NCBI RefSeq assembly: GCF_000472285.1
Contig: NZ_KI421413.1
Span: 444,435-508,434, forward strand
Reading direction: 5' to 3'
DNA length: 64,000 nucleotides
Origin: Desulfuromonas sp. TF
Lineage (GTDB): Bacteria; Desulfobacterota; Desulfuromonadia; Desulfuromonadales; ATBO01
Program-made: the position numbers and the translations under genes
The notes under the pieces: model-generated
Databases searched by the model: none
What the model was told of the DNA's origin: nothing
The model's input: the letters and a program-made list of their open reading frames with translations, nothing else
In this document: positions 1 through 64,000 of the stretch, one piece after another
How positions within the stretch are numbered: position 1 is the first letter of the stretch
Layout: each line of letters opens with the position of its first letter

Positions 1-1871
1 GCCACCTCACCCACCTGGGCGCCGAAGCTGTAAGCCGGCGAGGTCCCCACGGCGGCCCCCTTGAACTTGCCCCCCAGCCTGGGCGGGGTATAGGACCCCT
101 TGCCGAGGAGCGGGCCCTTGAGGACGAAATGTCTGCGCGCCACCTCTTCAAAGGTGAGGGTCTTGTCGCTCCGGGATTTGGAGAAGACCACTCCGTCCTC
201 ACAATCCAGATCATCGATCGGCAGGGAGAACATGGTTGAAGCCATCTCAAGGAGCTGCTTCTTGATCTCTTCGCCGGCCTGCTTGACGGCGGCGCCCGAC
301 ATATAGGTCTGGCGGCTGGCGTAGGCCCCGAGGTCAAGGGGGGTGATCTCGGTGTCGGCGGCAACGATCTTCATCTGCTCGTAGCGGTACCCCATCGCCT
401 CGGCCGCCATCTGGCAGAGGATCGTGTCCGAACCCTGGCCAAGGTCCACCGAGCCGGAATAGAGGGTGGCCGCCGTCCCGTCTTCGTGGACCTTGATGAA
501 GGCCGCGGCGTGCGGGAGATCGGTACGGTAAATGGGATAGCCCGCGCCGGTGACGAAACTGCCGGTGGCGACTCCTATCCCCCGTCCGTGAGGAAGATTT
601 TTCTTCTTCTCGTCCCACCCGGAGATTTCCCGTGCCCGCTCCAGACACTCACGCATCTTGCAGGAATTGACCCGGAAATCGTTGGGCGTAACCGTATCGG
701 GACGGCGGGCGTTGACGAGGCGGATGTCCATGGGGTCGATCCCAAGATCCGCGGCGACGTTATCCAGGTGGCTCTCGAAGGCGTACTTGGGCTGGGGCGC
801 TCCGTGGCCTCGCTGGGCGCCGCAGGCCGGCAGGTTGGTGTAGACCCGATACATGTCGAACTTGAAGTTGTCGAACTCGTAGGTCATCGGCAGAAGCGCC
901 CCGGCATAGTAGGCCGTGGCGATCCCCAGGCTGGTGTAGGCTCCGCCGTCCATCATGAAGTTGGCGTGGGCGGCGAGGATCTTGCCGTTCTTGTCGACCC
1001 CGGTGGTGATTTCCATGTACTGGGCGTGTCGCCCCCGGTTGTGGGCGAACATCTCGGCCCGATCATAGAACATGCGCACAGGCCGGCTGGTGATCCGGGC
1101 CAGCACCGCCCCGGCGAACTCCAGTCCCGTCGGCTCGAGCTTGCCCCCGAAGCCGCCGCCCAGATAGGGCTTGATGATGCGCACGTCGCCCATGGGCAGA
1201 TCGAACTGGCGGGAGATGTAGTACTGGAAGTAGTGGGGGGACTGGGTGCTCGAGTAGATGGTGAGCTTGCTCCCATCCCACATGGAAATGGCCGAGTGGG
1301 GCTCGATGGGTGACTGGTAGGTTCGCTGGCCGATAAAGACATCGGTGCGCACGTGATGGGCCTCGGCGAAAGCCTTCTCCACGTCGCCGAATTCCTGATG
1401 GATCTCGGTGTTGATGTTGCGCTCGTACTCCTCATGAACCAGAGGCTGCCCCTCGTCCATGGCAGTGCGGAAGTCGAGGACCGCCGGCAGCTCTTCGTAC
1501 TCCACCTTGATGAGCTTGAGAGCCTTGTAGCAGGTCTCCTCGTCGAGACAGGCCACCGCGGCGACCTTGTCGCCGACGAACCGCACCTTGTCGATGCAGA
1601 AGATATTCTCGTCCCAGCGGGCCGGGCTCAGGCCGTACTTCTTATCCGGTACGTCCTTGTGCGTGATCACGGCCTTGACCCCCGGGAGCTTCTCCGCCTC
1701 GGAGGTGTCGATGGAGAGAATCCGGGCGTGGGCGTGGGGGCTGGTCAAAATCTTGCCGAAGAGCATGTTGGGGAACTTCAGGTCCCCTGTATACTTCGCT
1801 GCCCCGGTGACCTTCTCCGGCCCGTCGATGCGCGGAACGCTGCGGCCGATAACTTTGTGATTGTCGCTCAT
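1..1871 (-). CDS. Molybdenum hydroxylase large subunit (xanthine dehydrogenase family), 3' end outside window
   Basis: This is the molybdopterin-binding catalytic subunit of a xanthine dehydrogenase/CO dehydrogenase/4-hydroxybenzoyl-CoA reductase family enzyme. About 623 residues are visible; the C-terminus lies beyond position 1. The start ATG at 1871 follows an AAGGAG site. Family motifs are present: YLGGGFGGK near residue 236, the Mo-cofactor signature, and CGAQRGHGAPQ near residue 348, the arginine-containing substrate-pocket segment. It is the last visible gene of a MarR-FAD-FeS-Mo series, 13 nt after the 2Fe-2S subunit. The substrate cannot be read from sequence. 4-Hydroxybenzoyl-CoA reductase is tempting given the aromatic genes downstream, but the FAD subunit lacks the extra 4Fe-4S loop of that enzyme, so a purine, aldehyde or N-heterocycle hydroxylase is equally possible. 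Confidence 0.9.
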   Translation of the reverse strand, partial: MSDNHKVIGRSVPRIDGPEKVTGAAKYTGDLKFPNMLFGKILTSPHAHARILSIDTSEAEKLPGVKAVITHKDVPDKKYGLSPARWDENIFCIDKVRFVGDKVAAVACLDEETCYKALKLIKVEYEELPAVLDFRTAMDEGQPLVHEEYERNINTEIHQEFGDVEKAFAEAHHVRTDVFIGQRTYQSPIEPHSAISMWDGSKLTIYSSTQSPHYFQYYISRQFDLPMGDVRIIKPYLGGGFGGKLEPTGLEFAGAVLARITSRPVRMFYDRAEMFAHNRGRHAQYMEITTGVDKNGKILAAHANFMMDGGAYTSLGIATAYYAGALLPMTYEFDNFKFDMYRVYTNLPACGAQRGHGAPQPKYAFESHLDNVAADLGIDPMDIRLVNARRPDTVTPNDFRVNSCKMRECLERAREISGWDEKKKNLPHGRGIGVATGSFVTGAGYPIYRTDLPHAAAFIKVHEDGTAATLYSGSVDLGQGSDTILCQMAAEAMGYRYEQMKIVAADTEITPLDLGAYASRQTYMSGAAVKQAGEEIKKQLLEMASTMFSLPIDDLDCEDGVVFSKSRSDKTLTFEEVARRHFVLKGPLLGKGSYTPPRLGGKFKGAAVGTSPAYSFGAQVGEV

Positions 1872-1883
1872 CGTGGATTCTCC

Positions 1884-2402
1884 TTAGTGCTCGGCAGGAG
1901 CCAGGCGCCCCTGAGAGGCGGCCAGGACGGCCTCGACAATGTGGACGTACCCGGTGCAGCGGCAGAGGTTGCCGGCGATGGCCTCGCGCACCTCCGGTTC
2001 GGTGGGATGAGGATTGTTGGTCAGAAGGGCCTTGGCCGAAAGGACCATCCCCGGGGTGCAGTACCCGCACTGTACGGCGGCGTGGTTGATCATCGACTGC
2101 TGAATGGCGTCGAGTTCGTTATTGGCGGCCACCCCCTCGATGGTGGTGATTTCCCTGCCGTCGGCCTCTACCGCCAGCACCAGGCAGGAGTCGACGGGCT
2201 TGCCGTCAAGGAGCACGGTGCAGGAGCCGCAATCGCCGAGCTCGCACCCCTTCTTGGTCCCGGTGAGATCGAGCTGATCGCGTAAAACGTTGGTCAGGAT
2301 GGCGTTGCCCTTGACCAGCACGGTGTGCGCATCGCCGTTGACGTTGAGGGTGATCAGGTACCGCTTCACCCCGTCCTTGCCAGTTATCACTTGAGACATC
2401 AT
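1884..2402 (-). CDS. Molybdenum hydroxylase small subunit, two [2Fe-2S] clusters
   Basis: This 172-residue iron-sulfur subunit carries electrons from the Mo centre to FAD. The N-terminal plant-ferredoxin-like domain has Cys53, Cys58, Cys61 and Cys73 (CELGDCGSC...C). The C-terminal helical domain has Cys112/Cys115 (QCGYCTPGM) and Cys147/Cys149 (LCRCTGY), the standard eight-cysteine set of CoxS/HcrC/XdhC-type subunits. Two adjacent ATG codons (2402 and 2399) follow AGGAGG; the second has the better spacing. It lies 8 nt downstream of the FAD subunit and is clearly co-transcribed with it. Confidence 0.95.
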   Translation of the reverse strand: MMSQVITGKDGVKRYLITLNVNGDAHTVLVKGNAILTNVLRDQLDLTGTKKGCELGDCGSCTVLLDGKPVDSCLVLAVEADGREITTIEGVAANNELDAIQQSMINHAAVQCGYCTPGMVLSAKALLTNNPHPTEPEVREAIAGNLCRCTGYVHIVEAVLAASQGRLAPAEH

Positions 2403-2410
2403 TTACCTCC

Positions 2411-3280
2411 TCACACGTGTCCTTCGTCGACGGCCTTGCGCAGGGTGCGCCTGGTGAGCACCTCCACCAGATTTCTCCGGTACTCGGCCGAACCGCGGAT
2501 GCTGTCCCGGGGGCGGCTCGCCGCGGCGGCGAGCTCACCGGCTTTGGCCAGGGCCTCGTCGCTGATCTTGCGGCCCCGCAGGTAGTCCTCGGCCTCCCGG
2601 GCCCGCATCACCGTCGGCGCGGCGGAGGCCAGCACGATCCGGGCGTCCAGCAGCGTGTCGTTCTCAACGGTGACCGCGGCGGCGACTCCGACCACCGCCA
2701 GCGCTCCGCTGCGGCGCAGGCCGAACTTGATGTAGGTGCTGCCGGTGGTGTCCTGATCGGGAATGGTTATCTCCGTGAGGATCTCCCCCCGCTCAAGCAC
2801 GGTCTGGGCCGATCCGCAGAAAAATTCTTCCAGAGGCATGCTCCGTTCGCCGCTCGCGGAGACCAGTTTTATGGTGGCCTGAAGCGCGATCAGGATGGGA
2901 GGCAGGTCCGCCGAAGGGACCCCGTTGACGATGTTGCCTCCCACGGTGCCGAGATTGCAGATCTGGTTCGACGCCATTGTATGAGCCGCCATCGGGATCG
3001 AAAGATAGCGCTCCTGCAGCAGTGCGGAGGTGTAGAGGCTGCCATGGGTGGCCAGTCCGCCGATGACGACGCCGCGGCCCGTCTCATAGCGGATCTCCCG
3101 CAGCTCATCCAGATGTTTCAACGAGACCAGGTGATCCGGGGCCAGCTTGCCCACCTTCATCTTGTGGAGGACATCCGTTCCCCCGGCCAGCACCGCGGCC
3201 TTTTCCCCGAACTCGGCGAGAAGGGTGCAGGCCTCGGCCACAGACCCCGGGGCATGATACTCAAAATCCGGCAGATACAT
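2411..3280 (-). CDS. Molybdenum hydroxylase medium subunit, FAD-binding (CoxM-like)
   Basis: This 289-residue flavoprotein subunit passes electrons from the [2Fe-2S] clusters to an external acceptor. Residues 32-40 (AGGTDVLHK) and 112-128 (TVGGNIVNG..SADLPP) are the two FAD-contact motifs of the family. The C-terminal CO_deh_flav_C domain follows from about residue 175. The length is normal for CoxM. The roughly 40-residue insert with four cysteines that binds a 4Fe-4S cluster in the 4-hydroxybenzoyl-CoA reductase beta subunit is absent. AGGGAG precedes the ATG. It is the first gene after the MarR gene and has its own candidate operator just upstream (3312-3331). Confidence 0.93.
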   Translation of the reverse strand: MYLPDFEYHAPGSVAEACTLLAEFGEKAAVLAGGTDVLHKMKVGKLAPDHLVSLKHLDELREIRYETGRGVVIGGLATHGSLYTSALLQERYLSIPMAAHTMASNQICNLGTVGGNIVNGVPSADLPPILIALQATIKLVSASGERSMPLEEFFCGSAQTVLERGEILTEITIPDQDTTGSTYIKFGLRRSGALAVVGVAAAVTVENDTLLDARIVLASAAPTVMRAREAEDYLRGRKISDEALAKAGELAAAASRPRDSIRGSAEYRRNLVEVLTRRTLRKAVDEGHV

Positions 3281-3311
3281 CGGTCATCTCCCTTGGCTGA
3301 AGTAAGAGATC

Positions 3312-3331
3312 TTTATCTAGCATACGATATA
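3312..3331. promoter_or_regulatory. Candidate MarR operator in front of the molybdenum hydroxylase genes
   Basis: The site TTTATCTAGCATACGATATA, between the MarR stop and the FAD-subunit start, aligns with the palindrome upstream of marR itself (3778-3797). Both share TTA.CT.GCATAC.A..TA. This suggests two promoters under the same MarR protein. Inference from similarity; no binding data. Confidence 0.5.
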
Positions 3332-3351
3332 TTTTCCCACAAAAAGAAAAA

Positions 3352-3771
3352 TCAATCATAATTGTGAATGTCACGCAGAAAACGCTTGAAGAGCACCTTC
3401 TCCTCCAGGGAGAACTTGTTGAGCAGTTCGTTATTCGTGGAACCGATGGTCGTTGCCAGTTCGGCTGTCGCCTCCCGGGCTTTTTCGGTCAGGAACACCC
3501 GAGCCACCCGGGCGTCCTCCGAATCGACCTCCCGCCGGACCCAGCCTGCGTTGACCATCCGATCCAGAACACCTGCCAGCGTGGCCGTATCCAGAACGAG
3601 CCGCCGGCCGATCTCCCCCACCGAAAGCCCCTCCTCTTCCCAAAGGGATTCCACCAGAAGGCACTGTACGGGAGTCAGGCCAAAAGTCTTGAGCTGCCCC
3701 TTCAGAAACCCCTGGGCCTGCTGATGGGCCTTGGCGATCAAAAAAACAATATTGTCTCGAAAACTGATCAT
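3352..3771 (-). CDS. MarR-family transcriptional regulator
   Basis: This 139-residue regulator has the MarR winged-helix fold. Recognition helices fall around residues 46-75 (SVGEIGRRLVLDTATLAGVL), followed by the wing with the characteristic DxRxxxVxLT-like stretch, here DARVARVFLTEKA near residues 85-97. MarR proteins are usually ligand-released repressors, often of phenolic compounds. The gene sits immediately upstream of the molybdenum hydroxylase genes in the same direction. A perfect-arm palindrome overlaps its own ribosome-binding region (3778-3797), suggesting autoregulation and control of the enzyme. Confidence 0.93.
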   Translation of the reverse strand: MISFRDNIVFLIAKAHQQAQGFLKGQLKTFGLTPVQCLLVESLWEEEGLSVGEIGRRLVLDTATLAGVLDRMVNAGWVRREVDSEDARVARVFLTEKAREATAELATTIGSTNNELLNKFSLEEKVLFKRFLRDIHNYD

Positions 3772-3777
3772 ATGTCG

Positions 3778-3797
3778 TTACCTCGCATACAAGGTAA
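3778..3797. promoter_or_regulatory. Palindromic operator upstream of marR
   Basis: TTACCTCGCATACAAGGTAA has 6-bp inverted arms (TTACCT/AGGTAA) around an 8-bp centre and lies 7 bp upstream of the marR start. A degenerate copy lies at 3312-3331. Size and symmetry fit a MarR dimer site. Confidence 0.6.
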
Positions 3798-4293
3798 TAT
3801 AGCGGACAACGTGTGTCAAGCTATATAATTTTTTACCCATCACCACTCTTCACCCCGCGACACTCTGATCCAGCCGGACGGTCTGCTCCTGCAGCAGAAT
3901 CATGGCAGCCAGCAGTGGGCGGGGGTCGAGGATGCAAGAACGGCCCAGAGCGGCTTTTCATCCGCATCGGATATCCGGTACCAGCTGTCTTCCCCCTTGA
4001 GGAGGGAATTGCCTTCGACCTTGTATTTGAGGAAGCGGTAGAAGTTCATGAATGCGAAGTCTAGACTGCCTGAAGATCCTTAGGATATCTGGGACTGGGT
4101 TGTAGGACAAATTATCGGACGGGTTGTAAAGCAATCTCTTAGGGATCCGATAATTTGTGATTTATTGAACAAACTTATCCTGCAGGCTTTAGAACTTCGG
4201 TTGTAAACGACAAATGCAAGAATCTTGTTACCGGGCATTCGTCATTGGTGGAAGGCAGTAGTCATTTGAGTCAAAGTTGATAACCGTACAATT
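3798..4293. other. Gene-poor stretch with a possible coding remnant and inverted repeats
   Basis: No complete gene is convincing here. On the minus strand about 4048-3899 reads as 49 codons with protein-like composition (starts MNFYRFLKYKVEGN, contains GEDSWYRISDADEKPLWAVL). It has no clear ribosome-binding site and could be a decayed gene fragment. Between 4096 and 4212 lie a 13-bp perfect inverted repeat and three TTGT..ACAA-type motifs, described separately. Confidence 0.4.
4107..4158. repeat. 13-bp perfect inverted repeat with 26-nt spacer
   Basis: ACAAATTATCGGA at 4107-4119 is exactly inverted at 4146-4158. The spacer and flanks carry GGGTTGTA twice (from 4097 and 4121), and a related CGGTTGTAAACGACAA occurs near 4197. 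It could be a recombination or transposon end, a protein site, or a stem in RNA. There is no U-tract to make it a clear terminator. Confidence 0.55.
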
Positions 4294-6003
4294 TTATTCT
4301 GGCAGGGTATATCTTTTGTCGATAGCTTCGCAAATGAGGCGCCGGCTGTCCCAAGATGAAAGGTCTTTTCTCATCTCAGTTATTCGGGCCTCCCCCGCAA
4401 GACTTTCATCCTTGATCACCTCCCGGAACCATCGGGAGTAATCCCCCCGTTGGAGGTGGTAAAGCCAGGTCTCCTCGTCGACCCCCTCGGCGAGTTGGGA
4501 AAAAATGAACAGGTTCTGTGCTTTCAGGTTTTGCTTTCCATAAGGACCGCGGAAGTAAAAACTGTTGTACCTGACATCTCCCTCCGCGTACTTTCGGTGA
4601 TGCCGAATCCGTTCGGCCTGGCCACGAATAACTTGCATTGGAAAAGGGTCCTGCCCACCCTGAACGAACCAGCAAACCACATCACCCTCTCCCGAGAGGA
4701 GGGAGTCAATTTCCACGGGTGGTTTTTTGAGCGCTTCTGTGAACAGCTTCAGGGTGACGTTCGCCGATGGGCCAACGGCGAGAACCACATCAACAAGGGC
4801 GAGGGTGAGAGGTGCCAGATGGGCAGGGTTCATCGTGATGAGCATGGTCTCTCCTAGCCGTTGCGGCAGGCCACGGGCGGCGTGTCCCCATGTCGACGGC
4901 AACAGATGGTGAGCCTCATCCACAACAATCCAATGTGGCCGGCCCGTATGGATGCGCATGGCCTGGAGATTGGGCAATAGTTCGGCGAAATAGTGGGGGC
5001 GGTCTGATAGCTTGACACCTAGCAGATTGACATTGACGTGGACATCAGGGTCTCGCAGGATGGCTAACACCTCCTCCACGCTGGGCGCATGTCGCTGGTC
5101 TCCGATGGTGACGACGTTTTGCAGACTGGTATAGTCCCCTTCGGGATCGAGGATACATACTTGATAGAATTGTTCTGCCAGGCGTTCGATAAACCCGGAC
5201 GAGAGTGTGGTCTTACCGCTTCCGGAGGGACCAGCAACCAAGATATTTCGACCATACGGGGGTAACCATACCATGGTTCCATCCAAGCGAGTTCCCAGGG
5301 CGATGTGATGATGGGCCAGCTTTGTATCAATGGGTTCCAGATCGTTGGTGATAAGTTCATCAATGAGTTCGGAGATGCCTTCACCGGTCTCCCCGTCCGT
5401 CACAAAGGCAGCAATGGCCTTGATGGAGTCAATTGCGTTGGCGACGGCTACTGCGCATTCCGATAAGCGGAGAAAGGAATGATCGTTTTCCGCATCCCCG
5501 ACGCCGACAACCTCATGAGGAGACATGCCCAGAAGACGAAGTGCATACTTCACCCCGCTCGCTTTGTTTACGCCGGAAGGGAGAACCATCACCGCCCCCC
5601 TGTTGAAAATCACCTGCAGTTCCAGGCCGAACTTTTGAATCGTCTCCATAACCGTCTCCACATGAGGCACATGGGTAGCGACTATCACTTTACCCACCTC
5701 AAGTGGACATACGCCTCGGTTCTGCAAAGCGACAATGAAATGCTCCGGAGGCGGTTCAGCCAGGAGGATGCTCTCGCGTGTTTTCGGTTCGTAAAGAACG
5801 GCTCCGTTTTCTGCGACCACATAATCGAAACAGTCGATGCAACCGCAGACGGTAAGGAGGTCATCGATCCGACGTCCCGTCACCAGAAGGACTCGTCGAC
5901 CGGAGTCCCTCAGTTCCCTGAGCTTCGCTACCACCGAATCCGTCACCCGACCGTCTTTTGCCAGGGTGTTGTCGTAATCTGTAACCAGGGCAAGATAACG
6001 CAT
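4294..6003 (-). CDS. HAD-family phosphatase fused to HerA-like P-loop ATPase
   Basis: This 569-residue two-domain protein begins after a well-placed GAGGAG. Residues 1-215 form a Cof/type IIB HAD hydrolase: motif I DYDNT at 9-13, the VTGR segment at 41-44, a conserved lysine in the PSGVNK stretch (142-147), and GDAEND at 169-174. Residues 235-470 form a HerA/DUF87-like ATPase with Walker A GPSGSGKT at 258-265 and Walker B IVVDEAHH at 359-366. The C-terminal 100 residues have no recognised motif. Phosphatase and ATPase catalytic residues all look intact. The cellular role is unknown. It is monocistronic and divergent from the histidine kinase gene that follows. Confidence 0.85.
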   Translation of the reverse strand: MRYLALVTDYDNTLAKDGRVTDSVVAKLRELRDSGRRVLLVTGRRIDDLLTVCGCIDCFDYVVAENGAVLYEPKTRESILLAEPPPEHFIVALQNRGVCPLEVGKVIVATHVPHVETVMETIQKFGLELQVIFNRGAVMVLPSGVNKASGVKYALRLLGMSPHEVVGVGDAENDHSFLRLSECAVAVANAIDSIKAIAAFVTDGETGEGISELIDELITNDLEPIDTKLAHHHIALGTRLDGTMVWLPPYGRNILVAGPSGSGKTTLSSGFIERLAEQFYQVCILDPEGDYTSLQNVVTIGDQRHAPSVEEVLAILRDPDVHVNVNLLGVKLSDRPHYFAELLPNLQAMRIHTGRPHWIVVDEAHHLLPSTWGHAARGLPQRLGETMLITMNPAHLAPLTLALVDVVLAVGPSANVTLKLFTEALKKPPVEIDSLLSGEGDVVCWFVQGGQDPFPMQVIRGQAERIRHHRKYAEGDVRYNSFYFRGPYGKQNLKAQNLFIFSQLAEGVDEETWLYHLQRGDYSRWFREVIKDESLAGEARITEMRKDLSSWDSRRLICEAIDKRYTLPE

Positions 6004-6186
6004 TGATGAATGCTCCTCAGCGGACTAGAATTTATAGGGTACACAGTATCATTGCTGTTGTTTTTTTAAAGTTGGCGGCGAGACAGCATCCGATGGTTTT
6101 CATTAATGGATGGCCAATCCATCGCCAGTTGAAAAGGCGGGATGAGGGTCCCGGACACGAGCCCTTGTCCCACTGAGGAGGTCGCG

Positions 6187-7749
6187 GTGGAAGATTTATA
6201 TCAGAAAATCGTCCAGGGATTCTCTGCGACAAGTGGCGAAGAATTTCTCTACTTGTTGTGCGAGCTTTTCGCCAAAGCCTTGGATATCGATTCAGTCTTA
6301 CTGGGTGAGGTGGCTGAAGACTCACCGGAACGAATTAAAATCATCGCCGCATACCCAAAGGAAATGGCGACAGAAATACAAGAGGTTCCGTGCTCAGAAA
6401 CGGTATGGGGGAAAGTTCTCGAAAAGGGGGTCTGTCGGTATCCTGAAAAGGTGCGTCAGGAATTTCCCCAAGATCCACTGTTGGCGAGACTAGAGGCGGA
6501 GAGCCTCCTTGGTGTGCCTCTTTTAGATTCGGGCGGGAAAACCCTGGGGTTTATGGCGGTCATAGGCCGACTGCCGATAAGAACAATGAATCGGATGGAA
6601 ATGGTGCTGTCCGTATTCTCGGTGCGGGCCGCGACGGAGATCGAACGCCGTCGGGTAACCGAGGCGCTCCGAATAAGCGAGGAACGCTTTCAGGTAATCG
6701 CCAACTACACCTTCGACTGGGAATACTGGCTGGCTCCGGATGGACGCCTGCTCTGGACCAATCCTTCCGTACTGCGGATCACCGGGTACTCCCCAGAGGA
6801 ATGCCTAAATATGCCTGACTTCCCGCGAACTCTGATCCATGAAGAAGACCGGGAAACTGACGCCAAGGGTTGTCTTCAAAGCTTTTCGAAGCGAACTTCT
6901 GATAATAATATACATTTTCGCATTTGTAAAAAAAACGGTTCAGTGTTGTGGGTAGCCGCTTCCTGGCAGCCGATTTTCAACGTAGAAAAAGAATACCTCG
7001 GCATCCGCGCCAGTATCCGGGATATCAGCAAACGCAAAGAGGCCGTGGAAAAGCTCGAAGCGACAAATCGGGAATTGGATGCGTTCGTCTACACGGTGTC
7101 CCACGATTTGCGCACACCACTGACCCCCATCATCGGGTTCTCGGAATTTCTCCGAGAGAACTACCGGGAACAGTTGGATGACAAAGGTTTGGACATTTTG
7201 GTTGAGATAGAAAAGCAGGCAAGACGGATGCTTGCTCTGATGGAGGATCTCTTGGACCTAGCTAGGATTGGACGAATCGAGCGATCAGCGGAACCGATTG
7301 ACGCCTTTGAGGTGTTGAATGATGTTTTGTTCGACCTGGGAAGCTTAATCGCTAGTTCTGGGCATTCAGTAAAGAAAGAGGAATTGCCCGCCACACACGT
7401 TCCGAAGTCACTCCTCTACCAGGTCTTCGAAAACCTGATTGGAAACGCGCTGCGATATGCTGGCCCGATGGGCGGGCCCATCGAAGTGGGAGGGGAGCGC
7501 CAGGGACGACGGGTGCGCTATTTCGTTCGCGATCACGGCCGGGGAATTCCGCCGGCAGAGCGCGATCGTATCTTTGAAGCCTTTTTCCGTGGAGACTCCG
7601 GAAAAAAATCGATGGGCACCGGGATTGGGCTTGCCACAGTCCAGAAGATCGCTCGTCTCTACGGGGGAGAGGCTTGGATGGAAGAGACACCAGGCGGGGG
7701 TTGCACGTTCTGGTTTGAAACAATGGTCGATGCTTCGGAAGTGCTATAA
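6187..7749 (+). CDS. Orphan GAF-PAS sensor histidine kinase
   Basis: This 520-residue soluble kinase has no membrane segments. A GAF domain spans about residues 10-155 and a PAS domain with a PAC tail spans 165-285. HisKA has the phospho-acceptor His306 in the SHDLRTPLTPIIGF box. The HATPase domain has the N box (ENLIGNALRYAG) and G boxes (DHGRGIPP, GTGIGLATVQKI). The start GTG at 6187 follows AGGAGG at 5 nt. An in-frame ATG at 6142 is possible but has a poorly spaced site. No response regulator is adjacent, so its partner is elsewhere. The signal is unknown. Confidence 0.9.
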   Translation: MEDLYQKIVQGFSATSGEEFLYLLCELFAKALDIDSVLLGEVAEDSPERIKIIAAYPKEMATEIQEVPCSETVWGKVLEKGVCRYPEKVRQEFPQDPLLARLEAESLLGVPLLDSGGKTLGFMAVIGRLPIRTMNRMEMVLSVFSVRAATEIERRRVTEALRISEERFQVIANYTFDWEYWLAPDGRLLWTNPSVLRITGYSPEECLNMPDFPRTLIHEEDRETDAKGCLQSFSKRTSDNNIHFRICKKNGSVLWVAASWQPIFNVEKEYLGIRASIRDISKRKEAVEKLEATNRELDAFVYTVSHDLRTPLTPIIGFSEFLRENYREQLDDKGLDILVEIEKQARRMLALMEDLLDLARIGRIERSAEPIDAFEVLNDVLFDLGSLIASSGHSVKKEELPATHVPKSLLYQVFENLIGNALRYAGPMGGPIEVGGERQGRRVRYFVRDHGRGIPPAERDRIFEAFFRGDSGKKSMGTGIGLATVQKIARLYGGEAWMEETPGGGCTFWFETMVDASEVL

Positions 7750-7839
7750 CTAGAAGCGTTTGAGATTTCCAATTTATTCGTCTTGAAAATTTTGTACCCT
7801 TCTGATATGGTTCTTTACCATGAAGCCGAATACTGTCCG

Positions 7840-7996
7840 GAAAATTGAACTGATCCTGGTAAATACCCCCTTAGCACACTGCAGGCCGGCAGTGGGCACT
7901 TCGGGGCGCGTGCTATTATCGTGATATAGAGTTCATTTTACCCCAAGACCCGTTTCGCCAGGCCACAGACTTTTCCAGTCTGTGGCCTTTTTATTT
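7840..7996 (+). ncRNA. Structured leader or small RNA ending in a strong terminator
   Basis: The 250 nt before the UPF0316 gene fold locally. A closing stem pairs TGAACT (7845-7850) with AGTTCA (7930-7935). Inside it AGCAC (near 7873) pairs with GTGCT (near 7910), enclosing the hairpin ACTGC-aggccg-GCAGT and a CUUCGGG-type hairpin. An intrinsic terminator (7960-7996) follows, only about 20 nt before the next start codon. This layout is typical of a transcription-attenuating riboswitch, or of an independent small RNA. It matches no riboswitch class I can recognise. Confidence 0.45.
7960..7996 (+). terminator. Intrinsic terminator
   Basis: AGGCCACAGACT and AGTCTGTGGCCT form a perfect 12-bp stem with a 5-nt loop, followed by TTTTATTT. 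It ends about 20 nt before the UPF0316 start codon, so it either ends the histidine kinase transcript or acts as an attenuator. Confidence 0.85.
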
Positions 7997-8016
7997 GTGT
8001 CTCCAAGGAGTACGTA

Positions 8017-8634
8017 ATGTTCGCATCATCTGCTTCAGAACAGGGGCTTCTGCCAATGTTGGTGGTTCCTTTTCTGGTTTTTTTTGCACGCATCCTCGAT
8101 GTCAGCATCGGCACCCTGCGCATCACCTTCGTCTCCCGGGGATTGAAGTATCTGGCGGCTCCGTTAGGTTTCGTCGAATCGTTCATCTGGGTCTTGGCCA
8201 TCGCTCAAGTCATGCAGCATTTGACAAACTGGGGGACCTATTTCGCCTTCGCCCTTGGTTTCAGTGCCGGCAATTATGTAGGACTTCTATTGGAAGAGCG
8301 CCTTGCAGTGGGCAACCTCATCATTCAAACCATTACCTGCGGCGAAGCACCAGCGCTGACAAAGGCACTTTGGAATGCAGGTTTTGGCGTCACCAGTGTT
8401 GAAGCTAAGGGAGAAACCGGGCCGGTTAAGGTTATTCTCACTATTGTCAAAAGACGCGACTTAGACATGGTTATCCATTTGATCAAACAATTTCATCCCG
8501 ACGCTTTTTATACCATAGAGGACATCAGATTTTTCAAAGAGACAGTACGTATTCATCCTCAGCATGAGAGAAAACAGGTTTCCAGTTGTTTTTGTCAATC
8601 TGTCAATAAGATGAAATCGGAACGGATCGTTTAA
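8017..8634 (+). CDS. UPF0316 / DUF2179 membrane protein
   Basis: This 205-residue protein has three hydrophobic segments in residues 10-95 (DUF5698-type), with the conserved ARILDVSIGTLRI stretch near residues 24-36. A cytoplasmic DUF2179 domain covers residues 100-180 and ends in AFYTIEDIRFFKE. The ATG has an AAGGAG site. Family members are uncharacterised membrane proteins. The unusual feature is the structured leader with a terminator immediately upstream, which suggests ligand- or stress-controlled expression. Confidence 0.85.
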   Translation: MFASSASEQGLLPMLVVPFLVFFARILDVSIGTLRITFVSRGLKYLAAPLGFVESFIWVLAIAQVMQHLTNWGTYFAFALGFSAGNYVGLLLEERLAVGNLIIQTITCGEAPALTKALWNAGFGVTSVEAKGETGPVKVILTIVKRRDLDMVIHLIKQFHPDAFYTIEDIRFFKETVRIHPQHERKQVSSCFCQSVNKMKSERIV

Positions 8635-8754
8635 TCAAATTCTATTTCTGAGCTCGGCCATCACCGACAAACTCGTGTGGCGTGTCATCCCACTTTTGAA
8701 CACGTCGAACACATGCATTAAGACTTCATTTATCTCAAACATGGAGAAATTATC

Positions 8755-9171
8755 ATGAAAGAAAGAACGATTTACATCACTGAGCCAGATTTCGAAAAAC
8801 TTGAAGGACTTCTCGATGGTATGAAAAAGACTGGTTTTCGTGACCGGGACGATTTAACCAGTCTTGAGGAAGAACTTGATAAATCCAAAGTCGTCGCCCA
8901 ACGGGAGGTACCGCCCGATGTAGTCACCATCAACTCTCGGGTCAGATTCCGAGACTTGGACTCCGATCAGGAGATGATTGTGACCTTGGTTTTCCCCAAC
9001 AATGCGAACTTTTCCGAAGGCCGAATTTCAGTGACCTCGCAAATCGGGACGGCGTTGCTCGGTTATGCCGTGGGGGACATCATTGAATGGAAGGTTCGTG
9101 CTGGCACCAAAACCATCCAAATCGAGGAGATTATTTACCAGCCTGAAGCGGCCGGCGATTATCACTTGTAG
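8755..9171 (+). CDS. rnk: Nucleoside diphosphate kinase regulator Rnk (GreA/GreB-like fold)
   Basis: This 138-residue protein has a short N-terminal coiled-coil (about residues 1-50) and a GreA/GreB C-terminal FKBP-like domain (about 55-135). The latter contains the TINSRVRFRDLDSD stretch and the late motif ALLGYAVGDIIEW, typical of Rnk. Rnk binds RNA polymerase near the secondary channel; the name comes from an effect on nucleoside diphosphate kinase levels. It is a single gene with GGAGA before the ATG. The frameshifted actin-like gene follows 44 nt later. Confidence 0.88.
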   Translation: MKERTIYITEPDFEKLEGLLDGMKKTGFRDRDDLTSLEEELDKSKVVAQREVPPDVVTINSRVRFRDLDSDQEMIVTLVFPNNANFSEGRISVTSQIGTALLGYAVGDIIEWKVRAGTKTIQIEEIIYQPEAAGDYHL

Positions 9172-9215
9172 GTAAAAAACCATAGATTTTTTTCTGTGGC
9201 TTTGGAGGCGAATCA

Positions 9216-9830
9216 ATGCTTCGTTTTTTAGTCAATCCCTTAGAGGATATGAAGGACTCGCATATGAAAAATCATAGAGCTCGATTTGCCTGTCGCAACG
9301 AGGTGGCTATTGATGTAGGCACGGCGTTTATTCGCTTGGCCACAACAAAATTCGGAGTCGTGGTCATTCCAACGATGTTGATGTCCGAACCTCCCCTGCA
9401 ACATGGAGTGGTGGCTAATCCACAAAAACTAACCGAAATCGTTCGACCCTATCTGAACAGGGTCAGAAAATTGGGCCTTCTCAGACCCCGAGTCATTGTC
9501 GGTTCCCCCACTGATGCTGCGGAGGAAGAACGGGAGACGCTCATGGCAGCCTTGTTCGCTGCAGATGCCGCCAGTGTGGAAATTGTCTCCGAACCTTTCG
9601 CGGCTGCCATCGGTATCGGAATGGATTTTTCCAGCCCTTACACACAGTTGATTGTGGATGTGGGAGATGCGTGACTGATTGTGCTGTTATCCGCGGAGGC
9701 GAAATCCTTGACTCACACGCTTCCAGGATTGGCTGCGGCACCCTGCTGCATCAGGGAGGTTTCGGTATCGGCCGGTGGATCAGCAGTTATTACGTAAAAA
9801 GGGCAAAAGAGGGTACAGTTAAAACATCCT
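9216..9830 (+). pseudogene. Actin-like (MreB/DnaK superfamily) gene, frameshifted and truncated
   Basis: The gene starts at ATG 9216 behind GGAGG. It encodes an MreB-like N-terminal half: the phosphate-1 motif (EVAIDVGTAFIRLATT, about residues 29-44), IVGSPTDAAEEERETL, and the EPFAAAIGIGMD segment before phosphate-2. At 9665-9674 the phosphate-2 motif VDVGDGVTDCAVI is broken by what looks like loss of one G (GATGC where GATGGC is expected). This gives an early TGA, and the reading continues in another frame (TDCAVIRGGEILDSHAS). Homology fades after about 9800, so the C-terminal third is missing too. A sequencing error could explain the frameshift but not the truncation. Confidence 0.75.
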
Positions 9831-9890
9831 GGGAACCTTTTGGCTCCTTGGCGCATCTAAGTAGTGAAGACGAAGAAAGGGGAATTGGAT

Positions 9891-10595
9891 ATGGCCGTGG
9901 CAGAGAGGATTGGTGCACCATCGGGCGAGGAGATTTCTGACCAAGATGTCGTAGACCGCGTCCGCAACGGGGACGGCGCCAGCTTCGAGTTGATCATGCG
10001 TCGGCATAACCGGCGCCTCTACCGCATCGCCCGGGGGATTCTGCGCAACGAGGCCGAGGCCGAAGACGCCGTCCAGGAGGCCTACGTGAGGGCCTATGAG
10101 AAACTGGATCGATTTAAGGGGGATGGCTATTTTTCCGCCTGGTTGGCCAAAATCACCGTCAACGAGGCGCTGGGGCGCCTGCGGGGGGCAGCTTCCGCAA
10201 AAAACAGCCTTTCGCTGGACGACCCGGAACAAGCAAATGAGGTGAATTCCATGGCGGAACTGACCTTTTCCGGACCCAACCCGGAACAGAGCGTTGCGCG
10301 GGGAGAATTCCGCCGGTTGCTGGAATCAGCCATCGATGACCTTCCTGAATCCTACCGGTTGGTTTTCATTCTGCGCGGGCTGGAAGAGATGACCGTGGCG
10401 GAGACCGCCGATTGTCTGGAAGTGGAACCGGCCACTGTCAAGACGCGCTACCACCGGGCGCGGAAAATACTGCAACAGAGCCTTGCCGGCCTGGTGGAGG
10501 CGACGGCCGGCGAAGCCTTCCCCTTCGCCGGGGAGCGCTGCGACCGGATCGTCGCCGGAGTCCTCCGGCGGCTCGGCATCCGTGGCCAGCAATGA
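9891..10595 (+). CDS. RNA polymerase ECF sigma factor (RpoE-like)
   Basis: This 234-residue group IV sigma factor has region 2 at about residues 25-95, including the -10 recognition stretch DAVQEAYVRAYEKLDRF. Region 4 spans about 140-200 with the helix-turn-helix MTVAETADCLEVEPATVKTRYHRARK. The ATG at 9891 follows AAGGGG at good spacing; an upstream in-frame GTG at 9864 is less likely. No anti-sigma factor gene follows. Instead two small exported proteins are encoded directly downstream on the same strand and are probable targets or co-expressed partners. Confidence 0.92.
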   Translation: MAVAERIGAPSGEEISDQDVVDRVRNGDGASFELIMRRHNRRLYRIARGILRNEAEAEDAVQEAYVRAYEKLDRFKGDGYFSAWLAKITVNEALGRLRGAASAKNSLSLDDPEQANEVNSMAELTFSGPNPEQSVARGEFRRLLESAIDDLPESYRLVFILRGLEEMTVAETADCLEVEPATVKTRYHRARKILQQSLAGLVEATAGEAFPFAGERCDRIVAGVLRRLGIRGQQ

Positions 10596-10659
10596 GCCCA
10601 GGTCCATAATACGGGCGAAGCGTCTGGCCACGGCAAACATCGAGAAAGGAGAGTACCTC

Positions 10660-11061
10660 ATGAAAAAGCTGCTAACGATTGGCGTCGTTCTCCTGGCCCT
10701 TGCCACTCCGGCCTGGGCGGCGAGCAGCAAAGCGCCACCGGATGCATCGTATAAAAAAGTCAGCGACCTGGTTGCCCTTCCGGAATTCCTGCCGGGGATG
10801 GGTACCCTCTACGTACAGCCCGCGACCCTGCCGGTCGGCCCGTTTCTCGCTTATGACCGGGACGGGACGCTGGTTGCCACCATCTACATGGTTCCCATGG
10901 AAAATATGCAGCAGCATAAGGCATTCTCCGGCCTGGCGGTAGGCAACGAAACGGTCAAGAAGGTGGATTTGACCTTTAACGCCGGCCATCCCGGGGTGGA
11001 GGTTCCCCATTACCATGTCACCATCTGGCACGTCAGCCCCGAAACGGCAAAGGTGAAGTAG
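10660..11061 (+). CDS. Small exported protein, TTHB210-like (DUF5602)
   Basis: This 133-residue protein has a Sec signal peptide (MKKLLTIGVVLLALATPAWA, cleavage expected after AWA at residue 20). The mature part has the histidine-containing end VEVPHYHVTIWHVSPE typical of small periplasmic TTHB210-like domains; the metal-ligand idea is inference. GAAAGGAGA precedes the ATG. It lies 64 nt after the ECF sigma gene and 2 nt before the cupredoxin gene, so the three are very likely one operon. No function is known. Confidence 0.7.
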   Translation: MKKLLTIGVVLLALATPAWAASSKAPPDASYKKVSDLVALPEFLPGMGTLYVQPATLPVGPFLAYDRDGTLVATIYMVPMENMQQHKAFSGLAVGNETVKKVDLTFNAGHPGVEVPHYHVTIWHVSPETAKVK

Positions 11062-11063
11062 CC

Positions 11064-11624
11064 ATGATCAGCCGAAGAGGACTTCTGCAGGCCGGCGGCC
11101 TCTGGCTGGCCGGCCTGGCCGTCGGGCGAATTGGCTGGAGCGCCGAAGAAGGTGAGGTGATCGAGATCCTCATGCGCAGCGATCCGGCGGGTTCCCATGT
11201 CGTCTTCGACCCCATCGGCCTGCTGGTCCGCCCGGGCCAGCGGGTCAGATGGGTGAACGATGGGAACAACGTGCACACCGTCACCGCCTATCATCCGGCC
11301 AATGCTCAACATCCCCTGCGCATCCCCGCAGCCGCCTCCCCATGGGACTCCGGTTATCTGGTGAACCCCGGCGACAGCTTTGAAGTGCAGTTAACGATCG
11401 AAGGGATTCACGATTATTACTGCACACCCCATGAGGCTGCCGGCATGGTAGGCCGGATTGTCGTTTCCAGGTCAAACGGGGGTCATTTACCCGCCTTTGA
11501 ACCCTATCCGGATGACCACGGGAATCCGCAGTGGAGAAAAGTCCCCGAGGCGGCCTTACGGAATTTCCCCACGGTCGAAACGATCCTGAAAAAGGGAAGG
11601 GTCAACATGGCCAAAACGTCTTAA
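11064..11624 (+). CDS. Tat-exported cupredoxin (plastocyanin-like)
   Basis: This 186-residue type-1 copper protein has an N-terminal twin-arginine signal (SRRGLLQAGG, residues 3-12). The cupredoxin fold spans residues 30-137 with a full ligand set: His71 (NNVHTVTAY), Cys120, His123 and Met128 (YYCTPHEAAGM). It should be a periplasmic one-electron carrier. It starts 2 nt after the preceding gene. Coupling of a copper carrier to an ECF sigma factor suggests an envelope redox or metal response; that link is inferred from order alone. Confidence 0.85.
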   Translation: MISRRGLLQAGGLWLAGLAVGRIGWSAEEGEVIEILMRSDPAGSHVVFDPIGLLVRPGQRVRWVNDGNNVHTVTAYHPANAQHPLRIPAAASPWDSGYLVNPGDSFEVQLTIEGIHDYYCTPHEAAGMVGRIVVSRSNGGHLPAFEPYPDDHGNPQWRKVPEAALRNFPTVETILKKGRVNMAKTS

Positions 11625-11768
11625 AAATCGTTCCACACTGTGTTAACCGAAATTATCGGAGAAACCCCGGCCTTTCTTACAAATCCTGCATTGCGAAAAA
11701 GGCCCTTCGATCTGGTGAGCAAATTCGGTGATCACAGGTGGTCAACTTTCGGTTTCTAAATGTTGTCT

Positions 11769-11993
11769 TCAGGCGTTATTCCCTCTATTCCATAAATCGA
11801 TGCCCATCCGGTAAATTAAAAGACCAAAAGGCCATGCGTGCCAAGCGAGGTCAAAAATATCGATCGGTCTTTTCAGGTTGCCATCCATCAACAAGCTGAC
11901 CTTCTCGACCAGGTGTGGCTGCGGGTAAAACGGAGCCAATCCAAGCAGCAGTGCCAAAGGGATAAGTATCTGATAGCTGAGTAGATGCTTCAT
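11769..11993 (-). CDS. Small membrane protein
   Basis: The 74-residue reading from ATG 11993 begins MKHLLSYQILIPLALLLGLA. It has one clear N-terminal transmembrane segment, a middle region HLVEKVSLLMDGNLKRPIDIFDL, and a second weakly hydrophobic stretch (WHAWPFGLLIYRMGIDLW). Proteins of this look are common in Geobacter relatives, sometimes labelled RND transporter without support. The start is uncertain: ATG 12029 is in frame, and no well-spaced ribosome-binding site is evident for 11993. Two hairpins resembling terminators lie just upstream on the same strand. Confidence 0.6.
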   Translation of the reverse strand: MKHLLSYQILIPLALLLGLAPFYPQPHLVEKVSLLMDGNLKRPIDIFDLAWHAWPFGLLIYRMGIDLWNRGNNA

Positions 11994-12029
11994 GCGGCGA
12001 CACCGTAACCACTCCAGACCTCCGCACAT

Positions 12030-12061
12030 AAAAAGCAACCCCTGAGGACAATCCCCAGGGG
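12030..12061 (-). terminator. Candidate intrinsic terminator (minus strand)
   Basis: On the minus strand CCCCTG (12061-12056) pairs with CAGGGG (12044-12039), followed by TTGCTTTTT. It lies immediately upstream of the small membrane protein gene. Confidence 0.5.
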
Positions 12062-12074
12062 CGCATCAGCAGGG

Positions 12075-12151
12075 CCTGTGTTTTACCACAGGTGTCTGCG
12101 GGGAGAACAAAAAGACCTGCCGGAAGGGGATGGCAGGTTCTTGTACCCCCG
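12075..12151 (-). ncRNA. Hairpin cluster, candidate small structured RNA (minus strand)
   Basis: On the minus strand TGCGGGG...CCCCGCA (12151-12096) encloses a 7-bp stem ACCTGCC/GGCAGGT (12138-12115), followed by CTTTTTGTTCT, a terminator-like arrangement. Next comes a third stem, CCTGTG/CACAGG (12092-12075). With the terminator at 12030-12061 this makes a compact structured block of about 120 nt with no coding sequence. It could be a small RNA, an attenuating leader for the 11769-11993 gene, or a mobile-element end. Confidence 0.4.
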
Positions 12152-12600
12152 CAGTCAAACTATTGATAGCGAAGTTGTGAAAATTCGTCAATAAAAGAAT
12201 TCAAGCCTGAAAGTGCAAGTTCCTTATTTCTTTGGTTTCCACGCCGGGGACAGTCTGAAGGGAGCGGTTCCAAAATCCTGACCTGCGAAAAAGGACCACT
12301 TCATCCCATGGATGAAAATGGCACCTTTTCGTGTCTGAAAAGTCCCATTACCGAGACTGCGGGGAAAGTGTTCCGGCACCGGTGATATTTCGGACGAAGA
12401 AAAAACCACGTAGAATCTTGTGGAGGAAAAATAATTCACGAGTTCAAAAAGAAGTTCCTTGCGGCGCGAAATGCTACACCACAACTTTGAGGAGGACTTG
12501 CAAGTCACCATCAGACTTTCCGCCATTGCCCTTACCTTCTCGAATCGTCAATGATGGTGGCAGCCATGAACCCCTGTTTCTGTGGCAGATTAGGATACCT
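12152..12600. other. Non-coding stretch, possibly degenerate mobile-element DNA
   Basis: No gene can be supported. The composition is AT-richer and the reading frames are unlike proteins. It separates the hairpin cluster from the comM remnant. Together with the two frameshifted genes nearby, it suggests a region of past insertion or deletion. I see no inverted terminal repeats or transposase remnant that I would stand behind. Confidence 0.4.
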
Positions 12601-12609
12601 AACGAGCCC

Positions 12610-12854
12610 TACACCTATACGCCGGTCATGATCGATATGGCTGCACGCCACATCCGAAAGTTCTATCCGGTCGATGTTCAGGGGCATAAACTGCTGGAGA
12701 TGGCCACCGATCGGCTGGGCCTTTCGGCCCGAAGCTACTCACGCATCCTCAAATGGCCAGAACGATTGCCGATCTGATTGGATATGAGCAGATCAGGCAA
12801 GAGCATCTGGCCGAGGCGATTCAGTATCGGAGTCTGGATCGGAAGACGGAGTGA
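12610..12854 (+). pseudogene. comM: comM (Mg-chelatase-like) C-terminal remnant with a frameshift
   Basis: The translation MAARHIRKFYPVDVQGHKLLEMATDRLGLSARSYSRILK continues after one missing G (AAATGGCC at 12751-12758 where AAAGTGGCC is expected) as VARTIADLIGYEQIRQEHLAEAIQYRSLDRKTE and stop. This is the characteristic C-terminus of the ComM/YifB competence-related ATPase (LGLSAR, ARTIADL, HLAEAIQYRSLDR). The other 400 or so residues, including the AAA+ core, are absent from the window. It is therefore a truncated and frameshifted relic. Confidence 0.8.
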
Positions 12855-12869
12855 ACCGCTGAGTCTTCT

Positions 12870-14090
12870 TTATCTCTCTGTCCAGGGGGGGGCCAAATGG
12901 ACCGTTGTCTTCGCCCATTTAAATGGATAAACAAGCTCCTGCTTACCGTCGATCCATTGATTGGCCGTGCTCACGAAGGTGGCAACACCGTCGGCATGGT
13001 ATTTTACCGGGCCCATGACGGTTTCAAACCTTTTATTCACCACCGCTTCACGCACTTTTTCACCATCCAAGGTTCCGGCCTTCTCGATAGCCTGCCACAG
13101 AATCTGCGCCAGGGCATAGGTGCAACCTACAGAAACGGAAGATTCTCCGAACTCTTTCCTATACCGTTCACCAAGGTCCTTTGCTCCAGGGAGGGGAAAA
13201 TCCATGGACCAGAATCCATCACAGAGGATGTACTGGGCATCCTTTCCGAGTTCTTTCCAGAAGTTTCCAGCCCAAGAGCCTTTCCATCCATGCAAGTAGC
13301 CGACGTTTAGACCATTTTGTTTCATTTGGCGAATAAAGGCTATGCTGTCTTCTTCAGAAGAGAAAAAGAGGATTGCATCAACCCCCAGGGCTTTGGCTTT
13401 CATTATTTGTACGGAGTAATCATTTGCCCCCACTGGCAAAACTTCGAAAAACGCGAAGCTATAGCCATATCGTTGGGAAACTGCTCGAAAAAGATCGGCA
13501 AATAGGCGCCCATCATAAGTATCTTCCATATAGACCGCTGGCTTTTTAGGCCTTTGATTCTCGGGCATACTGTTCCACAATTGAAAAGGAACTGAGACGC
13601 TTTGCTCGATATCGAAGAAAAATAACGTGGACCATTTAAACTCATAAGGCACCCAAGTTGGTATAAAAGCTATTGATGCATGATAATACTTTTTGTGCTG
13701 CTCTGCCGAAATACAAGCTGGGATGACACTCTCATTCCCACTAAATCCACTAAGAAGCATATCCACATTGTTAAATTTGATCAGACGCTCTACGATTCGT
13801 ACAACATTGTCCGTATTCGATTTATCATCCTCGATAATTAGCCTGACAGGCAGTTTCTTTCCGTATTCCTTTACAAAAATTCCGCCCAAAGCGTTGATGT
13901 CCTTGACCGCCTCCTGATACGCCCATCGTTGCTCCCGACCCGCCCCGGAACGTTCGCCGGTCAGTGGCAGGTGAGTACCTATAACGATTTCGCTCCTCGG
14001 ACTTGCTTGGACCGGCAGCTCGTAAAAAACTCCCATACAAATGGTTATGATCACCATCCCCAAACGGAATTGATCTGCAAAAATAATCAA
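12870..14090 (-). CDS. Orphan branched-chain-amino-acid-type substrate-binding protein (LivJ fold), copy 1
   Basis: This type I periplasmic binding protein has about 406 residues if started at TTG 14090 (site AAGGGGG). An upstream reading to 14165 is possible but lacks support and does not match its paralogue. The signal peptide ends near VQASPRS. The mature domain begins EIVIGTHLPLTGERSGAGRE and ends with TANQWIDGKQELVYPFKW. It is strongly similar along its whole length to the protein at 43795-45009. No ABC permease or ATPase gene is nearby, so it probably feeds a remote transporter or a sensor. It follows the thiolase gene in the same direction and may be the last gene of the operon from the 26.2-kb sigma-54 promoter. 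Confidence 0.85.
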   Translation of the reverse strand: MIIFADQFRLGMVIITICMGVFYELPVQASPRSEIVIGTHLPLTGERSGAGREQRWAYQEAVKDINALGGIFVKEYGKKLPVRLIIEDDKSNTDNVVRIVERLIKFNNVDMLLSGFSGNESVIPACISAEQHKKYYHASIAFIPTWVPYEFKWSTLFFFDIEQSVSVPFQLWNSMPENQRPKKPAVYMEDTYDGRLFADLFRAVSQRYGYSFAFFEVLPVGANDYSVQIMKAKALGVDAILFFSSEEDSIAFIRQMKQNGLNVGYLHGWKGSWAGNFWKELGKDAQYILCDGFWSMDFPLPGAKDLGERYRKEFGESSVSVGCTYALAQILWQAIEKAGTLDGEKVREAVVNKRFETVMGPVKYHADGVATFVSTANQWIDGKQELVYPFKWAKTTVHLAPPWTER

Positions 14091-14231
14091 GGAGTCCCCC
14101 TTCAGCCTGCATAATCCTATTCGGCATGATTCGACAGCTCTGACAATACTCGTTCTATCTGCCAAAGGTCACCCCATCTTGAGAACATTCGTTCAGCGAT
14201 TCGCCACCGAGTCCCTTGGAAGACATGACAT

Positions 14232-15422
14232 CTAACCAATCTTGAGGACCACGGAGGCAGCGGTGTCGCCAGCGGCACAGCCGGCGAAAAGGAGATACCC
14301 GCCGCCCTTCAAGGCCACTTCCTCAATCCCCTCCATCATCAGCCGTGCCCCGGTAGGCGCTTGGGGATGGCCATAGATGAGTGAGCAGCCATAGTTGTTC
14401 ATAGCATTGAGATCCAGTCCCAACTGCCGGGACATTGCGATGTCGTTGGCGGCAAAGGGGCTGTGGGTCTTGACCACGGCGAGATCGTCCGTCCGGATGC
14501 CGGCGTTCTCCAGAGCCATCTTGGCCGAGGGGCCGACGGCGGAAGCCATATGTGCCTTTTTGGTGCGGGCGTAGCCGTAGGAGACGATGCGCACCTCGAT
14601 GCCCGGGTCGGCACTTAGCTCCCGGGCCCGCTCGCGGGTGGTGACCGAGATGCCGCTATTTCCGTCGGCGGGGAAGGTCTGGGCGCCGAAGGTGTGCACG
14701 CCTTCGGGCAGAACCGGCTTGAGGCCGGCCAGCCCCTCGGCGGTGGTGGAGGTAACCCCCTCGTCAGCCTCGACGGATATGCTCTTCTTCTTTGAGACCT
14801 GCACCTCGACGGGGAACATGTAGCGCTTCTGGAACTCACGATCGTTTGCCAGGGCGCCCTGGTACTGTTCGTAGCGCCGAAGGGTCAGGGCGTCGCACTC
14901 CTGCCGAGTGATGCCGAACTCCCGGCTGACGTTCTCGGCGGTCCGGATCATGGATTCGCCCGCCCAGGGGTCTTTCTGGACGTTGTCCATGAACCAGTCC
15001 TCGGCGACCGGCTTGCCGCCGGGGCCGGCGGGGTTGGGCCAGACGGCGTGGGGGCCGTTGGAGCAGCGGTCGGCGAGCAGACACCAGCTGTTGGAGAACA
15101 TGCCGGTCTCCACCCCCATGGCCGCTTGGTAGAGGGTCAAGGCGGCGGTGGAGCAGGCCTGTGTGAGCAGCACCCCGGGCGAGTTCTCCGCCCCCAGCAT
15201 CGCCGCGGCCCAGGGACCGCCGTAGAACCAGCTCTTCTGGTAAACGGTGCTGCCCAGAAGGACGTAGTCGATGGCCTTCGGCTCCCACCCCTTGCTCTCT
15301 AAAAAGCGCTTGGAGGTGGCGGCTCCCAACTCGATCGCGTTCTCGTTGGCAAGGCTCCCCTGCCAGCGCACAAACGGGGTGCTGTAGTACCCCCGGTACG
15401 GAATGTAGGCTTTTGTTAACAT
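14232..15422 (-). CDS. Thiolase-family acyltransferase, copy 1
   Basis: This 396-residue thiolase superfamily enzyme has the nucleophile Cys90 (TQACSTAAL), the HSPFAAND histidine segment near residue 320, His352 (GHPQAPTGAR) and the second catalytic Cys382 (FAGCAAGD). In degradation this class cleaves a 3-oxoacyl-CoA with CoA to give acetyl-CoA. In this context a 3-oxo-3-arylpropionyl-CoA or a short acyl-CoA is plausible. AAGGGGAG precedes the ATG. It is co-directional with the SDR gene 61 nt upstream. A second, only distantly similar thiolase lies at 26715-27896. Confidence 0.88.
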   Translation of the reverse strand: MLTKAYIPYRGYYSTPFVRWQGSLANENAIELGAATSKRFLESKGWEPKAIDYVLLGSTVYQKSWFYGGPWAAAMLGAENSPGVLLTQACSTAALTLYQAAMGVETGMFSNSWCLLADRCSNGPHAVWPNPAGPGGKPVAEDWFMDNVQKDPWAGESMIRTAENVSREFGITRQECDALTLRRYEQYQGALANDREFQKRYMFPVEVQVSKKKSISVEADEGVTSTTAEGLAGLKPVLPEGVHTFGAQTFPADGNSGISVTTRERARELSADPGIEVRIVSYGYARTKKAHMASAVGPSAKMALENAGIRTDDLAVVKTHSPFAANDIAMSRQLGLDLNAMNNYGCSLIYGHPQAPTGARLMMEGIEEVALKGGGYLLFAGCAAGDTAASVVLKIG

Positions 15423-15483
15423 TGGTGGTTCTCCCCTTCTATTCAGAATTTATTGTTGCCGGTTACAGTAGGACAAGGCCCCG

Positions 15484-16287
15484 TTACCAGGCGGTCATGC
15501 CGCCATCCACGACAATCTCCGTGCCGGTCACCCAACTCGACAGGTCGGATGCCAGAAACAAAGCGGCATTCGCGATATCCACGGGGACCCCAATGCGGCC
15601 GATCGGATAGCCGGCCAGCATTTGCTGTAACGCATTGTCACGATCCGGGAAGACGCCGAGTTTTACGAAATCGTCCACCAGTTTGTTTCCCATATCGGTT
15701 TCCACCAGTCCGGGATAGATGGAATTTACCCGGATGCCATACCCGAGACGGCCGCATTCTACTGCCGCCGATTTGCTGAAAAGCCGCACGGCCCCTTTTG
15801 AGGCCGTATAGACCCCCAAGCCCGGAGTGCCGATCAAGCCCGAAACGGATGAGAGATTGATGATGCTCCCCCCCTTTCCGGCGGCCCCTCCTGGTCGCAT
15901 GCCCCGAATGGCGTGCTTGTGTCCTAGGATCATCCCCGTGACGTTGATGGAGATTAGCTTCTGGATGTCGGCGAGTTCGACATCGGCGATCATACAGGTC
16001 TGCTCGATGGCGGCGTTGTTGACGAGGATGTCGAGGCCGCCGAATTTCTCAATGGTGAGGGCCAGGGCAGCGGTCCAGCCCGGCTCTTCGGCGGCGTCAT
16101 GATGGATGAAAATCGCTGAGCCGCCCTGTTCGCGAATCCGTTCTGCCGTCGCCTCCCCCCGCTCCACCTGTACATCCCCGATCGCAACGTTAGCACCCTG
16201 CTCCGCAAAGATCTGAGCTATCGAAGCGCCGATCCCAACCGCGCCACCCGATACATAGGCTACTTTGCCCGACAGATCGATACTCAT
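15484..16287 (-). CDS. Short-chain dehydrogenase/reductase, copy 1
   Basis: This 267-residue classical SDR starts at ATG 16287 behind AAGGAG. It has a Rossmann glycine motif (SGGAVGIG, about residues 12-19), NNAAIEQ at the NAG position, the catalytic Ser and YTASKGAVRL (Tyr-x3-Lys), and the C-terminal ASDLSSWVTGTEIVVDGG signature. It should oxidise a secondary alcohol or reduce a ketone with NAD(P). In a 4-ethylphenol-like route it is a candidate for 1-(4-hydroxyphenyl)ethanol dehydrogenase, because it sits between a PchF-type flavoprotein and a thiolase. The substrate is inference. Confidence 0.9.
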   Translation of the reverse strand: MSIDLSGKVAYVSGGAVGIGASIAQIFAEQGANVAIGDVQVERGEATAERIREQGGSAIFIHHDAAEEPGWTAALALTIEKFGGLDILVNNAAIEQTCMIADVELADIQKLISINVTGMILGHKHAIRGMRPGGAAGKGGSIINLSSVSGLIGTPGLGVYTASKGAVRLFSKSAAVECGRLGYGIRVNSIYPGLVETDMGNKLVDDFVKLGVFPDRDNALQQMLAGYPIGRIGVPVDIANAALFLASDLSSWVTGTEIVVDGGMTAW

Positions 16288-16344
16288 AAATTCACTCCTT
16301 ATGACAAGCCCGTTTAGAGACAAAACCAATTGCGATCTCGATAT

Positions 16345-17877
16345 CTACTTCAGATCTTCCAGATCGACGCCAGATTTTCCCGGCGAGAGAATGTTGTTCG
16401 GATCAAACACCCTCTTCAAATCGTGACAAACGTCTCGAAAGTGCCCCAACTTCCGCATCAGGTGATCGCCCATATCGATGCTGCTCCGATAGGGGAGATA
16501 GCCCACATCGCAATACCGATCATACATTTCCCGCACACATTGGTCGGCGCGACCACGCTCCTCAAGGTCATTGCGATCGAACAGGAGCCAGATAATGTGG
16601 TGCAGGTCGCGGCCAGTTCCCAGAATCAGTTCCGCTGCGTAGTGGAATCCATACTTGCTATAGGTTTCCTCGGCGATGCGAATCTGCCGCTGGACATGTT
16701 CGTTGGTTACGGGGGCCACCGGCGATATCCATTCCGCCCCGACCTTCCCCACCCAGCCGGACATGTCGAATTCGGCAAGGGGTTCCCCCCTCATCGCTTT
16801 CTCTCGGGCCCGCCAATAGGGGCTGGCCGCCTGCTCTGCCGCGTCGAGGAAGCGGCATTTGGGAATCGCCCTCGTGAGCGCCTCTTCGACTATTTTCCGA
16901 TACGTCCGGACCGTCTCCGGCGGGCCGTAGAGGGCGCCGGCGAAGTTCCATTCCCCGAGGCTGTAATCCTTTTTCAACCCTTTGAGCACTTCCGAATCAT
17001 AGTCGAACCGCCTCCCCACCCGGGGTAGAATGTTTTTGCTCTCGCCCCAGCAGGCCGTAAGGCCCAGCGCTTTCCGGACATGGGTCACACAGGCGCCGTT
17101 GGGAATCACCATATTGAGCTTGAGCGGTCGCAACACTTCCACCGCCCGGTACACTGCGTCCGGCTCCTCCATGACCACCGCCAGCGGTTCGTATGCCGGG
17201 GGCTTCGGCATCAGCCAGAAACCCGCCTTGGTCACAATGCCGAAATTGGACGATGTAAAGAGTCCGTCCAGGTAGGGCCCATAGCCCCACTTGAAAATCT
17301 GCCATGTTTTCGTCCCGGGCAGCGCCCCCGTCCCGGTGCGCAACACCTGCCCGTTGGCCAGGACAACCTCCATCCCGCAACTGAACAGAAACTTCTCCCC
17401 CAGCGGCGTGTAGCCCGCTCCCCGTTCGGTGATGTTACCCAGATACGAGGCATCGGGGCTGGCGCTCGGCACATCCATCCAGAGAGGAATGTTGTTGTCC
17501 TGCAGGTACTGGTAGAGCTGCCTGAAGGTTACGCCGGGCTCCACAAGCGCATAACCGAGATCAACGTTCACCTCCAGAATCCGATTCATGCGCTTCAGTT
17601 CCAGTATCACCATACCTGGCTTGGTCGCACACGCCAGGCCATAGCCATGGTTCTGGCCACAGCTCAATGTCCAGATCGGGACCCTGTACTCATTGACGAT
17701 TTTCAGGATGGCCTGTATCTCTTCGACACTCGCCGGTCTGACGACGGCAGCCGGCAAGATATTACCGGAGGCAATCATGTTGAGCGCATATTTCTTGAGC
17801 ACCTTCGGAGAGGTGAGAATATATTCGCCCCCCACTACCTCCTCGATATTTTTCAATGCCTGGTCTATCGGTTCCAT
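16345..17877 (-). CDS. PchF/vanillyl-alcohol-oxidase-type FAD-linked oxidase, copy 1 (divergent)
   Basis: This 510-residue flavoprotein of the p-cresol methylhydroxylase/VAO family has an FAD PP-loop domain at about residues 50-230 (QNHGYG, WMDVPSASPDASYLGNITERGAGYTP). The cap and C-terminal domain ends RVFDPNNILSPGKSG. The catalytic Tyr-Arg pair is kept (Tyr463-Arg464). The segment that in PchF carries the covalent-flavin tyrosine reads EFDMSGWVGKVG rather than a YxWRGGGGS type, so covalent attachment may be lost. It has no cytochrome gene of its own. It lies in the operon between EthD and SDR genes. Compare 48019-49608 and 49745-51244. Confidence 0.88.
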   Translation of the reverse strand: MEPIDQALKNIEEVVGGEYILTSPKVLKKYALNMIASGNILPAAVVRPASVEEIQAILKIVNEYRVPIWTLSCGQNHGYGLACATKPGMVILELKRMNRILEVNVDLGYALVEPGVTFRQLYQYLQDNNIPLWMDVPSASPDASYLGNITERGAGYTPLGEKFLFSCGMEVVLANGQVLRTGTGALPGTKTWQIFKWGYGPYLDGLFTSSNFGIVTKAGFWLMPKPPAYEPLAVVMEEPDAVYRAVEVLRPLKLNMVIPNGACVTHVRKALGLTACWGESKNILPRVGRRFDYDSEVLKGLKKDYSLGEWNFAGALYGPPETVRTYRKIVEEALTRAIPKCRFLDAAEQAASPYWRAREKAMRGEPLAEFDMSGWVGKVGAEWISPVAPVTNEHVQRQIRIAEETYSKYGFHYAAELILGTGRDLHHIIWLLFDRNDLEERGRADQCVREMYDRYCDVGYLPYRSSIDMGDHLMRKLGHFRDVCHDLKRVFDPNNILSPGKSGVDLEDLK

Positions 17878-17948
17878 AACTTTCCGCCTTGATAGTTAAA
17901 CTTGAAAATGGTCATCATCCTGTCTTTGAGGCCTGATGGGTTCCGGGA

Positions 17949-18260
17949 TCAAATCTGCACACTGTTTATCTGTACAAGCGGCTGAATGTTTGTGTAGTTG
18001 GGAATGTCCGCCATAAACGCCTCCGCATGAGGTGCGAATGCCTCCTGAAATACTTCCAGTGAATCAAACAGCAGATGACCCAGAGCAACAAAGGAAGGAG
18101 AGGAGCCGGGCTCCGGTCCGCCTAACCCCTTCTTTACGGCGATACCTTTGCATGCCGCCCCCAGTTTTTCACGGACCATGGGAATGTGGCGGTTGCTGTA
18201 ATAATCCATGTCGAACCGGCTTCCCTCACTTTTCGGGTAAAGAATCATTACTTCAATCAT
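17949..18260 (-). CDS. EthD-family small protein
   Basis: This 103-residue ferredoxin-like-fold protein starts at ATG 18260 behind AGGAGA. It has the EthD/DUF1330-like signature ILYPKSEGSRFDMDYYSNRHIPMV, including the conserved YYxxxHIPL-type stretch. EthD proteins accompany degradation of ethers and other hydrophobic compounds; their biochemical role is unclear, and some act as isomerases or lyases. The gene is 10 nt downstream of the MMPL transporter gene, so it is co-transcribed. Confidence 0.8.
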   Translation of the reverse strand: MIEVMILYPKSEGSRFDMDYYSNRHIPMVREKLGAACKGIAVKKGLGGPEPGSSPSFVALGHLLFDSLEVFQEAFAPHAEAFMADIPNYTNIQPLVQINSVQI

Positions 18261-18270
18261 CTCTCTTCTC

Positions 18271-20733
18271 CTATTCCGAACGGGATTCGCATGCACTGTC
18301 GCCGACTTTTTTCACCAGCGTAGAAGGGATCCTTACGGAAGCTTTTAGGGGCATGAGGAAGTAGGCCAAAGCGGGCATCAGGATGAGTGCGCCAAGCATA
18401 TTCCAGACAAACATGAATCCCAGCAGCAGGCCCATATCGGCCTGGAATTTGATGGGAGAGAAGGCCCAGGTGCAGACGGCCGCTCCCAGGGTGATGGCCG
18501 TCAGGACAACCATCTTTCCCGTGCCGAGCAGCGCATTGTAATAGGCCTCCGAGAGGGTCATACCCTCGCGCCTTCGAGCCAGCAACACGCTCATGACATA
18601 CAGGGCGTAATCGACGCCAATGCCGACCCCCAGGGCGATAACCGGCAGCGTGGCCACCTTCACCCCGATGCCGAGAAACACCATCAGGGCCTGGCACAAT
18701 ACGGAGGTCAACATGAGTGGCAAGATGGCGCAGACGACGGCGATAACGGAGCGAAAAGCGATATAGGAGAGCACGATCACCGCGATGTAGACCAGCACCA
18801 GCATCTGCGTGTTGGCCCGCTCAACGACGATATTGGTGGCCGCCTCGATACCTGCATTGCCCGCTGCGGACATGAAGCGGAGAGAGTCCGAGTTGTTCTC
18901 CCTGGCGAAGCCCTCCACGGCCTGCACCACGCTCTCTAGCGTCTTGGCCTTGTGGTCGGTCAGGTAGGCATAGACGGTCAAAAGGTCGCAGGGCTGGTTG
19001 AACAGGTCACGCGGCGCACGGGTGATGATGGCGTTGAGCAGATTCTGGTTGGGCGGAATGCCGTACCATTTGAAACTGCCCTCGTTCATTCCGGCGGCGG
19101 AGACCTTGCTCAGAGCTGCCAGAGAGGTAGTCGAGACCACCCCCGGAAGCTGCTGAAGCCGCCACTCGAGCTCATCGACCTTGATCAGGTTCTCGTACTG
19201 ACCACAGGCGTACTGGTCGGTCTTGACCATAACCACATACATATCACTGCTGGCCGAATAGTTCTCGACCATGAAGGCATTGTCGCGATTGTAGCGCGAG
19301 TCGGGCCAAAGCTCCGGGGCGCCGGGGTCCAGGTCGCCGATTTTCACCTGGGTGCTGACCATAAATCCGAGCACCCCGAGCACTGCGGCCACCAGCACTG
19401 CGGTATGGGCCCAGCCGGGCTTGGCAAATAGGTTCAGGAACCGCCACATGGGGTGCTGCGCGTGTTGCGCATCGGCGCTGTCCCTGAGCGCCGCTTCATG
19501 GCTGCGCTGAGTAGCCTTCTTCCCCACCCCGATGTAGGAGAGAAGAATCGGCAGCAGGACCAGGTTGGTAAAGATCAGCAGGGTCACGCCCACACTTGCG
19601 ATCAAAGCCAAATCTTGGATGACTTTTATTGCAATTACCATCAGCACGGCAAAGCCGATGGCATCGGTCAAAAGGGCGGTTATTCCTGTCAGAAAGAGCT
19701 TGCGGAAGGTATAACGTGCAGACACTACCCGGTGTGCCCCCCGGCCGATCTCCTGCATGATGCCGTTCATCATCTGTGCACCATGGCTCATGCCGATGGC
19801 GAAGACCAGGAAGGGAACGAGGATCGAATAAGGATCCAGCTGATACCCAAATAAGGGCAACAATCCCAACAGCCATACCACCGCGATGAACGAGCAGATG
19901 ACCACCAAAATCGTGGAACGCACGCAGCGCGTATACCAATAGAGGACCGCGGAACAGATAAGAATCGTCAGGCCAAAGAACAGCAACATCTGCTCCAGCC
20001 CGGCAATCAGATCACCGACTACCTTGGCAAATCCTGTAATGTGAATCGTGATGGTGTCAGTTTCATACTTCTCGCGCAACGACTCAATCTGCTGTGAAAA
20101 AACGTGATAATCCAACGGTTCTCCGGTCTGCGGGTCCCGGTCGATCAGCGGCACAAGAATCACACTGGATCTGTAATCGGCGGCAATCAGCTGGCCGATT
20201 TCGCCAGAGCGTTCCACATTGAGCCGCACCTGATCGATGCTCTCGGATGAGCCATCGTAATCGTCGGGTATGACCGGCCCTCCATCGAAGCCGTCCTCGG
20301 TGACACCGATCCAACGTGTCGCCGGGGTCCAGATAGACTTCATATAAGGCCGTTCAACGCCTTTGAGCAGAAAGATTTCGTCATTCAATCGCCGGACAAC
20401 ATCCAAATACTCCTTGGTAAAGATGTTTCCCTCGGGGGTCGTTTCGACCGCAATCCGAAGATTGTTGCCAAGTCCGGCCAACTGATCCTTGTATTCCAGG
20501 AAGTTGGCGATGTAGGGATGCTTGGTGGGTATCATCTTCTCGAAGGCGGCATTAAGTGTCTGCCCGAGCGCGAAATAACCCAGCACAATTGTCACCACCA
20601 GACATAGTGAGATGACAAGCAATCGGTTTTTAAACAGCAACCGTTCGAGAAAATTGCCTGAGTTTCTGTCAAAATCCGAGATGTCACTAATCACCGGATA
20701 CTCTGCCATAGGAGATGACTTTTTCTTTTTCAT
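18271..20733 (-). CDS. MMPL/RND-family exporter (HAE3-like)
   Basis: This 820-residue inner-membrane transporter has a duplicated architecture. TM1 is at about residues 35-55, followed by a large periplasmic loop (about 60-235) and TM2-6 (235-405). TM7 (about 440) leads into a second loop, then TM8-12 (640-800). GIDVDYALYVMSVLLARRREG and the earlier FAIGMSHGAQMMNG are typical MMPL membrane motifs. It starts directly at the stop of the Ycf48-like gene (TAAATG). The quartet MMPL, Ycf48-like, DUF1329 and DUF1302 recurs in degraders of steroids and other hydrophobic compounds, where it is thought to move substrates through the envelope. No outer-membrane TolC homologue is present. Confidence 0.9.
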   Translation of the reverse strand: MKKKKSSPMAEYPVISDISDFDRNSGNFLERLLFKNRLLVISLCLVVTIVLGYFALGQTLNAAFEKMIPTKHPYIANFLEYKDQLAGLGNNLRIAVETTPEGNIFTKEYLDVVRRLNDEIFLLKGVERPYMKSIWTPATRWIGVTEDGFDGGPVIPDDYDGSSESIDQVRLNVERSGEIGQLIAADYRSSVILVPLIDRDPQTGEPLDYHVFSQQIESLREKYETDTITIHITGFAKVVGDLIAGLEQMLLFFGLTILICSAVLYWYTRCVRSTILVVICSFIAVVWLLGLLPLFGYQLDPYSILVPFLVFAIGMSHGAQMMNGIMQEIGRGAHRVVSARYTFRKLFLTGITALLTDAIGFAVLMVIAIKVIQDLALIASVGVTLLIFTNLVLLPILLSYIGVGKKATQRSHEAALRDSADAQHAQHPMWRFLNLFAKPGWAHTAVLVAAVLGVLGFMVSTQVKIGDLDPGAPELWPDSRYNRDNAFMVENYSASSDMYVVMVKTDQYACGQYENLIKVDELEWRLQQLPGVVSTTSLAALSKVSAAGMNEGSFKWYGIPPNQNLLNAIITRAPRDLFNQPCDLLTVYAYLTDHKAKTLESVVQAVEGFARENNSDSLRFMSAAGNAGIEAATNIVVERANTQMLVLVYIAVIVLSYIAFRSVIAVVCAILPLMLTSVLCQALMVFLGIGVKVATLPVIALGVGIGVDYALYVMSVLLARRREGMTLSEAYYNALLGTGKMVVLTAITLGAAVCTWAFSPIKFQADMGLLLGFMFVWNMLGALILMPALAYFLMPLKASVRIPSTLVKKVGDSACESRSE

Positions 20734-21816
20734 TTAAGAGTTCCCACTGTTGTTTTGCAGCTCAATCCGCGTGGTTCCCCGAATGCCGCTAGTGATAAGG
20801 GCTCCATCGGCGCTCTGGAGCACATCTGTAAATAACGAGGCGTTCTCGACCGAAACAGGGTTGAAATGTTTCCCATCATCCGTGCTGCGCAGCACGGCCC
20901 CGGTCTCGTTCACAAGAACCAAATCTCCGTTGCCCAGGCGCGTGCCGGCCGTCAGTGTGACTGGCTGAGGCATGTCGACCCAATGCCAGCTCTCGCCGCG
21001 ATCGCTCGAGCGCAACACGTGGCCACGAAGTCCGAAGAGAAGAAGGTCTCCATTGAGGCTGCTCTGCATTCCGAAGAAGCTGCCCTTGTAGGGGGTCTCG
21101 ATTTTCTCGAACTGCTCCCAGTCGTCGCTGGCGCGGAAAACGATGCCCTGCTCTCCCACCACATAGACATCCCGGCCCACAATGCAGATGTCATACAGGT
21201 GCAGCCCCATAGGGTTTGGCACATTGCCCATCAACGAGCGCCAGCTTTTTCCTCCGTCCTCGGTGGCGAAAATCAGTCCATAGGCCCCCACGATGAGCCC
21301 TCGGCGGCTGTCGAAAAAATGTACCGACAAGAAGGGTTTGTCCGGTCCGCTATTGACCAGCCACTGGGCATTGCGCACGCGACGTTCATTTTGGCGACTC
21401 TCGGCGTTATCGGCATGCTTAGCTGCCTCCAGTTCGATGGCTGCCGCTTGGGTCCCATCGAGGAGCTTTTTCCAGGTGCGGCCGCCATCATCGCTGTTCA
21501 ACACTACCCCGCCGTGGCCGACGGCCCACCCTTTTTCAGGTGTGGCGAAAAAGACGGTGGTCAATGTTACGCTGACCGGCACCTGGGCCTGGTGCCAAGT
21601 CAAACCGTGATCATCCGAAGTCAGTGCAAAACCCCGCTCACCAACCGCTACCAACCGATCGCCGGCTTGCGCCAGAGATAAAAGCACCGACTTTCCTGCA
21701 CGCGGGCTTATGTCCGCCGGCTTTGCCAACAGGCTCTCCGCCCAGAGCTGCGAGGATGCGAGAAGCAGCCCCAGCAGGACGAGGAGGAAAACGATCTTCT
21801 CTAGCTTTCTGTACAT
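20734..21816 (-). CDS. Ycf48-like exported beta-propeller protein
   Basis: This 360-residue protein has a signal peptide (LEKIVFLLVLLGLLLASSQLWA). A seven-blade propeller of BNR/Ycf48 repeats follows, seen as repeated SDDHGLTW, SDDGGRTW, TEDGGKSW, SSDRGESW and STDDGKHF elements with GWAVGHGG-type turns. It is likely periplasmic. Members next to MMPL transporters are annotated as photosystem II assembly-like factors, but photosynthesis is not implied. Here it probably works with the transporter it directly abuts. A 14-bp UUCG hairpin lies just upstream in the operon mRNA. Confidence 0.88.
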   Translation of the reverse strand: MYRKLEKIVFLLVLLGLLLASSQLWAESLLAKPADISPRAGKSVLLSLAQAGDRLVAVGERGFALTSDDHGLTWHQAQVPVSVTLTTVFFATPEKGWAVGHGGVVLNSDDGGRTWKKLLDGTQAAAIELEAAKHADNAESRQNERRVRNAQWLVNSGPDKPFLSVHFFDSRRGLIVGAYGLIFATEDGGKSWRSLMGNVPNPMGLHLYDICIVGRDVYVVGEQGIVFRASDDWEQFEKIETPYKGSFFGMQSSLNGDLLLFGLRGHVLRSSDRGESWHWVDMPQPVTLTAGTRLGNGDLVLVNETGAVLRSTDDGKHFNPVSVENASLFTDVLQSADGALITSGIRGTTRIELQNNSGNS

Positions 21817-21892
21817 TTAGGGCCTCTTTCAAAAGAGTTGGAGCAATCTTGGTGTCCCTCACCTTCTTACTAGCCTGGACAAGTCAGCTGAA

Positions 21893-21924
21893 GGCTCCTC
21901 GGCAGTCGAAACTGCCAAGAAGCC
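21893..21924 (-). promoter_or_regulatory. Intercistronic UUCG-tetraloop hairpin
   Basis: On the minus strand GGCTTCTTGGCAGT pairs over 14 positions (two G.U) with ACTGCCGAGGAGCC around a TTCG loop, between the DUF1329 and Ycf48-like genes. There is no U-tract, so it is not an obvious terminator. It fits a 3'-end-stabilising or processing hairpin that would set different transcript levels within the operon. Confidence 0.6.
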
Positions 21925-21939
21925 TTCACATTGGTCGGA

Positions 21940-23286
21940 TCAGCGCATGCTATCGGCGGCCACGGCCTCTCCTGTATAAAAATCTGCCGGCTTGCGTTTC
22001 ACTACCCGATATGTCTCATCCATGAGCCCCTGTACGGTAGAGGCCGTATTAGCCTGCAGGTTAAAGACGATAACCGGCTTTACCACCATCGCCGGAATCT
22101 TTGGCACCACAAACGGAGTCATCTGAGAGGTTCGCCACAAAGTTCCATTTGCATCGTACCCATCCATCAAAACCATGATCCAGCTATCTTCGTCAAAATA
22201 GAGGCGACGTTTGGGCACCGCATGGCGTTTGCTTTCGGCTATGTTGCCTTCCACGACCCAGACGCGGTGCATCTCCCAGCGCATTTTATCGGGATTGAAG
22301 TGACGCTCTGCATAGCCCTCATCGACACTGGAGGTAACCAACTCGTTATTGTTATAAGGAATGTACATCTCCTGTTTTCCGACAATTTTCCAGTCGTAAC
22401 GATCCGGTGCACCAAAATATCCCTGCACTTCATCAAAGTAGTTGGCGCCCGAAGCGACAAAATCCGGTGTATCGTATCCGACGGTCGGCGCACGCCGGAC
22501 GCGGCGCTGACCTACCAGATACTGCCAGGCTTGGCGGTACTGCTTCGGGTCGATGCTGTCGTGGATAACCAGCGACTCACCTACCTTGAAGGCAGGCGCA
22601 GTGGTGCTGAACCGCTGGAGGAAATACTTCCCGTTCCATTCTTTCGCGGAACCTTCCTTATAGTAATAAGGAAAATCCCAAAAGTTGTCGTTACGCGTCG
22701 CAAGCGTACGGGTTCCATCGGCGGTAATAAGGAGGTTTTTGAATCCGTACTCGATGGCTTCAGCCTCAATACGCAAAAGGTAGTTCCAGACGATCTCCTT
22801 CCCGGATTTAGGAATTGGAAACGGGATGCCGCCGTAGCAACCCTCCATGGAGTTGCCATTGTCGGTCGGTTTGCAGTCGGTGGCGTTTTTTAAGGTATTT
22901 TCATATACATACTGGGGCGCCGCCGAGGTGCGATGCGTGGGATAGACGTCGATGCGGAAGGTGTCAGGGTATTTTTGGAATAAAGCCTGAGTCCCGGGCG
23001 TGAGCTTGTCGGCATATTCTGCCATATTAGCAGCCGTGATCTTGATAAGCGGTTTCTCGTCAGAGAACAGCTTTACGGGAACGTCTCCCTTGGTCTTTCC
23101 CGGAACCGAGGTGATTCCGCCATCCCATTCCGGGATGGTTCCCTCCTGGTTGCCGGCACGCTCACCGCCTAGCGGTGTCAATTTAGTCTTCAGCAATGCC
23201 GCTTCTTCAGCGGGGACGGCACCGTAACCATGCTGACCACCCATGAACAGAGTGACTGCCAATGCAGCTAAGAGTATCTTTTTCAT
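21940..23286 (-). CDS. DUF1329 outer-membrane-associated protein
   Basis: This 448-residue protein has a signal peptide (MKKILLAALAVTLFMGGQHGYG) and matches the DUF1329 layout. AKLTPLGGERAGN-like text near the N-terminus reads TKLTPLGGERAGNQEGTIPEW. Later come RAPTVGYDTPDFVASG (about residues 285-300) and the C-terminal LYFDEDSWIMVLMDGYDANG. DUF1329 folds like LolA/LolB-type lipoprotein-sorting domains and is almost always paired with DUF1302, as here, 20 nt after it. AAGGAG precedes the ATG. A role in moving hydrophobic compounds across the outer membrane is inferred from repeated co-occurrence. Confidence 0.9.
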   Translation of the reverse strand: MKKILLAALAVTLFMGGQHGYGAVPAEEAALLKTKLTPLGGERAGNQEGTIPEWDGGITSVPGKTKGDVPVKLFSDEKPLIKITAANMAEYADKLTPGTQALFQKYPDTFRIDVYPTHRTSAAPQYVYENTLKNATDCKPTDNGNSMEGCYGGIPFPIPKSGKEIVWNYLLRIEAEAIEYGFKNLLITADGTRTLATRNDNFWDFPYYYKEGSAKEWNGKYFLQRFSTTAPAFKVGESLVIHDSIDPKQYRQAWQYLVGQRRVRRAPTVGYDTPDFVASGANYFDEVQGYFGAPDRYDWKIVGKQEMYIPYNNNELVTSSVDEGYAERHFNPDKMRWEMHRVWVVEGNIAESKRHAVPKRRLYFDEDSWIMVLMDGYDANGTLWRTSQMTPFVVPKIPAMVVKPVIVFNLQANTASTVQGLMDETYRVVKRKPADFYTGEAVAADSMR

Positions 23287-23306
23287 TATTTTTTCTCCTT
23301 TAACAG

Positions 23307-24962
23307 TTAGAAGGTGCGCTGAACAGAAAACGAGATAAAATCCCTGTCCCTGTGAAACTGGTCATAGGACAAGGCCCCCGTGGGATCGACCACCCCACTT
23401 GCGTCGCCGAAGTAGTGAGTATAATTGAGCCCTGCCTGCCAGATCTTGCGGAAATCCGCCTTCACTCCGAGACTGACATCGCCGCCGTGTTCAGGCGGCA
23501 TGGCGCCCGCGCCCAGCACGGAAGAACGCCCCTCGATTCCATAGCCGACCCCAATCGGCACCTGAATGTCGGTGCCCGGCATGACTTGAAAGTATTCGGG
23601 CTGGAAGATAAAGCGCACCGCCGTGGCCGAGCGGGTTGCATTGGGATCGAGTTGGTCCGCGTTTTTCTCGATATGGTCGCGATAATTCATCGCCAACTCG
23701 CCTATAAAGGATGCTCCATCCCAGAGGGGACTTGCGGCCAGAACCGAAATGGCGGACACGTTGAGATGCCAGGTTTCTCCCACCGGATAAAGCGGATTGT
23801 GGCGTCCATCGCCGTTGCCAGCAAAATCAAGCACCACATTGCCAGTTGCCAGCAAGGGAGTGTTTCTGCGATAAGAGAGTTCCGCCGCTATGTTCGTTTC
23901 GCCGACCAGGGTGCTCACACTGAAACCGTAGGTCTCGATATCCTGGGCATAGACCAGGGCATAACTGCTTTGCCCGACGAGAGGCTCGACAGGTCGGAAA
24001 TAGAATTGCGGAGTCTTGTCGTGATGGCGTGTGGCATAGAAGCCGTACTCCGCGTCTCCGTGACGAATTTTAAGCTGCACACCACCTTGCCCCGAATTTC
24101 GCCCCTCGATGTCGTCCCCGCGCAGAAGCACCAAGGGCGCCGGTCCGCCAGTGAATATGTCGGGAAAGAAAACCACCTCACCGCCTTCGTCTGCAAAATC
24201 GGCAAAACTGAAGTAGCTGCCCGCGCCCGGCAAGCGCGCTCTCTCCCATTCAAACTGGTAATAAGCGCCCAGTGAAACTTTGGAGCTGAGCTGCAAATTG
24301 GCGGAAATTTGCTCCACAGGACGCAAAATCTCCTTGAATTGAGAGTTCGGCACCGAGAGCAACTTAATGATGTCGGGGGTCGCCTGCGCGGCGGCCACAC
24401 CATTCGCCCCGAAAAACAAAGTCTCTCCATAAAGCTGGGCAAACTGGCCGACCTTCATGCTCAAGCGCTTGTTCAGGGGCCTGAAGCTGCCGAAGACAAA
24501 GTAATCGAGCATCTCCGCCTTTCTTCCATGCAGCTTTTCGGTATCCTTAGTGAACTCATCGTTGTCGACCGAAAGCGCGTTGGGAATAACAAGATCGCTG
24601 TCGGTTTCGTCATTGTAAACAAAGTCATACCAAGCAGCAGCACTCAATCTTAAGCCGTATTTACGTTTATATTTCAGGTCAAATTCGCTTAACAAATCAA
24701 AGCGATTAGATATCAGTCCACGATCGAAGTTGTGATCTCCTGCGTCGATATTTGGGTTATAATTTGTAGCCGAGACATCTTCGTCCAATTTACGTACTCG
24801 TGCTGCGACACTGTATTTGATAGTATTATTGAATCTTGCTGTGATGTCGCTGTTACCAAAATCAATCTCAGTTGCATGTGAATAAATTGGAACACATAAA
24901 GTCAAAGTTAAGACAATCAATGCTATTTTTACCAATCCCTTATTTACACGAAACTCCTCCAT
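23307..24962 (-). CDS. DUF1302 outer-membrane beta-barrel protein
   Basis: This 551-residue protein starts at ATG 24962 behind AAGGGAG. The signal peptide ends near IYSHATE. The rest is beta-strand-rich with alternating polar and hydrophobic residues. It has DUF1302 hallmarks such as KYSVAARV near the N-terminus, LRLSAAAWYDFVYNDETD, and a final strand RDFISFSVQRTF ending in the terminal Phe typical of outer-membrane barrels. It is probably an outer-membrane channel for the pathway substrate. It is the second gene of the operon that starts with the HAD phosphatase. Confidence 0.88.
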   Translation of the reverse strand: MEEFRVNKGLVKIALIVLTLTLCVPIYSHATEIDFGNSDITARFNNTIKYSVAARVRKLDEDVSATNYNPNIDAGDHNFDRGLISNRFDLLSEFDLKYKRKYGLRLSAAAWYDFVYNDETDSDLVIPNALSVDNDEFTKDTEKLHGRKAEMLDYFVFGSFRPLNKRLSMKVGQFAQLYGETLFFGANGVAAAQATPDIIKLLSVPNSQFKEILRPVEQISANLQLSSKVSLGAYYQFEWERARLPGAGSYFSFADFADEGGEVVFFPDIFTGGPAPLVLLRGDDIEGRNSGQGGVQLKIRHGDAEYGFYATRHHDKTPQFYFRPVEPLVGQSSYALVYAQDIETYGFSVSTLVGETNIAAELSYRRNTPLLATGNVVLDFAGNGDGRHNPLYPVGETWHLNVSAISVLAASPLWDGASFIGELAMNYRDHIEKNADQLDPNATRSATAVRFIFQPEYFQVMPGTDIQVPIGVGYGIEGRSSVLGAGAMPPEHGGDVSLGVKADFRKIWQAGLNYTHYFGDASGVVDPTGALSYDQFHRDRDFISFSVQRTF

Positions 24963-25174
24963 TTGCTTGTCTCCCTTCAAATTAATTCGATTTTGCCTCT
25001 CCTGCTCATTGTGCTCCCTCAACCCCTGCTGCATGTGATGCCCTCCCTGCTTCCCGTGCCCAAATTTTCTAAACCTTGGAAAATACCTGTTGCCAGCAAA
25101 CTCTTTCATTTCAGCTTGAGCACAGCACTTTGACCTTCTCCTTTCTCAAATTCGTGAAAATTATCGGCTTCCGC

Positions 25175-26068
25175 TCAAACCGTTAAATCCATTGCCCCTT
25201 TTTCAGAGTTCGCATATAGCTTCAAAACCTCATCTACTCCATCCAGGTGCAAATGGGGCCGTCTCTTCTCCGGCAAGTGCATGAATGCTTCGATGGTCGC
25301 AAGGCCTGAATTGACCGCAATTGCCAGAGAGCCTCCACTGTGCGCCATGGGAACCTCCATCTCAGGATCGTCTCCGACTATCGCCAAATCCTTCAATTTC
25401 ACTTCCAGGCGACGACCGGCATGGCGCAAAGCATGAAGAGAGGGCTTGCCGACTGTCATAACGCGACAGCCGGTCATATCCTTGATCATTGCCGACATGG
25501 CGCGAGAGGGGGCAATGCCTCTGCCATCTGCAGTCGCAAAAAATCGGGTCTGCGAGACGCTGAACATCTTGGCACCGTCCCAAATCGCGTGGCAGGCCGC
25601 CTCCAGCTCGCACATGGTGAATTCGGGATGCCATCCTGCCAGAACTGCATCGACCTGCGCCCTGCCTTTGGGCGGTACGAGTTCAAGGCCGACTTCCTGA
25701 AGAGGGAGTTTCAGCCCGTCACCACCAAGCGCCATGACCCGCCTGTAACCTCGACGGAGGAAAAGGTCGGCTGCACAACTTGCCGGCGTCAATATGGAGT
25801 TGTCCTGGAGGTCAAATCCGACTGTTCGCAGCGCGGCAATGTACTGTTCCGGCGTGCGTGCAGTGCCATTCGTGAACAACACAAAAGGCAATCTTCGGCC
25901 TCCCAAAAAACGGATGAGCTCAATCGCCCCGGGAAGGGGATGGAAACCGTGATTGTTCCGGTTTCCCAGAACCAATGTCCCATCCACGTCAATTACGAAT
26001 CCCTGTATTTCTTGCAGGCGCTGAAGGGGAAACTTCCCTGAATATGGATTTGCAAGTGCATCAAACAT
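25175..26068 (-). CDS. HAD-IIA phosphatase (NagD/4-nitrophenylphosphatase-like)
   Basis: This 297-residue HAD hydrolase has motif I FVIDVDGTLVLGNR near residue 23, motif II LFTNGTARTPEQY, a C2 cap, the lysine in VGKPSLHAL, and motif IV AIVGDDPEMEVPMAHSGG. The start ATG 26068 has GGGAG at the right distance. An upstream in-frame start near 26158 would fall before or at the expected sigma-54 transcript start and is excluded. The substrate is unknown. It is the first gene behind the sigma-54 promoter at 26164-26178, an unexpected lead gene for a catabolic operon. Confidence 0.88.
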   Translation of the reverse strand: MFDALANPYSGKFPLQRLQEIQGFVIDVDGTLVLGNRNNHGFHPLPGAIELIRFLGGRRLPFVLFTNGTARTPEQYIAALRTVGFDLQDNSILTPASCAADLFLRRGYRRVMALGGDGLKLPLQEVGLELVPPKGRAQVDAVLAGWHPEFTMCELEAACHAIWDGAKMFSVSQTRFFATADGRGIAPSRAMSAMIKDMTGCRVMTVGKPSLHALRHAGRRLEVKLKDLAIVGDDPEMEVPMAHSGGSLAIAVNSGLATIEAFMHLPEKRRPHLHLDGVDEVLKLYANSEKGAMDLTV

Positions 26069-26163
26069 CTTTTCTCCCTTTGCATCTGCTACCATCAAGA
26101 GTTCCACAGACTTCCTAATGATTCTGTGGCTGACTGAACCAGAATGCTTGCAAATCAAACATT

Positions 26164-26178
26164 GCTAACACTGTGCCA
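26164..26178 (-). promoter_or_regulatory. Sigma-54 promoter P1
   Basis: On the minus strand TGGCACAGTGTTAGC has the invariant GG and GC separated by 10 nt (-24/-12), within TTTTGGCACAGTGTTAGCAAT. The expected transcript start is near 26153, about 85 nt before the HAD gene. It heads a co-directional run of up to ten genes down to 12870. Confidence 0.85.
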
Positions 26179-26585
26179 AAAGTAATTTATCTGTTATTTT
26201 GAGTACTTATATTAACTTTTTACTAAGCAGACCAGAAGGCAAAGCACTTTTTAGAACATTGGTTTACAAAGTTGCACTGAGCCATCGATGCAGGTACGCA
26301 ATTTATGTCTTTGATTTTTCAAGTTTTTTATGGATTTGAGCAGGGGACGATCGAATGTGAGAGAATGCCAACAGGGAAGGCGTTTTATATATTTTCTACA
26401 GGATATCAGCCACTTTTACGTGGTCGCTATCTAAGCTGCCTGCACGTGCTACAAATAGTAATAGCTGCATTTAGATTTGTTACGAATAAACACAGTTGTT
26501 TTTCGTGAACGGTATTATCTTCACCCATGGAATAGCTGAGGGAAGTGTCCCGACGGATTAGATTTCTGTGGGTCTGCAAAGAACC
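26179..26585. other. Intergenic region upstream of P1 with a candidate enhancer
   Basis: There is no credible gene. The region is AT-rich. A two-block element at 26447-26486 is shared with the region upstream of P2 and listed separately. A further shared phrase, AACATTGGTTTA near 26255, resembles AACGTTGGTTTA near 35311. Confidence 0.6.
26447..26486 (-). promoter_or_regulatory. Candidate activator (UAS) element upstream of P1
   Basis: TGCTACAAATAGTAATAGC, a 12-nt gap, then TGTTACGAA. The same two blocks with an 11-nt gap occur at 35491-35529, a similar distance (about 265-275 bp) upstream of P2. This is the distance expected for a sigma-54 activator site. Confidence 0.6.
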
Positions 26586-26614
26586 TTCGCCCTCCCCGTT
26601 TTGGGGAGGGCGAA
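26586..26614 (-). terminator. Candidate terminator after the P2 operon
   Basis: TTCGCCCTCCCC and GGGGAGGGCGAA form a 12-bp stem with a 5-nt loop, about 100 nt after the thiolase stop. The U-tract is weak (GGTTCTTTGC on the minus strand), so efficiency is uncertain. Confidence 0.6.
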
Positions 26615-26714
26615 AGTTGAAGAGATATAGACCAGGAATCGGAGGAAGAAGATGATGATGTGTAATTCAAGAGGTTTACAGTTTAAATGACTGGATGCTC
26701 AACGTCTTTAAATA

Positions 26715-27896
26715 TCAACCCCATCCATAGAGTGTAACGACGCAGGCTCCTCCCAAACCCAAATTATGCTGTAGCGCAAAACGGACTCCATCCACCTGCC
26801 GTTGTCCGGCCTCTCCCCGCAACTGGGTGACCAATTCGGTGCACTGGGCAAGTCCCGTCGCGCCCAGCGGATGCCCCTTGGACATCAGCCCCCCGGAAGG
26901 ATTGATGACGTATTTTCCGCCGTATGTATTGTCGCCATTGTTGATCAACCCCTCAGCTTCGCCTTCTGCACACAGCCCTAGCCCCTCGTAGGTGATGACC
27001 TCGTTGGAGGTGAAGCAGTCATGCAACTCCACCACCTTGATCTCTTTCGGACCGATGCCTGCCCACTCATAGACCTGCCGGGCGGCACTGCGCGTCATCT
27101 CCGCACCCGTCAGGCTGATCGGGTCCTGACCACTCGCCTCCCCATCGGTCTGCATCGCCTGCGCAAGGATGCTAACGGCGCGTGTCGCACCATACTTTCT
27201 GGCGAAGGCTTCGCTGCAGACAATTGCCGCTGCAGCTCCGCACGATGGAGGACAGCATTCCAGACGGGTGAGGCAGGGAGCATAGACACTTGGGGAAAGC
27301 AGGACTTCCTCTATTGTCAGGGGCTTATTGAACAACGCATATGGATTGTTCTTCGCATGCTTGCGAGTCTTGACCGCCACCTTCGCGAATATATCGGAAT
27401 TGGCCCCCGTCTTTTCGATATAGGCCTTAGCAGCCGACCCGAACAGGCGAATTGCATTTGTCGCAGGAGCGGCGTCAGGGACAAGCACCTCCAACCGGTC
27501 CTCCAAATCCCGCAAAGGCGACGTCCGGTCATTCCAGACAGGATCTAGAGGACCGGGCCGCATCTCCTCGAAACCGACCGCCAAAGCGCAATCGATCATC
27601 CCTGATAGAATGGCCTGCCGCGCAAGCATCAACGCGGACGATCCGGACGAGCAATTATTGTTGACGTTGATGACAGGTATACCCGTCATGCCGACGCGGT
27701 ACAGGGCGGCTTGTCCGCAAGCGCTGTCTCCGAAGACGTAACCGGCAAAAGCCTGCTGAACATCGCCGTAGGAAATGTCGGCATCGGCCAATGCAGCTTT
27801 CACCGCTTTTCCGGCCATGACTTCGTATGGCTCGTGCGCACCGGGCTTGGCGAATTTGACCATGCCGACACCGATTACCTTGACGGTTGAACTCAC
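26715..27896 (-). CDS. Thiolase / SCP-x-type acyltransferase, copy 2
   Basis: This 393-residue thiolase-like enzyme of the lipid-transfer/SCP-x branch starts at GTG 27896 behind AGGAG (TTG 27899 is the alternative). It has Cys82 (NNNCSSGSSAL), the HDCFTSNEV histidine near residue 290 and SKGHPLGATG near residue 335. It is expected to cleave or form a 3-oxoacyl-CoA. It is the last gene of the operon that begins with the Tm-1-like and biotin carboxylase genes. It is therefore the best candidate for cleaving an aroylacetyl-CoA to aroyl-CoA and acetyl-CoA. Confidence 0.88.
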   Translation of the reverse strand: MSSTVKVIGVGMVKFAKPGAHEPYEVMAGKAVKAALADADISYGDVQQAFAGYVFGDSACGQAALYRVGMTGIPVINVNNNCSSGSSALMLARQAILSGMIDCALAVGFEEMRPGPLDPVWNDRTSPLRDLEDRLEVLVPDAAPATNAIRLFGSAAKAYIEKTGANSDIFAKVAVKTRKHAKNNPYALFNKPLTIEEVLLSPSVYAPCLTRLECCPPSCGAAAAIVCSEAFARKYGATRAVSILAQAMQTDGEASGQDPISLTGAEMTRSAARQVYEWAGIGPKEIKVVELHDCFTSNEVITYEGLGLCAEGEAEGLINNGDNTYGGKYVINPSGGLMSKGHPLGATGLAQCTELVTQLRGEAGQRQVDGVRFALQHNLGLGGACVVTLYGWG

Positions 27897-27952
27897 CAAA
27901 AACTCCTATCGAGAGGTGTCCGACTTACCGAAGAGACGGAGGGCCGAGGATA

Positions 27953-28699
27953 TCAGCGGGACAGATAGCCACCGTCTACGGCATAATAGTTGCCCGTGAT
28001 GAAGCTCGCCCTGTCGCTGCTGAGCCACGCCGCCAAATTGGCGACCTCCTCGGTCTCACCCATTCTGCCCAAGGCATGCATTGATTCAAGCTGACTTCTG
28101 ACGTCTTTGGGAAGGTTGTTGACCAAAGTGGTCTTGATAAAGGCCGGACCGACCGAATTGCAGCGGATTCCCTTGGAACCGTATTCGAGGGCAACATTCT
28201 TGGTCAAACCAACGACGCCGTGTTTGGCGGCGACATAGGGGGAAATCTCTTCTAGGCCCACTTGACCCAGAATCGATGCGATGTTGACAATCGAGCCGCC
28301 GCCATTATTTAGCATTGCAGGGATCTGCGCCCGGACACCATAGAAAACTCCAGTCAGATTGATGTCGATTACCTGCTGCCATGTCTCAGGGGTATGCTCT
28401 GCGGTAAGTCGAAATTCTCCACTGATGCCGGCATTGTTGCAAGCAATATCAAGACGTCCGAACTCCTCGCAGGCAGCAGCGACAACAGCCTCATGGTTCT
28501 CGGGATGGGTTACATCAAGGTGTCTATAGATAGCCTGCCCTCCGGCATCATTGATCATTTCGACGGTTTTCTTTCCTTCTTCGTCGTTACAATCAGTCAC
28601 AATCACCTTAGCCCCCTCTTTCGCAAAGACGATGGCAATTGTGCGACCGATGCCGGCTGCACCCCCAGTAACAAGCGCGACCTTGTCTTTGATCAGCAT
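27953..28699 (-). CDS. Short-chain dehydrogenase/reductase, copy 2
   Basis: This 248-residue classical SDR has TGGAAGIGR (11-19), CNNAGISG, the catalytic Ser and [11 protein letters not shown] (Tyr-x3-Lys), the C-terminal [18 protein letters not shown], and AAAGGAG before the ATG. It is an NAD(P)-dependent alcohol or ketone oxidoreductase. Sitting between the second thiolase and the Tm-1/carboxylase genes, it is the other candidate for hydroxyphenyl-alcohol oxidation. Confidence 0.92.
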
Positions 28700-28757
28700 G
28701 ACGAGCTCCTTTCCCCTTCGATAGATTTATAAAAGTGACACTAGAACGTCTGTGCCT

Positions 28758-30029
28758 TCAAATTTCACTTCGCTGTTGCGATTTTATGTTCCCTGAATAC
28801 AGACGAACGAACTCATCCACCGCAGCCCGGGCGAACTCCGGCGTATAGAGATGCAGGTCCACCTCCTGAATCGCCTCCTTGTTGTGCAACTTCTCCCGGA
28901 GGCGGTTGACGAATGCGGCATTTGCCTCAGGATCGTAGAGAGGCTTTCCCTCCTGGTCGATGGACGACCAGCCCTTGCGCGGAATCAGGAAGCTGAATGG
29001 GCCCCTGGACTGATTGAGCCGCTCGGCAATCACCTCGGCGGCCTGACGCAATTCTTCTGCGCTGGTGCGCACCTGGATGCGGAAGGAGTCCTGAACGAAT
29101 TGCGCTCGGCCCTTCCTTTCGGCCAATTTGTCCGGCCGCCCGCCGTAACTTAGAAAATCCAGACCGCAAGGCGCCAGCACCGCCGGAACGCCCTTGCGCA
29201 CAGCAGCCATCAGGCGCTCGGAGCCGGGATTGCGGTTTCCGTCGAACAGGTTCTCGGTAATGCCTCCGGTACAGAGGTCGATAACCCCTTGGAAGAGACC
29301 GTCGTCGATCATGTCATCCATGGCCTTGTCCCCCTTGCCCTGAGCATGACAGACCACCGGGACAAATCCGGCATCCTCCAGGAACCGGACCGAGGCCTGT
29401 GCCGTAACCTCGGCAAAACCGAAGGCCGAAATTGCAATCACCGGCCGATCGAAGGTGAAGTCCGGACCCTGGGTCATCTCGACCATGCCGCAGATGGCCC
29501 CCACGGCATTGATGATCTGGGCCTTGAGCAACGGGTTCATTTTCACCACATCAAGCACGGTGTGGTGCATGGTGATGTCGTGGGTACCGATGCACTTTTC
29601 GGTGTAACGCGGTAAAGAAGCAATCGGCGTAGCCATCAGCTTGGGCATGCCGAACGGCAGTTGCTGCATGACGCCGGTTGAAACAAGACTCGAGGTTGCG
29701 CCGCCAATGCCGATGACACCATGCACCTTGCCTTGATTGAGGAGATCAGTGACGATCGCCGCCGCCCCATTGATCTGGTTGTTTGTCGCAGCTTCTCGGT
29801 TGGTGCGGTAATACTCACGCACTGTTTCGATGGGCAGCCCTCCCCTTGAAGCCACCTCCTCGCATCGGATATCCCCCGGAACCGGCGGCGGCTCTTCCAT
29901 GCTGAAATCGAGCAGGATGGGATTGTGCCCGCGCCCCCGGATCAGATCCCGGACGAAGAGGATGTCTTCCCCCCGCGTATCGAGATTGCAAATAACCACG
30001 ATTCCTTTCTTCATATCACTTTTCTCCAT
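28758..30029 (-). CDS. Tm-1-like (UPF0261) protein, copy 1
   Basis: This 423-residue protein starts at ATG 30029 (AAGGAG). The N-terminal Tm-1-like ATP-binding half (about 1-180) has GIGGATSSLVSTGVMQ and MATPIASLPRYTE. The C-terminal half (about 190-400) has the UPF0261 signatures ISAFGFAEVTAQASVRFLED, VCHAQGKGDKAMDDM and ALAPCGLDFLSYGG. Proteins of this family are found in bacteria, fungi and plants; tomato Tm-1 binds a viral replication protein, but the bacterial role is unknown. A second copy lies at the other end of the same operon (33817-35094). Both look complete. Confidence 0.88.
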   Translation of the reverse strand: MEKSDMKKGIVVICNLDTRGEDILFVRDLIRGRGHNPILLDFSMEEPPPVPGDIRCEEVASRGGLPIETVREYYRTNREAATNNQINGAAAIVTDLLNQGKVHGVIGIGGATSSLVSTGVMQQLPFGMPKLMATPIASLPRYTEKCIGTHDITMHHTVLDVVKMNPLLKAQIINAVGAICGMVEMTQGPDFTFDRPVIAISAFGFAEVTAQASVRFLEDAGFVPVVCHAQGKGDKAMDDMIDDGLFQGVIDLCTGGITENLFDGNRNPGSERLMAAVRKGVPAVLAPCGLDFLSYGGRPDKLAERKGRAQFVQDSFRIQVRTSAEELRQAAEVIAERLNQSRGPFSFLIPRKGWSSIDQEGKPLYDPEANAAFVNRLREKLHNKEAIQEVDLHLYTPEFARAAVDEFVRLYSGNIKSQQRSEI

Positions 30030-30075
30030 GCCCCTGCTCCTTGGTGACTGGGACTTCTCGGCCTGCAGAACGGTC

Positions 30076-30477
30076 TTAGAATTCAAACGTTTTCCTCCGC
30101 TCCGGGGCAAAACTGTCGATCGAGGCGTTGCCGTGCTCCAGATAGAAGATCTTGAAATCGGGATTCTCAGGAGTCTGATAAATATCCTTGAGCATGGGTG
30201 TGGTTAGAAAGCATCGCTCCTTGCGACTGATATCCTCGTCGAAACGGATCTCCCCACCGATTCTCAGCCAGCGCATATCCTCGGTGGCCTTTGTGTATTC
30301 GACCAGGGGCTTTGCAAGGAGCTGCCTGTAGACGTCCTTGGTCCGGGAGGTGCAAAAATAGAAACGTCCGTTCTCCTCGAACATGAATGCAAAGGGCCTG
30401 ACGCGCGGCCTTCCCTCTTCTATGGTGGCCAGGCTGCCAAAACCCGGCTCCGTGAGCATCTCGATGACTTCCTTCAT
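30076..30477 (-). CDS. Pyridoxamine 5'-phosphate oxidase-like flavin protein
   Basis: This 133-residue PPOX/FMN-binding split barrel starts at ATG 30477 behind AAGGAGG. It has GSLATIEEGRPRVRPFAF near residues 14-31, FYFCTSRTKDVYRQL, and VEYTKATEDMRWLRIGGEIRF. Members bind FMN, F420 or haem-like cofactors and many reduce small molecules. The substrate is not known. It lies between the Tm-1-like gene and the carboxyltransferase gene in the same operon. Confidence 0.8.
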   Translation of the reverse strand: MKEVIEMLTEPGFGSLATIEEGRPRVRPFAFMFEENGRFYFCTSRTKDVYRQLLAKPLVEYTKATEDMRWLRIGGEIRFDEDISRKERCFLTTPMLKDIYQTPENPDFKIFYLEHGNASIDSFAPERRKTFEF

Positions 30478-30517
30478 GGGTGGCCTCCTTGTCGATATCA
30501 TCTGATTGGCGCCAGAT

Positions 30518-31981
30518 TCAGGCGCTACGAAGTTCCAGCCGAAAATCGTCCTTTTCTATCACGATGTCGGAACCTTCGGGACACTCCTGCATCCCCTCGA
30601 GCAGCTTAAGAAGCGGCCTGAGATCCGGGTTATAATGGCGCTTGGCCGGCCCGGCGGCGATCATCGCGTTCACCTCCTCGGCCGGCATGGTCGCCCGCAG
30701 GAGGAACTCCTCGTCTGAGATGTTCGCAGGAAATCGCTTGCGCAGCTCGGAGAGGGGGGGGGACGGCGGTTCGGCCATGATCTCCTTGGCCCGTGGTTTG
30801 GAGAGAATTCGATCCTTAACCTCCGGATCGATCGGGGCGATGGGGCGGCCGAAGATACCCAGAACATAGCGGATCACCTGGTCGGAGACGTTGACGTAGC
30901 GTTCCTTGCCGATCACGTTATACAGGGCTTGGGAACAGACCATCTGGGGAAAGGGCGTTACCATGATGGGATACCCCAGCTCCGCTCGCACCTGGATGGC
31001 CTCGGTCATTACCTCTTCGAATCGGTGTTCGAGATGGATTTCGGCGAGCTGTCTCCGTGTCGTGGACATGACGCCGCCAGCCACCTGATGACGCAGAAAC
31101 GAGGCATCGTACTCCTGGGCCACCCCGGCCGGAAGCCCTTCCGCCTTGGCCAGCCGGGTAAAATAGTCGGAGACCCGTCCAAGCGCTCCGTCGTCGATCC
31201 TAACCGTATGCCCCATCTCACGCAGATTGACCAGCAGACGATGGACGTTGGGGAGCGATGAGCCGCTGCCCAGCGGCCCACAGGCCACATGGAGAACTTC
31301 CACACCAAGCTCTGCGGCTGCCAGATAGCTGAGGGATGGAAGACCAATCGTACAGTGGGAGTGAAGCTCCAGCGGCTTGCCGCCCAGGTTCCCAACTATC
31401 GCCGGGACCAGTGTGCGAGCCCGCTCGGCAGTGAGAAGGCCTGAAGGATCCTTGATGTAGGCGCGATCGATATCCGGACAGCCGGCAATCCGTGCAGCTA
31501 GACCGCCATAGAAGTCATCATCATGCATCTCGCTGATAGTGTAGGTCAGCGCAACGATGACTTCTGCAGCACCTGCCTTGCGACACATACGCGCCGTTTC
31601 GAGAATCGCATCGACATCCAACATCGGTTCGAGCACAACGATGCGTGAAATACCGTTAGCGACAAATCGGTCGTAAACCAGTTGCATGAAATCGGGCGAC
31701 TGCCGCTCCCAAGAGAAGAACCGCAGTCCTGTTCCGATGACTTGCAATGGTGTATTCGGCATCGCCGCGCGTGCCAGGCGTATACGCTCCCAGGGGTCTT
31801 CCTTGAAGGTGCGTACCCCCATACCCATGCTGGTGCTCGACGTAAAGTCAATGGCGTGAAACCCCACCCGGTCGACCACGGGAGCAATCTGAAGAACCTG
31901 CGCGGTATTCAGGCCCACCGCCCCCCACAGGCTCTGGTTGCCATCGCGCATGGATACATCGACAAGTTGTATTTCAGCCAT
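30518..31981 (-). CDS. Biotin-dependent carboxyltransferase subunit (PycB/HMGL-like)
   Basis: This 487-residue DRE-TIM metallolyase-type carboxyltransferase is of the kind found in pyruvate carboxylase B and oxaloacetate decarboxylase alpha. It has VSMRDGNQSLWG (metal Asp13), the lysine of YIKDPSGLL (Lys177) where carbamylated Lys sits in the family, and metal His207/His209 in LHSHC. The C-terminal conserved carboxylase domain covers about 300-420, and the protein lacks a built-in biotin domain. It overlaps the biotin carboxylase gene by 8 nt. The acceptor is unknown. A hydroxyphenyl ketone, as in EbN1, is inferred from pathway context; pyruvate is the conventional alternative. Confidence 0.85.
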   Translation of the reverse strand: MAEIQLVDVSMRDGNQSLWGAVGLNTAQVLQIAPVVDRVGFHAIDFTSSTSMGMGVRTFKEDPWERIRLARAAMPNTPLQVIGTGLRFFSWERQSPDFMQLVYDRFVANGISRIVVLEPMLDVDAILETARMCRKAGAAEVIVALTYTISEMHDDDFYGGLAARIAGCPDIDRAYIKDPSGLLTAERARTLVPAIVGNLGGKPLELHSHCTIGLPSLSYLAAAELGVEVLHVACGPLGSGSSLPNVHRLLVNLREMGHTVRIDDGALGRVSDYFTRLAKAEGLPAGVAQEYDASFLRHQVAGGVMSTTRRQLAEIHLEHRFEEVMTEAIQVRAELGYPIMVTPFPQMVCSQALYNVIGKERYVNVSDQVIRYVLGIFGRPIAPIDPEVKDRILSKPRAKEIMAEPPSPPLSELRKRFPANISDEEFLLRATMPAEEVNAMIAAGPAKRHYNPDLRPLLKLLEGMQECPEGSDIVIEKDDFRLELRSA

Positions 31982-33341
31982 TGAAGCCTCCTGCCTCTCG
32001 CTTTTTCTCTAGAAACCCCGGGAAGTAGGCCGTAGTGACCCCACCGGCCATAAAGGCGCTTTGATTCATCAGCTCTAAATGCATCGGCAAATTAGTCGTA
32101 ACTCCTCCTATTTCACATCTGGAGAGGGCTCGACTCATATTCTCGATCGCTGCGGAACGGTCTTCGCCGTGCACGATCATTTTGGCGATCATGGAGTCGT
32201 AAAATGGGGGAATTTGTGCCCCTTCCTGCATGTGCGTGTCGACCCGGATTCCTTGACCTGCAGGGAATATGGCGGTCTTGACCTCACCCGGACTCGGGCA
32301 GAAGTTCCTCGTCCAATCTTCTGCATTGATCCGACATTCGATGGCATGGCCTTGGAACCTGACCTCCTCCTGAGTCAGCCGTAGCGGGCGTCCTTCGGCG
32401 ACAACAATCTGCTCAGCGACCAGATCGAGACCGCAGATGGCCTCGGTGACCGGGTGCTCGACCTGAATACGGGCGTTCATTTCGAGGAAGTAGAAGGTGT
32501 CGCGCTCGCAATCAACCAGAAATTCCACCGTACCCAGACCCCTGTATTTCAGATGCCTGGCGAAGGCGACAGCCGCCCGATGCATCTCCTCCCGCAGGCT
32601 GTCACGCAGATTAGGCGCCGGGGCCTCTTCGACGAGCTTCTGATACCGTCGCTGGACCGAGCAGTCGCGAGTGCCCAAATGGATAATATTCTCACCGTCG
32701 CCGAGCACCTGCACCTCAACGTGGCGCCCCGCTGCGACAAATCGCTCCAGATAGACTCGGGGATCGCCGAACGCCGCCTGCGCCTCGGCGATGGCCATAT
32801 CAATTGTCTCCAGCAGTTTGCCGGGCTCGTGGACCTGCTTCATTCCCCGACCGCCGCCGCCACCGACCGCCTTGATCAACAGGGGCCATCCGATCTGTTC
32901 CGCCAGCGCGAGAACTTCATCCATATTGCCAACTTCGCCGCCAGGCACCACCGGCAGACCGGCCTCCATTGCATTGCTGCGAGCCTTAAGCTTATCCCCG
33001 ACCGCATCGAGTTGCTCCACAGTAGGTCCGATAAAGACGATTTCAGCCTCGCCACACGCCTTAGCCAGTTGCTGGTTTTCCGAGAGGAAACCATACCCGG
33101 GGTGAATGGCGTCCGCCTTTGCCGCTTCCGCGGCAGCAATCACAGCAGATATGTTGAGGTAGCTCTCGGAGGACCTGGCCGGTCCGATGCAGATCGTATA
33201 GTCCGCCATACGCGCAGCCAATGAGTCGAGATCGGCCTCCGAGGCCGCCAGCACTGTTTCAATCCCGAGACGCTGACAACTGCGCACAATGCGTACCGCA
33301 ATTTCGCCGCGGTTTGCGATGAGAATGCGTCTCAGAATCAT
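31974..33341 (-). CDS. Biotin carboxylase (AccC-like)
   Basis: This 455-residue biotin carboxylase charges the biotin of the small carrier subunit with bicarbonate and ATP. It begins RRILIANRGEIAVRI, and has IHPGYGFLSEN near residue 80, the ATP-grasp glycine loop KAVGGGGGRGM (about 157-167), the catalytic EMNARIQVEHPVTE near 290, and RINAEDWTRNF. Length is standard. The start overlaps the carrier gene by ATGA, and the end overlaps the carboxyltransferase by 8 nt. This points to a coupled, stoichiometric complex dedicated to this pathway. Confidence 0.93.
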   Translation of the reverse strand: MILRRILIANRGEIAVRIVRSCQRLGIETVLAASEADLDSLAARMADYTICIGPARSSESYLNISAVIAAAEAAKADAIHPGYGFLSENQQLAKACGEAEIVFIGPTVEQLDAVGDKLKARSNAMEAGLPVVPGGEVGNMDEVLALAEQIGWPLLIKAVGGGGGRGMKQVHEPGKLLETIDMAIAEAQAAFGDPRVYLERFVAAGRHVEVQVLGDGENIIHLGTRDCSVQRRYQKLVEEAPAPNLRDSLREEMHRAAVAFARHLKYRGLGTVEFLVDCERDTFYFLEMNARIQVEHPVTEAICGLDLVAEQIVVAEGRPLRLTQEEVRFQGHAIECRINAEDWTRNFCPSPGEVKTAIFPAGQGIRVDTHMQEGAQIPPFYDSMIAKMIVHGEDRSAAIENMSRALSRCEIGGVTTNLPMHLELMNQSAFMAGGVTTAYFPGFLEKKREAGGFNG

Positions 33342-33820
33342 AAGGCCTCCGGCTGAACACGCATCAGGACGGTTTCATTATGGGCAAGCTGGGCATCTTC
33401 CAGGCAGATCTCGAGAACCTTGCCGCACACCCCGGCATGTACCGAATTCATCAATTTCATCGTTTCGACAATCGCGACCACGGTTTCCTTCTCCACCCGG
33501 CTACCGACCTCGACAAAGGGCGGCGCACCCGGTTTCGGAGAGCGGTAGAATGTTCCGACCATCGGTGTTCGAATTTCGAACAGACCGTCCTCGGCAGCAT
33601 TCGCTGCCTTCGGTGCGGCACAGGCGGCCGACGCAGTCTTTGGACCACCTACAGGCGGCAAAAGGTTCGGTGCGGACAGCTCCTTGCTCGACTGCACCCA
33701 TTCGCTGCCCTTGCGACGCAACGTTAAGCTGAATCGTTCGGTCTGTAGGTGCATTTCGTTGAAGGAGGAGGATTTGAGCAGCTGCAATATGTCCTGCACG
33801 TCCTTGTGATCAATTTTCAT
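33338..33820 (-). CDS. Biotin carboxyl carrier protein
   Basis: This 160-residue carrier has an AccB-like N-terminal helix region, a Pro/Ala-rich linker (about 50-80) and a biotinyl domain. The acceptor is Lys122 in VETMKLMNS; the usual AMKM is here TMKL, as in several non-acetyl-CoA carboxylases. The ATG at 33820 overlaps the Tm-1-like stop (ATGA). It would shuttle carboxybiotin between the 31974-33341 and 30518-31981 products. Confidence 0.9.
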   Translation of the reverse strand: MKIDHKDVQDILQLLKSSSFNEMHLQTERFSLTLRRKGSEWVQSSKELSAPNLLPPVGGPKTASAACAAPKAANAAEDGLFEIRTPMVGTFYRSPKPGAPPFVEVGSRVEKETVVAIVETMKLMNSVHAGVCGKVLEICLEDAQLAHNETVLMRVQPEAL

Positions 33821-35094
33821 GAGCAAAAACCCCCTATCTGCGTGATATTCAAATCTGTGCGAGCGGCTTTTTCAAGCCCTTGATGATGGAAAACAAGCAC
33901 CTGTTCGACAATGGCGTCGGCAAATGACTCATCGTTGATGTGGTGCGGGAACTCTTTGACGGGCACCCCGGTGGGCATTACCTTTTTCAGGTGCTCGGCA
34001 AATACCGGCGGCAGTGAGGGATCATGCAGATGCCCCTGTTCGCTGTCGTGAGCGGAGAAACCGAGCATCGGAACGAAGAAGGAGACAGGCCCCTTTGCCT
34101 CCTGGATGAGTCCTGCCATGTGCTCGGCCAGGCGCCTGAACTCCTCGCCCTCCGCGCGCACTGCCGTCAAGGCCGCGTTGTGAATGTGGTAGCGTTTACC
34201 TGGAAAACGCGCTCGGGCATCTTCAATCGGACCTGCGACCATGAAATCTACGTTGCCCGGCGCAAAGATCGTGGGAACCCCTTTGGCGAGAGCCGCCTTG
34301 CATCGGTCGGGGCCGGCGCTGCAGAGCCCTTCATTAAGAAAATCATTGACCTCGACCAGAGACAGGTCCACCACGACCGACACATTCTGTTCTTTGACCA
34401 TTTCATCCATGACCATCCCGCCGGTACCCAGCGTGTGGAAGACCATGACTTCAAACCCTTTCTGCTCCAGGGAACTGCGGACCCGGACACTGCAACGGTC
34501 TGTCGTCCCCAACGTGGAGATCGCGACCAGCGGTTTCTCGGAAACGACAGTGCTTTTATACCCATGGGCCATGCCCGCCACCGCCAGGGCACCGTTGCGA
34601 AACACGCTGCGAGTGACCCTGTTCAAGCCCGAAATGTCGCAGACGGAGTTGACCATGACGATGTCCTTGGTGCCGACAAATCCCTTCGTCATGCCGGAGG
34701 CCATGGTTGAGACCATCACTTTGGGCAGGCCGACAGGAAAACTTCGCATGACGGCCGTGCCGAGCGTTGTCCCCATGGAACCTCCCACGCCTATGATGCC
34801 GTTCAGCCCAACCCTCTGGTGCAGCTCTTGGGCGCACTTGATGGCGCCCTCTACCATCACCGCCTGGCACTTGCCCTCGTGATTGAGGGCCCGGATCTCA
34901 GGCAAAGTGCTCCCGGCGGCTTCCGCCACCTGCTCGGGGGTGATGGCGGCCCCCCCTTCGATGGTTCTGCGGATGCTGGGGTCCATCAGATATACGTCGA
35001 CTCCCCTCTCCTCGAGACACTCTCGGACGAAGTCGGCCTCCGCCTTCTTGGTGTCAAGCGTCATGATCAGCAACACTTTCGGTTTGATTACCAT
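33817..35094 (-). CDS. Tm-1-like (UPF0261) protein, copy 2
   Basis: This 425-residue protein has the same two-domain plan as the 28758-30029 product: GVGGSMGTTLGTAVMRSFPVGLPKVMVSTMASG in the Tm-1-like half, VMVFHTLGTGGMVMDEM and TIFAPGNVDFMVAGP in the C-terminal half. It is clearly a paralogue, not an identical copy. It is the first gene behind the sigma-54 promoter at 35218-35232 and overlaps the biotin carrier gene by ATGA. Such tight coupling to the carboxylase suggests an accessory or enzymatic role in the carboxylation step; nothing is proven. Confidence 0.88.
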   Translation of the reverse strand: MVIKPKVLLIMTLDTKKAEADFVRECLEERGVDVYLMDPSIRRTIEGGAAITPEQVAEAAGSTLPEIRALNHEGKCQAVMVEGAIKCAQELHQRVGLNGIIGVGGSMGTTLGTAVMRSFPVGLPKVMVSTMASGMTKGFVGTKDIVMVNSVCDISGLNRVTRSVFRNGALAVAGMAHGYKSTVVSEKPLVAISTLGTTDRCSVRVRSSLEQKGFEVMVFHTLGTGGMVMDEMVKEQNVSVVVDLSLVEVNDFLNEGLCSAGPDRCKAALAKGVPTIFAPGNVDFMVAGPIEDARARFPGKRYHIHNAALTAVRAEGEEFRRLAEHMAGLIQEAKGPVSFFVPMLGFSAHDSEQGHLHDPSLPPVFAEHLKKVMPTGVPVKEFPHHINDESFADAIVEQVLVFHHQGLEKAARTDLNITQIGGFCS

Positions 35095-35217
35095 TGTTCT
35101 TCCTCTCCCTTTTCACGATTGGTCCGTATCGCCATTAGGTAGTGAGCAGAGTCCAAGGAAACGAATCGGTTCAGGACCAATGCTCCATGGACGGCACGTT
35201 TTACGTACTTACGGCTT

Positions 35218-35232
35218 GCTAACATTGTGCCA
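35218..35232 (-). promoter_or_regulatory. Sigma-54 promoter P2
   Basis: On the minus strand TGGCACAATGTTAGC, flanked by TTT and AAG, has exact -24 GG / -12 GC spacing. The expected start is near 35207, about 110 nt before the Tm-1-like gene. It drives the carboxylase operon (35094 to 26715). Confidence 0.85.
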
Positions 35233-35490
35233 AAATGAATTTTTGTTGTTAAATCGATATATTAGCTAAATAATCCACATGCCCACAAAAGCGTGGATGT
35301 CACATTTGGAAACGTTGGTTTATCTAGAAAGGGAAGGCTGGAAAGAGAGAATGGTCGCATAACCTTCTAAAATAGCTGAAAACTTCTTCTTATGTCCGGC
35401 GAGGCAGAGGACGCGAACACCTCTGAGCGAGACTCAAAAGAGCTCCTCTTTCTGACTACGGCTCACAGGAATGGCCGCTCACAGTCTGCT

Positions 35491-35529
35491 TGCTACAAAT
35501 CGTGATAGCGATAAAGCACGTGTTACGAA
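35491..35529 (-). promoter_or_regulatory. Candidate activator (UAS) element upstream of P2
   Basis: TGCTACAAATCGTGATAGC, 11 nt, TGTTACGAA. It matches the P1 element at 26447-26486 in 26 of 28 block positions, with the same order and orientation. Confidence 0.6.
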
Positions 35530-35768
35530 AATACGCAAAGGACACGCAAATGGCCTTCTCATGAAGGCGACAATCAAAATTTTTTATAGAACACGATCAA
35601 TCGAAGGAATAAGGGAGGCCCTAAGGATTGCCGGAAGGAAATTCACTGTTAAGAGAGGAACGCTCACCAAGCAGGATTAGCCGAAACAGCTTTTCCGGCG
35701 TCTTGGAGTTTATCCATTGACCTCTCCATCTCGCATATCTTGGATCAATGGGCCCGCGCGCCAACCAT

Positions 35769-36779
35769 TCAAACATTGATTACGATTTTTCCCATATGGG
35801 CGCCACTTGCCAGATAATCATACCCCTCCCTGGCCTCCTCGAAGGAGAAGGTTCGTCCGACAAAAGGCCGGAGTTCCGCCTGGGATATCGCCCTGTTCAT
35901 TGCCTCGAACTGGTCTCTGGAACCGACGTATATACCTTGGAGACGGATACCACGACTAATGATGGGACGAGGATCGACCTGCCCGCCCCCTGCTACCACA
36001 CCGATGACTGCAATGAATCCCCCCACGCGTACGGCCTTTATCGACCGCTCCAACGTACCGCCCCCGCCGACTTCCACGACGATGTCAACCCCATGTCCTC
36101 CGGTCGCCTTCAGGACTTCCTCGTCCCAATCGGGGGTTCTGCGGTAGTTGATTAAAGTATCCGCGCCCAACTCTCTCGCACGCTTCAGCTTATCGTCGCT
36201 GCTCGATGCGACAATGACATGCGCTCCATGCATTTTGGCAAACTGCAGCGCAAACAGGCTAACCCCGCCGGTGCCAAGCAATAAAACGGTTTCACCGGCA
36301 CGTATGCGTCCCGACTCCGCCACGGCGCTCCAGGCCGTGACTCCCGCGCAGGGGAGGGTCGCCGCCTCTTCGAAAGTGAGATGACGTGGCGTGTGGATGA
36401 TGCCGCGCTCCGGAAGAACTACATACTCGGCCAACATGCCGTCCACAGACCCGCCCAGAGCCTTTGCCGTTGCCTCTCGAGAAATCGCGCCTGAGCTCCA
36501 ATTCTGAAAGAACGTACCGGCGACACGATCTCCGATCTGGAAGCGGCTCACGTCTGGACCGACGGCGACGACCTCGCCGGCGCCATCGGAAAGGGGGATC
36601 ACTGATGACTTTAATCCTGCCGGATATCGATCGGCGGCGACAAGCAGATCGCGGAAATTCAGGGAAGTGGCGTGAACCCTGATCTTGACTTCTCCATGGC
36701 CCACTTCGGGCTCAGGTCGTACAGTGGTCAATTCCAGGCCGGCGGGGCCAATCGCTTCCTTGATTTCATAGGCTTTCAT
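35769..36779 (-). CDS. Medium-chain dehydrogenase/reductase (quinone-reductase-like)
   Basis: This 336-residue MDR protein starts at ATG 36779 (GGAGG). A GroES-like N-terminal domain contains GEVKIRVHATSLNFRDLLVA and GDRVAGTF; structural-zinc cysteines are absent. The Rossmann domain has LLLGTGGVSLFALQFAKMHGA near residues 155-175. It should reduce or oxidise an alcohol, ketone or enoyl substrate with NAD(P)H. It lies in the same direction as the CoA-transferase genes and is a third candidate for the alcohol-to-ketone step. The exact substrate cannot be inferred. Confidence 0.85.
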   Translation of the reverse strand: MKAYEIKEAIGPAGLELTTVRPEPEVGHGEVKIRVHATSLNFRDLLVAADRYPAGLKSSVIPLSDGAGEVVAVGPDVSRFQIGDRVAGTFFQNWSSGAISREATAKALGGSVDGMLAEYVVLPERGIIHTPRHLTFEEAATLPCAGVTAWSAVAESGRIRAGETVLLLGTGGVSLFALQFAKMHGAHVIVASSSDDKLKRARELGADTLINYRRTPDWDEEVLKATGGHGVDIVVEVGGGGTLERSIKAVRVGGFIAVIGVVAGGGQVDPRPIISRGIRLQGIYVGSRDQFEAMNRAISQAELRPFVGRTFSFEEAREGYDYLASGAHMGKIVINV

Positions 36780-36897
36780 GGGGGTCCTCCATGGCTGAAC
36801 CGCAGACCCATCCTGTCCGGAGGGCATATCAACTAGAGTCGATTTTTTTCTGGTGAAAAAGAGAATCTCACACGGGTTCTAACGAAAACCTCCACAT

Positions 36898-37587
36898 CTA
36901 TTGCGACCCTTGCGCCGAAACCAGAGGACTGTCCATTTGCCGTTCTTGCAATTGGTCTAGGATTATCAGTTCCGGTTCGGTACATGCCTGGACATCCTGA
37001 GTGCTTACTCCTGGAGCGACCTCGATCAGCACAAGTCCATTTTTAGTCACGTCCATAACGGCGAGATCTGTGATAATGCGGTTTACAACGCCTTTGCCAG
37101 TCAAGGGAAGAGAGCATCTGTTCAAAATCTTGGGGGCTCCATGCTTGCTGACGTGATCCATGACCACGACAATGCGTTTCGCACCGTATACCAGGTCCAT
37201 CGCACCGCCCATGCCTTTAACCATCACTCCAGGTATCATGAAATTGGCAAGGTCGCCGTTGGCGGCAGCTTCCATGCCTCCAAGTATGGCCAGGTCAATA
37301 TGCCCGCCGCGGATCATGGCGAACGACTCGGCGCTACTGAACAGGACGGCGCCAGGCGCCATGGTGGTGTACTGCTTGCCGGCATTGACCAGATCAATAT
37401 CCTCCTCCCCCTCTTTGGCTGGTGGGCCCATCCCGAGCAGTCCGTTTTCAGACTGGAAAAACACCTGTTTCCCTTCCGGCAGGTACTTGGTAACCAGCGT
37501 GGGGATGCCTATCCCAAGGTTCACGTAATAGCCGTCTTCAATCTCCAGCGAAGCGCGCTGGGCAATCTGTTCTCTAGTCCAAGGCAT
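36898..37587 (-). CDS. 3-oxoacid CoA-transferase subunit B
   Basis: This 229-residue class I CoA-transferase beta subunit has the active-site glutamate Glu47 in QSENGLLGMGP, GIGIPTLVTKYLP near residue 25, and DHVSKHGAPKILNRC. It pairs with the subunit A gene 22 nt upstream. It transfers CoA from succinyl-CoA or acetyl-CoA to a 3-oxo acid. In this island the natural acceptor could be an aroylacetate made by the biotin carboxylase. A conventional acetoacetate or 3-oxoadipate role remains possible. Confidence 0.92.
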   Translation of the reverse strand: MPWTREQIAQRASLEIEDGYYVNLGIGIPTLVTKYLPEGKQVFFQSENGLLGMGPPAKEGEEDIDLVNAGKQYTTMAPGAVLFSSAESFAMIRGGHIDLAILGGMEAAANGDLANFMIPGVMVKGMGGAMDLVYGAKRIVVVMDHVSKHGAPKILNRCSLPLTGKGVVNRIITDLAVMDVTKNGLVLIEVAPGVSTQDVQACTEPELIILDQLQERQMDSPLVSAQGSQ

Positions 37588-37609
37588 ATTTATTCCTCCA
37601 AATTAGTGT

Positions 37610-38293
37610 TCAAAATTGTAGTTGATCTATTCCATGCCCGGATTGGCTGAACTCGATAAGGCGTTGGACATAGATGCTGGGCGTGTGGATCTGCTCCGGA
37701 ATAAGATCTCCGATTCCCACCAGCTCCTCAACTTCCGCGATGGTTGTGATACCGGCGGCGGCCATCATCGGATTGAAATTCATCCCGGTCCGCCGGTAGA
37801 TGAGATTTCCGAGGCGGTCTCCCTTGTAGGCCTTGATCAAGGCGAATTCAGCTCGCAAACCGGTTTCGAGGAGGTACTCCTTCCCGTCGAAAATGCGGGT
37901 TTCTCTTCCTTCGGCAATAATGGTCCCTGCGCCGGCCCGGGTATAAAAGGCAGGGATTCCGGCTCCGCCCGCCCTGACCCGTTCGGCGATCGTTCCCTGA
38001 GGTACAAGTTCGACTTCCACCTCCCCGGCCAAAAACTGCCGTTCGAATTCGGGATGCCCCCCCAGATATGAACAAACGACCTTCCTGATCTGCCTGTTCT
38101 TCAGCAGAATGCCGAGTCCAAACCCCTCTTCGCCGCAGTTATTGGAGATGATAGTAAGATCCTTCACCCCTTTGTCCTTCAACGCCTGAATGAGGTTGCA
38201 CGGTGTTCCGACCGGTCCAAACCCTCCCACCAACAAGGTAGCGCCGTCGTTAATTCCTTCCACGGCTTCTTCAACGGATGTGTAGACACTCAT
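37610..38293 (-). CDS. 3-oxoacid CoA-transferase subunit A
   Basis: This 227-residue alpha subunit has the glycine-rich LLVGGFGPVGTPCNLIQAL motif at about residues 21-39, followed by LTIISNNCG and YLGGHPEFERQFLAGEVEVELVPQGT, typical of SCOT/PcaI. CGGAGG precedes the ATG. It is co-transcribed with subunit B. Confidence 0.92.
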   Translation of the reverse strand: MSVYTSVEEAVEGINDGATLLVGGFGPVGTPCNLIQALKDKGVKDLTIISNNCGEEGFGLGILLKNRQIRKVVCSYLGGHPEFERQFLAGEVEVELVPQGTIAERVRAGGAGIPAFYTRAGAGTIIAEGRETRIFDGKEYLLETGLRAEFALIKAYKGDRLGNLIYRRTGMNFNPMMAAAGITTIAEVEELVGIGDLIPEQIHTPSIYVQRLIEFSQSGHGIDQLQF

Positions 38294-38341
38294 TTACCTG
38301 CCTCCGGTTTTTAATGTGTTGTAGGTCGAGTCTCCTCCGGC

Positions 38342-39175
38342 TCAGAACCGGCTGCCAACTCGCCCTCCTTGCCAACTCCCGCAGAATGTCAGATCGGCAG
38401 GCAGCGCTTCCCTTCCTGGAACTTTGCTGAAGCCGAAATGGGAGCCCAATCTGGTGGAAATGATTTCTCCTGCCGCCTTCAGGGCTGGGAGCAGATGGTT
38501 CTCGCAATGTTCATTGGAAAAGCGGAACTCCGGGCCCACGACACAGAGGCTGCCGGGAACTTTGCCTTGAGCATTGAAAAGCGGTACGGCCAGGCAGGCC
38601 GTTCCTGCTCCGATGCACTCCGAGTCGAGGCCCGCTCCCTCCTTCCGAATGGCGACCAATTCGTCCTGCAGGGAAGAAGGAGTATCTTCTTCAGCTCTCC
38701 CCGTCAGGTCCGTTCCGAAAGCCAGAAGAACCTTTCCGGCCACGGTTTTGGTCAGCGGGTAAGCGTTCCCTACAAAGGAGACAGTGCCGACCACCTGGGT
38801 CGTATCGACCATATCCAGCATCAGAACCTCTCGGTTGCGGGGGACAGCCAGGTAGACGGCTTCATCACAGGCGCGCGCCAGGCGCTCCATGACCGGCTTG
38901 GCCTTTGTCAACAACCCCATGCGCGAAAGGATTTTCTGCCCCGTCACGTAGGCGGCAAGCCCCAGCCGGTATCTGCCAGTGCGTTCTGCCTTCTCGATAT
39001 ATCCCCTCTCCTCAAAGGTGGCCAACAATCGAAAGACGTAGGATTTATCTATCTCCAGCATCTCACTCAGCCTGGTGATGCGCACCTCCCCATCGATTTC
39101 CCCAAACGCTTCCAGAATGGTCAGGGCATTTTCTACCGCCTGGATGGAATAGGACCTTTTGTCTCTGTTCAGCAA
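38342..39175 (-). CDS. IclR-family transcriptional regulator
   Basis: This 277-residue regulator starts at TTG 39175 (AAGGAG, 6-nt gap). A winged helix spans about residues 9-75 (VRITRLSEMLEIDKSYVFRLLATFEERGYIEK), then the effector domain (about 85-250), ending with a longer, arginine- and glycine-rich tail than usual. IclR proteins often control aromatic-acid genes and bind small organic acids. Located just before the CoA-transferase genes in the same direction, it may add local control to the sigma-54 regulon. Confidence 0.9.
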   Translation of the reverse strand: MLNRDKRSYSIQAVENALTILEAFGEIDGEVRITRLSEMLEIDKSYVFRLLATFEERGYIEKAERTGRYRLGLAAYVTGQKILSRMGLLTKAKPVMERLARACDEAVYLAVPRNREVLMLDMVDTTQVVGTVSFVGNAYPLTKTVAGKVLLAFGTDLTGRAEEDTPSSLQDELVAIRKEGAGLDSECIGAGTACLAVPLFNAQGKVPGSLCVVGPEFRFSNEHCENHLLPALKAAGEIISTRLGSHFGFSKVPGREALPADLTFCGSWQGGRVGSRF

Positions 39176-39254
39176 CGATGACTCCTTATAACTAACTGTT
39201 TGAACGCCTGGAGTTGACCATGTCCGACCAAAAGTGCGGCTTTAATCCAGCTCC

Positions 39255-40070
39255 TCAATGATTCCGATTCCTCTTCGACCCGCTCGTTAACGGAATCGAG
39301 AGGGTGACCGTAGTTCCAGCACCCGGGGTACTCTTTATGGAGAGGTCTCCTCCGTGCGCCTCGACTAGGGCATTGGCGAAGGGGAGCCCCAGGCCAAGAC
39401 CCGCGGCCGCTGTTGACGAGGCGTCGACGCGGAAAAACGGCTGGAAGATCTTTTTCAAATCCTGCGGTGACATCCCGATACCATCATCCTCCACGGCAAT
39501 GAGAGAGCGACCGCCTGAGCACTCTCCCCGCACGCGGACCACACGGTCCGGGGCAAATTTGAGGGCATTTGCAAGAAGAGCCGTCAGAGCCCTCCCCAGT
39601 TTTTTCCGATCGATCCAAATGCTCGTCCCGCCTTCTACCAGATGAACCTCTATCCGTTGCTTATCGGTGGTACCTGGCAATGCGGCCAGCGCCTCCTCCA
39701 CCAGGGTTTCGATGCTACAGGCCTCCCTGTTCAAACACACCCCTATGCCGGAGCGACTGTGGGCAAGAATCAGAAGCGCATCGACTATGTCCATCAGATC
39801 CCTGGCTTTCTCGTAGATAATTTCCAGAAACTCCCTTTGCCTCTCTGCAGCTATGCCGCCATAATTCTCGGGGTTCATCAATAGTTCGGAAAAGCCCAGA
39901 ATCGAAGTCAGAGGAGTGCACAGTTCGTGAGAGGCCGTACTGATGAATTCCCTCTTCAATCGCTCCAGGTCGTCCGGATGGGTTAGCTCTTTTGATATGG
40001 AGGAAATCTGGCGCCGCTTGAGTTCCTTAGCTGGAATGTGATGGATAACTTTTGCGATGTGAGCCGCCAT
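39255..40070 (-). CDS. Sensor-less histidine kinase
   Basis: This 271-residue protein has essentially only the catalytic core. HisKA has FISTASHELCTPLTSILGFSELL (phospho-His near residue 48), and HATPase has NALKFAPD and GLGLGLPFANALVEAHGG. The N-terminal 40 residues hold no recognised sensor domain or membrane segment. AAGGAGG precedes the ATG. It sits directly behind the cytochrome b genes, so it may sense redox state through a partner; no response regulator is adjacent. Confidence 0.85.
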   Translation of the reverse strand: MAAHIAKVIHHIPAKELKRRQISSISKELTHPDDLERLKREFISTASHELCTPLTSILGFSELLMNPENYGGIAAERQREFLEIIYEKARDLMDIVDALLILAHSRSGIGVCLNREACSIETLVEEALAALPGTTDKQRIEVHLVEGGTSIWIDRKKLGRALTALLANALKFAPDRVVRVRGECSGGRSLIAVEDDGIGMSPQDLKKIFQPFFRVDASSTAAAGLGLGLPFANALVEAHGGDLSIKSTPGAGTTVTLSIPLTSGSKRNRNH

Positions 40071-40088
40071 AAGCGCACCTCCTTACCT

Positions 40089-40616
40089 CTATGATTGCTC
40101 CCACGGCCAGTAAAGAGACCAGTTCGGTCCGCGGAAGAATTCTCCTATCACGATCAGGATGATCATGGTGACGACGAAAAGTGAAAACAAGAGGATGCCC
40201 GCTTTCCGATTTCCGGAAAACCAGACGCCAGTCCCTGTCGGGTTCCTGTCCAGGTACGGCAGAAATAGCAGAGACAATACAATAACCGCGGGGATCAGGA
40301 TTCCGCCCAGGAAAGCCGAGTAGCTCACCAGTTCCTGAATTCCCACGAAATACCAGGGCGCCTTGGCCGGATTGGTCGAATGCAAAGGGTTGGCGGGCTC
40401 TTCGAGGGGGGCATCGAACACCAGGGAGACCGCAAGAATCACGATGCAGACGATCAAGAAGAGCAGGAGCTCACGCACTATCAGGTGCGGCCAGGTATGC
40501 ACCGTTTCTTCCGGCCCTTTTTCAACTTGGAGGGACTCCCCTTCTACAATCGCCATAAGAGAATAGGTCTTGTCGGGATCCTTCGGGTATATTTCCACTT
40601 TTTCTACTGTTGCCAT
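40089..40616 (-). CDS. Cytochrome b C-terminal subunit (subunit IV-like)
   Basis: This 175-residue membrane protein has three transmembrane helices (about residues 49-68, 100-123, 138-160). APWYFVGIQELVSY stands at the Qo-site PEWY position (PEWY altered to APWY). It is the subunit IV half of a split cytochrome b. It follows the N-terminal half gene after 34 nt. The loss of the PEWY glutamate is notable because that residue takes part in quinol oxidation. Confidence 0.88.
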   Translation of the reverse strand: MATVEKVEIYPKDPDKTYSLMAIVEGESLQVEKGPEETVHTWPHLIVRELLLFLIVCIVILAVSLVFDAPLEEPANPLHSTNPAKAPWYFVGIQELVSYSAFLGGILIPAVIVLSLLFLPYLDRNPTGTGVWFSGNRKAGILLFSLFVVTMIILIVIGEFFRGPNWSLYWPWEQS

Positions 40617-40650
40617 TGCTCGAAACCTCCTCGGCCCTTTTTGCTTAATC

Positions 40651-41385
40651 TCAGTCTTTCAACGGCCGTGAAAGGCCTCCGTCCTTGCGAATCCGCCAGA
40701 AATGCACCCCCACCAGTACCGCCGTAAATAGAGGCAGGATCGCAATGTGAAGCACATAAAATCGCGTGAGCGCCATCTGGCCGACCTCGTTCCCTCCCAG
40801 CAGCAGGAACCGAAGATCGTCCCCAAGCCAGGGGACATAGGCGGCGATATTGGTTCCCACTGTAACGGCCCAAAAGGCCAGCTGATCCCAGGGAAGAAGG
40901 TATCCGGTAAAACTTAGAAATAGCGTCAGAAGAAGCAGGCATACCCCGATCACCCAGTTGAAATCCCTGGGGGGCTTGTAGGAGCCGGTGTAGAAGACGC
41001 GGCACAGGTGCAGAAAGACAAAGATCACCATGGCATGGGCCGACCATCGGTGGGCATTGCGCAGCACCATCCCGTAAGAGATGACAAACTCGAGATCCTT
41101 CATGCTACGGTAGGCACTTTCCATGGAAGGGATGTAATAGAACATCAGCAATGTCCCAGAAATCACCAGAATCAGGAAAAGATAGAAGGAAATCAGGCCC
41201 AGTCCGAAGGTATACCCAGGTCGAAGGGTGTTGACGTGAACCCTCACCGGGTGAAGATGCAGGAAGAAGTTTCCGTAGACTGCTGCGGCCCTTTCCTGAT
41301 CAGGAGTCCCTCCCCCTCGACGAAGGACGGATTCTTTTATGCTTCCGGGCAAATGCTTGATGGACTCTTTGAGGCTGTATCTCAT
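40651..41385 (-). CDS. Cytochrome b N-terminal (b6-type) subunit
   Basis: This 244-residue di-haem b membrane protein starts at ATG 41385. It has four transmembrane helices with haem ligands His112/His126 and His213/His228. The 14 and 15 residue spacings are those of cytochrome b6, not mitochondrial b, and [14 protein letters not shown] is the expected Qo stretch. The residue before the first helix, FLHLHPVRV, is also family-like. With subunit IV here and Rieske plus tetrahaem cytochrome at 45.5-47 kb it makes a quinol:cytochrome c-type complex split between two opposite operons. Confidence 0.92.
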
Positions 41386-41418
41386 GATCAATCTCCGTCA
41401 TACTCAAAGCGTTACTGG

Positions 41419-43272
41419 TCAACTCTGCTCCCATTTCTCTTCATAGTGGAACTCCGCCATGGAGATGGCTTGCCCCGGACATCGGCGCGCACACATCCCG
41501 CAACGAACGCATCGGCTCTCATCCTTGATGATCGCCGTCATCCCTTTGCCGGGAGGCGACCTCTTCTCCACGGCCCGGACCAGATCTTCGATATCCTTTT
41601 CTTTATGGATATCCGCCATGCGGGTAAGCTTAAGGGCGCCTTGAACGCAGGTATCCACACAGGTTCCACAAAGAAGACAGCGGGAGCGGTCGAATACGGT
41701 CTGTATGTTGCACCGCCTGCATCGGGCAGCCTGAAGGCGCGCCTGCTCTGACTCAAAAGCCAGAGTGATCTCCTCCCCGGTCTGGATCCTTTTGCCGGCA
41801 TCTCTCTTGGGTGGGTTCACCGCCTCGATGGTCTCGCAACGGAGATTGTCAAAGTCAGGCGCCAGCGCCCTCATGTATCCTTTTTTCCTCACACGCAAGG
41901 GTTTGCCGCTGAGATAACCGTGGATGGACCGGGCCGCCTTCTGGCCGTCGGCGATGGCATCCGTCACGTTCCTAGCAAACCGCCACCGGACATCCCCTCC
42001 GGCAAAAACGCCCGGCAGCTTTGTGGACATGTCGTCTGCGGCACAGATCATCCCTGACGGCGTTATCTCCAGTCCGTCCATTCCGGACAAGGACGGGAGA
42101 GTCGAAGACTGACCCACGGCCAATATCACCGAGTCGGCTTCCAAAAAGGTCCTGCTGTCCTGGACAAAGGTGGGATTGAACCTTCCCTCTTCATCGAACA
42201 CCGATTTCACGCCCAGAAACTCGACGCCGGTCACACGCCCCTTCTGTCCCACTATCCTCTGAGGGCCAAGTGAGGGATAAAACGCGATCCCTTCTTCCTG
42301 CGCATCCTCTTTCTCGGATAAACTCGCCGGCATCGTGTCCCACGATTCCAAACAGGAGATCATCACCCGCTCAACTCCTTGACGTACTGCATGCTGGGCA
42401 CAGTCTATAGCCACCCCTCCGCCGCCTATGACCAGACAGGTCTTTCCCAATGAGATGTTCTGATGCTCCCGCACATAATCGATGCCGTTGTATGCTCCCT
42501 TCAACTCGGCCCCTTCCAGGTCCAGAATCATGGGATTCTGAAGACCGATGGTGATGAAGACCGACTCGTAGCCTTGCTCACGAAGATCGGCAAGAGTTCT
42601 TTCCGTTCCGATGGGGCTGTTTACCCTTATCTCTACCCCGATGCTCTTTATGGCCTCGATTTCTTGACGGACGATGTCTTTCGGTAATCGGAACCCCGGG
42701 ATGCCGGTCTGCAACTGCCCTCCAGGCAGCGGCGCCGCCTCGAAAACCGTCACCCGATAGCCGAGCAGGGCAAGATCGTGAGCGGCCGATAATCCCGCCG
42801 GACCGGAACCCACGATGGCCACGCGGGCTGAAGTCCCCTGGGATCTCCCCCCTTCTTCCTTGCCCTTACGGGACCTCTCCGAAAGGGCAAAGATGTGGTT
42901 ACCCGTCCGATCACTCAGCCACCTGTCCCGCTGGGAGAGCTCATCCAGCCTCTTCGCGACCGCAAGGGGTGAAGCCACGCCGTGCCGGTCACATACAAAT
43001 CGCTTCAGGGACCGGATGCCCACCGGAGCTTCCACCTCCATCTTTCTGCAGGCCTTCTCGCAGGGTGCGGTACAGACCCTGCTGCAAACAGAAACAAGAG
43101 GGTTTGTTTGTCTGGCAATAAGGTAGCCCTTCTCATCATCTCCATCGGCTATGGCTTTAATGTACCTCTTGGTGTCGGTCCCAAGCGGACAGGCGCTTTG
43201 GCATGGCGTCAAAGCCTGATAGTCCTCGAGTCTCATGACCCTTACCCGATATTTGCCGTCTTCCTTGTCCAT
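41419..43272 (-). CDS. GltD-like FAD/NAD(P) oxidoreductase with C-terminal ferredoxin domain
   Basis: This 617-residue protein starts at ATG 43272 (GAGGAA). The N-terminal region binds Fe-S (CQSACPLGTDTKRYI and CSRVCTAPCEKACRK). The flavin fold has GSGPAGLSAAHDLA, and the pyridine-nucleotide fold has VIGGGGVAIDCAQHA. The C-terminal cysteine clusters are CRRCNIQ, CLLCGTCVDTC and CVRCGMCARRCPG. It resembles glutamate synthase small subunit and NfnB-like electron-bifurcating partners. As the first gene behind P3, ahead of cytochrome b genes, it may link NAD(P)H or ferredoxin to the quinone pool; inference. Confidence 0.87.
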   Translation of the reverse strand: MDKEDGKYRVRVMRLEDYQALTPCQSACPLGTDTKRYIKAIADGDDEKGYLIARQTNPLVSVCSRVCTAPCEKACRKMEVEAPVGIRSLKRFVCDRHGVASPLAVAKRLDELSQRDRWLSDRTGNHIFALSERSRKGKEEGGRSQGTSARVAIVGSGPAGLSAAHDLALLGYRVTVFEAAPLPGGQLQTGIPGFRLPKDIVRQEIEAIKSIGVEIRVNSPIGTERTLADLREQGYESVFITIGLQNPMILDLEGAELKGAYNGIDYVREHQNISLGKTCLVIGGGGVAIDCAQHAVRQGVERVMISCLESWDTMPASLSEKEDAQEEGIAFYPSLGPQRIVGQKGRVTGVEFLGVKSVFDEEGRFNPTFVQDSRTFLEADSVILAVGQSSTLPSLSGMDGLEITPSGMICAADDMSTKLPGVFAGGDVRWRFARNVTDAIADGQKAARSIHGYLSGKPLRVRKKGYMRALAPDFDNLRCETIEAVNPPKRDAGKRIQTGEEITLAFESEQARLQAARCRRCNIQTVFDRSRCLLCGTCVDTCVQGALKLTRMADIHKEKDIEDLVRAVEKRSPPGKGMTAIIKDESRCVRCGMCARRCPGQAISMAEFHYEEKWEQS

Positions 43273-43361
43273 GAATCTTCCTCTGTCATACCGTTGATAC
43301 CGCTCAGACTCGCTGCCGCTCCTCCAACTGCGCGGCCATGCCACCTATTGCCCTATCACTT

Positions 43362-43376
43362 GCTAACACTGTGCCA
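43362..43376 (-). promoter_or_regulatory. Sigma-54 promoter P3
   Basis: On the minus strand TGGCACAGTGTTAGC is identical over 15 nt to P1. The predicted start is near 43351, about 79 nt before ATG 43272. It heads the GltD-like, cytochrome b, kinase run, possibly continuing to 35769. Confidence 0.85.
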
Positions 43377-43581
43377 TTTATTTTTTGTCTTTATTTCCGA
43401 CAGCTTGAAACATGGCACTACACCTTAAACCGAAATGCGGCGTAACATAAATAAACAACGTTATACAATCCAGGGTTCCCGAAAAAAGGAGAGGAGTCAT
43501 CGACAGAACCTGTGGCCCCAGCCTAAAAAGAACTGTTATATCATTTGCTTATAAATGAGAAAAAGGGAAGGAGAAGAGTCT
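43377..43581. other. Intergenic region upstream of P3
   Basis: No large gene. CGTAACATAAATAAACAACG near 43441 is a possible activator half-site. Two mini reading frames begin at 43582. Confidence 0.4.
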
Positions 43582-43776
43582 ATGTTACTATTCGTGATGC
43601 TTGGCACGATTGGCTGTTACTGTTTTACACAGAAATCGGGAATGAAAAGGTCTAAGACGCCAAACCGGATTTTTCGAGGATAGATGGCAGGAAAAGGCAT
43701 GTTGAATCATAAAACTTTGTTTGATAAAATCCGACAGATGAAAAATATGCCGGAGCCAAATAACGGCCGGTCTTGA
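43582..43776 (+). CDS. Tandem mini-ORFs (33 and 30 codons) in one frame split by TAG
   Basis: ATG 43582 has a strong AAGGAG at 9 nt and encodes MLLFVMLGTIGCYCFTQKSG plus a basic tail, a possible small membrane peptide ending at TAG 43681. The next codon is ATG 43684 in the same frame, encoding 30 residues (MAGKGMLNHKTLFDKIRQMK...) to TGA 43774. It lies directly upstream of the binding-protein gene. It could be one 63-residue product interrupted by an amber codon, two coupled peptides, or chance. Coding status is unproven. Confidence 0.35.
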
Positions 43777-43794
43777 AGAGGAAATTTGAGCATC

Positions 43795-45009
43795 ATGAAT
43801 ATTGCATGGCGAAATCGATTGGCAATAGTTTTCGTGAGCATGATAATGACCAGCGCCCTGCCTTCCCTGGCAAAGGATAGGAGTGAAATCATAATTGGCA
43901 CCCACCTTCCTTTGACAGGTGAGCTTTCTGGAGCAGGCAGGGAACAGAAGTGGTCTTATGAGGAAGCGGTAAAGGATGTTAACGCTTCGGGTGGCATCTT
44001 TATAAAGGAATTCGGAAAAAATCTACAGGTCAGGCTCATTATCGTGGATGATGAATCGAATCCAGCGAAGGCTTCCCGAGCAGTAGAGAGACTGATAGAT
44101 TTCCACAAAGTTGACATGCTCCTGAGCGGTTTTGGCGGGATTCATGGTGTCATCCCTGCGTGTATAACTGCAGAGAAATACAAAAAATATTATCATGCTT
44201 CCATTTCCTTGGTGCCAGACTGGCTTAAGCACAAGTTTCAATGGTCCACACTGTTTTTCTTCGACCTTGAGCAAAGCGTCTCCGTTCCTTTCCAGTTATG
44301 GAACAGTATGCCGAGGGATAACCGCCCGAAAAAACCCGCGGTATTAACGGAAAACACCCCCGATGGACGACTCTTTGCCGACCTTTTTCAGACCGTTTCG
44401 AAAACGTATGGCTATCGTTTAATTTTTTCCGAGACTCTGCGCTCTGGAACTAATGATCATTCGGTACAAATACAAAAGTCCAAAACCTTGGGGGTTGATG
44501 CGATCCTCTTTTTCTCTTCTGAAAAAGACAGCATAAGCTTTATTCGCCAAATGAAACAAAATGACCTTAACGTGGCCTACTTCCATGGGTGGAAAGGAGC
44601 CTGGGCTGGAAATTTCTGGAATGAACTCGGGAAGGACGCCCAATTCATTCTTTGTGACGGGTTTTGGTCAATGGACTTCCCCTTCCCGGGGGCTAGGGAT
44701 TTGGGTGAACGCTACCTGAGGCACTTCGGAGAAACTTCGGTTTCGGTCGGGTGTACCTATGCCCTAGCTCAAATCCTGTGGCAGGCCATCGAAAAAGCCG
44801 GAACTCTGGACGGAAAAAAGGTGCGTGACGCCGTTCTAGGCAGCAGGTTTGAAACCGTTATGGGTCCTGTAAAATACCAGAGCAATGGAGTTGCCATTTT
44901 CGTGAACACAGCCAATCAGTGGATCGACGGCAAGCAAGAGTTGGTTTACCCGTTCAAATGGGCGAAAAAACCGGTCATATCGGCCCCGCCATGGGATGAA
45001 CGATTGTAG
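43795..45009 (+). CDS. Orphan branched-chain-amino-acid-type substrate-binding protein, copy 2
   Basis: This 404-residue type I binding protein has a signal peptide ending near LPSLAKDRS. The mature region runs IIIGTHLPLTGELSGAGRE to TANQWIDGKQELVYPFKW. It is closely related to the protein at 12870-14090 over its entire length. ATG 43795 is preferred over TTG 43786. It has no transporter partners nearby. It stands alone between P3 and P4 and may supply ligand recognition for uptake or sensing of the same compound class. Confidence 0.88.
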   Translation: MNIAWRNRLAIVFVSMIMTSALPSLAKDRSEIIIGTHLPLTGELSGAGREQKWSYEEAVKDVNASGGIFIKEFGKNLQVRLIIVDDESNPAKASRAVERLIDFHKVDMLLSGFGGIHGVIPACITAEKYKKYYHASISLVPDWLKHKFQWSTLFFFDLEQSVSVPFQLWNSMPRDNRPKKPAVLTENTPDGRLFADLFQTVSKTYGYRLIFSETLRSGTNDHSVQIQKSKTLGVDAILFFSSEKDSISFIRQMKQNDLNVAYFHGWKGAWAGNFWNELGKDAQFILCDGFWSMDFPFPGARDLGERYLRHFGETSVSVGCTYALAQILWQAIEKAGTLDGKKVRDAVLGSRFETVMGPVKYQSNGVAIFVNTANQWIDGKQELVYPFKWAKKPVISAPPWDERL

Positions 45010-45482
45010 AATATTGTGCGCTTCGGCCGTGAATCCGAAAACACCCCATCTCCCTCCATGAATTTTGGTAACACTTTGCCTTACCAACGCCACCAACGGT
45101 AACACAGAACTCCTGTCCGCGTATAACTTCCCGACATTTAATGCCTTTCGGACCAGTTCGATATTTCCCGACATTCCTTTCTCTCTAAACCTCCCATCTC
45201 CACCTACCCACTAAATCCTCAATAAATTTGGATACTTGAATATCAATACCCTTGCTATTTCTTTTATCTATTTATTCGAACTTTGTTTTAAACAGAATAT
45301 CAGTTTGAACACTCAAGCCCCTATATTAATAATACAAATTATTGATTTTACAGCATTATTTTAAATGGCACATTGTTTGCTTTTTGGTAAATCGAGACAT
45401 ACTGGCTCTCCGAAAGCCAGAGAAAACCATCAAAAACATCAAGAAATCAGCAGCAGAAAAATTGGGACGAAAGGAGTTAACC
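45010..45482. other. Intergenic region carrying P4
   Basis: No gene is supported in 470 nt of AT-rich DNA. GGTAACAC occurs twice (45067, 45098), about 270-300 nt before P4, in the position expected for activator sites. The sigma-54 promoter P4 lies at 45366-45380. Confidence 0.5.
45366..45380 (+). promoter_or_regulatory. Sigma-54 promoter P4
   Basis: TGGCACATTGTTTGC is the closest of the four to the TGGCAC-N5-TTGC consensus. The predicted start is near 45391, about 90 nt before the Rieske ATG. It heads a + strand series that may run to the NtrC-type regulator at 57.7 kb. Confidence 0.88.
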
Positions 45483-45989
45483 ATGCTTCATGCAACGCTT
45501 CTTGAAGCAGCAAGATGCAAAGCGAAACCCAGAGTGGATGAAGACCGCAGAGGGTTTGTCAATCTGGCCGCGACGATTCTGGTTCTCGGAATCGGAGGGG
45601 CTGTGACACAGATCGGCCGTTTCCTGAAGCCCAATGTTCTTTATGAACCTTCCAAAGTCTTCAAAATTGGCGCTCTGAGCAGGTTCCCAATCGGAAGCCG
45701 AACTGTAATAGGTGGCAGGGGAATAGAAATCGTGCGGGAGAAGGATGGCATTCACGCCATCTCTCTCGTCTGTACACACCTGGGCTGCCTGGTTAAACCC
45801 GTGAACAACAATCCCGATGTCGGGTACACATGCCCCTGCCACGGATCCCACTTTACGCTCAAGGGTGATGTCCTAGGGGGACCGGCACCAAAAAACCTTC
45901 CCTGGTACGAAATCTATATGGATCACATGGGGAGTCTCGTGGTCGATACTTCCAAGGAGAACCAAAGAAGGACCAAGCTCGTTGCCTAG
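45483..45989 (+). CDS. Rieske [2Fe-2S] protein
   Basis: This 168-residue protein has an N-terminal membrane anchor (about 27-45, NLAATILVLGIGGAVTQIG). The Rieske fold has cluster ligands Cys97/His99 (CTHLGC) and Cys117/His120 (CPCHGSHF). AAGGAG precedes ATG 45483. It takes electrons from quinol at the cytochrome b encoded at 40.1-41.4 kb and passes them to a c-type cytochrome, likely the tetrahaem protein that follows. Confidence 0.93.
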   Translation: MLHATLLEAARCKAKPRVDEDRRGFVNLAATILVLGIGGAVTQIGRFLKPNVLYEPSKVFKIGALSRFPIGSRTVIGGRGIEIVREKDGIHAISLVCTHLGCLVKPVNNNPDVGYTCPCHGSHFTLKGDVLGGPAPKNLPWYEIYMDHMGSLVVDTSKENQRRTKLVA

Positions 45990-46129
45990 GACTAAAGGCA
46001 ATTGTTCCTGCTTCCCTCATGTCCTTTGTCGACAGGCGGCATCCGAACCGAAGTAGTGCATCGGGAGATAGTCGCCATGGGAAACCTGGACGGTGCCTGA
46101 TCCCCTTTTGTGAACCTGAGGATCTTAAT

Positions 46130-47053
46130 ATGCGAACTTCGGAGAATAAGCGGATGGAAAGAGCAGTTTTGCGAAAGCTTACATCACTCTGCATCATCAG
46201 CGGACTGGTCTGTTTGATCCTGCTGGGTATAACGGCGATCCGCGACGGAAAACGGGAGTGGAAAGATTATCAGCAGGAGTACAGGAGACTGCTACTGGGA
46301 AAGATCAGCCGCGATATCAACCCGGTGCTCTACGAGAGAGTTTCGGGCATGAAGCCGGAGATCAAGCAGATCGTCGTGAATGAATTCGGCGCCGTCGACC
46401 GCTGTCCAACCTGCCACCTTGGGATCGAAGATACGCTATTCACCACGGCGAAGCAACCGCACACCACCCACCCGGACCCGGAGCTGCTGGCAAAGCACCC
46501 CGTTGAGAAGTTCGGCTGCACCATCTGTCATGGCGGCCAGGGGGCGGCCACAACCTACGACGGAGCCTCCCACCAGACCATCGCCCACTGGCCGGATCCG
46601 ATGGTGGAGAAGCGTTTCATGCAGTCCCGTTGCGGCTACTGCCACAAGGACTACGAGGCAATCGGGGCCGACGATCTGGCCTTGGGACAGAAGCTCTTTG
46701 AAGACCTTTATTGTGCCGGTTGCCACAAGGTCGATGCGGGTGACGGATCCATGGCTCCCGAGCTATCCGCCTTCGCCGATAAGGATACCGGGCACTTCGA
46801 CTTTACTCATATCGACGGTGACCGCTCGCGGCAGAACTGGGCACTTGAACACTTCCTGAGCCCTTCACGGGTAACACCGGGCTCCGTGATGCGCAGCTAC
46901 GCTATGAACGGCCATCAGGTCGAAGCCCTGACGACTTATGTCCTGAGCCTTACGGAAAGGGTTTTTGTGAGGTCGTATTATCCCAAGGAGGACCTCGTTG
47001 TCGCGAAGAAGGACATTATTATCCAAGAGCGGGAGAAGGATTTCTCCCCGTAG
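46130..47053 (+). CDS. Membrane-anchored tetrahaem c-type cytochrome
   Basis: This 307-residue protein has an N-terminal membrane anchor (about residues 15-35, LCIISGLVCLILLGI) and four CxxCH sites (CPTCH, CTICH, CGYCH, CAGCH). Start ATG 46130 is preferred from GAGG spacing; the longer reading from 46019 has no homology-like sequence. It probably takes the cytochrome c1/f role of the Rieske-cytochrome b complex and may pass electrons on to, or receive them from, the PchC-type cytochrome next door. Confidence 0.9.
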   Translation: MRTSENKRMERAVLRKLTSLCIISGLVCLILLGITAIRDGKREWKDYQQEYRRLLLGKISRDINPVLYERVSGMKPEIKQIVVNEFGAVDRCPTCHLGIEDTLFTTAKQPHTTHPDPELLAKHPVEKFGCTICHGGQGAATTYDGASHQTIAHWPDPMVEKRFMQSRCGYCHKDYEAIGADDLALGQKLFEDLYCAGCHKVDAGDGSMAPELSAFADKDTGHFDFTHIDGDRSRQNWALEHFLSPSRVTPGSVMRSYAMNGHQVEALTTYVLSLTERVFVRSYYPKEDLVVAKKDIIIQEREKDFSP

Positions 47054-47105
47054 GTTTTCACCAAGGAATTTTCCCGGGAAACATTTCTCATAAGGGAGTT
47101 GACGA

Positions 47106-47486
47106 ATGAAAATGGGAATCTTGAGCATTCTGGCCACCATGCTCTTCTCAGCGCTCCTGTTCTGCAGCGGAGCCCAGGCCAATGAGCCGCCGAACATGCC
47201 CTACGTCTTCGAGGCAAACTGTTTCCTGTGTCACAGGGAACCTGAGCAAACCGGGCCGAGCAGCATTTTCGACATGCGGTCGAAGACTGGGAATCCCCTG
47301 CACGAACAGTATATCCGCAACAACGTGCGATTCGGAATAAGCGCGATGCCTGCTTTCAGGATATCGGAAGTAAGCCCGAAGGCGTTGGATGATATTGTCA
47401 ACTATCTGAAAACCGTTGCTACATACCGCAAGGAGCATCCTGACTACAAACCAATGCCGGGGCCAGAAGGAGGGATCGAGAAATGA
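47106..47486 (+). CDS. PchC-like monohaem cytochrome c
   Basis: This 126-residue protein has a Sec signal peptide (cleavage after AQA near residue 25), one CFLCH haem site (39-43) and a methionine in SAMPAFRISE as probable sixth ligand. Length and order fit the cytochrome subunit of p-cresol-type methylhydroxylase, which accepts electrons from the flavoprotein. It is the only such cytochrome in the window, for three PchF-type flavoproteins. The stop overlaps the next start (ATGA). Confidence 0.82.
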   Translation: MKMGILSILATMLFSALLFCSGAQANEPPNMPYVFEANCFLCHREPEQTGPSSIFDMRSKTGNPLHEQYIRNNVRFGISAMPAFRISEVSPKALDDIVNYLKTVATYRKEHPDYKPMPGPEGGIEK

Positions 47487-47899
47487 TAGACAGGAGCAAA
47501 AGAGATTTTTTCAAAAATTGTCTCATGGCCGGGGCGGTGGTGGCGACCTCAGGAACCGCGGTGCGCCCCCGGAATGCAGACGCCTGCCCTCATAAAACGA
47601 TCAAGGGCATCTGCCTGTACGTTCCCAACCTGGGAAAGGCGAGCGAATTTGTGGAATTGATGAACAGAAACGCTCCTGGGGACTGGACGGTTCATCCCCT
47701 GACGGGTTCATTGACCGACTGCTACTTCAAAACCAGAAGCCTTTACGAAGAGGCCAAAGGCAAGGCCAACACCTTCGTCGGTGTTGTTGATCCGGGGAGC
47801 TTAGCCCTCATCCATGCGGCGATAGTCGACAGCGGCGGCAGCTTCCACTACATCACCTACGAAGAACGGAACCGGGTGACCTTTTCCGCGCAGATTTAA
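47483..47899 (+). CDS. Exported protein with Tat-like signal, function unknown
   Basis: This 138-residue protein begins SKRDFFKNCLMAGAVVATSG, a twin-arginine-type signal in which the first Arg is Lys. The mature region has ICLYVPNLGKASEFVELMNR, PLTGSLTDCYFKTRSLYEEA and a C-terminal FHYITYEERNRVTF. I do not recognise a family. It is coupled to the PchC-like gene by ATGA overlap and precedes the PchF-type gene by 119 nt, so it probably helps assembly or function of the periplasmic flavocytochrome. Confidence 0.75.
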   Translation: MIDRSKRDFFKNCLMAGAVVATSGTAVRPRNADACPHKTIKGICLYVPNLGKASEFVELMNRNAPGDWTVHPLTGSLTDCYFKTRSLYEEAKGKANTFVGVVDPGSLALIHAAIVDSGGSFHYITYEERNRVTFSAQI

Positions 47900-48018
47900 C
47901 TAAACAGCCGGGATTTTAGCCACGCAGGTTCATCGGCCAAGTATGTCATCAAGGTGCTCAGTCAAACCTAAGGGGTTGGTTAACGTTGCGAAAAATAACA
48001 ATTGAGGAGGTAAGATAG

Positions 48019-49608
48019 ATGAGTCGTTTCGTTGCACTTCCTGTGGGCGTGACAGAAGAGACCTTCGCAAAGGCCATCAAGGAGTACCGCGCCCTTCTCG
48101 GCGAGGAGCGGGTGCGCACCGATCCCAGCTCGTTGCAGTCCTATACGAAAATCATGTACCCGGAAAGCGAAGAGCAGCATGTCCCTTCCGCGGCGATGCT
48201 GCCAAGAACGGTCGAAGAAATCCAAGCTGTCGTGGCCATAGCCAACAAGTACAAAACCCCTCTCTGGACGGTAAGCACCGGGAAGAACTTTGGCTACGGG
48301 TCCTCGGCTCCGGCGACCCGGGGCCAGATCGTGCTCGACCTCAAGACCATGAACAAAATCATCCACATTGATGCGGAGCTGGGATACTGCCTGGTGGAGC
48401 CGGGGGTCACCTACTACGATCTCAATAAATACTTTGAAAAGCACAAGATGAATCTGATGATCTCCGTTCCGTCCCCCTCGGCGATCGTCGGTCCCGTCGG
48501 CAACATCTGCGACCGCGGGGCCGGCTACACCCCTTATGGTGATCACTTTCTCTTCTCCTGCGGAATGGAAGTCGTCTTAGCCAACGGAGATGTGATTCGC
48601 ACCGGCATGGGAGGGATCCCTGATTCGAGCAGCTGGCATGCCTTTAAATGGGGATATGGCCCATATGTCGATGGTCTGTTCACCCAGTCCAACTACGGGA
48701 TTGTCACCAAGATGGGCGTCTGGCTCATGAAGACGCCGCCCCCGGGCGGGTACAAGCCCTTTCTGATGAAATTTTCGAAGCATGAGATGCTTCCCGAGAT
48801 CATCAAAACCATCATGCCGCTTCGTTTGAGTCAGATCATTCCCAATGCGTGCGTCGTGGTGAATCCTCTCTTGGAAGCGGCCTGCTACTGCAACTATGAG
48901 AGGACCGGCAAGCTGACGAGCAAGGAGACGTTCTACAAGGGAACGGGGATTCTTCCTCCCAAGGTCATCGAGGAGATCAGGCGTGAGCTGGATATCGGCG
49001 CCTGGAGTTTTTACGCCGCCCTTTACGGAACTCCGGAACAGGTAGCGCTGAACTGGAAGTACGTCACAGGGGCGTTTAAGGGCAAATTCGGCGGCGATGT
49101 GGTCATCGTTACAGAGGAAGAAGCCGGGGACGATATCAACTTCGAGTTCCGCCGTCAGATGATGAAGGGAGGGTGTTCCCTTCAGGAATTCACCTATTAC
49201 AACTGGCGCGGGGGCGGCGGCTCCACGTGGTTCGCTCCGGTGGCAGCCGCCAGACCGTCGGAAAGCATGAATCAGGTGGAGCTAGCGACGAAAGTTCTCA
49301 ATGAGCACGGATTCGACTACCTTGCCGAATACATCGTCGGTTGGCGCGAAATGCACCACATCATCGACCTTCTCTACGATCGGAACGACCCGGAGGAATT
49401 GAAACGGGCTTACGCGTGTTATGACGAGCTTCTGAGCGTTTTCAAAAAGAACGGTTATGGAACTTACCGGACCAACCCGGCCTTCATGGAGAAGACGGCG
49501 GACACCTTCGGACCGGAAATGCGAAAAATACACCGCTCTCTCAAACAGGCCTTGGATCCAAATAATATTCTGGCTCCCGGTAAGTCGGGCATCAACCTGA
49601 ACGCCTGA
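48019..49608 (+). CDS. pchF: p-Cresol/4-alkylphenol methylhydroxylase-type flavoprotein, copy 2 (canonical)
   Basis: This 529-residue flavoprotein is the nearest of the three to known PchF. It has GKNFGYGSSAP (about 90), ICDRGAGYTPYGDHF, TYYNWRGGGGSTWFAPV, where the covalent-FAD tyrosine region is expected (49192-49236), MHHIIDLLYDRNDPEE, Tyr483-Arg484 (catalytic pair), and ALDPNNILAPGKSG. It should hydroxylate the benzylic carbon of a p-alkylphenol with water as oxygen donor, anaerobically, passing electrons to cytochrome c. GGAGG precedes the ATG. It follows the cytochrome and Tat-protein genes. Confidence 0.9.
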   Translation: MSRFVALPVGVTEETFAKAIKEYRALLGEERVRTDPSSLQSYTKIMYPESEEQHVPSAAMLPRTVEEIQAVVAIANKYKTPLWTVSTGKNFGYGSSAPATRGQIVLDLKTMNKIIHIDAELGYCLVEPGVTYYDLNKYFEKHKMNLMISVPSPSAIVGPVGNICDRGAGYTPYGDHFLFSCGMEVVLANGDVIRTGMGGIPDSSSWHAFKWGYGPYVDGLFTQSNYGIVTKMGVWLMKTPPPGGYKPFLMKFSKHEMLPEIIKTIMPLRLSQIIPNACVVVNPLLEAACYCNYERTGKLTSKETFYKGTGILPPKVIEEIRRELDIGAWSFYAALYGTPEQVALNWKYVTGAFKGKFGGDVVIVTEEEAGDDINFEFRRQMMKGGCSLQEFTYYNWRGGGGSTWFAPVAAARPSESMNQVELATKVLNEHGFDYLAEYIVGWREMHHIIDLLYDRNDPEELKRAYACYDELLSVFKKNGYGTYRTNPAFMEKTADTFGPEMRKIHRSLKQALDPNNILAPGKSGINLNA

Positions 49609-49744
49609 GGGTGACGCTTGTGCGGGCTAGAACCAGGTATGGGAGAAACACCTTTGGAGCTGTCAAGCCCATTTGTTTGGCTTGTCCTGATGGCGGCACA
49701 GCCGGATAGTTAATACGTCCGAACATGTTGAGGAGGTTTAAAAG

Positions 49745-51244
49745 ATGAGTCGTTTCGTTGCTCTTCCCAAAGGAGTGAGCGAAGAAAATTTCGCCAAAGC
49801 CATTCAAGACTATCGTGCCCAGCTTGGCGAAAACCGGGTGCTCACGGACGCCGCCTCTCTTCAGCCCTACGTGAAGGAGGTTCTGCCCGACAAATTGGAG
49901 AGGCAAATGCCCTCGGCGGTCGTGACGCCCTCATCGGTCCAGGACATACAGGCGGTGGTGCGCATAGCCAACAACTATAAAACGCCCCTTTGGACAGTAT
50001 GCAATGGAGAGAATGAGGGCTATGGCGGAAGTGCTCCAGCGACACGGGGCCAGATCGTGCTTGACTTGAGGCACATGAACAAGATCCTCCACGTCGATGA
50101 AGAGCTGGGCTATTGCTTGCTGGAGCCTGGGGTGACCTATGGCGATTTGCAAAATCATCTCAAAACTCACGATAGCCACCTCTGGCTCGATTCCCCCGCT
50201 TCTTCGGCCTCGGTGAGTGTCGTTGGCAATACGCTGGATCGGGGATGTGGCTATACGCCGTACCATGATCACTTTTTCTTTTCCTGTGGCATGGAAGTCG
50301 TGTTGGGCGACGGCACCTTGCTTCGAACCGGGATGGGCGGAGTCCCCAATTCAACGAGCTGGCAAGTCTTCAAGTGGGGGTATGGCCCGTATGTCGACGG
50401 AATTTTCACTCAGGGCAACAACGGCATCGTGACCAAACTCGGTGCATGGTTGATGGGCGCGCCTCCTGCGGGAGGGTATAAACCCTTTTGTCTCCGACTC
50501 CCCAAGACCGAGATGCTCGAAAAGCTCATGGGCCCCTTGGTGCTTCTGCGTCAAACGCATATCATTCCAAATGCCTGCGCCCTTGTGAACGCAGGGTGGG
50601 AGTCAAACGATCGCACGGCGCATAATGCAGGTGCCAAGGGACCAGGGGGCGTCGGCGCCTGGAACCTCTACGGTGCCGTTTATGGGACCCCCGAACAGGT
50701 TGAGCTGAATTGGGGATACGTCACCGGAACCTTCAAGGCGCTCTTTGGAGACCAGGCTCAGATTATAACCGAGCAAGAGGCGAAGGATGATCCTGTCTTT
50801 CAGCACCGCAAACAGTTGATGCAGGGGCGGACGCAATCTCAGCGGTACAAAGGCGGCGTCATGCAGTTTTCTGCTATAGCCCCCGCCGTCGCTTCCGAGT
50901 GCCGCCAGCAGGTGCGTGTTGCAGAAGAGGTTCTGCGCAAACACCAGTTCGATTACCTTTCAGAGTTCATTGTCGGGTGGCGGGATGCCCGTCACGTGAT
51001 CGAGCTTCGGTTTGACCCTGCGAAATCTGAGCAGCACAGGCGCGCCCACCAATGCTATGGAGAGCTGTTGGAGCGCTTCAGCAAGCAGGGATGGGGGGTC
51101 GACCGTGCCAACACGGCGTTCATGGACAAGGTTGCCGATACCTATGGACCTGCGATGAAAAGGTTCAATCACGCTATAAAAAAGGCGCTCGATCCAAACA
51201 ATATCCTGGCGCCGGGCAAATCCGGGATCAGCCTGGGCGCGTAA
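49745..51244 (+). CDS. PchF-type flavoprotein, copy 3 (altered active site)
   Basis: This 499-residue tandem paralogue of the previous gene starts with the same MSRFVALP and a GAGGAGG site. It keeps ENEGYGGSAPATRG and ALDPNNILAPGKSG, but the catalytic Tyr-Arg pair is Asp453-Arg454 (GAC at 51101). The TYYNWRGGGGSTW stretch is replaced by QSQRYKGGVMQFS. These changes affect the phenol-binding and flavin-linkage regions, so its substrate may be different or its role non-catalytic. The frame is intact, so it is not a pseudogene. It is separated by 136 nt from its neighbour. Confidence 0.88.
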   Translation: MSRFVALPKGVSEENFAKAIQDYRAQLGENRVLTDAASLQPYVKEVLPDKLERQMPSAVVTPSSVQDIQAVVRIANNYKTPLWTVCNGENEGYGGSAPATRGQIVLDLRHMNKILHVDEELGYCLLEPGVTYGDLQNHLKTHDSHLWLDSPASSASVSVVGNTLDRGCGYTPYHDHFFFSCGMEVVLGDGTLLRTGMGGVPNSTSWQVFKWGYGPYVDGIFTQGNNGIVTKLGAWLMGAPPAGGYKPFCLRLPKTEMLEKLMGPLVLLRQTHIIPNACALVNAGWESNDRTAHNAGAKGPGGVGAWNLYGAVYGTPEQVELNWGYVTGTFKALFGDQAQIITEQEAKDDPVFQHRKQLMQGRTQSQRYKGGVMQFSAIAPAVASECRQQVRVAEEVLRKHQFDYLSEFIVGWRDARHVIELRFDPAKSEQHRRAHQCYGELLERFSKQGWGVDRANTAFMDKVADTYGPAMKRFNHAIKKALDPNNILAPGKSGISLGA

Positions 51245-51383
51245 AATGTAAAGGACGCAGCGCTAAGAAAACATTGCTCAAGGGGCGGCAGCCGATGAGG
51301 TCGCCAGGCATGTTAACCGCAGGATGATGCTGTCATTCGGACACACAGTGTCTATCGACTACATACCAAAGGAGTGCTCTCTT

Positions 51384-52649
51384 ATGTATTCAAAGGCAAG
51401 ATGGCTGATTCTGTTTTCGGCCGCCGTGGCAATCATGTCCCTTTACATCAACATGATCGTTTTCGCTCCCATCCTCGGTAACATTGCCGGTTCCCTGGAT
51501 GTCGACATGGGCACGGCGACCAATCTGATGATGGGCTTCGTGCTTTCGGTGGCCTGCGTTCTTATCTGGGGCGGGGTCGTCTGCGACAAGTTCGGCATCA
51601 CTGCGGCGTTTATCCTCGGTCTGCTGTGCACCACCATTCCCGCAACGCTGATGCCGCTATTGGGTCAAAGCTTCAGTGCGGTCTTTGTAGCCCGTTTGAT
51701 CCAGGGTGCTTCGGTCGGATTCATCTTCGCCACCATCGGACCCATCCTGGCCCTGTGGTTCCCGCCTAAGGAGCAGGGTCTAGCCGCCGGAGTTCTGTTC
51801 GGCTCCATCTCCCTGGGATCGACTATCGGCGTCGTCGCCTCTCCCGTTCTGCTCGAAGTACTGGGAAGTTGGGAAATAACGGTCGCGGTGATGTCGATTC
51901 CGGGATGGGCCGGGATCGTTATGGCCTATCTCTTCACCCGCCAGACCCCCTCGCCGGAGGTCATCGAGACGCTGCAGGCGGGCACGGCATCCGGGAAGAA
52001 CGACCTTACCGTCAAGCAGGCCCTCGCCCTGCCCAAGACCGTCATTGTGACGGCAGTGATCGTCTGTAACGCCTGGGCCATGTACTGCATGTACAACCTG
52101 GTGCCCCCGTTCCTGGCGGCACCGGCGCCGATGGGGGTCGGCCTGCCCCCGGTCAGCGCCGGCAACCTTTCCCTGGCCTTGACCTCGGTCGGGATCATTG
52201 CTCCCTTCGTCGGCGGCATCTTCTTCGACAGGATTGTCAAGGGGAACCCCAAACCCGCCGTCATCATTGGTTTTGCCCTCACCGGGCTATTCACCTATGT
52301 TATTTCCTTGCCATCGATATTCGGTAATATGCCAGCCTTAATTGTATGCCTGATGCTTGCAGGATGGGGAATCCCCTTTATGGGTTCTTCGCTCAGTGCT
52401 TTTATTGCGACGAGTTACCCTCCCGACATGGTGGGCAGGATGATGGGATTCTGTTTCGGCGTCGGAACTCTCGGTGGGGCATTGGGCCTCTATCTAGGCG
52501 GCCGTTCGATCGGCTCCACCGGAAATTTTGTTATTGCCATGACGATGATTTCGGGGGCCGCGCTCGTCGGCATCATTCTGATGCTTCCACTTAAAGGAAA
52601 ACAGACGGCTAAGATTCCTGCTGAGGCTGAAATTTCACGGATATCCTGA
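51384..52649 (+). CDS. MFS transporter
   Basis: This 421-residue major facilitator protein starts at ATG 51384 (AAGGAG). It has 12 predicted hydrophobic helices and the A-like motif GGVVCDKFGITAAFILG between TM2 and TM3. Its resemblance is to the CynX/NNP-type or aromatic-acid:H+ branch, but the substrate is not readable. Located after the flavoprotein genes, it could import the alkylphenol or a carboxylated product. Confidence 0.88.
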   Translation: MYSKARWLILFSAAVAIMSLYINMIVFAPILGNIAGSLDVDMGTATNLMMGFVLSVACVLIWGGVVCDKFGITAAFILGLLCTTIPATLMPLLGQSFSAVFVARLIQGASVGFIFATIGPILALWFPPKEQGLAAGVLFGSISLGSTIGVVASPVLLEVLGSWEITVAVMSIPGWAGIVMAYLFTRQTPSPEVIETLQAGTASGKNDLTVKQALALPKTVIVTAVIVCNAWAMYCMYNLVPPFLAAPAPMGVGLPPVSAGNLSLALTSVGIIAPFVGGIFFDRIVKGNPKPAVIIGFALTGLFTYVISLPSIFGNMPALIVCLMLAGWGIPFMGSSLSAFIATSYPPDMVGRMMGFCFGVGTLGGALGLYLGGRSIGSTGNFVIAMTMISGAALVGIILMLPLKGKQTAKIPAEAEISRIS

Positions 52650-52892
52650 TTTTTCATCGATGGAAAGCAGCGCTTTTTAGAGCCGCAATATGCTCGGTGA
52701 TTTTCAACCTTGTGTAAGGAGGTACCGCGTACGTGCCCAATCAAAATATCCGGACCCTTCGGAAATTTGAAAACCTGTCTTACGTCCCTTGATGTTTCCG
52801 GTAGACTGGGGCAAGCGGTTTGGCTTACCATTTAAAATTGTAGGCAAATGGACTCGGCCCCAGCCACAGGTATTCTCACAGGATAACTATAG

Positions 52893-54536
52893 ATGTCGTT
52901 TTTTTTCGATTCATTAGAAAAGAAAATAGCTCAAAGTGGGACAATTCTGCCATTCACCCTAAAAATTCTTATTCTCTTTCCTCTTTTCTCGATCTTTATT
53001 CTCACATTCGAAATTTATGCAGCGGCGAATTCGCGAAGCTTGAGAGTCATTGATTCTTCTACTGAGCCTATCACCCTTCATCCCCATCGTTCATTCGATC
53101 AATATTCTGATGTGATTATCAGCCAAGTTTACGAAGGGCTTATCGATTATGATTCTGATGGCAGGCTCGTGCCGCGGCTCGCCGTCCGGTGGGAGAAGCT
53201 GTCCCCCACCCGGTACCGTTTCTGGCTCCGGAAGGGAGTTCGCTTCCATAACGGCGAGCCCTTCGACGCCCGGGCTGTCCGCTTCAGTGTGGAACGGCAG
53301 ATTCACCGAATGCCGCCAGCCGCCAACTCCGTCGTGTTCGATCCGGACCTCCGCGCTGAAATCATCGATCCCTATACTGTTGATCTTGTGACGGGCCGGC
53401 CCGATGCTCGCCTGCCGTCGACTCTTCCCATGTTTCTGATGATCCTTCCGCCTAAATACCTTACGGATGTAGGCGACGACGGCCTGGAACATCACCCCAT
53501 CGGGACGGGTCCCTACCGCTATCGTGATCGAAAGCGAGGCCATTGGATTCGTTTGACGGCAAATCCGGATTACTGGCAACCGGATCTTCCTCATATCAAA
53601 GATGTGACCTTTCTGTTCGTTCCTCGAAACCAGCAATTTGACGCGCTCATGCAAGGAAAGTCCGATCTAGTGACGAAACTCAGAGGTACGGACTGTCTGC
53701 ACGTGATGACGGGCCCAAATACCCGCGTTACAAAAAGACATGAAGCCGTAGCTCTTTGGATTTCTCTCAAAAACACGGATGGCCCATTCGCAGACCGGCG
53801 GGTGAGGCAAGCCGTGGGATATGCCATCAACAGGGAACATCTCATCGAGTACGTGGACAAGGGGAGTTCCGCAAGCGTATCCATCCCCTCCAATTCGATT
53901 GAATACGGCTACAACCCGGACCTTCGGCCTTACCCCTTTGATCTGGATCGAGCCCGTCGACTTCTTTCCGATGCAGGTTACCCGCAGGGCTTCACAGTCC
54001 GTGCGTTGGTCTCGGAGGATACGGCAGACATGGTCCGAGCCATACAGGCACAGCTGAAGATGGTGGGAGTGGAAATGGACCTGACCATCGTCCCCTGGGA
54101 GAAATTTCTGCGGCTCATTTCCGACACGAAGATCCTGCCGGAACAGACTACCCCCGCTTGGGACATGACCGCCTGGATAACGGCCAATCCGACTCTGCAT
54201 GCCTTCTTTATGCCCATGGCTCTGTTTTATTCAAAGTCACCCTACGCCATTGTCTCCGATCCCCTATTCGACCGGACCTATCTCTCCTACGTCACCGAAG
54301 AGAATCCTGAGTTGCGTCAGGAGTTTTTAAACGATCTCCAGGCCAGGGCATTTAGCGAAGCTTACGGCATTTATATCGCTCAAAGGGTCCAGATCTACGG
54401 TCTCCACTGGGATTTGAGAATCGAAAACAGTCCGACGGGAATGTTGACGGGTCGCACGTTAGCTGAGGCTTACTGGATGGATAAGCCGAAATCCCTCTGG
54501 GATGAGCGTTCCCAGGCCAAAAGGAATCCAAGATGA
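52893..54536 (+). CDS. Family 5 extracellular solute-binding protein (DppA-like) coupled to a sensor kinase
   Basis: This 547-residue type II binding protein has an N-terminal hydrophobic segment (about residues 22-43) that may be an anchor or signal peptide. The DppA-like body has [54 protein letters not shown] and [16 protein letters not shown]-type signatures ([20 protein letters not shown]). No permease or ATPase genes are nearby. The stop overlaps the kinase start (ATGA), so this protein is probably the ligand sensor of the kinase and not a transporter subunit; inferred from coupling. Confidence 0.87.
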
Positions 54537-56359
54537 AGATTGGGATCACCGGCAAGCTCATAATCATGATCCTTCCCGTTGTCATCGTTCCTTTATTCAT
54601 CACCGGTCTGATGGCCAATAACCTAACCGAAGAGATTGTTACTGATTTGCTCGACCATGTTCAAATGAACTTGGCCAAGGAAATCGCTGAAAAGACCAAC
54701 CAGGATTTCAAGACCGCCAAGTCCGATATTCGGATGCTTTCCGCACTTCCTGCTTTGAAAGACTTCTACTATAACAGGTTTTACGGCTTGGAATCCGAAG
54801 CGGAAATATCAAGGAAACAGGTAGAAAAATTTTTCCAGAACCTAGCTCAAAAGAACAAACTCTATTCCCGCATATCCTACGTCGACTTTGACGGTCTGGA
54901 AGTCGCGTCGGTCTTAAATGGCGAGCCGGCCATACTTCGGGGACAAGGAGTCGACGTATCATTGACAGAAAGCGAGCTGTTGTCTGGCAAGGAGGATCTG
55001 AGGGTTTCCAGCGTCATTTCCCTTGAGGACTCTGGGCAGCGTGTCGTGCGCCTCAGTTATTCTCTGTTCGATGTATGGTCCCGACTGGCAGGGGTTGTGA
55101 TGCTGGAATTAAACTTCGATGAACTGTCCCACCAGGTTTTGTCTCAAAAAGTCAGTCAGCACGGATACGCTCTGGTACTCGACGAGAACGGCAGGGTTGT
55201 GATTCACCCTGAAGCCCGTATCCTCGGCAAAGCCCCCGATGAACTTCCCCTTCCGTCCCTGACGAAAGCCACAAAGGAGATGATACAAAGGCGCGAAGGG
55301 TCTATCTCCTATCTATATCAGGGTACGCAGGTCGCGGCATTTACCCCGGTCGAGGACAACGGTTGGACAGTGGTCGTCACTTTGCCTCTGAGGGAGTACA
55401 AGGCGAAGATGTCGGCCATGCAGAACCGGATTCATATCATCGCCTTCGGTTCAGCCATCCTGGCTATGGGAGCGGGAATCATTTTCTCCTGGCGTTTTGT
55501 GAGGCCGATCAAAAGCCTTGCCCAAGCGGCAACGGCCATCTCCAAGGGGCAACTCCCCTCGCTGGTGACTCCGGAGTCCAGCGATGAACTGGGCGCCCTC
55601 ACCCGCTCCTTCAATGAGATGTCCCAAAACCTCCGCAGCGTTCAGACCGAACTCGTCAAATCGGAAAAACTCGTTTCCTTGGGACGCTTGGCGGCCGGAG
55701 TCGCCCATGAGATTCGCAACCCCCTGAATGCAATCAACATGGCTTCCCAGTATCTGCGCTCCAGAATGGCGGACGATCCCGGAGCTCGTGAATCCATCGA
55801 ATTGATCACGGATGAAATCTGCCATTTAAATAAATTCGTGACCGATTTCCTTAACTATGCCTTGCATCCGCCACTGAACCTGACGCCGATGAACATCAAC
55901 GAGCTTGTCACCGACGTCCTGGAAACCCATGCGACCCTGACCAGAGAGAAGAAGGTTTTTGTCCAGCGAAGCCTCTACGATCACATGCCCGATATCTTGA
56001 TGGATGCCTTCCAGATCGAGCGCGTCCTTGTAAACCTGGTGGCGAACGCGATGGATGCCATGCCTGAGGGAGGAGTCCTTCGCGTCGATACATCGTTGCA
56101 GCCAGCTGAAAAAGAGGAGTTCACAATAGCGGTTCGGATTCAAGACACCGGGGTGGGCATCAGCGAAGAGAACCTCGAACGAGTCTTCGACCCGTTTTTC
56201 TCCACCAAGGAAAACGGCACCGGCATAGGACTCGCTCTGACTCAGAGCATCGTGGAGAATCATGGCGGCAAGCTCTTGGTCGAGTCCGAACTGGACAAGG
56301 GGACCGCCATGACCGTATTGCTTTCGAATATTCCGGCCGCGAGCAAGGAGGAAGAATGA
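54533..56359 (+). CDS. dCache-HAMP sensor histidine kinase
   Basis: This 608-residue membrane kinase has TM1 at about residues 8-28 and a periplasmic dCache-like domain (30-285). TM2 is at about 300-320 with HAMP at 320-375. HisKA has His392 ([17 protein letters not shown]). HATPase has [20 protein letters not shown] and [18 protein letters not shown]. Coupling by ATGA on both sides links it to the binding protein and the regulator. It should respond to the bound ligand across the membrane. Confidence 0.92.
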
Positions 56360-57732
56360 CAGGCAAAAGAGTGCTCATAGTAGATGATAGTGTCGGCAGT
56401 CTGAGGGCGTTGCGACAGGTTTTGGGGGCTGAGGGATACGAGGTGGTCACTGCCTCCCGCGGGCAGGAGGCCCTTCAACTATTCGAAGCAGGCCCCCCTT
56501 TCGACGCTGTTCTTGCGGACCTGAAAATGCCGGGCATGGATGGCCTGCAATTATACCGCCACCTGGTCTCGCTCGATCCCATGGTCCAATTCATTGTCAT
56601 GACCGCCCACGGCACGATCGGGTCAAGCGTGGAGGCGATGAAGGAGGGGGTCTACGACTATCTGGTAAAGCCCCTGAACACGGACGAACTTTCGCTCATC
56701 CTGGCGAAGGCGATCCGCGCTCGCCAGCAGATGTCCGAACTTCAAGGACTGCGAGCCGAGGTTTCAGGAAGGTACGACTTCCACAACATCGTGGGTCAGA
56801 GTCTGGCCCTGCGAAAACTTTTCGACATGGTTAAAGCCGCAGCGCCCACGGACGCCACGATCCTGATTACTGGGGAAACGGGCACCGGCAAGGAGCTATT
56901 CGCAAAAGCCATCCACTTCAACAGCCAGCGCGGGCAGAACACCCTGGTTTCCATCAACTGCGCAGCACTTTCCGAATCACTCCTGGAAGCCGAGCTGTTC
57001 GGCCATGTCAAAGGCGCATTCACCGGTGCGGCCTCCAGCCGCGTCGGACGTCTCGAAGCCGCCGACCAAGGTACCCTTTTTCTCGACGAGATCGGGCAGA
57101 TGAGCCTGAGCCTGCAGGCCAAGCTCCTGCGGTTCCTGCAGGAACGCACGTTCGAGCCTGTTGGTTCGAGCACAACCCGTACCGTCAACACTCGCATCAT
57201 TGCCGCCACCAACCGCGACATGGAAGATGAGGTCAAAGCCCAACGTTTCCTTCCGGACTTGTATTACCGCCTTCAGGTGATCCAACTGACCATTCCACCA
57301 CTGCGGGAGCGCAAGGAGGACATTCCGCTGCTCGCGATGCACTTCATCAAGGAAGCGGCTGCCGAGCACGCACAAACGATGAGGGAAATGAGCAACGAAA
57401 TTATCACGGCCCTGAGGGCCTACTCCTGGCCCGGTAATATACGGGAGTTGAAAAATACGATCGATAGATTGATGATTTTAGGAAAAGGACAGAAGATCCT
57501 TCTTAATGAACTGCCCCCCCATATGATCGAGCAGTCAAACCTCTCCCCGGAACCTTCGGACGGGTTGCTCAAGGAACTCCCACCGGGAGGCGTCACTCTG
57601 AAGGAAATCCAGAGAGAATTGCTTTACAAAACTCTTCAACTCTTCGATGGCAACCGCACCTTCGCTGCGAAAGCCTTGGGTATTTCCCGCAAGTCCCTCT
57701 GGGAAAGGATCGAGCGGTTCGGATTATCATGA
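56356..57732 (+). CDS. NtrC-family sigma-54 response regulator
   Basis: This 458-residue regulator has a receiver domain with phospho-acceptor Asp55 ([12 protein letters not shown]) and an AAA+ domain with Walker A GETGTGKE (173-180). GAFTGA at 220-225 is the loop that contacts sigma-54, and [23 protein letters not shown] holds Walker B. A C-terminal Fis-type helix-turn-helix ([26 protein letters not shown]) follows. All residues for ATP hydrolysis and sigma-54 activation are present. It is the only such activator in the window and the natural candidate to act at P1-P4. It overlaps the kinase gene by ATGA. Confidence 0.95.
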
Positions 57733-58196
57733 TTTAGCAATGCGCCTCCAAATCACTGGAAAGGAGCCCCCCTCCTGTCTTTATTTCGACTCCAGTAATC
57801 CCAAGAAAAAACCTCTTTCCGGGATTCCGGATTCCGCTTATCGCTCGCTGAGCCTTCACCTTCTAAGCAACCTGCATTCCTAACATATGGGGATTCTGGC
57901 AATCACCCAAGCCGGACTCGAACTTCCAAGTCAGCTGAATTTTAACAAGTTTATACAGGTGATTTTTCCAGGGCGAAACACAGAAATAGCAAAGCGGCCG
58001 ATTTCACCAAGGAAAACGGTCTCCTGATTTGCTGGTCTAAAGTTGGACGAAATTCGAACTTTTTTCACGCTATTTTTCTAATATGTTGTCCTGCATTGTA
58101 CAGACCCATCTATAAGACCCAAAACAGCGGGTGTCTTGGTTTCCCTGGCTCATGGGAAATTTTGAAGTTTCAGGGAAGAGATTAAGCGCCGGAAGC
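57733..58196. other. Intergenic stretch
   Basis: No gene, promoter or clear terminator is visible in this 460-nt stretch between the regulator gene and the ParE toxin gene. Weak inverted repeats around 58108-58180 (AAGACCC...GGGTGTCTT; TTCCCTG...CAGGGAA) have no U-tract. Confidence 0.6.
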
Positions 58197-58490
58197 TCAA
58201 AGATGGATTTCCACATCCATTCTTTCGTGCAGCACGCGGACGATCTCGATGGCACCGGTCTCCAGCAAGCGATAGAAAATAACATGTCGGCCTGAAGGGA
58301 ATTTGCGGTACCCAGTGCGAATCTCGTCGCATCTCTGGCCTTGGCTCGGATTCTCCGCCAAAGCATGGAAATGACAGTCAAGCTGGGAAAGATAGTTGCG
58401 TCGCTGATCGCGCCCCCAGCGCTCTTGCGTGTAACGGCCAATCTCGCGAAGATCCTCAAGAGCCCGTTTTGTCAGTGAGAAGGTCGGCAT
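58197..58490 (-). CDS. parE: ParE/RelE-type toxin
   Basis: This 97-residue toxin of the RelE/ParE superfamily begins PTFSLTKRALEDLREIGRYTQERWG and contains YRKFPSGRHVIFYRLLETGAIEIVRVLHERMD, typical of ParE. It blocks DNA gyrase or cleaves mRNA in characterised members. The start overlaps the antitoxin stop by one base (TGATG). Confidence 0.9.
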   Translation of the reverse strand: MPTFSLTKRALEDLREIGRYTQERWGRDQRRNYLSQLDCHFHALAENPSQGQRCDEIRTGYRKFPSGRHVIFYRLLETGAIEIVRVLHERMDVEIHL

Positions 58491-58729
58491 CAGCCGAGGT
58501 CCTCATCAAGCTCACGGTTGAGAGCATCCAAGGAGTAATCCACCGTACCGCTCTGCTCACCTTGGACCAATGCCCGGCGAAGAATCCCCAGCTTGGTTTC
58601 ACGCTCCTCGAGCAGACGCAGGCCGGCGCGGATTGCTTCGCTGGTCGAGCCGTAGCGGCCATCCTCGATTGCCCGTGAAATGAATTTCTCGTAGTGGTCA
58701 CCCAGGGTGACGCTTGTATTTTTCCCCAT
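58490..58729 (-). CDS. parD: ParD-type antitoxin
   Basis: This 79-residue ribbon-helix-helix antitoxin has SVTLGDHYEKFISRAIEDGRYGSTSEAIRAGLRLLEERE, the ParD fold, and a C-terminal acidic toxin-binding tail. It is encoded upstream of and overlapping parE, the usual order, and probably represses the pair. It marks the boundary between the catabolic island and housekeeping genes. Confidence 0.92.
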   Translation of the reverse strand: MGKNTSVTLGDHYEKFISRAIEDGRYGSTSEAIRAGLRLLEERETKLGILRRALVQGEQSGTVDYSLDALNRELDEDLG

Positions 58730-58924
58730 GTTCGCCTCCTCTTTGCAAGTAATATCATTTTATAATATTTGTTGGTACTCTTTCAAGGCTTTGAGAAATT
58801 CAACTCCAGATCGATAAATTTCCATGATCTCTCCCATTCCCGCGGAATTTTTTTTCAAGCGAAGAAGGAGGTCATCATGGGAATGAGAGTTGGGGGCTTA
58901 TTTCTCCTCAATCAGAGAAAAGCC

Positions 58925-59326
58925 TTACCGGCTCAGAATCCTCTGAATCTCCTCCGGCACCCTGGGCCGCCCCCTCTCATTCAGCGCCGTGCCGATGATC
59001 TTTCCTGACAGCATCAGCCGGTCATCCGGCTTGCGGAAGATATCCTGGAAAAAACCGAAACGAACCGGGGAGATCTTCTCCAGCCGGGTGCCGATCCAGA
59101 ATCGGTCCCCGCTGATCAAGGACCCCTTGTAGTCGAGCTCGGCTCGCACCACGACCAGATTGATCCGGCGGCGGGTCAATTCGGCGAAATCGAGTCCGAG
59201 CTGCTTGATGAATTCATGCCGGGCGTGCTCAAGGTAGTTCTGGTACACGGAGTTGTTGACCACCCCCTGCATGTCGCATTCGTAATCGCGAACCTCCAGG
59301 TCGAGTCTGAAATCGTAATCGGACAT
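58925..59326 (-). CDS. YbgC/4HBT-type acyl-CoA thioesterase
   Basis: This 133-residue single hot-dog-domain thioesterase starts at ATG 59326; TTG 59335 is a possible longer start. EVRDYECDMQGVVNNSVYQNYLEHARHEF holds the YbgC-like active-site region with the Asp and following Gly-Val-Val. It hydrolyses short or aromatic acyl-CoA thioesters in characterised members, including 4-hydroxybenzoyl-CoA. It is close to the Zn-ribbon-like gene and 98-residue protein gene in the same direction and is probably housekeeping. Confidence 0.9.
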   Translation of the reverse strand: MSDYDFRLDLEVRDYECDMQGVVNNSVYQNYLEHARHEFIKQLGLDFAELTRRRINLVVVRAELDYKGSLISGDRFWIGTRLEKISPVRFGFFQDIFRKPDDRLMLSGKIIGTALNERGRPRVPEEIQRILSR

Positions 59327-59341
59327 TGCTTCCAATTCCCC

Positions 59342-59548
59342 CTATACCCCTTCCAATGTCTCCGAACAGGCCGTGCAGACAAGTTTCAACTCGGGATTGC
59401 CGAATTTTTCGCTCTTCAGGGCCAAAAGCTTCAGGTGGGCGTCACAGGCAATCTTGAAACAGAGAGAACAGGCCTTTCCCGGGCCGGTGGATGATTTCTT
59501 TCCGCAGACATGGCAGATCCAAGGGACGCTCTTATCTTCCTCGTTCAT
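59342..59548 (-). CDS. Small cysteine-rich (zinc-ribbon-like) protein
   Basis: This 68-residue protein has CHVCGKK, CSLCFKIACDAH and CTAC, enough for one or two zinc sites. Start ATG 59548 follows GGGGAAG. I do not recognise a named family. It lies 15 nt upstream of the thioesterase gene, so the two are likely co-transcribed. Function unknown. Confidence 0.7.
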   Translation of the reverse strand: MNEEDKSVPWICHVCGKKSSTGPGKACSLCFKIACDAHLKLLALKSEKFGNPELKLVCTACSETLEGV

Positions 59549-59610
59549 TCTTCCCCAGACCCTCTCAGGCACTCAGCCGATTCTCTTTCCCAAAGCCCTA
59601 TGCACGGGCA

Positions 59611-59907
59611 TCAGTTTTCGTCTTCGGAATAAAACTCCAGACCCGATTCAGATTTTTTCAACATGAATTTCAAGCTGTTGACTTCCTTTATTTCCAGAAC
59701 ATCGATGATCGGTCGATCCACGCCTTCGTACATCACGGATTCCTGGAGAATACGGTGCTGATGAATCCGAATGATGGCAATTTTTGAAGCCTCTTCGGGC
59801 GTTTCCGCCTTAACGTACCTCGTGGCGTGAAAACCGAATTTCATCGGCTCGCCATTCAGATCGAGGAGGAAGTTCTTCCCGTTGAGGGTCACTCTGAAGT
59901 TTCTCAT
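59611..59907 (-). CDS. Conserved small protein of unknown function
   Basis: The 98-residue product begins MRNFRVTLNGKNFLLDLNGE and contains MKFGFHATRYVKAETPEEASKIA, then MYEGVDRPIIDVLEIKEV. It is a compact alpha/beta sequence without signal peptide or membrane segment. Similar proteins occur in Geobacter-type genomes without assigned function, as far as I can judge. It is co-directional with the cysteine-rich gene after it. Confidence 0.7.
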   Translation of the reverse strand: MRNFRVTLNGKNFLLDLNGEPMKFGFHATRYVKAETPEEASKIAIIRIHQHRILQESVMYEGVDRPIIDVLEIKEVNSLKFMLKKSESGLEFYSEDEN

Positions 59908-59978
59908 AAGTTTTATTTTTGCGCCATTAGATCGACAGCCGGATAGAGGGTCCGGACAGCGGGTTCCCGTCGAAAGTG

Positions 59979-60007
59979 AAAGGCCGGAGCAACCTGCCCC
60001 GGCCCTT
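59979..60007 (-). terminator. Possible valS terminator
   Basis: GGCCGG and CCGGCC form a stem with an 11-nt loop after the valS stop, and the minus strand continues CTTT. The U-run is short. Confidence 0.35.
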
Positions 60008-60012
60008 TGTCC

Positions 60013-62670
60013 CTACTTCAAGGCCTGTATCTTCTTCAGGCTCTCCTGCAAAATCCCAAGCTTCTCCTCCGCTGCCGCCAGCTTGCCGCGGTCCTTCTCC
60101 AGGACCTCCGGAGGGGCATTGGAGACGAACTTCTCGTTGGAGAGTTTTTTGCTGAACATCGCCACATCCTTCTCGACCTTGGCGATCTCCTTCTCCAGCC
60201 TTTTCTCCTCCTCGCCGACATCGATCAGCCCGGCCAGGGGGAGCAGAATCTCCACCTCTCCCGCCACTTGCGTGGCCGCCTGGGCTGGACGCTCAACCTC
60301 AACGCCGCAGATCAGATCATTCACCCGGGCGAGGGCCTTGACATACCCCTCCCCTTCGCGCATCACGGCTGCGGACGACTCGCTCTTGCAGTCAAGAACG
60401 GCGGCGATCTGCCTGCTGGGGGCAACATCCATTTCGCCGCGGATGTTGCGGATGGCCTTGACCACGTCCATGATCCGCTCCATCTTCTCGGCGCCTTCGG
60501 CATCGACGGGCAGATCTTCGCCGTTCGGACAGGCGGCGTGCATGATCGATTTTTCGGGGCGCCTCCCGGGCAGGGCCTGCCAGATCTCCTCGGTGATGAA
60601 GGGCATGAACGGGTGCAGCAGGCGCAACAGCTGCTCGAGTACGGTGAAAAGGACCGCCTGGGCGCAGGCTTTTGCCTGGGGATCGTCGCCGTAAAGCTCA
60701 TCCTTGATCAGTTCGATGTACCAGTCGCAGAAGCTGTGCCAGGTGAAGGAATAGAGAGCGTTGGCTGCGTCGTTGAACTTGTAGCCGGTCAGAGCCGTGT
60801 CGACCTCCTTGGCGGTCTCGGATAGGCGCGAGAGGATCCAGCGATCGGCGAGGGTCAGCTCGAGTTTGTCCAGGTCGACCTTCTCCGGATTGAAGTCCTC
60901 CAGGTTCATCAGTGCGAATCGGCTGGCATTCCACAACTTGTTGGCGAAGTTGCGGTAGCCTGCAATGCGCTCGGTGGAGAGCTTGATGTCGCGCCCCATG
61001 GCGGCAAACGCGGCCAGGGTGAAGCGGAAGGCGTCGGTGCCGTACTCCTCGATGACGGTGAGCGGATCGATCACGTTCCCCTTGGACTTGCTCATCTTCT
61101 GCCCCTGGGCATCGCGCACCAGGGCATGGATGTAGACCTCCGTGAAGGGGACCTCGCCCATGAACTTGATGCCCATCATCATCATCCGGGCGACCCAGAA
61201 GAAGAGGATGTCGAAACCGGTGACCAGGCAGCTGGTCGGGTAGAACTTGGCCAAAGTCTCCGTTTGATCGGGCCAGCCCATCGTGGAGAAGGGCCACAGG
61301 GCGCTGGAGAACCAGGTGTCGAGCACATCGGTCTCCTGCCGGATGTCGGCGCTGCCGCATTGGGCGCACTCCGTCGGGTCCTGGCGCGAGACGGTGATCT
61401 CGCCGCAGGCGTCGCAGAACCAGGCGGGGATGCGATGCCCCCACCAGATCTGGCGGCTGATGCACCAGTCCTGAATGTTGTACATCCACTCGTAGTAGGT
61501 CTTCTCCCATTGCTGAGGGACGATTTTGGTGCGGCCCTCCTCGACGGCGGCGATCGCCTCCTTGGCCAGAGGCTTGACGTCGACGTACCACTGCTTGCTC
61601 ATGTACGGCTCGATGACCGTCCTGCAGCGGTAGCATTCGCCGACGGCGTTGGCGTAATCGTCGATCTTCTCGATCAGGCCCTGGGCCTCCAGGTCGGCAA
61701 CGACCTTTCTGCGGGCCTCGTAACGTTCCAGGCCGTCGTAGGGACCTCCGTTCTCGTTGATGTTGCCCGATTCGTCGAGGATGTTGATGAACTCGAGGTC
61801 GTGGCGCTTGCCGATCTCGAAGTCGTTGAAGTCGTGGGCCGGGGTGATCTTCACGGCGCCGGAGCCGAATTCCCTATCGACGTATTCATCGGCGATGATC
61901 GGGATCTCCCGGTCGACCAGGGGCAGCAGCACCTTCCTGCCGATCAGATCGGCGTAGCGCTCGTCTCCGGGATTGACGGCGACGGCGGTATCGCCGAGCA
62001 TCGTCTCGGGGCGCGTCGTGGCGACGACAAGGAAGCGATCGGTCCCCTGCACCGGATAACGCAGGTGCCAGAGGTGACCCTTCTTCTCCTCGTGCTCGAC
62101 TTCCAGGTCGGAGAGGGCCGTATGGCAGCGAGGGCACCAGTTGATCAGGCGATTGTCGCGGTAGATGAGTCCTTCCTCGAAGAGCCGCACGAAGACCTCG
62201 CGCACCGCTCTTGAGAGCCCCTCGTCCATGGTAAAGCGCTCGCGCTCCCAGTCGCAGGAGGCGCCGAGCCTTTTGAGCTGATTGATGATCTGCCCGCCCG
62301 ACTCCTCGCGCCATTGCCAGACCCGTTCAATGAACTTCTCGCGACCCAGTTCATGACGGTCCTTTCCTTCGCCGGCGAGCTGTTTCTCCACCACGTTCTG
62401 GGTGGCGATGCCGGCATGGTCCGTCCCCGGCATCCACAGCACTTCGTGGCCGGTCATGCGTTTCCAGCGGCAGAGGATGTCCTGCAGAGTGTTATTCAGG
62501 GCATGCCCCATGTGCAGAACGCCGGTGACATTGGGCGGTGGGATGACGATGGAATAATGCGGTTTCGGAGAATTCTCATCGGCGCGGAAAAATCCGGCCT
62601 GTTCCCATACCGCATACCATTTTTCTTCAACCTCGCGGGGTTCATACCCCTTGGGGAGCTTCGGTTCCAT
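60013..62670 (-). CDS. valS: Valyl-tRNA synthetase
   Basis: This 885-residue class I synthetase charges tRNA-Val. The HIGH motif is HMGH at 53-56 and the KMSKS motif is at 525-529. An editing domain lies about 180-340 and the C-terminal coiled-coil tRNA-binding arm about 820-885 (EEKRLEKEIAKVEKDV). The length is normal. ATG 62670 is used; the in-frame TTG at 62679 has a ribosome-binding site that is too close. It is the principal housekeeping gene in the window. Confidence 0.97.
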   Translation of the reverse strand: MEPKLPKGYEPREVEEKWYAVWEQAGFFRADENSPKPHYSIVIPPPNVTGVLHMGHALNNTLQDILCRWKRMTGHEVLWMPGTDHAGIATQNVVEKQLAGEGKDRHELGREKFIERVWQWREESGGQIINQLKRLGASCDWERERFTMDEGLSRAVREVFVRLFEEGLIYRDNRLINWCPRCHTALSDLEVEHEEKKGHLWHLRYPVQGTDRFLVVATTRPETMLGDTAVAVNPGDERYADLIGRKVLLPLVDREIPIIADEYVDREFGSGAVKITPAHDFNDFEIGKRHDLEFINILDESGNINENGGPYDGLERYEARRKVVADLEAQGLIEKIDDYANAVGECYRCRTVIEPYMSKQWYVDVKPLAKEAIAAVEEGRTKIVPQQWEKTYYEWMYNIQDWCISRQIWWGHRIPAWFCDACGEITVSRQDPTECAQCGSADIRQETDVLDTWFSSALWPFSTMGWPDQTETLAKFYPTSCLVTGFDILFFWVARMMMMGIKFMGEVPFTEVYIHALVRDAQGQKMSKSKGNVIDPLTVIEEYGTDAFRFTLAAFAAMGRDIKLSTERIAGYRNFANKLWNASRFALMNLEDFNPEKVDLDKLELTLADRWILSRLSETAKEVDTALTGYKFNDAANALYSFTWHSFCDWYIELIKDELYGDDPQAKACAQAVLFTVLEQLLRLLHPFMPFITEEIWQALPGRRPEKSIMHAACPNGEDLPVDAEGAEKMERIMDVVKAIRNIRGEMDVAPSRQIAAVLDCKSESSAAVMREGEGYVKALARVNDLICGVEVERPAQAATQVAGEVEILLPLAGLIDVGEEEKRLEKEIAKVEKDVAMFSKKLSNEKFVSNAPPEVLEKDRGKLAAAEEKLGILQESLKKIQALK

Positions 62671-62715
62671 GGACTTCAAAATCCTTCCGGTCGGTTCTGG
62701 TTCAGCGAAGAAAAG

Positions 62716-62743
62716 GAAATGGGGATTCCGAAATCCCCATTTC
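62716..62743 (-). terminator. Terminator after the receiver-protein gene
   Basis: GAAATGGGGATT and AATCCCCATTTC form a 12-bp perfect stem with loop CCGA. The minus strand continues with a pyrimidine-rich CTTTTCTT. It lies between the receiver gene stop (62782) and valS. Confidence 0.65.
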
Positions 62744-62781
62744 TTAAAGCCTTTTTCCTTCTTCCTTTTTCCTTTAACCTT

Positions 62782-64000
62782 TCAATCTTCTCCCTTGAGC
62801 CTGCGCAGTTCATCCCTGATCATGCTCTCGGCGAGATCGGGGATCACCTCCCATGCGATTTTCTCAAGGATGGTGGATGCCAGCCGCTCAATGACTGTTC
62901 CGGCCACCTTCTCCACTACCCGGGCGAGTTCTTCATCACTGAGCCCCTGCACCTGCGCTGCCACCGATTCGGGGGAGGCGGAAGCCGGAGCGGGTCGGAA
63001 AACCGGTTCCGCGGGCACGCCCTCCTCTTCAAGGGCAAGGGGCTCCTCTTCTTCAAGGTCGGGCTCGGCGATTCCCCACTCGGGCCCTTCCTCGCTTAAG
63101 GAGAATTCCTCTTCAGCAGCCTGACCAGCCGCCATCACCGGTCCAGGCGCCGCAAAGATGTCTTCATCCCGGCCTGCCGCAAGTGTCTCTTCGCTCTCTT
63201 CCCACTTCAGAGCGACGGAGGCGGTCTCCGCGGTGATGAAAGAATCGATTCCCAGTTCTTCTTCTTCCAGGATATCTGCCTCTTCCAGGATTAGAATTTC
63301 TTCCTCCGACTCTTCCCAGGAGGCAGCGGATTCCGGTTCTGTGAGTTCTTCCCAATCGAATTCATCCCCTTTTGCCGAGACTGCGGGTTCCGCAGACTGT
63401 TCGCCGGCGGGAGGTTCTTCCATCAGTTCCAGGGGGTCCTCTTCGAAAACGAAGTCCTCCTCTTCGGCCGCCGCGTTCCCCCACTTGTCGTCGGCAGTTT
63501 CCTCAGCCAGATCAAGAGGCTCCTCCTCGAAAACAAAGGGTTCTTCCTCCGGGCGCAGTAGTGCTTTCTCGACCGGACTCTCGGCAAGTTCCAGGGGTTC
63601 GTCCTCAAAGAGGAAATCTTCCTCTTGAGCGAGCCCGGAGATCTCAGAGGTCGGAAGCTTCAATTCGACAGGCTCCTCCTCTAAAACAAAAGCCTCCTCC
63701 TCGAATTCCTCCGGCTCCTCTCCAAGGTCCTCCTCAGCAAAGGATACGGCTCCCCAGAGATCGTCATCCGTGGAAGCCGGCTCCTGACCAGGTTCGAACG
63801 TTTCCTCCCACTCGGCCGCGGGCTCCTCCTCCCTGTCGGCAGCCGGCGCCTCCGCAACGGGTTCCGGGGCCGGAGCGGCGGCCGCTCCCTTGGCGAGCAG
63901 CTCTTCCACCCGGTCGATGAGCGCCTGCGATTCGAAGGGCTTGGAAATCCAGCCGTCCGCTCCCGAGGTGCGGGCCTTGTCCTCGTCGAAAGGTTCAAAA
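62782..64000 (-). CDS. Receiver-domain protein with long acidic repeat region (5' end outside window)
   Basis: The gene enters from beyond 64000. The first visible residues, FEPFDEDKARTSGADGWISKPFESQALIDRVEELL, are the C-terminal end of a response-regulator receiver domain (the KPF lysine is conserved). About 270 very acidic residues follow, with a degenerate repeat around EEDFVFEEDPLEL. A conserved C-terminal helical segment ends the protein (VVEKVAGTVIERLASTILEK, then IAWEVIPDLAESMIRDELRRL). It carries no output enzyme domain. Such proteins occur in Desulfuromonadota and Myxococcota relatives. Function unknown. Confidence 0.8.
   Translation of the reverse strand, partial: FEPFDEDKARTSGADGWISKPFESQALIDRVEELLAKGAAAAPAPEPVAEAPAADREEEPAAEWEETFEPGQEPASTDDDLWGAVSFAEEDLGEEPEEFEEEAFVLEEEPVELKLPTSEISGLAQEEDFLFEDEPLELAESPVEKALLRPEEEPFVFEEEPLDLAEETADDKWGNAAAEEEDFVFEEDPLELMEEPPAGEQSAEPAVSAKGDEFDWEELTEPESAASWEESEEEILILEEADILEEEELGIDSFITAETASVALKWEESEETLAAGRDEDIFAAPGPVMAAGQAAEEEFSLSEEGPEWGIAEPDLEEEEPLALEEEGVPAEPVFRPAPASASPESVAAQVQGLSDEELARVVEKVAGTVIERLASTILEKIAWEVIPDLAESMIRDELRRLKGED
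63415..63699 (-). repeat. Degenerate acidic tandem repeat in the receiver protein
   Basis: Four units resembling EExFVFEEEPLELxEE (EEAFVLEEEPVEL, EEDFLFEDEPLEL, EEPFVFEEEPLDL, EEDFVFEEDPLEL) recur about every 25-30 residues within one coding sequence. Confidence 0.75.

Follow-up and report, generated by a model that had tools for sequence, protein, structure and literature searches.

A UPF0261 protein as the proposed aryl kinase of a probable anaerobic 4-ethylphenol/4-hydroxyacetophenone operon, and its divergent paralogue at the same locus

The window, a stretch of 64,000 nucleotides from a host described as a Geobacter-like bacterium, holds a cluster in which two UPF0261 (Tm-1-like) genes, here UPF1 and UPF2, bracket the genes of a biotin-dependent carboxylase. 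The genes of the locus, all on the minus strand, are as follows:

38342..39175, minus: transcriptional regulator, IclR-like by sequence judgement only (ORF)
37610..38293, minus: 3-oxoacid CoA-transferase subunit A (PF01144, TIGR02429)
36898..37587, minus: 3-oxoacid CoA-transferase subunit B-like, proposed to activate 4-hydroxybenzoylacetate (ORF; paired with subunit A in syntenic loci)
35769..36827, minus: zinc-type MDR oxidoreductase (PF00107/PF08240)
33817..35094, minus: UPF1, UPF0261 (Tm-1-like), MarK-type, proposed 4-hydroxyacetophenone kinase (PF06792 and PF23189; 9mpy match; carboxylase neighbourhood)
33338..33820, minus: biotin carboxyl carrier protein, BCCP (PF00364, TIGR00531; its ATG lies within the ATGA overlap)
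31974..33341, minus: biotin carboxylase subunit, BC (PF00289/PF02786/PF02785)
30518..31981, minus: HMGL-type carboxyltransferase, CT, of Hpe/Xcc type (PF02436; residue counts; tree)
30076..30501, minus: small PNPOx-like protein (PF01243; conserved in relatives)
28758..30029, minus: UPF2, divergent UPF0261 paralogue (PF06792 and PF23189; separate clade; lost invariants; phenol-operon association)
27953..28699, minus: SDR, proposed 1-(4-hydroxyphenyl)ethanol dehydrogenase (68.5% identical to 4ure/4urf, E 5e-111, full length)
26715..27899, minus: SCP-x-type thiolase, proposed 4-hydroxybenzoylacetyl-CoA thiolase (NF006102, PF22691)
25175..26158, minus: NagD-like HAD-IIA phosphatase, proposed HpeD equivalent (PF13344, HAD-IIA matches)
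21940..25109, minus: DUF1329- and DUF1302-like genes, part of an export module reaching down to 18271 (YCF48, MMPL; homology)
16345..17877, minus: p-cresol methylhydroxylase (PCMH)-type flavoprotein, candidate 4-ethylphenol methylenehydroxylase (1wve, E 1.5e-128)

Both UPF0261 genes proposed by the sequence-only reading are real, with full-length domain matches far over the Pfam cut-off of 27 (PF06792 and PF23189 at 200 and 225 bits for UPF1, 157 and 216 bits for UPF2). They share only ~29% identity, and a genome search returned them as the only two family members in the whole genome. The junction sequence confirms the reported ATGA overlap: the UPF1 stop and the BCCP start share it at 33817-33820, and BCCP, BC and CT follow in this order, each overlapping. 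UPF2 lies 3' of the carboxyltransferase; the small PNPOx-like gene stands between the two, and short gaps rather than overlaps separate these genes. Hence, both paralogues bracket the carboxylase as had been claimed, whereas only UPF1 overlaps it. The same gene order is kept in Geobacter argillaceus and in two Geobacteraceae/Desulfuromonadaceae MAGs, with proteins 63-93% identical, which places the arrangement far beyond chance.

The outer genes also have counterparts elsewhere. Homologues of the MDR oxidoreductase occur in 47 of the loci of the 80 closest UPF1 relatives, the set used for all neighbourhood counts of UPF1, and lie near UPF1 in many sphingomonads. The DUF1302/DUF1329 genes are 58-65% identical to those adjoining the cluster of P. 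putida YC-AE1, and Telmatospirillum (L169) has a flavoprotein homologue, 77% identical, in the vicinity of its UPF1 cluster. The phosphatase, carrying the HAD-IIA domain expected of an HpeD-type enzyme, is separated from the thiolase gene by 557 bp, and the flavoprotein gene is ~9 kb away; with such distances, a single transcript can only be presumed.

UPF1 matches PDB entry 9mpy with an E value of 9e-139 and 54-56% identity. The entry is titled as Saro_1862, a UPF0261 domain protein of Novosphingobium aromaticivorans with acetovanillone bound. One report (PMC13101465) describes MarK as a single-component kinase that begins acetovanillone catabolism in an N. aromaticivorans strain, and strain, substrate and timing together indicate that Saro_1862 is very probably this aryl kinase. 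In the tree, UPF1 and 9mpy group together with 100/100 support, and UPF1 keeps the MarK-clade invariants (GGSMGT, STMASG, E248, HxHN and ND). Structure models confirmed the UPF0261 fold, which matches that of Tm-1 at Z 39, and yielded no ligand contacts. The biotin carboxylase genes (BCCP/BC/CT) adjoin 77 of the 80 closest relatives, and a HAD phosphatase gene stands beside the UPF1-carboxylase genes in 57 of these loci.

The slot of UPF1 is held by HpeHI-type genes in Rhizobium leguminosarum and Rhodococcus JS3073. The 80 UPF1 loci yielded no such gene, and UPF1 and HpeHI never occurred together in the loci examined. The operon itself contains no PEP-synthase-like two-component kinase, and the whole genome no PpsA/HpeH-type kinase; the best match there covers no more than the swivel domain of a protein of 824 aa. 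Both carboxylase clades in the tree hold UPF1-type as well as HpeHI-type members; two unrelated kinases appear to have been swapped ahead of one same carboxylase. As the UPF1 clade recurs with the carboxylase, occupies the kinase slot and has its closest solved homologue crystallised with a phenolic ketone, we consider it very likely that UPF1 is a MarK-type kinase that would phosphorylate a phenolic ketone before CO2 addition. For UPF1, the earlier suggestions of substrate activation by phosphorylation and of ketone handling are thus well supported. Our literature search on the UPF0261/Tm-1-like ATP-binding family yielded no bacterial function; for the UPF1 clade, the statement that this function is unknown is now outdated.

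Recurrent association with the carboxylase is borne out for the UPF1 clade; most UPF1 loci are devoid of UPF2. Plasmid records numbered 339 with a UPF0261 match and 32 with a carboxyltransferase match, and the majority of the UPF0261 genes on plasmids (Rhizobium, Sinorhizobium, haloarchaea) are in records without a carboxyltransferase, which rules out a carboxylase link for the whole family. TBST proteins are among the partners of family members (PMC5028733). The carboxylase association is a trait of these UPF0261 clades rather than family-wide.

UPF2 falls into a clade separate from UPF1. It retains the fold (Z 30-36 against UPF1 and Tm-1, 35-36 against Tm-1) and has replaced most UPF1/Tm-1 invariants, presumed to be pocket residues (S106>A, G108>S, T130>P, G226>D, E248>G, HxHN>YxQD and ND>YT), with H303, H305, N306, N387, D388 and the GGSxG loop among the altered positions, so that the MarK-type invariant set is not preserved. 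Close UPF2 relatives adjoin phenylphosphate synthase/UbiD genes in 14/14 readable cases, and there the HMGL carboxylase is absent. In view of the lost invariants and these partners, the suggested activation by phosphorylation is not supported for UPF2. Remoter relatives mostly stand in place of the HAD phosphatase, and we found neither this replacement nor the phenylphosphate/UbiD partnership described in the literature. To judge from residues and neighbours, the odds are about even that UPF2 has diverged in function and works at the aryl-phosphate stage in anaerobes instead of duplicating the UPF1 kinase. A more specific and rather unlikely version would make it an aryl-phosphate-consuming counterpart that strips the activating phosphate or hands it back to ADP or another acceptor, replacing the HAD phosphatase (HpeD/PpcD) in anaerobes and saving ATP in biotin- and UbiD-dependent phenol carboxylation. 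UPF2 and a HAD phosphatase coexist in the window locus, which fits simple replacement poorly. Geobacter metallireducens and Desulfatiglans anilini have a phenylphosphate operon type without the subunits known from Thauera (PMC6114531), which leaves the carboxylation mechanism in such operons unsettled; our analysis singles out UPF2 as a resident of operons of this type.

Two kinase-related roles for UPF2 have to be weighed. It might be a second aryl kinase for another substrate (phenol, p-cresol or catechol), in keeping with the shared fold and with its close relatives in phenol operons; we regard this as doubtful, since those operons already encode the phenylphosphate synthase PpsAB and most of the invariants are replaced. 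Alternatively, a single ATP-dependent kinase might be made up of UPF1 and UPF2 as its two subunits, with UPF2 regulating it or conferring substrate specificity. The paralogues share one operon and are neighbours or near neighbours also in loci L089, L091-L093, L095 and L115, and loss of residues invariant in the partner is a frequent trait of non-catalytic subunits. However, UPF2 is missing from most UPF1 loci, in the eight genomes tested that have a UPF1 cluster without UPF2 there is no UPF2-clade gene anywhere, and UPF2 relatives occur without UPF1, adjoining PpsAB-type kinases. This makes a two-subunit kinase improbable, and the idea of an obligate subunit is weakened by the absence of UPF2 from aerobes.

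The neighbourhood also bears on the substrate. P. putida YC-AE1, S. bisphenolicum AO1 and Sphingobium A3, which degrade bisphenol A, have the UPF1 cluster on plasmids that also carry pobA, and YC-AE1 degrades 4-hydroxyacetophenone. The structures matched by the SDR, 4ure/4urf ('cyclohexanol dehydrogenase'), are presumably ChnA of Aromatoleum aromaticum EbN1, now called Hped. The renaming of ChnA is documented (PMC4630880). Bisphenol A plasmids, Hped-like SDR and PCMH-type flavoprotein point to a phenolic ketone, although the true substrate could be a close relative of 4-hydroxyacetophenone such as 4-hydroxypropiophenone or acetovanillone. That UPF1 would instead enol-phosphorylate a non-phenolic ketone (acetone, alkanone), as in acetone/acetophenone carboxylases, would also be compatible with the CoA-transferase and thiolase; it is very unlikely given this phenolic context and the acetovanillone ligand of 9mpy. 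We reject acetone/acetophenone-carboxylase chemistry, as the operon proteins scanned include no HyuA-type (Hydantoinase_A) subunit.

The carboxyltransferase retains the metal-binding Asp, the Lys and two His, and has Thr in place of the pyruvate-anchoring Arg. The same column is Thr in 70/75 UPF1-type carboxyltransferases, and the Arg, present in PycB and OadA, occurs in none of the 75 UPF1-type and 7 HpeHI-type enzymes. In the tree, the protein groups with Hpe-type carboxyltransferases, represented here by those of the HpeHI operons L082 and L083 in place of the HpeB/XccC sequences, and shares their TG(L/M)RF motif. HpeCBA carboxylates the ketone only in its phosphorylated form (PMC9618137). 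The window protein does match HMGL-like and PYC_OADA domains, but the active-site residue and the separation from PycB/OadA in the tree make it exceedingly improbable that the enzyme acts conventionally on pyruvate or another 2-oxoacid, or as an oxaloacetate decarboxylase, with the UPF0261 genes as mere operon-mates; we reject that reading.

From gene content, gene order, homology and residue conservation, we consider the locus to be, with a probability of roughly 0.85, an anaerobic 4-ethylphenol/4-hydroxyacetophenone operon, a variant of the Xcc/Hac and Hpe/Acv pathways with UPF1 as kinase. The PCMH-type flavoprotein would convert 4-ethylphenol to 1-(4-hydroxyphenyl)ethanol, which the Hped-like SDR would oxidize to 4-hydroxyacetophenone. 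UPF1 would then use ATP to phosphorylate the phenolic OH. The acetyl group would be carboxylated by BCCP, biotin carboxylase and carboxyltransferase, and the NagD-like phosphatase would take the phosphate off. The resulting 4-hydroxybenzoylacetate would be activated by the CoA-transferase and cleaved by the thiolase to 4-hydroxybenzoyl-CoA and acetyl-CoA. UPF2 may act at the aryl-phosphate stage, distinct from the UPF1 kinase step. A protein pair of 'unknown function' is thereby placed in a concrete, testable pathway, the UPF0261 aryl-kinase route would extend to anaerobic Geobacterales and bisphenol A degraders, and in the latter the UPF1 cluster supplies candidate genes for 4-hydroxyacetophenone consumption.

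The locus can be compared with several known systems. Tomato Tm-1 (3wrw/3wrx/3wry) shares its fold with both paralogues and its invariant residues with UPF1; it differs as a plant virus-resistance protein with a fused TIM-barrel domain, and we know of no role for it in carboxylation. The Pps/Ppc phenol operons have aryl-phosphate chemistry in common with the window and carry a UPF2 gene, 65-72% identical, after or near PpsA-PpsB-UbiD, but use a UbiD carboxylase and PpsAB rather than a biotin carboxylase and UPF1. The Hpe (R. rhodochrous GD02) and Acv (S. lignivorans SYK-6) systems follow the same logic of kinase, biotin carboxylase and NagD-like phosphatase; their kinase (HpeHI/AcvAB) is two-component and PEP-synthase-like, and Hpe ends with a beta-keto hydrolase instead of a thiolase. 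The Xcc/Hac 4-ethylphenol pathway of EbN1 has the same reaction order of PCMH-type hydroxylase, Hped, biotin carboxylase and thiolase (PMC10715001), with HpeHI homologues (PMC9618137) and the acetoacetyl-CoA-ligase-like AcsA where the window has UPF1 and a CoA-transferase. MarK/Saro_1862 resembles UPF1 in fold and sequence, and MarK orthologues of other Novosphingobium species lie directly 5' of BCCP-BC-CT-HAD genes. In contrast, the MarK system belongs to an aerobe, acts on acetovanillone-type substrates and lacks UPF2, whereas the window locus adds CoA-transferase, thiolase, Hped-like SDR and UPF2.

The two UPF0261 (Tm-1-like) genes of the operon, the proposed 4-hydroxyacetophenone kinase UPF1 and its divergent paralogue UPF2, are the only members of the family in the whole genome and are about 29% identical. 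The order of the operon is as follows.

38293-36898, minus strand: 3-oxoacid CoA-transferase A and B, first in operon order
36827-35769, minus strand: zinc-type oxidoreductase
35094-33817, minus strand: UPF1
Between UPF1 and UPF2, minus strand: biotin carboxyl carrier protein (BCCP), then biotin carboxylase (BC), HMGL-type carboxyltransferase (CT) and PNPOx-like protein
30029-28758, minus strand: UPF2, followed by an SDR and an SCP-x-type thiolase

An ATGA is common to the UPF1 stop and the BCCP start, and the junction sequence thus bears out the overlap claimed by the sequence-only reading.

The closest solved structure to UPF1 is 9mpy (E 9e-139, 54-56% identity), titled as Saro_1862, a UPF0261 domain protein of Novosphingobium aromaticivorans with acetovanillone bound. 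Acetovanillone catabolism in this organism is opened by a single-component kinase, MarK, which replaces the two-component aryl kinases HpeHI/AcvAB (PMC13101465). We strongly infer that MarK is Saro_1862. Novosphingobium proteins 84-93% identical to 9mpy directly precede BCCP-BC-CT-HAD genes. UPF1 is very probably a new member of this kinase type, reported in 2025, in an anaerobic pathway variant.

Scanning the UPF1-clade alignment against an 84,980-species genome collection, we kept the best 80 relatives among the matches listed, from Geobacter, Sphingomonadales, Burkholderiales, Pseudomonas, Acidobacteria and Actinobacteria. Co-occurrence with the carboxylase holds for the UPF1 clade, 77/80 loci of a set that favours this clade by design having a homologue of BCCP, BC or CT no more than 10 kb away, but not for the wider UPF0261 family. 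Of the three remaining loci, L103 has a sequence that starts at the UPF1 gene. Also near UPF1 are a HAD phosphatase (57/80) and the zinc-type oxidoreductase (47/80; often divergent in sphingomonads). Single clusters at L070 and L071 (G028, G351) carry BC and BCCP genes with at least three HMGL carboxyltransferase paralogues, and at L056 three UPF0261 genes surround one CT-BC pair.

The operon of Rhizobium leguminosarum BT01 encodes a PEP-utilizing enzyme, a PEP/pyruvate-binding protein, BCCP, BC, CT, HAD and acetoacetate-CoA ligase, an arrangement that matches the Hpe operon, whose HpeCBA carboxylates the phosphorylated ketone only (PMC9618137). In Pseudomonas putida YC-AE1 and Sphingomonas bisphenolicum AO1, one Tm-1-like gene occupies the slot of the two BT01 kinase genes. 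No HpeHI-type genes were found in any of the 80 UPF1 loci, nor any HpeH/PpsA-type kinase in the window organism's own genome. Two separate clades of the carboxyltransferase tree each contain UPF1-type and HpeHI-type members; the kinases have therefore been exchanged at least twice.

UPF2 forms a clade separate from UPF1. The GGSxG loop, STxASG, G226, E248, HxHN and ND, all conserved to 95% or more in UPF1, give way to residues themselves conserved within UPF2, and the fold is retained (Z 35-36 vs Tm-1, 30 vs 9mpy). Across 271 sampled genomes of the organism's class, close relatives (at least 66%) lie either in UPF1 clusters (78-82%) or in phenylphosphate operons. Once loci from Burkholderiales and Telmatospirillum are included, the order PpsA-PpsB-UbiD-UPF2-(NUDIX)-CBS, which begins with phenylphosphate synthase, occurs in 13 loci; at L168, besides these, UPF2 lies divergently oriented next to these genes. 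L178, cut by contig ends, is a further phenol-type case; UPF2 on this short contig has as its immediate neighbour a UPF0261 gene with 41% identity to UPF1. CT clusters also contain more distant UPF2-like genes, accompanied by PpsAB/HpeHI-like kinases (L046, L047, L060, L061, L063) or by UPF1 (L089, L091-L093, L115). At L046, the genes for the HMGL carboxyltransferase and for the UPF2-like and PpsAB-like proteins are followed downstream by two hydantoinase_A-type (acetophenone-carboxylase-like) genes at 10549-15106. In 8/8 genomes having UPF1 in a cluster without UPF2, no UPF2-clade gene was found elsewhere in the genome. The PNPOx-like small protein (30076-30501, minus strand) adjoining UPF2 is kept in Geobacterales clusters, and a PNPOx-domain ORF is likewise adjacent to UPF2 in the Burkholderiales phenol operon L189.

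In CT clusters for which both flanks extend at least 4 kb, duplicate UPF2 loci having been removed by hand, a gene like the NagD-like HAD phosphatase HpeD is present in 58/64 without UPF2 vs 5/15 with it, window included (Fisher p 1e-5, 1e-4 after collapsing related loci; phylogeny not properly corrected for). No HAD motif turned up inside UPF2-bearing phenol operons, but the motif scan used overlooked the HAD genes known from L085 and L083 as well, and its result is only suggestive of these operons doing without this phosphatase. Both genes are present in the window, Geobacterales and Telmatospirillum. The scarcity of the HAD gene in UPF2 clusters is the basis for reading UPF2 as an aryl-phosphate-consuming counterpart; it is not proof, and we regard it as unlikely that UPF2 takes the place of the HAD phosphatase in consuming the activating aryl phosphate.

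As to the substrate, the window carboxyltransferase keeps its metal ligands and has Thr at the position of the substrate Arg of pyruvate-type enzymes, as do 70/75 UPF1-type CTs. The host strains of all three annotated plasmid clusters with UPF1 (3/3) have been described as degrading bisphenol A; bisphenol A yields 4-hydroxyacetophenone, which YC-AE1 degrades. In L116, L117, L118 and L132, from several genera, a bisphenol A block comprises pobA, a carotenoid-oxygenase-like gene and the UPF1-carboxylase cluster, and includes genes 100% identical to their pBAR1 counterparts, pointing to recent transfer. A DUF1302-DUF1329-YCF48-MMPL module (18271-25109, minus strand) also flanks the YC-AE1 cluster; a similar gene set has been termed the 'nanopod' cluster (PMC13101534).

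Two flavoproteins of the p-cresol methylhydroxylase (PCMH) type, at 16345-17877 (minus strand) and 48019-49608 (plus strand) with top PDB matches 1wve and 1dii, suggest distinct p-cresol and 4-ethylphenol branches within one window. The first of these, and the SDR adjoining it, also have homologues near the Telmatospirillum UPF1 cluster. The SDR that follows UPF2 in the operon is 68.5% identical to 4ure/4urf, deposited as cyclohexanol dehydrogenase; 4ure we take to be ChnA/Hped of Aromatoleum aromaticum EbN1. EbN1 ChnA is now named Hped, 1-(4-hydroxyphenyl)ethanol dehydrogenase (PMC4630880), and the steps of the EbN1 4-ethylphenol route are identical to those proposed for the window operon (PMC10715001).
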